This document shows, one piece after another, positions 1 to 34,714 of a stretch of 34,714 nucleotides of DNA. Source of the DNA: Chrysophaeum taylorii (Eukaryota; Sar; Pelagophyceae; Pelagomonadales; Pelagomonadaceae); contig JAQMWT010000385.1 of NCBI GenBank assembly GCA_029834535.1, positions 1-34,714 of the forward strand, read 5' to 3'. The notes beneath the pieces are model-generated. The model was not told the DNA's origin. It was given only the letters and a program-made list of their open reading frames with translations, and did not search any database. The stretch's first letter is position 1, and the number at the start of each line of letters is the position of its first letter. The translations under genes were made by a program, and so were the position numbers.

Positions 1-833
1 TGCAGAGAAATCTGCTGCCTCTTACCCTTATCCGTCCGTTGAGAACGTGATCTCTTCCTTACCCTTCTTCTTCCTTTCTACACAATCAAATAGTCCTCTG
101 ATTTGTGCCTACGCTCATCATCATGGTCTAGCGCGTCCCGAGGTATGTAGCACTATACACTTAACCTTTCTCGTGTAGTTCTAGATGCCGCCTGTCGTGT
201 TCTGAGGATATAGGGAACATAACCTTTCATTCCCCGAATTAACCTTCCAGACGTTCACGATGAGACGGGATGGTTTCCCAGGTGACTTACCACTGCTTGC
301 TAAATGCTCTGCAGGTTATGGGCCCAGGCGGGTCCCTGAGAAACCATGTGTTAAAACGTGCACGTAACCTATGGGTATTGACTGTTACCGCGCCAGTTCA
401 GCCTCGACATGTGGCACGCTTGTCAATATATCGCCATTACCATTGGGCTGTATATAATATTTTTTTGCACACGTGATCGTGTAACCTTGTGTGCACCTGT
501 TCATAGCATCGTATTGTCATGTCAATGTTGATGTGTGTGTAATTGGCTAACCTGTACTCTTGCACACATGTTATGGAATATTTTGGGTACGTCCACTCGT
601 ACATTCCATGGCAATGCACTTAACAAGCTCCTTGAGAGCACCAAAACTAACCAGCTGCCTGAGTGACTACGCTTAGCGACACTACTCTGGACTCACAGCT
701 TGCACAGTCGTCATATAGACACATCTTTCCATCGAAAACGATGAGTGTACATAGACACCGATAGACAGACCCCTTAGAATGTCTAGACAGTGTCAACTGC
801 GTGACTGAACCCACAGGTTCCCCGTCAACTGCT
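1..833 (+). other. Probable LTR and leader of element A, non-coding
   Basis: There is no convincing gene. An AT-rich TATA-like stretch lies at 451-466 (TATATAATATTTTTTT), followed by a CACGTG E-box-like hexamer at 470-475. This is the best promoter candidate for element A. The position upstream of the gag-like frame suggests LTR plus untranslated leader, but I found no second LTR copy in the window to compare it with. Confidence 0.4.
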
Positions 834-2009
834 ATGGCAGAACACGCAGCACGAGCCGCACCCAAGGCGATCACAGGAAACCGGTTTCAGCTTCAGAACC
901 GCAAGGTATCCTTGCAAATCAAGCATATCAAGCAATTACTACGGTCCAGTCATGCCGATGCTTTCCTCGAGTACGACCCGTACGAAGCATATACTCGGTC
1001 ATGCAAGGACTACGAAATCCTCCGGAATCAAATTCTCGATCGCGTTTTCCTGGAATGGAAGACCGATAGGGCTGCTGACCTCCGTTTAGCTGTTGATGAA
1101 TTGCCCCCTGAGTATCAGGAATGGCATTTCACCAACGAAGCTTTCCCCACTTACCTGATGCAGAAGGTAGCTCAGCTAACTACTGTCTGTTACGACTATG
1201 AAGTCAAGGCATTACGTCCTGAAATCAATGCTCGTTTCTTAGAAGAGGAACGAATCTTAAATCGCGCGCACCCGAAGGCACTAGCTTTCGACACCCGTGT
1301 TCGTGCCCCGGTTACCATGTTTTCGTTAACTGCAGCTGACTGGCACACTTATCCGAACACGTACGCTACATTCTTGCATACTTACTTCAATCTTGAAAGT
1401 GTTGGAAAACCGGCACTTGCGGCCTGGCCCGCCATCAATGAGGTATACAACAAAAGTTATTTACCCAACAAGGCTCGAGCTATTATGCTCATCGCCTTTA
1501 GTCACTACGAGTCTGTTACGACTACTGATGTGTCTTATTTGAAACAGCAATTTAACTCTGTTGTTTATAATCCTAACTGGTATGTCCATGTATTTATCGA
1601 AGCTGTCCTAGCATTTAGGCAAATCTCTTACCAACTTAACCAGGAAGAGACTGACCTTCAATTCGACTTTGGCACTCTTTGCAGAAAAATCTATGAAGAG
1701 ATACATCGGCATTATGCCGATAATACCAGCAACAACCGTTACGATCGTGGTTGGGTAGATTGGTGTTATATGTACGAAACCCGATCTTCATCTCGACCTG
1801 TGCCAGAAGCTGAACGATTGTGTCACCCTACCAACCCTAGCTACATTTTAGAATACGCATTAGACCTTTACAATGTCGTATCAAATGGGTCGAACAAAAG
1901 ACGTTTAGAACGCCCTGTTTCTTGGCAACCCTATGTCGAAGGTTTATCATCTCAACCAAAGCCAAAGTTACTACTTACACACACTTTGGACTCATCAGAC
2001 AAAGTCTGA
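834..2009 (+). CDS. Gag-like N-terminal region of element A polyprotein
   Basis: This is an open frame of about 390 residues from the first ATG at 834; the frame is open a little further upstream, but only with GTG. It is rich in Tyr, Arg, Leu and Glu and predicted mostly helical, as expected for a capsid-type protein. I see no CCHC zinc knuckle and no catalytic motif. The assignment to gag rests on its position upstream of the protease in the same direction. Coding seems to continue in the frame that is open at 1922-2620, so a frame change falls in the overlap near 1985-2009. This could be decay or a translational shift; I see no classical slippery heptamer. Confidence 0.55.
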   Translation: MAEHAARAAPKAITGNRFQLQNRKVSLQIKHIKQLLRSSHADAFLEYDPYEAYTRSCKDYEILRNQILDRVFLEWKTDRAADLRLAVDELPPEYQEWHFTNEAFPTYLMQKVAQLTTVCYDYEVKALRPEINARFLEEERILNRAHPKALAFDTRVRAPVTMFSLTAADWHTYPNTYATFLHTYFNLESVGKPALAAWPAINEVYNKSYLPNKARAIMLIAFSHYESVTTTDVSYLKQQFNSVVYNPNWYVHVFIEAVLAFRQISYQLNQEETDLQFDFGTLCRKIYEEIHRHYADNTSNNRYDRGWVDWCYMYETRSSSRPVPEAERLCHPTNPSYILEYALDLYNVVSNGSNKRRLERPVSWQPYVEGLSSQPKPKLLLTHTLDSSDKV

Positions 2010-2913
2010 CTCAAACTGCTAACACACTCGCCTTCATCACTTCGTCCCAACCTGGTACATCTTCCACGTTTAATGCTAGACGCTTGCGTAACTCTAATGA
2101 TGCTCGCCAGCCTTTCTCTCGCAGCGATTTATCGTATTATCGTCCTGGTGATTCTTACGTCACCAAGAAAACTGCCGGACAGTCCCATGACCGTCCAATT
2201 TACCCCCGCACTTTTGACAGGTCCTCTCGGTCTAACATGAAATTATTAGATCGAACAAACCACACCTTAAACACCCTGCGAGAACAGTGTAGCGAACTCA
2301 CGAAGCATGTGACAGATAATGATACCACGGCTCAGCTACAACATAATATCAACAAGTTATTTGAGACTCTATTACAATCAGCTGACATTCTGTCAACGAC
2401 ATCTACTGAGGACAACAGTAGTTTACTTCGTCTAAACGAACAGCTCATGTTTGCAGAAGACATCATTTATGATGTAGACGTTCATCTATCCTCGACCGAA
2501 AAGTCGTTAAACTACGTGGAGCCACAACACCATACTGTCGTTACTGCTCCCACCCCAACACAACTCCTTCTACTACAAACACACAGGGTAGTCCTTCCAA
2601 TACTGTGTCTAAGTGTCTAATCTCTTTACCGCTTCCGCCATCTCGGCTTTACCACCAGCATTATTGTCCAGGCTATCTTCACAGGTCCAATCTGCCCTCA
2701 ACCTACCATCACAAGCCGAAACCAAAGGGATGCCGATCATACTTCGCTATCGTCATTTGACGAAAAGCACGGCATGGCTGATGAGGCTGACGAACCATCA
2801 CCACCTGTTCAACCGATCATTATTCCAACTAATCTGTTATTGCTGAAGACTTCTTTACAGCCAGCCTCTCCACTACTTGCCCACATTCGGAAAACGCCTT
2901 CCTCACCAACTAC
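2010..2913 (+). pseudogene. Continuation of gag-like region with frame changes
   Basis: After the frame change near 2000 the protein continues in the frame ending at 2620. It has a basic Ser/Arg/Tyr-rich part, then a helical, possibly coiled-coil stretch around 2250-2480, then the motif STEKSLNY at 2492-2515. Beyond about 2560 the sequence is Thr/Pro-rich and the frame is lost. Coding-like composition reappears in another frame at 2702-2910, acidic then proline-rich, before the protease frame. I read this as the C-terminal part of gag and a linker, damaged by small insertions or deletions. Confidence 0.45.
2492..2515 (+). other. SLNY motif 1, candidate polyprotein cleavage site (gag / protease)
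   Basis: The frame reads STEKSLNY followed by VEPQ. It lies between the gag-like region and the retropepsin. The nucleotide core GTCGTTAAACTA is shared with motif copies elsewhere in elements A and B. Confidence 0.5.
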
Positions 2914-3561
2914 ATGAAGGTAAACAGTGTCCCTCCACATTGCTCTTTTCTATATTTTGACTCTTGTGCTACCATCTCATTGATGTCCACCTACGATTTC
3001 GCAATACCCAATCATATAATTCCATTGGACTCCAACTACGCGCCGATTGTTATTCAGACGGCAACAGGACAACAACGGGCATCACACATGATGTTAACAC
3101 GCAACATCGTTATTCCCCTACCAGATCATCCACAAGTTGGCTATGTTAAGATCGACTTCGCTTTATGTCTTCAGCCAGTGCATGACCGACATCTCGCTAT
3201 CCTGAGCATGCTCGAGTGGAACCAGACGAACCTTACCACTGTGTTCAATGATCGAGCTGAGCCAAAGCTCAGCGCTGTCACGAGCCGCATAGACAAAGAT
3301 GTACGTATACCCATACACTATGTAGCAGCTAATTTACCTGCTCTCCCTTGTCTCGCTTACAACATCGCTCGCGACAAGCAACTCGAACTTCGTTCCCTCG
3401 CATTTCCCCTCAAGCGATACCATGAAAACAGGGATCTACTGGCATACTACGACTACCTACTCCAAAGTGTTTTACCAGATCGCCCGTGGATTCGCCCTTT
3501 GGTTCTCAATCTTCGGAAACAGAACAAGTTTGTTCAGCAAAATACGCAGCCATTAACTTGA
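2914..3561 (+). CDS. Retropepsin-type aspartic protease of element A
   Basis: The frame encodes about 215 residues. Near the start, YFDSCATISLM (about residues 14-24) matches the active-site region of retropepsins, with Asp-Ser-Cys in place of the usual Asp-Ser/Thr-Gly. About 75 residues later HLAILSMLEW matches the C-terminal flap-side motif that is usually hydrophobic-hydrophobic-Leu-Gly. Such proteases act as dimers and cut the element polyprotein. The frame closes at a TGA (3559-3561), and the same frame reopens at once into the methyltransferase. The stop could therefore be a point mutation or a readthrough stop. The Gly-to-Cys change in the triad could reduce activity. Confidence 0.65.
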   Translation: MKVNSVPPHCSFLYFDSCATISLMSTYDFAIPNHIIPLDSNYAPIVIQTATGQQRASHMMLTRNIVIPLPDHPQVGYVKIDFALCLQPVHDRHLAILSMLEWNQTNLTTVFNDRAEPKLSAVTSRIDKDVRIPIHYVAANLPALPCLAYNIARDKQLELRSLAFPLKRYHENRDLLAYYDYLLQSVLPDRPWIRPLVLNLRKQNKFVQQNTQPLT

Positions 3562-5487
3562 CTACTTTCACGCCCAGTGTTTCTCTCACAAGAGTCCAAT
3601 CTCCGCAAACCCTCTGTCATGTTACTTTGTTCTGGTTTGTCAACTCCGGCGTTCCTGTCTCAAGCCACTAATGACTTAGGCTTAAATATCAATGTAAAAG
3701 TTGTTGTTGAGTCTGATGATACGCTTGTTCGTATGTTACGCCACCGTTTTCCTACTGTACTATTATTTGAATCTCTCCCCGCCTATATTAACCATCTTCA
3801 CCTAATCTCACCAGAGGAAAGGCGCACATTCTATTGTGATATAATTGAGATCACTCCTCCCTGCACAAACAGGAACTTACTAAAACAGCATAAGACAGAA
3901 GACTTACACAGCCTGCTGGACGACTCTCTTTTAGACAGCATGTTGTCTGTCATCAAGCTACTCCAGCCCTTGGTGCTACTGGCTGAGATGACGCCTCCGC
4001 ACAAATACTGTCATCAAGACCACATCACAGTGGCCAATCTCATCCATTCTACTCTCGATTACTGTGTCGATGTTGTTGACAGGTTCCCGACCTACCTCTG
4101 TGGCGACTACCAATCTAGAGAAAGGTGGATATGCATCGCACGCAGATATTCTACTGGACCAATTAAAATAGTATCGTGGCCCATCCTCCATCCACGCCCC
4201 TTCCTAAAGATCGTGGATGATCTACAAGCTATTCCCAAGCGCCTTTGGCTACCTAACCACATATCCAAAGACTGGATCCGGGTGTTCCCCGATCCTCCAT
4301 ATATCCCCGTTCCTAAAACGTTTGCACCTTACTCTCGCACAGGTTCTGTTCAGCTTACTATGGACCTTGAATCCCTCAATATGTTACTGCTTCGCCTTCA
4401 CTCACAACAGGCTCGCGAGCAACGTACTCACTCTGTTCAATCCGAGTGTACTTATCATCAGTTGTGCTTTAAACGCTACTCTATGGAGCCATTACCCAAT
4501 GCAACACATCCTATACACGTCAAGATTCTTACAGTCCTCTATAACGTGTTTGCAAGCTTACATACTAACTCACCCACTCCTGTGTCATATTACATAGCAG
4601 CTTTCGAAACTAACCAACCGTCACACAGGTTATTACTTACAACCTCATCAACATCACACAACTCCTACTTCTTAACTGGTGGCCACCATTCCGACGGCAA
4701 CCTCACCATAGAGAACGCCACCACAAAAAAATTCAACTCCCATCAACGCCTTTGGAAGCACGTATACGTTCACTGCTTCCGACATCCCCCGCGACCGGGA
4801 CAGGTCCATATATCTGGAGCCGTTTATGGGTTACTTGTGGATAGTCCAAGCCCTTCTCCAAGTTGGCTCCGCTACCACCTATGGCACCGCCATACAAAAC
4901 CTCGTGTCCAGATGCGCTCTCGTGATGCCTGGCTGCCTTACCTACAAGGCCACCGACAACTCTTTCGATTACAAGGATTCTCTTTTTGCTCTGGAAGATC
5001 ATCACCTATCTCATAGTCGCTATATAGGGTACCTTCGTGGAAGTGACCGCAAACTTGGCTCTAAAATCCACTCAATGCTTGCTCCATTGCCAACCGTCCG
5101 AGGGTATGCCAATATTATTTTACTCGACCCTCGCAACGGGAAATTACGCTACCCCACTCGACCGGAGTTGATTCGTGCTAACAACCACACCAAACAACAG
5201 GAATCTTTCCTCTTGTCTCTACGCCATGACCTTTGCTGTGACATGCTCAGCAATGCTCTGCCTGCCGGTACGTACAGCACTCTGTACAAGCACCTTTCGC
5301 TCATCGTCGCCGATATTAAATCCCTTATGTTGGACCCTACCTTCCAACATACTGCTGCCGTGACGAAGAAATCCTATGTATCCAATTTCATGACCGTTGA
5401 CCAAGCCTCCACCACGTGCAGCACAGATACCTTGTCTTTGGCACAATCTTTTATGATGTCCATTTCCAGCAACTGCTTGACTGAAAT
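3562..5487 (+). CDS. C5 cytosine DNA methyltransferase domain in the element A polyprotein
   Basis: Conserved motifs of C5 DNA methyltransferases appear in order. Motif I is VMLLCSGLSTPAF (from 3616). Motif II is VVVESDDTLVRMLRHRFP. Motif IV is TPPCTN, with the catalytic Pro-Cys at 3859-3864. Motif VI is PLVLLAEM, with the key Glu at 3985-3987. Motif VIII is DYQSRERWICIARR (Gln at 4111). After about 340 residues of variable target-recognition region come motif IX (RYPTRPELI, from about 5147) and motif X (SNALPAGT, 5249-5272). The enzyme would transfer a methyl group from S-adenosylmethionine to cytosine. The frame shifts by +1 at an A7 run (4725-4731). Motif VI has Glu-Met instead of Glu-Asn, and motif I lacks the usual Gly-Gly, so activity of this copy is uncertain. 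It sits between protease and integrase in the same direction, so it is part of the element. Confidence 0.8.
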
Positions 5488-5500
5488 GTCGTTAAACTAT
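5480..5500 (+). other. SLNY motif 2, candidate cleavage site (methyltransferase / integrase)
   Basis: The frame reads TEMSLNY followed by ISSS, between methyltransferase motif X and the integrase zinc finger. The nucleotide core GTCGTTAAACTA is the same as in motif 1. Confidence 0.5.
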
Positions 5501-6567
5501 ATATCTTCGTCCTACGGAGATACTCTCGCTACTCGTGATAATGAGGACGCACCTCCAAGTGACCCTGCTGTGCACCAGGATGACGACGCACCGCCTTCCC
5601 CTGCCTTAGACACCGAACTCGAGTTCGATGTTCGGCGCAACCGGCACATTCCCGCTCATCCAATTCCTCGTAAGTCCCTCGCACACGGATCCACCGAATA
5701 TCTCAATGCCAAAGAACGTGCTAATCGCTTTCACCGGGTGCATCACTGCCCCGACAACGTCGCTGCCAAGGCCCCCAACGTACTTGCTCGCCCTGGATTC
5801 TCTGCTTCTGACATACCATATCGCGACTTATGCACCGACTGCATCGCACACAACAAGCGCCACCCGCACAAGCATTTCAATGCGACCAAGCCTTCTTTGA
5901 GCAAACTCACAAAGCCGGCGAAGTCTGGGCGTGCGACGGCGGCTATGTGACCATCCCATCCGAATGGGGAGGCTTCACACATATCATCGTCTTCAAGGAA
6001 CTCATTTCGAAATTTCTCTTGGTGTACTTTACACGCACCACCAACGCCACGGAGTTCACTCAAGCTCTGGATTTTGTGTATGACTTCTGTCGTACACAAC
6101 TCAATGTGCACATGCGCACCCTCTACTCCGATGCATTCAAGCCTTACTTTAGCCAGCACATTACCTCCCCGTACCGCGTCGATAAGGGCATTCAACTCAT
6201 TGCCTTCCCGCCGTACATGCACCACTTTAACATTGAAGTTGAGTCTGCCATCGGTTTCATCGCCTCCGCCTCCTCAACTCGCCTTCGTTCTCTCCTTAAT
6301 GCTCACTATCGTGGCGCCAAGATCGTGGAACCCGCTATCATGTTCCCATGGGCGGTGATACACACCGTTCAAAGCTATAACCTTCTCCCGAACGCCACGC
6401 TCGAGCGCATTCATCATGCTATTCTGAGTCCGCAACAGCTACTCTACAACCAACTCAGCACTCCCCAATACGGTATGCTCAAGATTTTTGGCGCTGAATG
6501 TTACCTCCTATTGGAGCCCCATGAACACCACAAGTGGGAAATGTTACCTCCTATTGGAGCCCCATGA
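5501..6567 (+). CDS. Copia-type integrase of element A (zinc finger and catalytic core)
   Basis: An acidic linker is followed by a His-His-Cys-Cys zinc-binding region (HRVHHCPDN, then CTDCIAHNKRHPH, about 5731-5865). Then comes the catalytic core: WACDGGY (Asp at 5935-5937), LYSDAF (second Asp) and FNIEVESAI (Glu 34 or 36 residues later, a DD35E-type spacing). This enzyme inserts the cDNA into the host genome. The zinc finger and core are in different frames, joined by a -1 change near 5885-5895. The frame stops at 6565-6567 because of a 43-bp tandem duplication. Without that duplication it would run on into the next open frame. All three catalytic residues are present. Confidence 0.8.
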
Positions 6568-6583
6568 ACACCACAAGTGGGAA
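6498..6583 (+). repeat. 43-bp tandem duplication inside the integrase
   Basis: The segment 6498-6540 is repeated at 6541-6583 without a visible mismatch. Forty-three is not a multiple of three, so the second copy shifts the frame by one and causes the stop at 6565. Confidence 0.95.
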
Positions 6584-7749
6584 CCGTGCCGCCGCAAATA
6601 TCTGTATCTCTGTTGCGCCAACGCACAAAACCCGCTCGTCTCCCCACGCGTCGACCATCTCGCTGACGTCGTCCTCAACCCTGAAAACGGACAAATTCGT
6701 GTTTCGTCCAAGCTGCAATTCCTCTACATGTTGCAGCATCCTACTCCTGATCCTGAACTAGCCCCTCCGCCACACGCTCCTTCCGCGCCTTTCTCGCTCA
6801 CACCCCACACCACTATCCAAGACTATGTCATTCAGAGGGGGACAAGGACTCCTCATCCTCAGAGGGGGCATTCCCCACCTCCTTCCGCTCCTCCTTCTTC
6901 GTCCCCTACTCCGGCCACTTCTCCCTCTTCCGACGCTATCGCCGACGAATCTGGCTCTATGTCACCGCCGCCCTTGCTTCCTTCTTACAAAGACCTTTTT
7001 GCACAAGATGACCTCATTCTTGTCCCAGGTTCCAAACAGCCTAACACTCGCAAGGCCACTTCTATGAAAACTATCCGAGCCCGGTTACAAGCGTCTACTA
7101 TTGGTGCTTACAAGGCCGCTGGTGGCAAACTCGCCGATTTCCGCTGGGATCTTCGCCACCACTTTCTTACGTTTAAGTCTCCCGCCCTCTCCGCCCTTCA
7201 TCTCCGTGGTGGTATCCTCTGGTCTGCTATCTGCTCGGAGGGGGAACATGCGTTGTTAGCTCGTCTTCTTCTCCCGTTGCGCACTGACTTACTTGCCCGC
7301 TACCCGCACGTCGATGGTTACTTCGCCCACGCCAAGTGCGCATCCAGCATCCCAGCTGCAACCTTCTCGACTGCTGATGGTTCACCTACGTGCCCTATTC
7401 CTCAGCCCCTTTTATCGGCGTTCACTGAACACGCTGCTGCCTTCGGCACTTCTTCCTTACAATATGCACTTACGTACCTGGCGCCGACCAGCTTTATTGA
7501 TCACAACTCATCCGAGTTTGGCGCTACTTCTGTATCTCTCGCTGACTTGGAGGAATACCTTCTGGTCTCTACAGAGTTTATCACCCAGGTCTTACGTACC
7601 GACCCTACTATCCATATCCAACTGGAATCTGCCCCTACTACTCCTACCGACGCTGTTTCCGCTTATCCCGAAGTTGCGCACACTGCCTCGACCGCAACGT
7701 CGCTAAACTATAATTCACCAGCCACTGTTGGTCCCGACGAATATAACTA
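6584..7749 (+). CDS. Integrase C-terminal extension and unknown domain of element A
   Basis: The integrase C-terminal part is followed by a Pro/Ser-rich linker (about 6740-6960), which is usual between copia integrase and reverse transcriptase. Then comes a folded-looking segment of about 230 residues (about 6980-7690) that I do not recognise. It has no YVDD box and no other reverse transcriptase motif. It ends at TATSLNY (7691-7711), and 12 codons later at a TAA supplied by the flanking palindrome. Element A would normally continue here with reverse transcriptase. The domain could be an accessory module or a very divergent N-terminal extension of the polymerase. Confidence 0.55.
7691..7711 (+). 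other. SLNY motif 3, candidate cleavage site before the missing reverse transcriptase
   Basis: The frame reads TATSLNY followed by NSPA, at the end of the unknown domain. The nucleotide core has one change (GTCGCTAAACTA), silent at the Leu codon. Confidence 0.5.
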
Positions 7750-7905
7750 ACTAACTAACTTCAGACCTCTCCCGAGCATGGGAGCCAGGCCGGACCGACA
7801 GGAGCCAGTCCTGTGAATAGCCAGTCCTGTGAATTCCGGACTGGCTCCTGTCGGTCCGGCCTGGCTCCCATGCTCGGGAGAGGTCTGAAGTTAGTTAGTT
7901 AGTTA
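7744..7905. repeat. Perfect palindrome, 68-bp arms, 26-nt loop
   Basis: Arms 7744-7811 and 7838-7905 are exact reverse complements; the spacer is 7812-7837. The outer end is four units of TAAC / GTTA. The spacer contains a short direct repeat (CCAGTCCTGTGAAT). A diverged single arm lies at 17509-17577, at the 3' end of a LINE-like fragment. The palindrome may therefore be two LINE 3' tails joined in inverted orientation, or a foldback element. It truncates element A. Confidence 0.95.
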
Positions 7906-8203
7906 ATTACCAGCCTTTGGTTGAAAAACTAGCCCTCTCGAAGAGAAGACGTTGTCGCCAGCTCAGTTTTTCAGTATGTTCGACACTAAACGGATAGCAT
8001 AAACGGGAAGTTCAATATGAGTCTGGCCACATGGCTGGCGCTCGTTGGTGGCGTAATCGATTTGAATCAAGCTGATCGCGATACTTGCGTCGCTCTTGCA
8101 CGCTGTGATGGCCTCGGGAGAGTACAACTTCACGCGCACGCTCCTGCACGGTTTGTATGAGGCCCCCGGAGACGGGCCGCCGATCCCAGGGATCGGGCGG
8201 TAG
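7906..8203. other. No gene recognised
   Basis: This is a short unique stretch between the palindrome and the GC-rich island. I see no open frame or repeat that I can support. Confidence 0.5.
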
Positions 8204-8879
8204 AGCGATGATCAACACGCAAGCCGCGCGGGCAAGTTCTTCGTCATCATTGACAAGTACGAGAAGAGGGTGGGGAAAGGCAAGGCGAAGGTGGTTCGGA
8301 CCTCGACGCTGTACGACACAAAGGAAGAGGCCGCTGCAGCGAGGGACGACTTTCGGCAGGAGCACGAGCCGCTGGAGAACAAGCGCAAGCCTGCGGGCGC
8401 GCCGGTTGCCTCGGAGGAGACGGCGAAGAGGCCGCCGAAGTTGGTGGCCGCGTCGTCGCCGCCGCTGAAGAAGGCCAAGTTCGCGCCGGCCTTTGTGGGA
8501 CCGAAACGGGGTGCTCGTCGTGCCGTCGGAGACAGCTCACTGGGCCGGCCTCCCCTGAGCAAGAAGCGCAAGGCTGAGTTCATCGACTCATAGCGCGCCG
8601 AGGATCTCGCCAAGTGCTTGCAGCGCGCCCGGAGAAAGCGGAAGACGAGGCACTTTTCGAGGAACATGGCGTATGTTTCATGCGGTACTCGCGGACGGCC
8701 CGCGAGTAAAAGCTCGTCTACCGCGCCGAGAATGGAGGCAAAGACGAGATCGCCCATCTCGCGATCGAAACCCAACGCCACGCCAAGAAGCTCAAGCGGA
8801 ATGCCGGAACCCTTCGCTCCATTCCCCAGTCTGAGCTGCAGCGCGCCAACAACAGCGGCATGGACTCTACTACCGAATA
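8204..8879 (+). pseudogene. Unrecognised basic protein, broken
   Basis: Coding-like sequence begins just after a stop at 8201-8203, with GKFFVIIDKYEKRVGKGKAK from 8231. It continues through a Lys/Arg/Ala/Pro-rich stretch to SKKRKAEFIDS and a stop at 8591-8593. Further coding-like sequence follows in a shifted frame: EDEALFEEHGVCFMRYSRTARE, an in-frame TAA at about 8703, then a charged segment ending DSTTE at 8879. The C-terminal KKRK clusters could be nuclear targeting signals. I do not recognise the family. A long minus-strand frame (8212-9165, 317 codons) overlaps it. I favour the plus strand because its composition looks more protein-like, but this is uncertain. Confidence 0.35.
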
Positions 8880-9203
8880 AATTCGTAGTAGACCTCTGGA
8901 CAGTGTCGCGATAGGTCCGAGAGGGTGCCCCGCTCACTTTGGAGCCGAGTCCGCGTCGAAATCCGGGGGTCTCGGGCCATTTTATCCGTACCGCGGGCGA
9001 CCGAAGACAGATTTTGAGCCTCAATGGACTAAAAGAGGGCTCACGTCGCTCTGCCGGGTCGCCCGAGACCACTTGTACCTTCACGGACTGCGCAAGGGGA
9101 CGTTTCGGCGGGTGTGGCCGGGCGACACGCGGGTTTCGGTCGGCGCGATTTTTTTTTTTGCGCAAACTGGAAGTGGGTTTATGGCCGAAGAAGCTCGTAC
9201 CCT
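8880..9203. other. GC-rich gap between two convergent broken genes
   Basis: I see no gene here. A T12 run lies near 9151-9162. The two neighbouring genes point toward this gap, so it would hold their 3' ends. Confidence 0.4.
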
Positions 9204-10020
9204 TTAGGAGATGGGTCGAGTGTCGGTTTCATCGAGGAAGATGCCAGCGTATTCCAAAACCGCACGGATTGTGGGCTCTTTCTCGGGTTTGAGCGCCAAG
9301 TACTTCTTGTCGAAATTGTAGCCGTAGAGCAAGGTGTGGCTTTCTCCCGGGATGGGTGCGGTTTCGTCATCCTCGGGAACCGAGGCGCGTAGGGCCTTGC
9401 GAAAATAACAGGCGTAGGGCCTTGCGAAAAAAACAGGCGTCTCCACTGACGACAAGGGCGACGGAGTCGCCGTTAAGGGGGAGCATGGTGAGATGGACGG
9501 TGAGCTGGCCCGGGATGGTTTCGGCGTCTTCGTGGGTGACGCCGAGGTAGTGGACCTCGAGGGCGCTGCGGTGGCAGAAGTCGCGGAACACGTTGAGGAT
9601 GAGATTCCGCTGGCGCACACTCGAGACCTCGACCTCGAACGTTCTGCGCATGTTGCACCTTTCGCCGAAGTCGCGGAGGAACTCGTCTTGGATGATGGCG
9701 TTGGGGCATTGTCTCTTGTAGCGAGGGGAATAGAGTGAGGTGCGGATGGTGCCGCGAATCGTCGGATCTTCGCGTAGGTAGCCGGAGTGGAGCGCGGTCG
9801 GGTCGTTGTCGAAGTACTGACGGTCGACGCGGAACACGTCGCGCGCGAACCTTGTAGCGACTTGGGGACGGCTGAAGCCCACGTAGACGATGTGGACGTA
9901 GGCGCCGAAATCTTCGATGTACTTGGAACCCTCGGAGGCGGCTGCGGCGGGGGCTTGCGCGTGATCGTGTTTGCGTTTCTTGGCGTCGGTAGGAGCGGGG
10001 GTGGTGTCGACGAACACCAT
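9204..10020 (-). pseudogene. Unrecognised protein of about 270 residues, broken by a 25-bp duplication
   Basis: The ATG is at 10020. An N-terminal low-complexity part containing a KKRK cluster is followed by a soluble-looking domain (SKYIEDFGAYVHIVYVGFS, DVFRVDRQYFDND, CNMRRTFEVEVSSV, LNVFRDFCHRSALEVHYLG). The frame breaks at the tandem duplication 9387-9436. The C-terminal part (PGESHTLLYGYNFDKKYLAL to DETDTRPIS) continues in another frame to 9204. The sequence reads as a real former protein, but I do not recognise the family. It converges on the broken gene at 8204-8879 and shares its high GC content, so the two may have arrived together. Confidence 0.45.
9387..9436. repeat. 25-bp tandem duplication
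   Basis: Units 9387-9411 and 9412-9436 differ at one base (GAAAATAACAG versus GAAAAAAACAG). The 25-bp length breaks the reading frame of the minus-strand gene. Confidence 0.9.
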
Positions 10021-10185
10021 GACGCTCTTGTCGCGGCGCGAATCTTAAAAGTTAACTGCCAGAGAAGGTGCAACGCTGATTGGAGTTGGGAATTGGAGCT
10101 TGAGAGTCAACCGTAATTCAAGTATGCTCCTGTTTGAGCAAGGGTTGAAGAATTAATTGTCAACGAAGCTTCAAACCTCCGCGCG

Positions 10186-10208
10186 GCCGTCCGTCCGTCC
10201 ATCCGTCT
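10186..10208. repeat. CCGT tetranucleotide microsatellite
   Basis: About five imperfect units of CCGT/CCAT. Confidence 0.7.
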
Positions 10209-11371
10209 ACTAAAGGAAAACTAAATTAGCCCCCATCAACAGCCTTGGCATTAGTGTGGCCAAGATCACTACGGCTCAATACACAAGGCCTCGGACGACC
10301 AGATGCGCCGCCACCGGCCGAGGTGGGTCGCTGAGCTCGCTTGAGCTTTTGTTGCCTCCGGGCACACCACGGACGTTCGAGAAATGGTCTCCAAACGAGT
10401 GGGCACCATTTCCCGCGGTCCGCGACCCATATACTAGCCTTACGAAAGAGGCACCGCTCGACGCCTCGACGGCCAACTCACCGCCAACGTCGTATCGTCG
10501 CCAAATAAGGTGTCGAGGAAGGCATGGACATCAGTCAAGACATCCCCGTCGCACGCAGGCTCCGTCGACCCGGGTGCGCCGACTCCACCGCCGCCGGAGT
10601 GGGCCATCATCGCGCAGACGAGAGCCGCCTTCAGTGCAACGAGCCTCTGCCTTATCGTTTACCTCATCGTCGTATCACATCCGTTTTGCTACACACGTTC
10701 ACCCCCTGTTGTTTGTATAACTAACTATAGGCCAGCCCAGTGCATGGGACGTAGGCTAATCCCAACGCTGTAGCGCGTTGAATCAGAATCACGGGGCTAC
10801 GAGATGAGGGGCGCAGAAAGGAGCGTCAGGACGAGTTGACGCCTGTCGCCATGCGACGCGGAGACCGCGATTTGACTGAAAACCATCTCGTCGATAACTT
10901 CCCCTTCTGCGTCCCACGGCCATAGCCCGTCCCGCTGCGAACGTTCCGGCTTCCAACCGGCCCGCTCGGAAGAGGAACTGGTGCCAACCTACGCCGGGAG
11001 GACCGATGCCCTCGCAAAGGCGCAGGTTTAGAAGGCAAGGTCCTCCATCACAACCGCGCGGTTAGCGAGTAGGGTGCGGAGTGTTTATATCCCTTTGGCG
11101 TATTCGGCCTCTCATTGCAATATTGGTCGGCGGTGATACTTTCTGATGAGTCATGCGGGCCTGACCACCAATCAGCTCTCGAGTTAATTTCACTTCGCTA
11201 TCTTATTACAAAAACAGTGCCAGCAGATAACCCCTAAGCGACGATATCTAGATTACCCATCCCCCGAGCAAACAATTTTCTGACGCAATTCGAATAGTAT
11301 TCTGTCGCAATTTCGAAATCTCTATTCAATAACCTCTTAAACTTTGACGCCAACTATCAAGAAACACGAGA

Positions 11372-11400
11372 TGGTAATGAACGTGTGGTAATGAACGTGT
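11372..11400. repeat. 14-bp tandem duplication
   Basis: TGGTAATGAACGTG is repeated twice in direct succession. It lies outside any gene. Confidence 0.8.
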
Positions 11401-12158
11401 GCACTCTACCGTGTCCTGAGTATGATATTGCCATGTGCAGTATTTGTGAAGTTCTCGCACCTCAATACCACATCAATCCCGGTTGAGGAGAGCTTGTTTG
11501 TCTTCGAAACGAAAAGTAAGAAAGCCAATTCCACTTACATTGTCAAAGAAAGCGCAGAGCTACTAACATCCAAAGTACCCGATTCGTCGCTGATCTGAGA
11601 AATTGCGCTACAACTGGCCACGTGAAATCACATGCACAACTTAAACAACAAAATGCTCCGGACCTGTGGGGACTTCACGGAAAACCTTTGAATCTGTCTT
11701 GGGGGATGTTGAGCGGAATATATTAGTCGAGCAAACGCATATAGATGAGTACGGGCTTAAATCGGTCAAGCCAAGGTTGATGACGAAATGCGTTAGGGAG
11801 AACTGTGAAGACAGAATTTTGCAGGACACTTCGTACATGCAGGCTCGTGATTGCGTCTCCTAATTGCCACAAACAACACAAGCTCCGAACGACGAACGAC
11901 TGCTTCTGCTTGACATTCTTGGCATTTAGGGTGGCGTCTTGACTACATACTTCTGGGCATGTCATGAGCGTTACCCTGCCCTCATCTAGTGGACCATATC
12001 CACGCTTCATATTCCACGTTTTTGTATAACTACTAAAATCGACATTCTCGAGGTCATGTGGAACGATGGCAACAACAAATGCATCACACTGTTCCTGCAT
12101 TACTCAGAAGATTCAACCAGCTCGCATACCTCCAACTTTCTCACCATGCCATTGGCAT

Positions 12159-15100
12159 TCACCGCTTGACTTGCGATTGAGACACTAAGCCAAGCGTTTC
12201 TATACCGACACTTGAAAGACTGCAAGTGAGACACACAATCCCTTTTGCTGAGCTGCGGTACTTCGAGCCACAATAAGAACATGCTACACAAGATGACCCT
12301 CGATAAATTGGTAACAGGTCGTCGCATGCAATATCGAAGGGATTACGCTCATCATACTGTAACTTATGTTCATTGCGGGCTTTTTCTTCGCTTCTCTTCA
12401 GGACTACTAGAGCTTTATTTCGCAAGTCACCCTTCCCAACGGCAACATCCGGCAACTCAAGAATCCGACGTGCAAATGAAGCCGCATAGATGTAATTTCC
12501 ACCCTTGTAAGTTTGTGACATAGCCAGATTCAATGCAAGAGCCTGGTGCGCTGGCTGTAAACTGCAATGGGTGAAGTATGCAGCAAGTTCCATCTGCCTG
12601 GCACCTGCAGCTTCCCCATTCGCATTCTTGAGTCGAATAGCTGTGAGATATTCACGGCATATGTCCAGGAGTTCTTTCACCTGAATTACATTAAGTACGT
12701 GTTTCCAACCGACAAAGTAGATAAAAGAGATATACTGACCTCGTTCGACGCACTGCGTGTTTGAGCAACGATCAATGGAAGGGACACGATAATATCAGCG
12801 AATGCATCCTTGGCAGCACAAAAACTGCCGCGATGAAATAACTTGTATGCCGACTTTAAACAGTGGATCAGAGTTTGCATTCTGATTGGAGTAGCCGGCA
12901 AGGCAGTCGATGAAGAATCTTCGTTTGAGATACGGAGAACAGGCAAGCGGAGAGCACCAGCAATGGGAATGCCAGGTACTTGACTCTGCGAACTAACCAT
13001 TATATCTAAGAATTTAGACCGCAAGGGTAAGAAATTAACCAGTGCAATCTGACGGTTCAGGAGTTGCATGGCAGTCTCGAATGAACCGGCTGCAACGTGG
13101 TCAGCAGCATGCCCGGAGTTGCTGCACCACTTGCTCACAGTCGAAGAACCAGACCGCGGGACAGAGAATGCCCCAGAAGAGTCCAAGCCATCACGGGGGA
13201 AGGCACCTTGTACATCATACGACAAGGTTCCTAGTTCCTCACCTAAATCCAGATCTGCATTCCAACCATCTGACTCTCCGTCATCATGTCCTACCACCTG
13301 ATTTACTGTGTCCAGATTGGCATCCCAGCCATCCCCAGCTGGTTCATCCTCAGAAACTTCCTCAGCTTGGATTTCACGACCGGCATACAAATTCTTCTGA
13401 GCGATAGACAGCAACGGCCAATTCTCACCTCTTATAATGGGAGTTGGAGGCTGTAGCAAGAATGCTTCATCACACACGCGAGGCACAGCTCTGCCAGTTG
13501 ACAGTGAAAGCTCCAGCAGGCGATCTTGCTCCTCTTTCAATCCATGTGTCAAACTGGTCAAGTACGCAAGAGACAATTGCCCTGCCTCCTCCAATACCCG
13601 CACGCGTTCGCGTGCATCGCCCAAGAACAGCGCATTATGAAATCGAGCCATGATATCATGACGCATTTCCGCTATCTTGAGCATTTTGCGCAATTTATCT
13701 GTGTTGCCCGTCAACAGATAAAGGAATGACAGCCTCTCAAAGTTTTTAGTCCGCTGGTACGCCATTTCCACAACTTGATAGTTGCCCTGGCGCAAGGCTT
13801 CAACACCCAAACGATGCCATGAAAGGTCGTCTCCCATCTCATATGCAGTGTTCATTGCGATTTCTATATTGCCACATGCGAGCGCCAGTTTGAAGCGTGA
13901 TTTCAGATCTTCTACGAAGTGCAGTGCAACCTCGGGGTATCCCTTATCCTGGAGGTATGAGACAAGTGCTTTCCCACATAATTTTGCAGTGCGGATTACT
14001 TGCATCACTTCGTGGTAGTTCTTGTCTTCTAGAGCCAACTTGAACAGAGCTTCCGTCATATCAATCGCGATGTTCCGTGTTTTGCACTCTCTATCCAGAC
14101 AGCATAATTGACCACTGAGTACACGAGTAACATAAATTGGAGCGTCCAGCGTTCGTAGAATGCCAGTATCTCCATTGGAGAGGCAATATTTTATATGATT
14201 CAGAGTGGTGTAAACAAATATTCGATCAGTTGTATCCCACATACCGCTTTTGACACGTACAGTCTCTGTTACACTACATTGCTGTTCCATCTCGCGGTTG
14301 GCGATTGTAATGCCTGCGAATACAGTTGTCAATCGTAAACATGCAACTGCACCATGTTTGCTAACGAGTGCAGCGAGGGAACAGTCCTTGTTCCAGTACA
14401 CATACTTGACGCGTTGTACTTGCAGCTCTGCAAGCACACGCCGAGACTGCGGTTCGAAGAGCGTTACACGATCCTCAGAGCGCAATAGAAGTCGTCCTGA
14501 TGTCCCTGCAAAGAACATCCTGTCAGGACTAGGATTCGGTGGTGATATTGACTTGCGCTTTTCATTACCAAGGTCTTTGAGCAGAATCTGAAAAAGCATG
14601 TCAAAAGCCGGTAAAATTGATTTCGACAAGGTGATGACTAACCTGTCTATTTTTGTCAAGAATGGCGAAACGGTTACGTGCGATGAAGACCGCTGATATA
14701 GATTGGCCACGCTTCAAGTCACTCGGCTCAGTCTGGGTCTGATTAGATTCAGAATCCAGTAAGATTAATTCATATGACCCTCCATCAACGTCAAAAAAAA
14801 GAAGAACATGTATTTCAGCTGGATTAAGAGAGTTTAGTTCCATCGATCGAGGGGTGCCACTAGCAGTTTGACCGGCACGTCGCAACGACATGGCTGGCAC
14901 GTCGCGCCCAGTGCCGAAATCATAAATACGTAGATACTTATCCTTCACATAAAACAGACGGTTGCCATACAAGGCGAAGGGTGGCCGCTCACGTTCTAGT
15001 TTGAACACAATCATTCCAGAGTCATGACCCGCTCCAAGAAGATTTTGTTCGGGATGCGCTGCTAAAATCCAGAAACGATCATTCTCACGGCGAAAAGTCT

Positions 15101-16007
15101 GAACACCCATGCGTTTCGAAATATCCCAAACACGGATTGATCGGTCCTCGGAGTTCGATATTATCAGCTCGTGTTTAGGGTGAAATACCACACATGACAC
15201 ATTGTTTGTATGTCCACGCATCGTGTCAACTTCCCATGCTTTGATCTCATTCATACGCCAGAGCTTAACTTGCCGATCATCTGCGCCGCTAATGATCAAT
15301 GGCAAATTTGGGTGAAACGACGCCCAGTTGACACCCCTATCATGTCCTTCCAAGACATACTTCACTACCGCATCATTACCTCCAAATAAATCAGCATTTA
15401 CCCTGGAGACAACGCTAGCGGTACCAGTACTTCCTGCTCCGCCAAGGTCCTGAAGTTGCCCACTCCCAACAGCATTACTTGGCGCTCCACGCACAGTCTT
15501 CTTGCGCAACCCAGTTATGTCCCAAACTCGGACAGTTTGATCCAGCGATGCTGATACAATCAAATCATCTTTAGGATGAAATGATGCGCACATAACGTAG
15601 TGATTATGGCCTGTAAGAACGCTGACACAGGAACGGCTCTGCCAATTCCAGATCCTTATGGTTTGGTCATCACTTGCTGAAACAAGCCATGGGTAATCAG
15701 AGTGGAAGCAAACCGTCCGTATGTAGTCCAGATGGCCAAGGAGTGTGAATAAGCATCGCCGCAACTTGTAATCCCACAACTTAATGCGGTAGTCATCACC
15801 TCCGCTCACAATAAGGGGCTGAACTCGATGAAAGTCCACACCTCTTACTGGTCCTTCATGTTCATCGAATCTGTCCAATAACGTGCCCATACGAAAGTCC
15901 CACAGCTGAATGACCCCATTGTGGAGACTAGTCAAAATCCAGGGCCGGTGATGATGAAAAGCCAGCCCTTTGACGCGATTGCTCTTTGACTCGAATTTAG
16001 TCAACAT
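12159..16007 (-). CDS. COPA: Coatomer subunit alpha (COPI coat), three exons
   Basis: Exons are 16007-14643, 14587-12740 and 12680-12159, giving 455 + 616 + 173 = 1244 residues, close to the usual family length of about 1200. Both junctions are phase 0. The start is taken at [17 protein letters not shown], the conserved N-terminus of the family; an ATG four codons upstream is in frame but not needed. Residues 1-300 are WD40 repeats ([60 protein letters not shown]). A second beta-propeller and an alpha-solenoid follow, then an acidic Trp-Asp linker in exon 2 ([16 protein letters not shown]). The C-terminal domain contains [14 protein letters not shown] and [16 protein letters not shown]. In the COPI coat this subunit binds dilysine cargo signals for Golgi-to-ER transport. 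No breaks are seen, so this is the one intact host gene in the window. Confidence 0.97.
12681..12739 (-). other. COPA: Coatomer alpha intron 2 (59 bp)
   Basis: On the minus strand the donor is GAG/GTCAGT and the acceptor is AATTCAG/GTGAAAG. Removing it joins the solenoid to the C-terminal domain in phase 0. Confidence 0.9.
14588..14642 (-). other. COPA: Coatomer alpha intron 1 (55 bp)
   Basis: On the minus strand the donor is CAG/GTTAGT and the acceptor is TTTTTCAG/ATTCTG. Phase 0. A pyrimidine tract directly precedes the acceptor. Confidence 0.92.
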
Positions 16008-16188
16008 CGCACGAAACAATTTGCTTCGGCTTCGGCTCTTCCGCTCGTGATATAGCTTTTTATAAGGTCGACTGCTACAGGCAACATTGAACTAGGGGGG
16101 GTTAAAGGAACCAGGTGGTTAACCGCGCAGCCCTCCCCTGCCACTGAAGCCCGGGGAAAGTCTATAGACGTCGAAAGGAGGTTCGCAT
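16008..16188 (-). promoter_or_regulatory. COPA: Coatomer alpha promoter region
   Basis: On the minus strand TTATAAAAA occupies 16065-16057, about 50 bases before the ATG. This could be a TATA box with a short leader. The first Helitron-end copy begins only about 120 bases further upstream, so the promoter must be compact or overlap the repeat. Confidence 0.5.
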
Positions 16189-17186
16189 CCCTCGATTTAG
16201 GGTAAGGATCAGGTATGCACGCGAGCCAGACATTGATCCTCCAAGCCGTCTACGGCGACCTCGCAGACTGTTTCCACGACCCGCGGCGGCTCTTTCAGCG
16301 CGCCATTCTCACGCCCCGTCGAAACGATGTTGTCGATGCTGATAACGCGCGCATGACCGCGGCCTTTTTTTCCCGGAGACGAGGCGTCGGAGTTCTTTTC
16401 GGCCGACTAGGTTGGGTCGGAAGACGACGCCTCGCTCTTTACAGTCGAGTTTTCGACTCCCTGACAACCAACGGCATGCTGACTTTGATCGCGAGCTTAA
16501 GGTCTTCGCAACCTCGACCCGTCGCACGGCCACTGCAACGGTACCAGATACATGATTGATCGTGGCGTGTCACCGAGGCTCCTCCAACCTGTATCCCTTA
16601 AGGCCCGCCGACGCCAAACGATCAACAAGAGCCAGGGCCAGACGCCCCGCGAGATCGGCGTCCTCTTGCCCAAGCCCGTCTTCTGTCACGTCCAGCTCTA
16701 CGTGGCTCTCTGTCGATCGGCAACCCCGAGGATATGCTCTTCTGAGTCGACGACTCCACCCTACCCCACACGTGCTGCGCAATACCGATAAGCCCCCTCC
16801 CGGCGTCTACACGCGCACTGTAAGTGAACTTGCTGGGACCAGGTGAACTTACTGGAACCAGCTGAACTTACGGAGGTTAGAGATTGGGACTAGGTGAAAT
16901 TAGTAACCAGGCGAACTTACTGGGACCAAGTGAACTTACTGGGGTTTTTAGAGTAAACTCAAAGGCTAGCGGCGTGTGCGGATCAAAGCAGCTTAGATTG
17001 GCGAGGGTGAGAGGGACGAGTTCAAAGGAGAGGGGTGAGTGGATGTGAGCACGAGTGGGCTTACGCCGAACTTACTGGCAATAATACTGGGGTTAGAGAT
17101 TGGGACTAGGTGAACTTACTGGGACCAGGTGAACTTACTGGGGTTAGAGATTGGGACTAGGTGAACTTACTGGCGAACTTACTGGC
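16189..17186 (+). mobile_element. Helitron-end copy 1: Pif1-helicase remnant plus GTGAACTTACTGG repeats
   Basis: It starts at CCCTCGATTTAGGGTAAGG. Three pieces match the C-terminal part of Helitron Pif1-type helicases, in different frames: RLFQRAILTPRRNDVVDADN (16285-16344), NLDPSHGHCNGTRY (about 16509-16551) and INKSQGQTPREIGV with PVFCHVQLYVALCR (about 16620-16715). A PGDEASEFFSAD-like piece lies between them at 16374-16409, closed by a stop. The helicase Walker motifs and any Rep domain are absent. The last 370 bases hold about ten copies of GTGAACTTACTGG, many in the longer form AGGTGAACTTACTGGGACC. It is a non-autonomous remnant. Confidence 0.75.
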
Positions 17187-17577
17187 CTGAGATCGCAAAC
17201 CGTTGGTTGCGATGGAGGACGGCGCCTAACACGCTTGCTCCCTGCGGCGGCCCCGGCCGTCCCGGAGTGAGACGGTGCCTGCTCGCCTCCCGGGCTGGCC
17301 GGTTAGCACCCGGAAAGTCCGCGCTGGGATGGGGTTCGCTCGGTTGGGCAGAACGCCGTCGGACAGGTCGATTGTTCGTGGACCAACACGTTTGCGGCCT
17401 GCGACGCTTTTGCAAGACTTCGCACAAGACCGCGCGCAGTGGCGGTCCGTCATCAACGAGTCCTCGTCCTCGCCTCTGCCCCAACTGCGTGATTTTCCTC
17501 TGTGATTCCGGATCGGCTCCTGCCTGTCCGGCCTGGCTCCCATGCTCGGGAGAGGTCTGAAGTTAGTTAGTTAGTTA
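17187..17577 (+). mobile_element. LINE-like 3' fragment with GTTA tail
   Basis: The plus frame ending at 17505 reads RGPTRLRPATLLQDFAQDRA followed by QWRSVINE. This resembles the C-terminal tail found after reverse transcriptase in many LINEs (A-x-D-R-x-x-W-R). A 72-bp untranslated stretch and a (GTTA)4 tail follow, ending at 17577. The last 69 bases match the arm of the palindrome at 7744-7905. A short coding remnant, short 3' UTR and simple-repeat tail are what a 5'-truncated LINE insertion looks like. The homology is short, so this is a moderate call. Confidence 0.5.
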
Positions 17578-17625
17578 CTGGCCTGCACTTGTATTGGTAT
17601 TATATAGAAGCCATTAAAAAAACGC

Positions 17626-18821
17626 CTATGCAAAATTAGACAAACCAACAGCCAACAGCCCAGCTTGTATCTCGGAAATGCTCTCGTCGTCGAGCACTGC
17701 GGCGACGAAGGAGGCGTCAACGGTGACTGCGGCTGGGTCTTCGTAGTCGGAGCGCCCGGCCTCGAGAAGGGGCTCGTCCTCGTCGTGGCAGTTGCTCAGC
17801 GCCTGCATGAGGAAGTCGCCGAGCTCCTCAGTGCACTTGTTGAGGAGGCGGAGGTTGACATAGGTAAAGAGAAGGCGATGGAAGGTGAGGGTGTAGAGAC
17901 GGTTGCGCGTCTTGGTGAGGATGAGCTTGTGGGTCTTGCAGACTCGCTCGACGTCGGCAGACTGGACAGTCATCTCGTCGATGCGGATGGCGATGCGGGT
18001 GATCTTCGGGAATTGCTTGATGCCGGTGAGTCGCCAGTCGTCGGCGACGGACATCATCCGCGACTGCTTGAAGATCTCGCGCTCGGTGGACGTCTTGAGT
18101 CGCATGTTGGCGGGCGGTTTGATGAGGGACTGCTTGCGTTCGATGAGCACGCCCCACTGGCCCCGGCGGTGAACAATCTGCTTGAGCTCGGTGAAGGCCA
18201 CCTCGCGGTCAGTAGAGTCTGGGTAGAACCGCTCGATTAACTTGATGCCGTGGTCTTCCCAGTCTGTCACATTAAGAAGCTCATCATACGTTGGCGTTGT
18301 GAATGGGTCTACCAGCCAGGCGAAGATGTGCAGCGAGTCCAGGAGACGACCAACCTGCCGCAATGGAGAACGGGAGAGCGCATCCGACAACAAACTTGGT
18401 GATCGTCGCGGTGATGCGCTGTGCACGCGCGTCGTCACAACGGTCAAAGCAGCGAGTGACCCGGGCCTGCTTACTCTTACTGCTCGCGGCTAGCTCAAAC
18501 TCGGCTGTTCGCTTAGAGGGGACGCAGATTGATTCAGACTTGGCGCACGTCACCAGTTCCGTGGCCCTCTTCTCCATCGTGCTCAAAAAGCGTCTTCGTC
18601 GTACTGGTGGACTTGGCGACGCCGATTTAGACCTCATCAGTACTAAACTTGCACACAACAATATGATCCGCCCAGTACGACGCCGTCCATGTCTGCGTCT
18701 CCTTCGAATAGGTGCAGCCATGCGCCGCACAAGAATACGTCGTTTGATTCTCGGAATTCGTAGGTCCCTTGACGACGTAGTCCGCGACGATGCTCTTTTT
18801 GCGACCAACCTTCGGCACCAT
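17626..18821 (-). pseudogene. hAT-family transposase, internally deleted
   Basis: On the minus strand there is first a BED-type zinc finger (18821-18627: YSCAAHGCTYSKETQTW then HIVVC). In the next frame comes RITATITKFVVGCALPFSI, the conserved hAT segment before the catalytic domain. A further frame change at about 18350 leads to a frame of about 230 residues ending at 17626. That frame joins PFTTPTYDELLN (N-terminal side) directly to the C-terminal dimerisation region: FPKITRIAIRIDEMTVQSA, then DVERVCKTHKLILTKTRNRL. The central RNase-H-fold catalytic part is missing. It is therefore an internal-deletion derivative that cannot catalyse transposition but might still bind DNA or dimerise. Confidence 0.7.
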
Positions 18822-18902
18822 CGACGCAACCGCCTCTCAAAAGTACTCGACAACCAAGTACTGACGCGCTGAGAGGGTTTTCAAAGCGAAAATTGAAAAA
18901 AT

Positions 18903-19826
18903 ACAAGTGCAGGCCAGTAAGTTCACCTAGTCCAAATCTCTAACCCCAGTAAGTTCACCTGGTCCCAGCAAGTTTCATAAAAGTTCACCTGGTCAGTAAG
19001 TTCACCTAGCTCACACCCACTCCTTCGAGCTCGTCGCTCTCGCCTCCGCCAATCTAAGGCGCTTCGATCCGTACACGCCGCTAACCATTGAGTTTACTCT
19101 AAAACCCCCAGTAAGTCACATGGTCCCAGTAAGTTCACCTGGTCACTCAGTTCACCTAGTCCCAATCTCAAACCCCAGTAAGTTCACCTGGCCCAGTAAG
19201 CTCACCTACAGCGCGCGTGTAGACGCCGGGAGGGGGCTTATCGGTATTGCGCAGCACGTGTGGGGTAGGGTGGAGTCGTCGACTCAGAAGAGCATATCCT
19301 CGGGGTTGCCGATCGACAGAGAGCCACGTAGAGCTGGACGTGACAGAAGACGGGCTTGGGCAAGAGGACGCCGGCCTCGCGGGGCGTCTGGCCCTGGCTC
19401 TTGTTGATCGTTTGGCGTCGGCGGGCCTTAAGGGATACAGGTTGGAGGAGCCTCGGTGACACGACACGATCGATCATGTATCTGGTACCGTTGCAGTGGC
19501 CGTGCGACGGGTAGAGGTTGCGAAGACTTTAAGCTCGCGATCAAAGTCAGCATGCCGTTGGTTGTCAGGGAGTTGAAAACTCGACTGTAAAGAGCGAGGC
19601 GTCGGCTTCCGACCAAACCTAGTCGGCCGAAAAGAACTCCGACGCCTCGTCTCCGCGGTCATGCGCGCGTTGTCAGCATCGACAACATCGTTTCGACGGG
19701 GCGTGAGAATGGCGCGCTGAAAGAGCCGCCGCGGCTCGTGGAAATAGTCTGCGAGGTCGCCGTAGACGGCTTGGAGGATCAATGTGTGGCTCGCGGGCCT
19801 ACATGACCCTTACCCTAAATCGGGGG
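18903..19826 (-). mobile_element. Helitron-end copy 2 (minus)
   Basis: This has the same structure as copy 1 in reverse. The outer end at 18903 starts ACAAGTGCAGGCCAGTAAG and is followed by inverted GTGAACTTACTGG repeats. The helicase pieces follow (INKSQGQTPREAGV, PVFCHVQLYVALCR, NLDPSHGHCNGTRY, RLFQRAILTPRRNDVVDADN). The inner end is the CCCTCGATTTAGGG sequence, slightly altered, at about 19806-19826. Confidence 0.75.
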
Positions 19827-19923
19827 ACAAGCAGACAAACCCCCCCCTCTTAGCAGTCCTAACTACTAATCGACAGATGTTTGTCTGTCTGTCTGTCTGT
19901 TTGTTTGTTTGTCTGTCTGTTTG
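19827..19923. repeat. TGTC/TGTT microsatellite between inverted copies 2 and 3
   Basis: A C-rich CCCCCCCTCTTAGCAGTC segment is followed by about twelve TGTC/TGTT units at 19876-19923. The same combination lies between or beside other copies (31.0, 31.9, 32.3 and 33.6 kb). Confidence 0.8.
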
Positions 19924-20880
19924 TCCCTCGATTTAGGGTAAGGATCAGGTAGGCGCGAGAGTAAGGATCAGGTAGGCGCGAGAGCCAGACAGTGAGCCTC
20001 CAAGCCGTCTACGGCGACCTCGCAGACTATTTCCACGACCCGCGGCGGCTCTTTCAGCGCGCCATTCTCACGCCCCGTCGAAACGATGTTGTCGATGCTG
20101 ACAACGCGCGCATGACCGCGGGTTGGGTCGGAAGCCGACGCCTCGCTCTTTACAGTCGAGTTTTCAACTCCCTGACAACCAACGGCATGCTGACTTTGAT
20201 CGCGAGCTTAAAGTCTTCGCAACCTCGACCCGTCGCACGGCCACTGCAACGGTACCAGATACATGATCGATCGTGTCGTTGTCACCGAGGCTCCTCCAAC
20301 CTGTATCCCGTAAGGCCCGCCGACGCCAAACGATCACCAAGAGCCAGGGCCAGACGCCCCGCGAGGTCGGCGTCCTCTTGGCGAAGCCCGTCTTCTGCCA
20401 CGTCCAGCTCTACGTGGCTCTCTGTCGATCGGCAACCCCGAGGATATCCTCTTCTGAGTCGACGACTCCACCCTACCCCACACGTGCTGCGCAATACCGA
20501 TAAGCCCCCTCCCGGCGTCTACACGCGCACTGTAGGTGAACTTACTGGGACCAGGTGAACTTACTGGGGTTTGGGATTGGGACTAGGTGAACTTAGTGAC
20601 CAGGTGAACTTACTGGGATCAAGTGAACTTACTGGGGTTTTTAGAGTGAACGCAACGGCTAGCGGCGTGTACGGATCAAAGCAGCTTAGATTGGCGGAGG
20701 TGAGAGCGACGAGCTCGAAGGAGAGTGGGGTGAGTAGATGTGAGCACGAGTGGGCTTACGCCGAACTTACTGGGGTTAGAGATTGGGACTAGGTGAACTT
20801 ACTGGGACCAGGTGAACTTACTGGGGTTAGAGATTGGGACCAGGTGAACTTACTGGCGAACTTACTGGCCTGCACTTGTC
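19924..20880 (+). mobile_element. Helitron-end copy 3 (plus)
   Basis: This is close to copy 1 and forms an inverted pair with copy 2. It carries a 23-bp tandem duplication near 19938-19985 (GTAAGGATCAGGTAGGCGCG repeated) that copies 1 and 2 lack but copy 5 has. It ends in GTGAACTTACTGG repeats and ACTGGCCTGCACTTGT. Confidence 0.75.
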
Positions 20881-20909
20881 GACATTTAAAGACAAACAGA
20901 CAGACAAAC
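20881..20909. repeat. Boundary module next to element B
   Basis: The module GTCGACATTTAAAGACA begins at 20878, just inside the end of copy 3, and continues here as GACAAACAGACAGACAAAC. It directly precedes the target duplication of element B. Confidence 0.6.
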
Positions 20910-20914
20910 GTCTT
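20910..20914 (+). repeat. Left target site duplication of element B (GTCTT)
   Basis: GTCTT directly precedes the 5' LTR and is repeated at 30995-30999 directly after the 3' LTR. Confidence 0.85.
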
Positions 20915-21252
20915 TGTGGCGGCAACTCCCGCCTCCTAAGGCTTACCCCTCTTCTAGGGCCCCCCCCTCATCAGGGGCACCCTACTCCGTTCCGATGATG
21001 TCAGAGTTTTCTCTGACATCATCTTCCTTTTCCGTGACATGTGTCACCTTGTTTTCTGATTTTCGATTATCCTTGATCATAAAGCAACAGCCGATCCTCA
21101 AGTTGAGAGGACCAGGCGCAGGAGTTGTTTGTGGTCGCGTGGCGGGAGAACGGCCATCCTCGTCCAGTGATCCCACCAAGGGCACGGACGCGATCGGCGA
21201 GCCAGGATTCGAAGGCACGCCAGGTAGCCCCTAAAATCCTCCTTACGCCACA
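20915..21252 (+). repeat. 5' LTR of element B
   Basis: It begins TGTGGCG and ends CGCCACA, a perfect 7-bp terminal inverted repeat. It matches 30670-30994 over its length; a run of roughly 170 bases in the middle is identical. The 5' copy is 13 bases longer. Confidence 0.92.
20994..21023. promoter_or_regulatory. Perfect 13-bp hairpin in the LTR with CRE-like half sites
   Basis: GATGATGTCAGAG, a TTTT loop, then CTCTGACATCATC. Each arm carries TGATGTCA / TGACATCA, one base from the bZIP (CRE) site TGACGTCA. The 3' LTR keeps 12 paired bases with a shorter loop. It could be a transcription factor site or an RNA hairpin. Confidence 0.55.
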
Positions 21253-21254
21253 GG

Positions 21255-21277
21255 TGGTGGAGGATATGAGATTCGAG
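21255..21277 (+). other. Primer binding site of element B
   Basis: Two bases after the LTR the sequence is TGGTGGAGGATATGAGAT followed by TCGAG. It starts with TGG, the complement of the tRNA CCA end. It then fits an acceptor stem, and GATTCGAG is the complement of a T-loop. This suggests priming by the 3' end of a full-length tRNA; I cannot identify which one. Confidence 0.65.
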
Positions 21278-21656
21278 CGACTATATCGGTCGCAACGAAC
21301 TAGTGCATCTTGCATTCTCTACACGGTCCGGACAAGCCGTGCGCGCCCTGATCAAGCGCGCCGACAAGGAATTCCAGAAGGACCATTGCCGTGGGGAAGT
21401 TCCCCGGCCGGATACGTTTGTCGTCGGAAGTGACGACGCGCGATTTGGTGCTAACCGACGCGCAACCCGGGTACCGCTGCCGCAGGCGAGCGGAGTGAGA
21501 TCGCAACTCACGGATAAGGCATTGTTTGCCGGGCAGAGACGAGTTCTGCCGCCCACCGTACGGATAGATTTGTCGGTGGAAGACGCACGCAACGACGATA
21601 TTACGCGTGTCGTGGACGATTAGAAGTTCCGGAGCCGAAGGAGCACGAGAACGACG
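21278..21656 (+). other. Leader of element B
   Basis: Non-coding leader between primer site and gag start; short open frames on both strands look fortuitous. It would contain the packaging signal if the element is organised like its relatives. Confidence 0.4.
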
Positions 21657-22301
21657 ATGACTCAATTATTTTGGACCCGTTCTGATCTCGGCCGACTAGA
21701 ACGAGCCAGAGCCGATACGGAAGACGATGATGCTGCCGTCGAGCAGCTACGATATGAAGAACCGCCAAGCCGTCAGGATGAGACGAACGAGCGGAATAAT
21801 GATGATGATAATGATGACGATGAAGAAGAGCACGATACAGAAGTTGACGAGGAAGAAGAGCTAAACTACAACTACAAGCCCACGGAGAGACCGGCGGGAG
21901 GACGATCGACAGCTCCGTCAACGCGTGCAGAACCCCCGGATGCAACGAAAATGAATGAGTTCTACGAAGCTCACTTGCGGGCATTACGCGAAGAGAACGA
22001 ACGCGCGCAAGAACGACTTTTAAAACTCTTAGGGGAAGAGAACGAACGAAAAGAACGGCTACACCGGAAGGAGATAAAAATAATGCGAGAGCAACTGCGT
22101 ATGGCCAATGCTCGAGCAGACGCCCTCCAAGATCAAGCAAGCGCGTTGACACGGGAAATAGATGAATTGCGTATGCCGAATCGCCCGAGGCGAGCGAACG
22201 GTCTCGAGGGAGAATTCCGAACTTCGAAGGTACCGCCGCCCACGCGAACGCGAGCGAAAGTCAGGAAGCCGCGCGACGACGACGACGAGTCGTCCGAGAT
22301 G

Positions 22302-22322
22302 ACCGAAACGTCGTTAAACTAC
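22302..22322 (+). other. SLNY motif in element B gag, copy 1
   Basis: TETSLNY followed by DQEQ. The nucleotides ACGTCGTTAAACTACG are identical to copy 2 at 22395-22410. Confidence 0.5.
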
Positions 22323-22388
22323 GATCAAGAGCAATCCAAGTTGAAGGAGCTCACCCAAACCAAAATCCCCACAGAATCGAAGAATTTG

Positions 22389-22409
22389 ACCGAAACGTCG
22401 TTAAACTAC
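22389..22409 (+). other. SLNY motif in element B gag, copy 2
   Basis: TETSLNY followed by GSKP, 29 codons after copy 1. Weaker relatives are ELNYNY at 21861-21875 and ASVNY at 24435-24449, the latter upstream of the protease. Confidence 0.5.
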
Positions 22410-24650
22410 GGGTCGAAGCCGTCTACCGCTTCTAACCCGGTGTCACCGTTGGTGGCACGATATGATTTGTCGTCAGCTGACACAACCCTCGGTCTTGACG
22501 ACGCGCCGGAGTTATGTGTGAATCCGATTTACGAGCCCCGTGCAGCCGATAACGCCCAAAGTAAAGGACCCGCCGCTGCTACGCTCGATGCTATGAGTTT
22601 ACCTCCGAACATTCAAGTGGATGGCACGTCGCCTCCACGATCGATCGACGATGCGTCGCAGAGGATTACCTCGAATGATAAGCGCGCACCTGAGTACACA
22701 CCCATCGAACGTCACGTGCCCTTTGGTGGCCAGTTTTTGACAGATATGACGTCGGGGACGACGCCTTCTTCTTTTGCAGCCCCCCCCCGACGAACCGACT
22801 GCAGACGTTTTTGCAGATGTTTCATTCCCTTTGACGATGGCAGACAATTCGTGTGCCGACATTTTTAGTGACGAGGCGATTGCCGATATTCGAAGCGATG
22901 GAGTGGATGAGAGGCCGAGTGAAACGGCCGAGAAAATGAATACGAAAGCGGAAGAGATGAAGAATCTTATAACGCATGAACTGCCTTTGGAGCTCAGTGA
23001 AAGCCCTGGCGTATTACTCACGAACGAAGAGTTCAAAGATTTTCAGCCTGCATATGATGATGGCTACGTGATAAAGAAAGATCCCGAACATACTATGAGG
23101 ATGAGTATAGCTGCCGCCCGGAACCGAATTTGGATGGGACGATCAGCATGGATAATAGGAAGATGAGCGTACCGACGATAAGGATACGAGCTCAATGTTT
23201 CCTGAAGAAGAAACCGCCAGAGCGGAAAGAAGTACAATTCCGACCCCGAGACACGGAGTTATTGGCCAACCGAGATTTAATTTACGTTTGGTCGGAGGTT
23301 TGGCAAAAAGACGACGAAGGCGTCGATGTTTGGATAGACGAGACGATTGAGCCAGTTCGGATAGACTTGGGAGCACCAGTCGCCTACAGAGACGATCCAG
23401 AGGTACTAGGACCTGCCGAACTGACGCCAGAGAGAGACAAAGATAACAAGAGCCCCAGTCGAAGTTCGCGCCGGCACAGACCACGCCGATCGCGCGACGA
23501 CGAATACGACGGAGGCCGACACCAATATAATTCGAGTTTTTCGAGCGCAACGCTCGCATTTACGACCCCTTGCGGTCAACAGTTACCATTAGGAGTGATG
23601 GTGTACCCGAACACGGACACCCGCACCGACGACGCAGCCGACGCCCTTGCCGCGGCCGCATTCGAAGATCTTGCTCGCCCACCGATGGACGAGCCACCCA
23701 ACGACGTGCTGACCAATCGTCGGTCTTTGGCACACATTTATGAGCAGATGTCGAGCGATGAGCTCGAAGATTCGAGCGAGGAACTTGAAGCTACACGATA
23801 CTGGGAAGGCGATTCAGATTCGGAAGATGAAGAAGCTACACTCTGTGAACCAGTGTCTGCGTTAACGTTATTTGACGAGTCGTCCATGGACGACCCACCG
23901 TTTATTTTTGATGAGGAAGCCCTCGATGCCATCGGCTTATCTTTGGACCCTCCAGAGACGACCGCTGGCGACCGAACTGGCTGTGAGCCAGACATGAATT
24001 TCTGCAGTGATAGCTCGTGCGCGCATTCGACTGAAGAGACGATGACCAGCGCGAGTATTGCAGACGACGATTTTACGACAGAGTTGACGTCGGGGACGAC
24101 GCCATCTTTTCCTGCGGACCCCCCCGAAACGGTTTCGATTACTACGGATCGAGACACGGATGCGCCGCCGGAAGAAAAGGATAGATTTATGAAGAAGATT
24201 TGCAGCGTTCTCGAGTGTGACGAAGACGAGCAGACGTGGAACCTGCAGGATTGGTGGACGAAAGCTCAGAATTTCTTGCTGAAGAAGCCACCAGAACAAC
24301 CGCACAGCTGCAGACTCAAAGCCGCAGCTGACACGGAACCGATCGCCGATGCTGATGAGGATCAGCAGGCGACGAATGAATTTACAGATGCATTCTGGAA
24401 AGACGAAATGAATGATTTATGGGAGGGGTCCTTTGCTTCCGTGAACTACGAAGACCAGGATCCCCTACCAGCACTGATTCCCTCTGAGATTGTCTTGGAG
24501 GAAGAGCGGAAGCCGCCAGATAAAGAGGCTGCCGCGAGCATTATGGCGAAGACGCCAACAACAGATAATACGAAAGCTCAAGCCGCGGTATCGATGCCCA
24601 ACCCCGGAGATGAGCGAATCAGAGCCCGATGTGCTCACACTTCGTTGACG

Positions 24651-25300
24651 CCGCGAGACGGCAAGACGATCGAAGATGATTTGATTACCCTCAGTTGTTT
24701 AGATACGGGTTCTCTAACGTTTATGGCCTGTCACATCTACAAGAATCGTGACGGTCCGAAATTCTCGACGACCATCGGTGTCGATGGAATGGCCGATGTT
24801 TCTTATATTTGCCGAGAAATGGTCAAAAAGTTGACCAAAGATCAGTTGATTTTCGATGAAGGCGAACTTCCGATTAAGCGCAAGCTGTACGGATCAGGAT
24901 TGAATACGACGACGATCCATCGTTGGATCGCCCTTCGGGTCGCTTTCGCCGATGACTTTGCCGCTCCCATTGTTGCTATTGTAGCAGATACGAATTATCT
25001 GTTCCTGTTGGGAGGGCGCGATATACGAGTTTTAGGAGCCATTGTGGATTTTCCCCATGATCGGATCTGTTTTTGTCGAACCCAAGTCGTCTACGGGCGC
25101 AAGAAGATTAAAGTTAAGGATGAACGAGTCGATGCACCAATCGTGACCTTTCGGTCGATTTACGATCGGAATCCGATAACCGTACCGATTTACAATCATC
25201 AACACGATGCCTTTCGGCAGAGTCTCGACCTGGTCAAGACTCGAGTTTATGCTCGTTTGAGCACAATTAAAGATCTCCGAAGCCCGCCGCCGGAACGTAA
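24651..25300 (+). CDS. Retropepsin-type aspartic protease of element B
   Basis: TIGVDGMADVSYICREMVKK (about 24771-24830) aligns with the retropepsin active-site segment. The catalytic Asp is kept, but the following Thr/Ser-Gly is replaced by Gly-Met. About 75 residues later LFLLGGRDIRVLGAIVDF (about 25000-25053) matches the C-terminal hydrophobic-Leu-Gly motif and the strand after it. This spacing fits a retropepsin. A DTGS at 24702 is too far upstream to be the active site. The altered triad may mean loss of activity or a family-specific variant. Confidence 0.6.
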
Positions 25301-25308
25301 GGTAGCCA

Positions 25309-25930
25309 ATGGCCACGCGGGGACATGCTACGACCAAATTCTCCCCAGCTCCGGGAGAAGACGCGCGAGAAGTAATCGCTTATGCCGCGCGCACGATTCA
25401 AATCGAGCCCGGTCGAACGTACAATCTACCGGTTATTTTGTCGAAGCCTATGGAAAAAGGACAGGTTTTCGTCGCTACGTTTGCTGAGAACGAGCAGTTG
25501 GGAGTTGTCGAAGGAATGTGTTCTTCTTGCGAAGAGCGCGACCGGTCCGCTGCTCGGGTGGCAGTTACTGCCACGGAAGAAGTGCCGACGATCGTCACTC
25601 AAGGCGAAGCCCTTGCGATTGGTGATATCGTTAGGTACGAAGATGAGTTGAACGTCTCTACGATCAACGAACTTACGAAAGAATGTGAAGAAGGATACGA
25701 CAAGGGGAACCTTTCTTTCACCGTTTCTGTCGCTAGTCATTTGACGCGATGCGACGAATCTACCCCGCCGATGCTGCTGAGCACGGTGCAGAAGGACGCT
25801 ATGACCTCTATGACGGACAAATCCACCCTCAAACGACCTGAAGGCAGCGACGATTTCGCTCGAAGGTCAAGATTGAAAAGAAATGCCGCGAGATCACCGA
25901 AGCGGAGATCCGCCGCCGATATGAAAAGGT
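25309..25930 (+). CDS. Post-protease beta-rich domain of element B
   Basis: The frame opening at 25309 (a -2/+1 change from the protease frame near 25310-25330) reads AYAARTIQIEPGRTYNLPVI, then GQVFVATFAENEQLGVVEG, then SAARVAVTATEEVPTIVTQG. Many Ty3/gypsy polyproteins have such a segment between protease and RT. It leads into the methyltransferase through a Lys/Arg-rich linker (about 25800-25930). Confidence 0.5.
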
Positions 25931-25954
25931 TCAATGGCTTCCATCACTTATCGC

Positions 25955-26965
25955 AAGGTGGTGATGCTGTTCAGTGGAGCCGGAGGCAGTACTTTAGGTT
26001 CCAACGAGCCAACGAAACGTGGACGTCGTTTCGAGTCGTGCTAGCACTCGATGCGTCGGACACCGCCAACCAGATCCACCACAAGAACTTTCCGAATATT
26101 CCTGTGGTGCAGCACACATTGTGTGGTCGCTATGTTACAACCTTACGGTTGATCGAATCTTATTTACCCTACGCGGAATGGTCGTCGTCGATGTGTGTCG
26201 CGTCGCCACCCTGCGTACACTCCGCTCTGTGCAACTTGACTTCCAGAGATGTGGGAAGGAGTCACGCTACCCACTGGACGATGAAATTATGCAAGATGGC
26301 TGGTTTTTCATGTGGTTGATAGAGCAGGCGGCTTCGATTATTTCTTACGTTGCACGTTTGCACCCGTACGTATACGTCGTCAATTTATTGGCATAACTCC
26401 TAGTTTGATGAGCTGTCGCGTGCGATTGTTGGTTTCTAGCCATCCGCTCCATTTGCGCGCAGTTCCAAAACCTTCCAAAAATATGCGGCAAAAGTTCGCC
26501 GCAGCACTTGGTTACGCCGACAAACGACATTTATTTCAGATGAACAATTTAGGATCATCACGAGCCGCAACAGACGCAGCTTATACTGTTACGCGTGTCC
26601 CGCTTCGCGTAGGACCGCACCGTTCCGATTACAGATCTCGAATCTGGAATGACTTCGGAGTTGTGACGATGCCCCTGATTTTGATTGGGCCGGCTTCTCC
26701 AGGACGACCTCGTGAAACACTTGGCGTCCGTCGTGCCACCTACGATGGCCTTATTAATGCTCGATCTGCACAACCTGTGACCAAGGAATTCACCTGAGCG
26801 GCGAAGCTTTGCCGTCAGCGTTGAGTCCTGCAGACCGACCGTTTGATTATTATTTACAAATGATGAAACCACCCTTCGTCACGTACAAGTACCGCTGTCA
26901 AACACGCGTACACGTGTCGTAAGATGGGTGTCGATTGATGATCTCCAAGATCGCACCAAATAAAA
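25955..26965 (+). pseudogene. C5 cytosine DNA methyltransferase domain of element B, frameshifted
   Basis: Motif I is VVMLFSGAGGSTLG (25958-25999), a textbook S-adenosylmethionine-binding motif. After a frame change at about 26030 comes motif II, VVLALDASDTANQIHHKNFP. Motif IV is VASPPCVHSALCNL, with Pro-Pro-Cys at 26206-26214. In a further frame is a likely motif VI, FFMWLIEQAAS (Glu at 26322-26324). A weak motif VIII candidate is NNLGSSRAATDAAYTVTR (about 26545-26600), and a motif IX candidate is TRVVRWVSIDDLQD (about 26910-26952). Motif X is not clear. At least three frame changes make this copy inactive. The domain lies between the post-protease segment and the RT, in the element's own direction. 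Confidence 0.78.
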
Positions 26966-27343
26966 CCTCCAGAGGTACCGTTGATTCCGCCTGCAACAGA
27001 TGAGCCGGGACGTCTCATGCTTCTTCTGCTGCCCCCCGACAACCAAATTTAGACGTTCCGCCAGATCCTGCGAGATCGGGAACCGAAGATTAAGAACGAG
27101 CCGAGGTTCGTGTCAAAGGCGAGAGGATCAACAAAAGCCACCCGGAAGTGAAACTAAAATACGAGAAAAAGTTCGATGTGCCATGGAAAGATGCGCCGCG
27201 CGATGCCGAGGGTGCACCACTGCCGCAGACTCCTGAGCATGTCAAGGACAACGAAGCGATGAAAGTTAAAATTCTACGAAGGAAGAAGTTGATAAGGTTG
27301 TGCAGGAGCTGACAATCCGCACTTAGATGACGAGGCGAAACTG
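26966..27343 (+). other. Decayed linker between methyltransferase and reverse transcriptase
   Basis: Short coding-like pieces (EKKFDVPWKDAPRDAEGAPL at about 27160-27220) are charged and in changing frames. This is probably the region upstream of the RT fingers. No recognisable domain. Confidence 0.4.
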
Positions 27344-28210
27344 ATGCTCCGTCACTGTGTGCAATATTCTTGGGCCTTTTTCGACCCGATTATGAGACCT
27401 GTGGACTCGCCTCCTGTGTCTCTACGATTCAAAGACGCGAATCCGCGACGATTCAAGATGACGCCCTACCGATTGACGCCTGCGAAGCTCGATTGTCTCC
27501 GCAAGCAGATCAGCGAGTGGTGCCGGGATGGGTCATCGTCCGGCCAACTCACCTTGGGGCTTTCCTGTGTTGATGCTTCCCGAAGAAAGGAGCTGAGATT
27601 GGAACGTCAAACGCGTTCCGTGCTGCAGTTGACTTACGTCAGCTCAATATCAATTGGTCAATGACAGTTGGCCAAATTTCGACAAGATGATGCTTTAGCC
27701 TCTCGCGATGAGACGATGGCGGACATGCATGATATAGATGGGGATACCACAACCGTCTGGATCCGGCAGCGCAGGACGCTGCACGATGGTTAGCCCACTT
27801 GGCGCTCATAGTTTCTTGCGATTACCTCTAGGTGTGAAGACAGCCGGAGCTCTTTTCTGCAAGCAAATGGCGAGCGACTTTCGAAATGGATGTATCGAGA
27901 CTTGGTTGCGTTTGTTGACGATATTATGATGGGATCCGACGATCTTCATCGACATTTACAAGTTTTGATCGAAGTGATGTGTCATTTGGCACAGAGAGAG
28001 GGGGCAGCGGTCGAACCGCGAAGTTCCACCTTCTCAAGGATGATATAGAATTTCTGGACACATTACCCCAGAAGGCGAAGCCGAATCAAAGACGCTGGAA
28101 GCGCAGAAGATGCCGATTCAGGTACTTTACCGAATACTTCCCCGAAGACCCAGATACGCTCTTTCATCGGCATGAGTAATTGCGCCGGCGATATGTGAAG
28201 GGCGCTCGAA
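27344..28210 (+). pseudogene. Ty3/gypsy reverse transcriptase of element B
   Basis: RT landmarks appear in order but in changing frames: MTPYRLTPAKLDCLRKQISE (about 27459-27518), SPWGFPVLML (about 27549), FRAAVDLRQLN (about 27620), SFLRLPLGVKTAGALF (about 27812) and AFVDDIMMGS with the catalytic Asp-Asp at 27917-27922. The thumb-side SFIGMS piece is visible near 28155. The enzyme copies element RNA into DNA. Several single-base losses make this copy non-functional. Confidence 0.88.
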
Positions 28211-28740
28211 GTGGAACCGTTGAAGACGATTATGCCTCGAAGGTGTAAAGTTCAGTGGACGCCCGAGTGTCAGAAAGCTTGGGATACGTTATTGAAGCGG
28301 TTGATTCCCGTGGAGTCTACCACGCCGATTATGATCTGCCTTTTCAGATCCGATCCGATGCTTCCGGATGGACTTGGAGCATATCTCTTCCATTGAAGTC
28401 AAGGACGATGCCGGAAGAGTGACTCGAGAAGAACGAGTGATGAATACTGGAGCCGAGCGTGCCGAAGGAGATGCGGAATTATGAGCCCCGTCGGCTAGAG
28501 CTGCTGGCAGTTATACTCTCTAGGCTTTCGAGCCTACATCGAAGGGCACCGGACTGTTTTGGAGACCGATCACCGAAATTTGACGTTTTACGTAAGGCGA
28601 CGCCTCGTGGGCAGCTTGCTCGTTGGGCGATGCGCCTCGCCAATTTTGACCCTGAACTTGGTTACAAGCCGGGAAAGTCACCGGGAATGAGTATCCCTGA
28701 CTGTCTCTCCCGCAACCCGATAGATCGTCATCGAGACTGA
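28211..28740 (+). pseudogene. RNase H domain of element B
   Basis: WTPECQKAWDTLLKRL (about 28259) is the connection segment. IRSDASGWTWS (about 28347-28380) holds the first catalytic Asp. YEPRRLELLAVIL holds the Glu region, and RGQLARWAMRLANFDPELGY followed by DCLSR closes the domain with the Ty3/gypsy-type ending. One frame change separates the first and second halves. Confidence 0.85.
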
Positions 28741-29127
28741 CGAGTTTGGAAACGGCGAACCACGCGTATTTAGTGTTCCAAGAGCTTCGACCTGTTGATG
28801 ACCGAGGTTCCCGTCTCTGGCTGCCACTTCATAATGTCGTTTATTACGACCGAACTGCCGGAAGAGGACGAAGACCCTGAAAGGATCCGATGAAATTGGC
28901 TACGTCTCGCTACGAGACAACGTCGGAAGAACCGTGCGCGTGATGAGCCACAGATCTTCAAGGACGCAGCCGCTTACAAAGATTATCGATAAGATACCCG
29001 ATAATATGACGCTCGCTGAGATCGCACGTGAGCAAGAATCTGATGCTACGTGCGAGGAAATTCGCTACCGAATGGCCCAAGGTCAGACGCCGCGACGTTC
29101 CCGAGCGAACGGTGAGATCGTTGGATG
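28741..29127 (+). other. Linker between RNase H and integrase
   Basis: Charged, poorly conserved sequence in broken frames (DKIPDNMTLAEIAREQESDA at about 28990 is typical of the segment before the integrase zinc finger). No separate gene. Confidence 0.5.
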
Positions 29128-30150
29128 ACTTTACCGCATTTCTGCTGATTTGCACCGATGATTGTTGCACCTGCTACGTTGCGCAAACGCATTCGACTCT
29201 ATCATGACACTCCGGTTAACGGTGGTCATATGGGACGTCACAGTACCGTCCAGGCTATCCCAGAACGTTTTGGTGGCCCACAACAGAAGTTGGAGTCTTC
29301 ATTGCTGAATGTAGTTTGTCAGAAAGCTCGTACGCCTGAGCCGAAACGAGCTGGACTCTTGCAGCAGCCCGTCTACGATGGTGATGGTGCTGTTCTTTCA
29401 TGCATGGTTTGGACCCTTGCCCAGGCGTCCCAGAGTATCTTCTAGTATTTTTGATCCGTTCTCGCATTTCTTGATTCTGGATGTTTTGAACGATAAGACC
29501 GCTGAGTCTGTCCTCGAGTCTTTTGTCATTAATTCTCCTCAAGGCTGCTGCCCCAGATGATTCGTACCGACAACGGTAAGGGGTCGTGAACAAGTTGATG
29601 CGCGAGTTTGCCATCTCTTTAACACGATACCAAACTACGATTCCTATCATGCCCAGTCGAACCCGGCTGAGCGTGTCAACCGATTTATCAAGGCCTCCGT
29701 GCTTGCCTTCAAGGCCGGAACATCACGGATTGGCCTGACTTTGCTCATTATATTGCGTTTTGCTACAACCGCAAGTTTATTCCAGGCACGCAGATTTCTC
29801 CCTTTATGCTGCGCCTGAACCGTCAGCCGATGCTACCGACTGACTACACGCTCATGGATTTTGATACGACGTACCGAAGACTCGCTCTGATGCAGTAGCC
29901 GAACTCGCGAACGTTGAAATATTATAATCGTCGCGAGGCTCGTGATAAAGCGAAGAAACAGCGTTGGCACAATGCTGATCGGCGATGTTGAATACAAGGA
30001 AGGATCGCACGTTTTCTACATCCGCTTTCCTTCAGAACAAACTTCGACCGGAATGGCGAGGGCCGTTTATTATCAAGGAACGCCTCTCCCCGGTCACCTA
30101 TAGGATTAGTCTCTCGACTCTCCGCCCGAAGAACGACGTGTTCATGTAAG
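29128..30150 (+). pseudogene. Ty3/gypsy integrase of element B
   Basis: The zinc-binding part is RIRLYHDTPVNGGHMGRHST (two His, about 29188-29247), with a damaged Cys-Cys part near 29310. The core follows: WFGPLPRRPRVSSSIFDPFS (about 29409-29468), IRTDNG (second Asp, about 29560-29580) and AQSNPAERVNRFIKASV (Glu, about 29650-29705). Then come YNRKFIPGTQISPFMLRLNR (about 29765) and a C-terminal GPF motif (30060-30068) in KLRPEWRGPFIIKERLSP. The first catalytic Asp, expected just before GPLP, is not visible. Frames change several times. Confidence 0.85.
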
Positions 30151-30669
30151 TCAGATCACGCCGGTGATGGTACCTCCGATCGTTGATCAAACCATCCGCA
30201 AACCCGAAAAACGTGATGATTATCAGCACGGTAAGTTTGTTGTTTTCGGATTCCTGACCGGAAGCGCTCTGATTGGCGCAAGAAGATTTATGTTGCCGAA
30301 GTTTACAGCCGCGCGATTACCAAAATGATCGTGTCGCTCTACATTTTAATTCCGATTGGGTCCGAACGATGATGTCGCTTATTTCAAGCCGACCTCTGCC
30401 TTTCGCACCGCAAGCTCAAGCCCGAATTCAAGGACGTTGAAGGTCGAAGTTTCACCGACAAGTCCGAATTTCCTCCAACACAACTCGCGTGTCACGGTTT
30501 CGCTCCGCACGAGATTGACGTGTCCCCAAGTTTACTTTACGCAGTGGTCGAGTTCCTGAACCGATCATCACCCGCGTTTACCAGAAGATTCGTTCACAGG
30601 ATGGCAGTAAGGCGAAGCCGCGCTCCTCGCGCTAGCACTCGCTGGGGCAGCTCGAATTCTCCAGGGAGT
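30151..30669 (+). other. 3' region of element B
   Basis: Coding-like pieces after the integrase GPF module (VFMxVSQITPVMVPP at about 30137-30180) decay into mixed frames. I cannot identify a chromodomain. A clear polypurine tract before the 3' LTR is not visible. Confidence 0.4.
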
Positions 30670-30994
30670 CCTGGCGGCAACTCCCGCCTCCTAAGGCTTA
30701 CCCCTCTTCTAGCCCCCCATCAGGGCACCCTACTCCGTTCCGATGATGTCAGAGTCTCTGACATCATCTCCTTTTCCGTGACATGCGTCACCCTGATTTC
30801 TGATTTTCGATTATCCTTGATCATAAAGCAACAGCCGATCCTCAAGTTGAGAGGACCAGGCGCAGGAGTTGTTTGTGGTCGCGTGGCGGGAGAACGGCCA
30901 TCCTCGTCCAGTGATCCCACCAAGGGCACGGACGCGAGCGGCGAGCCAGGATTCGAAGGCACGCCAGGTAGCCCCAAATTCTCCTTACGCCACA
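30670..30994 (+). repeat. 3' LTR of element B
   Basis: It matches the 5' LTR. Its first bases are altered (CCTGGCGG instead of TGTGGCGG), but its end CTTACGCCACA is intact. Differences from the 5' LTR are mostly small losses: shorter C run, shorter hairpin loop, and CCCCTAAAATCC versus CCCCAAATTC. Confidence 0.9.
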
Positions 30995-30999
30995 GTCTT
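30995..30999 (+). repeat. Right target site duplication of element B (GTCTT)
   Basis: Identical to 20910-20914 and directly adjoining the LTR end. Confidence 0.85.
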
Positions 31000-31053
31000 C
31001 ATGCTCCCCACACACACCCCCCTCTTAGCAGTCGACATTTAAAGACAGACAAG
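31000..31053. repeat. Boundary module
   Basis: CATGCTCCCCACACACAC, then CTCTTAGCAGTCGACATTTA and AAGACAGACAAG. An inverted, diverged copy lies at 33397-33445, so the inverted pair of Helitron-end copies 4 and 5 has matching outer ends. Confidence 0.7.
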
Positions 31054-31925
31054 ACAAGTGCAGGCCAGTAAGTTCACCTAGTCCCAATCTCTAACCCCAG
31101 CAAGTTCACCTGTTTCTGTTAAGTTCACCTAGTCCCAATCTCTAACCCCAGTAAGTACGGCGTAAACCCACACTCACCCCACTCTCCTGCGCGCTCGTCG
31201 CTCTCCCCCACCAATCAAGCGGCTTTGATCCGCACACGCCGCTAAACTTTGATTACTCTAAAAGCCCCAATAGGTACTTGGTCTCAGTAAGTTCACCTGG
31301 TAACTAAGTTCACCTGATCCCAATCTTTAACCTCAGTAAGTTCACCTGGTCCCAGTAAGTAACCGCAGTGCGCGTAGACGCCGGGAGGGGCTTGTCGGTA
31401 TTGCGCAGCACGTGGGTAGGGTGGAGTCGTAGAGCTCAGAAGAGCGGCGATATAAGGGTTGCCGATCGACAGAGAGCCACGTAGAGCTGGACGTGCGAAC
31501 GACGGGCTTGGGCGAGGACGCCGACCTCGCGGGGCGTCTGGCCCTGGCTCTTGTTGATCGTTGGCGTCGGCGGGCCTTAAGGGATACAGACAGGAGGAGC
31601 CTCGGTGACACAACGATCGATCGTATCTGGTACCGTTGCAGTGGCCGTGCGACGGGTCGGGTTGCAAGGAAGCTCGCGATCAAAGTCAGCATGCCGGGCT
31701 GTCAGGGAGTTGAAAACTCGACTGTAAAGAGCAGGCGTCGTCTTCCGACCCAACCTATCGGCCGAAAAGAACCGACGCGCCGTCTCCGGGAAACCGCGGT
31801 CACGCGCGTTGTCAGCATCGACAACATGAACGCGACGGGGCGTGAGAATGGCGCGCTGAAAGAGCCGCCGCGGGTCGTGAAATGGTAAAGGTCGCCGTGA
31901 CGGCGGGAGGATCCTGTCTTAACGC
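31054..31925 (-). mobile_element. Helitron-end copy 4 (minus), degraded
   Basis: The outer end is ACAAGTGCAGGCCAGTAAG. It has inverted GTGAACTTACTGG repeats, then the helicase pieces with many small deletions (NxDPSHGHCNGTRY is kept; the QLYVALCR block is damaged). The CCCTCGATTTAGGG end is missing. Confidence 0.7.
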
Positions 31926-32359
31926 GTCGACGGATGTTTGTTTGTTTGTTTGTCTGTCTTTAAATGTCGACTGCTGAGTTTGTGGGGTGCAGAAGGATGG
32001 TAGCAGACAGGCAGGGCCAAGCGCGGGACCTAGTAAGGGTATGCCGAGGCGGGAGCAGGCGAAGAGACAGGCCCCCGCCCGTGCGTCGTGCACGAGCTGC
32101 CGCCGGGCATGTCGACGAAGGGTGACGTCGCTGCGGGATGGGCGGCTGAGCGGGACGAGGCGGCGACATGGGTGAGGGCGGTGAGGCACAGGCGGCCTAA
32201 TGCGTTGGCGATCCCCCACTCACGGTAGATGCGGCGAGTTTGGGCCGCCTTTGCCTCTGTGAAGTTGCCGCAGCCGCTTGTCACCCAGGTTCGCGAGTTT
32301 GTTTGTCTGTCTTTAAATGTCGACTGCTAAGAGGGGGGGGTGTCTGTCTGTCTGTCTGT
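31926..32359. other. Spacer between inverted copies 4 and 5
   Basis: TGTT/TGTC tracts with GTCTTTAAATGTCGACTGCT occur at both sides (about 31930-31977 and 32300-32360). Between them are about 320 bases of GC-rich sequence with no recognisable gene; a minus-strand frame at 32030-32284 is not convincing. Confidence 0.5.
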
Positions 32360-33390
32360 CCCTCGATTTAGGGTAAGGATAAGGTAGGCGCGAGAGTAAG
32401 GATCAGGTAGGCGCGAGAGCCAGACAGTGATCCTCCAAGCCGTCTACGGCGACCTCGCAGACTATTTCCACGACCCGCGGCGGCTCTTTCAGCGCGCCAT
32501 TCTCACGCCCCGTCGAAACGATGCTGTCGATGCTGACAACGCCGCGCGAATAGGATCAGGTAGGCGCGAGAGCCAGACAGTGATCCTCCAAGCCGTCTAC
32601 GGCGACCTCGCAGACTATTTCCACGACCCGCGGCGGCTCTTTCAGCGCGCCATTCTCACGCCCCGTCGAAACGATGCTGTCGATGCTGACAACGCCGCGC
32701 GCATGACCGCGGCCTTTTTCCGGCGAGCGTCGGAGTTCTTTTCGGCCGACTAGGTTGGATCGGAAGACGACGCCTCGCTCTTTACAGTCGAGTTTTAACT
32801 CCTGACAACCAACGGCATGCTGACTTTGATCGCGAGCTTAAAGTCGCAACCTCGACCCGTCGCACGGCCTGCGGTACCAGATAGATCGATCGGCGTAAGC
32901 GTGGTCCCGAGGCTCGCCAACCTGGCATCTCAAGCCCCACCGACGCCAAACGATCATCAAGAGCCAGAGGCAGACGCCCCGCAAGGTCGGCGTCCTCTTG
33001 CCCAAGCGTCTTCTGCCACGTCCAGCTCGCCACGTGGCTCTCGTCGATCGGCAACGGATATCTCTTCTGAGTCGACGACCCCTACCCCGTGCTGCGCAAT
33101 ACCGATAACACCCTCCAGCGTCTACACGCGCACGGTAGGTGTTGCGGGACCAGGAACTTTGCGGGACCGGAGTGAACATACTGGGGTCTTTAGGAGTAAA
33201 GGACAGAGTAAACTCAAAGGTTTGCGGCGCGTGCGGATCAAAGCAGCTGAGATTGACGGAGGCAGAGCGACAGGCCAAGGGTGGTGTGAGCTAGGTGACT
33301 TATGACCAGGTGAACTTATAAACTTTGGGACCAGACGCTGACTTACTAGGGTTAGGATTGCAGGACTAGGTGAACTGCAGCTATGCACCC
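32360..33390 (+). mobile_element. Helitron-end copy 5 (plus), with internal duplication, degraded
   Basis: It starts CCCTCGATTTAGGG. The RLFQRAILTPRRNDAVDADN block occurs twice because of a 153-bp tandem duplication. The PGDEASEFFSAD-like piece, NLDP and INKSQGQT regions follow with many small losses. The terminal GTGAACTTACTGG repeats are mostly eroded. Confidence 0.7.
32401..32706 (+). repeat. 153-bp tandem duplication in copy 5
   Basis: Unit 32401-32553 repeats at 32554-32706, almost identical. The length is a multiple of three, so the helicase frame stays open across both units. Confidence 0.9.
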
Positions 33391-33690
33391 GTGCTGTCTT
33401 TAAACATGGAAACTGCTGCAAGAGGGTGTGTGTGGGGAGCATGAAGGGGTGGGTGGTTTTGCCGGGTACGAGGGATGGCCTGACGGGCAGGATAGGCGCA
33501 TGCTGTGGGCTCTCGCGCCGCCACGGTGGCCACTCTCGCGCCTACGATTAAGCCGCCCTAAATCGAGGGACAACACACACCCCCCTCTTAGCAGTCGACA
33601 TTTAAAGACAAACAAAAAGACAGACAGACAAACATCTGTCATTAGTGTGGTCGAGACAAGTGCAGGCCAGTAAGTTTGCCTATCCAATCT
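33391..33690. repeat. Degraded module junction
   Basis: An inverted boundary module (TCTTTAAACATGGAAACTGC to GTGTGGGGAGCATGAA, 33397-33445) is followed by about 100 bases of unplaced sequence. Then come an inverted CCCTAAATCGAGGG end (33556-33570), another boundary module (GTCGACATTTAAAGACAAAC, 33595) and an ACAAGTGCAGGCCAGTAAG end (33657). The helicase part of a sixth copy is absent. Confidence 0.6.
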
Positions 33691-34009
33691 CAAACCCCAG
33701 TACAGTCCAGTATTACAGCGTAAGACATATAAGTTCGGTCTGTTTGAATGGTATGAGGCGTTAGACTAGCGATAGGAGAAAGACGTAAGGATACTGGATA
33801 CGTGGTGCAGGGGTAAGTGTCATAGCTTCCTCACACAGGTGCTGGAAATGAAGGAAAAGGAAAAAGGGGTAAGTGAGGTCCTCACACAGGTGCTGGAAAA
33901 GACGGAAAAGGAAAAGGGGTAAGTGAGCGCTCACAGAGGAGAAGCTTTGAGGAAGACGTCACAGAGGCATTGTGGCAAGAAAAAGAGACAACAGAGATCA
34001 GGGCGAAGA
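33691..34009. other. Non-coding flank of the copia remnant with a short tandem repeat
   Basis: No gene recognised. On the minus strand this follows the RNase H stop of the copia remnant, so it could be its 3' untranslated region or LTR. Confidence 0.4.
33809..33939. repeat. Tandem repeat, units of 56 and 50 bp plus a partial third
   Basis: Units begin AGGGGTAAGTG at 33809, 33865 and 33915 and share CTCACACAGGTGCTGGAAA and GGAAAAGGAAAA. The later unit starts contain GTGAGGTCCTCAC, a near palindrome, and GTGAGCGCTCAC, a perfect palindrome. Confidence 0.8.
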
Positions 34010-34714
34010 TCACGAAGTGAGGTAACGAGCACGAAGCCGGAGGAAGGAAGGAGCTTCCGTACTGCGGGTGAAAATGTCGCTAAGATTGTTAAGGCGGGGT
34101 ATGTGCTTGAGATCGATGATGTGGTTGCGATGATATTCGGCGGTACTGTAAAAGCGAATGTCAATATGGCGGGTGCGCCGTGTGAGACATTGGAGACGAA
34201 CTTGGGTGACGGTGGTGCTATTATCAACATACATTGGGACCGTGTGACGAGGGAGATCAAAGTCGTCAAAAAGTTTGAGAAGCCAAGAGAGCAGGGCAAG
34301 ATCCTGAGTACCGTTGAGATAACGCAGAGGTGGGATAAAGTGTGCCAGTGGGGTTTACCAGGATTGTGGGAAAAACGCGCACACTGATTGACGGACCATG
34401 TGGATAGGGCGAGTCATGATGGAGATGAAGGACACAGCCAACAATACGGCGAAATGCGGCGCCATGAAAATGTGATCTGGAGAACCAGGAGCCGGACAAT
34501 CAGCCGCAGATGAAGATCTTTGGGAGCGGGAGTGAGTTCGGGTTTACTGTTGATGAAGCGATGTTCGGTAAGGATTTCACGGATAGCATGGGATTGGTCA
34601 AGAGTGAGGGTTCTCCGAGGGCGATCCGCGTAATGCGAAGACCAACGTAAGAGGTGAGATCGAGTTCATTGACGTCAGTGAAAGCGCGGAAACGGAGGAA
34701 AAAGGCTTGGTAAT
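34010..34714 (-). pseudogene. Copia reverse transcriptase / RNase H remnant, runs off the window
   Basis: On the minus strand, from the window edge inward: TLDQSHAIREILTEHRFINS (about 34606-34547) matches the RT thumb-side segment. LRYLNGTQDLALLSW (about 34330-34280) matches the conserved copia RNase H entry. The frame 34234-34010 contains TRRTRHIDIRFYSTAEYHRN and LSDIFTRSTEAPSF, the standard copia RNase H C-terminus (the His-Ile-Asp-Ile-Arg block and the Asp-Ile-Phe-Thr block). Frame changes show decay. This is the half of a copia polyprotein that element A lacks, but inverted and about 26 kb away, so it is probably another copy. Confidence 0.75.

Follow-up and report, generated by a model that had tools for sequence, protein, structure and literature searches.

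A cytosine-5 methyltransferase-like domain in the Pol of copia-type retrotransposons of Chrysophaeum taylorii, preceded in two families by a conserved UGA

The window, by which we mean the whole 34,714-nucleotide stretch analyzed here (contig C385), begins with a copia-type LTR retrotransposon that is truncated at its 3' end and occupies positions 1 to 7747, with all of its features on the + strand. The 5' LTR (1 to 313, 313 bp, TGCAGAG...CTCTGCA) starts at the first base of the contig. The window family is called F1 below. A further F1 insertion, in locus L049, has a 3' LTR to which the window LTR is 96% identical over its full length, and both LTRs have TG...CA termini. Immediately 3' of the LTR stands GGTTATGGGCCCAGG, as a candidate primer-binding site (GGTTATGGGCCCAGGCGG, 314 to 331, abutting the LTR). 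The primer tRNA of Drosophila copia is the initiator methionine tRNA (iMet), and we take the window site to be complementary to the anticodon arm of that tRNA, as in Drosophila copia. Counts of the predicted tRNA arm, CTGGGCCCATAACCCAG, were 7 in the genome and 0 in the control, and the genomic occurrences are presumably tRNA genes. Priming of Drosophila copia by a half-tRNA is described in passages of an earlier paper (PMC5371799).

The gag and protease region (834 to 3558, with Met at 834) is frame-broken and was recognized by tblastn with the gag and gag-pro frames of a less decayed F1 copy, L032 (77 to 93% identity); a protease-like motif, FDSCATIS, lies at 2956 to 2979. An in-frame UGA stop (3559 to 3561) separates this region from a methyltransferase (MTase) domain, and the next codon is CUA (3562 to 3564). 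The MTase N-lobe, with motifs I to VIII and the first part of the recognition region, is in frame 1 (3562 to 4731), and the remaining recognition region and motifs IX and X are in frame 2 (4727 to 5290, the end being approximate). Integrase and an SH3-like domain follow (5732 to 6540, frames 2 then 1), with an HH..CC zinc motif at 5732 to 5854 and a DDE core at 5926 to 6255; their Pfam matches (rve, E 5.8e-4; SH3_retrovirus, E 0.0041) are each under the curated cut-off. The last part of the element, the C-terminal portion of integrase or a linker (6521 to 7747, frame 2), aligns by tblastn with residues 974 to 1383 of L032 Pol. The window copy ends at 7747, short of the reverse transcriptase (RT), since RVT_2 begins at residue 1431 in L032 Pol, and its 3' LTR is missing. 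The reading frame shifts at about 4.73 kb (within the recognition region), 5.9 kb, and 6.5 kb, so this copy is dead. A foldback with 68-bp arms (7744 to 7811 and 7838 to 7905) abuts the truncated Pol end, and the same foldback is found at window positions 17500 to 17577 and in other loci (L034, 9203 to 9282; L029, 369 to 451; L050, 1156 to 1242).

Elsewhere in the window, a host coatomer alpha (COPA) gene lies near the element (12159 to 16091, - strand). Large repeats, inverted as well as direct, lie at 16147 to 20872 and 30769 to 33615 together with a short AGTAAGTTCACCTGGTCC satellite, and a match to the C terminus of hAT transposase (17626 to 18489, - strand) lies amid repeats and is weak (E 0.0021, under the cut-off). 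Positions 21624 to 25487 (+ strand) hold two long frames of 414 and 808 codons that have no Pfam match, in a stretch that is partly repeated (22734, 24072). The second of these, the 808-codon frame, in which DTGS can be picked out by eye, could be the gag-protease of another retroelement.

The C5-MTases share named motifs that include I, II, IV (PC), VI (E), VIII (QxRxR), IX, and X. In the window, these are found in order along 3622 to 5269 (+ strand), with motif I (LLCSGLST, 3622 to 3645), motif II (VVVESDD, 3700 to 3720), motif IV (ITPPCTNRN, 3850 to 3876), motif VI (LAEMTPP, 3979 to 3999), and motif VIII (YQSRERW, 4108 to 4128) in frame 1, and motif IX (RYPTRPELIRANN, 5147 to 5185) and motif X (MLSNALPAG, 5243 to 5269) in frame 2. 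The positions bear out what the first-pass annotation had claimed for the order of the motifs and for the placement of the domain between protease and integrase, and the spacing of ~340 residues between motifs VIII and IX agrees with the length it gave for the target-recognition region. It had also described the motifs as directly visible in the translation; they are, but the reading frame is split in two, changing near 4.73 kb.

A search of the 70.8-Mb genome, which the first-pass annotation had proposed for intact copies of the family, yielded relatives that we group into three families: F1, the window family (including L032, L034, and L030); F2 (including L033); and F3 (loci including L049 and L050 to L060). 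L032 is less decayed than the window copy and has the MTase motifs, integrase, and RVT_2 in a single frame of 1691 codons (rve, weak, E 0.0076; SH3, E 5.6e-4; RVT_2, E 7.7e-42), with integrase before RVT_2, which is the copia order. The F2 Pol of L033 (1952 codons) has a match to the C5-MTase profile PF00145, then a weak rve match, and then RVT_2 (E 1.6e-38). Integrase is also 5' of RVT_2 in L050, and rve is weak in all three. Among the first 30 RVT_2 matches, at least 15 have an F1 or F3 MTase 3.7 to 5.2 kb upstream on the same strand. F1 and F3 are 56% identical in the MTase core, 43% in the early part of the recognition region (82 residues), and 46% in the rest of that region together with motifs IX and X. 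Their identity is 54% for integrase and 63% for RT; for F1 and F2, these two domains are 26 to 35% identical. Since the MTase is kept in the same position across families that are this far apart in integrase and RT, it is not a passing capture.

Two further features of these loci can be recorded here. At ~4948 of L049, an F1 element sits within the MTase of an F3 element, and this nested copia pair orders the two insertions. F1 also has an ORF of 333 to 370 codons 3' of RNase H (L049, 5427 to 6536, - strand; L034, 2 to 1000, - strand), for which the only match is to a coiled coil (Sas-6_C_CC, E 0.0079, under the cut-off); it is possibly an extra gene of these copia elements.

Profile searches give different results for the three families. 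The window MTase piece alone has no Pfam match (3562 to 5016 at E ≤ 1; 3562 to 4731 at E ≤ 10), its search of the PDB returned one chain, which is unrelated (E 0.11), and a single-sequence AlphaFold2 model of the window N-lobe has a pLDDT of 31.7 and is uninformative about the fold. When 9 F1 rows other than the window copy were scanned singly against PF00145, L014 matched in register but under the cut-off (E 0.039), and the remaining 8 gave no match. For F3, L052 matched in register (E 0.2, under the cut-off, and ranking second behind an unrelated family), and L050, the other of the 2 rows scanned, did not match. In contrast, PF00145 is matched by all 13 F2 rows (A2; best E 5.1e-12), and in L033 the match (E 1.1e-7, 32.1 bits against a cut-off of 22) lies between protease and integrase. 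Thus, the profile match that the first-pass annotation had set as a check is lacking in the window copy but is present in relatives with the domain at the same place in Pol.

With a bacterial profile dominated by HhaI, F1 and F3 could not be told apart from shuffled decoys. The alignment of F1 and F2 profiles is colinear across the Cys, Glu, and Arg motifs, with an hhalign probability of 1.1% and an E value of 0.051, and for the N-lobe, 29 of 150 shuffles scored at least as high as the observed 14.7, with the reversed control higher still at 24.1. For the C-lobe (motifs IX and X), the F1/F2 score of 20.8 was reached by 0 of 150 shuffles, with the reversed control at 14.6, and BLASTP of the L032 C-lobe against the F2 C-lobe gave E 5.2e-5. 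That the window family matches no profile significantly and that the N-lobe scores no better than controls would be expected if the motif likeness were due to chance or to another Rossmann-like domain. However, the complete motif order with its catalytic residues, the PF00145-positive domain at the same Pol position in F2, and the C-lobe similarity make that explanation very improbable. Because relatives in the same genome carry an MTase in the same position, we identify the domain of the window copy as MTase-like, and the sequence comparisons support filing F1 and F3 as C5-MTase homologues through F2 rather than as PF00145 members by score.

The host genome has PF00145-positive genes of its own. 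A Dnmt5-like gene (L031, 3968 to 9901, + strand), in which an MTase and a helicase-like part can be discerned by eye, and a DNMT2-like gene (L001, 1498 to 2577, + strand) are both open. The DNMT2-like gene is adjoined by a gene for a light-harvesting protein whose best matches are red-lineage antenna proteins (VCPI, PCPI, FCP, and acpPCI), which suggests a host that is probably an alga of the red lineage.

Retention of individual residues was scored over 22 F1 copies, with readable copies counted at each site (L030 has no MTase). All 20 readable copies have the catalytic Cys of motif IV, and all 21 have the Glu of motif VI. In the QxRxR of motif VIII, the last Arg is kept in 21 of 21 and the middle Arg in 20 of 21, and the Gly of motif I and the Asn of motif X are kept in 19 of 21 and 21 of 21, respectively. 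There are two deviations: in motif VI of F1 and F3, M replaces the N that most enzymes have, and in motif VIII of F2, S replaces Q. Median dN/dS in F1 is 0.12 for the core (204 pairs), 0.14 for motifs IX and X, 0.36 for the recognition region, and 0.37 for integrase, and in F2 it is 0.14 for the core, 0.21 for motifs IX and X, 0.20 for the recognition region, 0.19 for protease, and 0.13 for integrase, all of these values being biased downward by the fact that most copies were picked as best protein matches. F1 motifs IX and X lie outside the query used to pick copies, and their dN/dS is nearly as low as that of the core. Pooled pN/pS for the core is 0.13 in F1, 0.20 in F2, and 0.076 in F3 (10 copies). 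As the active-site residues are retained in related copies and strongly selected, the element probably uses its MTase. Together with RVT_2 in L032 and PF00145 in F2, these data uphold the central claim of the first-pass annotation, that a C5-MTase-like domain lies inside a copia-type polyprotein.

The UGA ahead of the MTase is conserved. It was surveyed in 21 distinct F1 loci, of which L021 gave no row, and in F3, in which L049 gave no row. A TGA lies between gag-protease and MTase in 20 of 20 F1 loci giving a row, and its context is TGA CTA in 18, TGA ATC in 1, and TGA ATA in 1. In 10 of 10 distinct F3 loci giving a row, the context is TGA CGC, 24 codons 5' of motif I. A later indel shifts the MTase out of the TGA frame in L016 and L020; it is in frame in the other 18 F1 loci, and the frame upstream of the TGA is open for at least 85 codons in 17 of these 18 and for at least 163 codons in all 10 F3 loci. 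The F2 element L033 has no such stop; there, gag overlaps Pol in another register. According to passages of PMC11166343, UGA CUA is known to be leaky, with ~1.5 to 2.9% readthrough by itself, and UGA CNN sites are classed among the leaky ones. No RNA structure beyond chance was found downstream of the UGA. Either the UGA could be a mark of ancestral decay or Pol could start afresh downstream of it, and the lack of a stimulating structure, the UGA-A contexts in 2 of 20 F1 loci, the two loci with the MTase out of frame, and the absence of the stop from L033 would all suit a stop that is not programmed. We consider this unlikely, however, as the TGA is present in every F1 and F3 locus giving a row although the two families are about half identical, the frame upstream of it is held open, and the long host and element frames tested have no internal TGA and fit the standard code. 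We conclude that the conserved UGA is a candidate programmed readthrough site and, because it is conserved 5' of the MTase, that in these two families the MTase is probably made as the first domain of a Gag-Pol produced by readthrough.

Our preferred reading, which we hold to be somewhat probable, is that a copia lineage captured a C5-MTase and fixed it in Pol, in the arrangement Gag-PR, (UGA), MTase-INT-RT-RH, and that the enzyme is particle-borne and methylates the nucleic acid of the element itself. A small fraction of ribosomes would read through the UGA, and the MTase would be made solely as the first domain of Gag-Pol and hence be packaged in the particle at the Gag-Pol ratio. There, while reverse transcription proceeds or once it is complete, it would methylate cytosines of the element's nucleic acid, with cDNA as the likeliest substrate and genomic RNA or the primer tRNA as possible ones. 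Such methylation may aid the survival or integration of the new copy and would leave no permanent heavy CpG mark.

CpG observed/expected ratios are 0.90 to 1.08 in the element loci listed and 0.90 in the COPA gene, with higher values elsewhere (1.20 in the rest of the window; 1.26 and 1.43 in two GC-rich host loci), so marked CpG depletion was not found in element loci. The fraction of C/T differences at CpG is 0.061 in F1 (0.048 to 0.074 in other contexts), 0.097 in F2 (0.053 to 0.103), and 0.108 in F3 (0.078 to 0.107). Because CpG is not markedly depleted, heavy and lasting CpG self-methylation is disfavored. The same observation, the M of motif VI in F1 and F3, and the fact that de Mendoza 2018 (PMC5890265), in the passages on the LINE case, raise RNA methylation would fit an MTase-fold domain that is real but acts on RNA (element RNA or primer tRNA) or mainly binds nucleic acid in Pol. 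In contrast, the retained Cys, Glu, and last Arg of QxRxR make a loss of catalysis unlikely, and we judge this alternative rather unlikely as a whole.

It seems quite unlikely that the enzyme works in trans on host chromatin or the host genome, as it might by recruiting or mimicking host silencing so that insertions are tolerated. The MTase matches listed are very many (94, 91, and 134 rows for F1, F2, and F3, from 1461, 773, and 1045 first-look candidates, rows not being copy numbers), and the host owns a Dnmt5-like gene; however, there is no sequence sign of nuclear action, and a low-yield readthrough product would better fit action within the particle.

We put forward a more specific form of our preferred reading only tentatively, as possible though doubtful. 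In a copia lineage with at least three families in one alga, the MTase would be an obligate first Pol domain, UGA-dosed in two of them and packaged, and would methylate the cDNA of the element itself ahead of integration, as a mark of self or of protection. Its recognition region, which changes faster, would follow recognition or restriction by the host.

That retrotransposons should carry the type of enzyme that hosts use for silencing them is a puzzle. The first-pass annotation had mentioned rare reports of retrotransposons with cytosine MTases in some algae and dinoflagellates, and such elements are borne out for LINE, two DIRS, and Gypsy elements in the passages of de Mendoza 2018 (PMC5890265) that describe them; the same passages state that the Copia superfamily in Symbiodinium has no DNMT domain. 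A 2025 Mol Biol Evol paper (PMC12344493) speaks in one sentence of embedded DNMT3s in LTR Copia and DIRS elements, but the citation given is de Mendoza 2018, where Gypsy is described, and the relevant passages give neither layout nor readthrough. A 2019 opinion paper lists Gypsy and DIRS in the part concerned (PMC6338049). The relevant portions of PMC12477816, PMC9998398, and PMC3145265 describe no copia-encoded C5-MTase, the first of these reporting an N4/N6-type MTase in a Sola DNA transposon, and none of the titles and abstract openings listed in searches of an open-licence library describes a copia Pol with this layout.

Among the systems presented in the passages of PMC5890265, KnitGypsy-Dnmt3 of Klebsormidium nitens is likewise an LTR retrotransposon whose Pol frame includes a C5-MTase, under purifying selection and with catalytic residues kept. 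It has a Gypsy Pol and a Dnmt3-class enzyme, whereas the window lineage has a copia Pol (RVT_2, integrase before RT), an MTase for which we claim no class and which lies between PR and INT, and a conserved UGA ahead of it. SymbioDIRS-Dnmt3 and SymbioLINE-Dnmt are also algal retrotransposons with C5-MTases and high copy number, and two SymbioDIRS enzymes methylate CG in yeast, but these elements belong to the DIRS (tyrosine recombinase) and LINE classes and not to copia. With Ty1/copia (Pseudoviridae), the window lineage shares the PR-INT-RT order, RVT_2, an HHCC-DDE integrase, and LTRs, and perhaps also an iMet-type primer site. It differs in having an MTase of ~570 residues between PR and INT, a UGA between gag-PR and Pol (F1 and F3), and an additional ORF 3' of RNase H (F1). 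Through the conserved UGA, the dose of MTase would be coupled to that of Gag-Pol, which predicts action in the particle, on cDNA or RNA. What is new here is a copia Pol with an MTase in this layout together with the conserved UGA, and copia thereby joins LINE, DIRS, and Gypsy, the classes reported in 2018.
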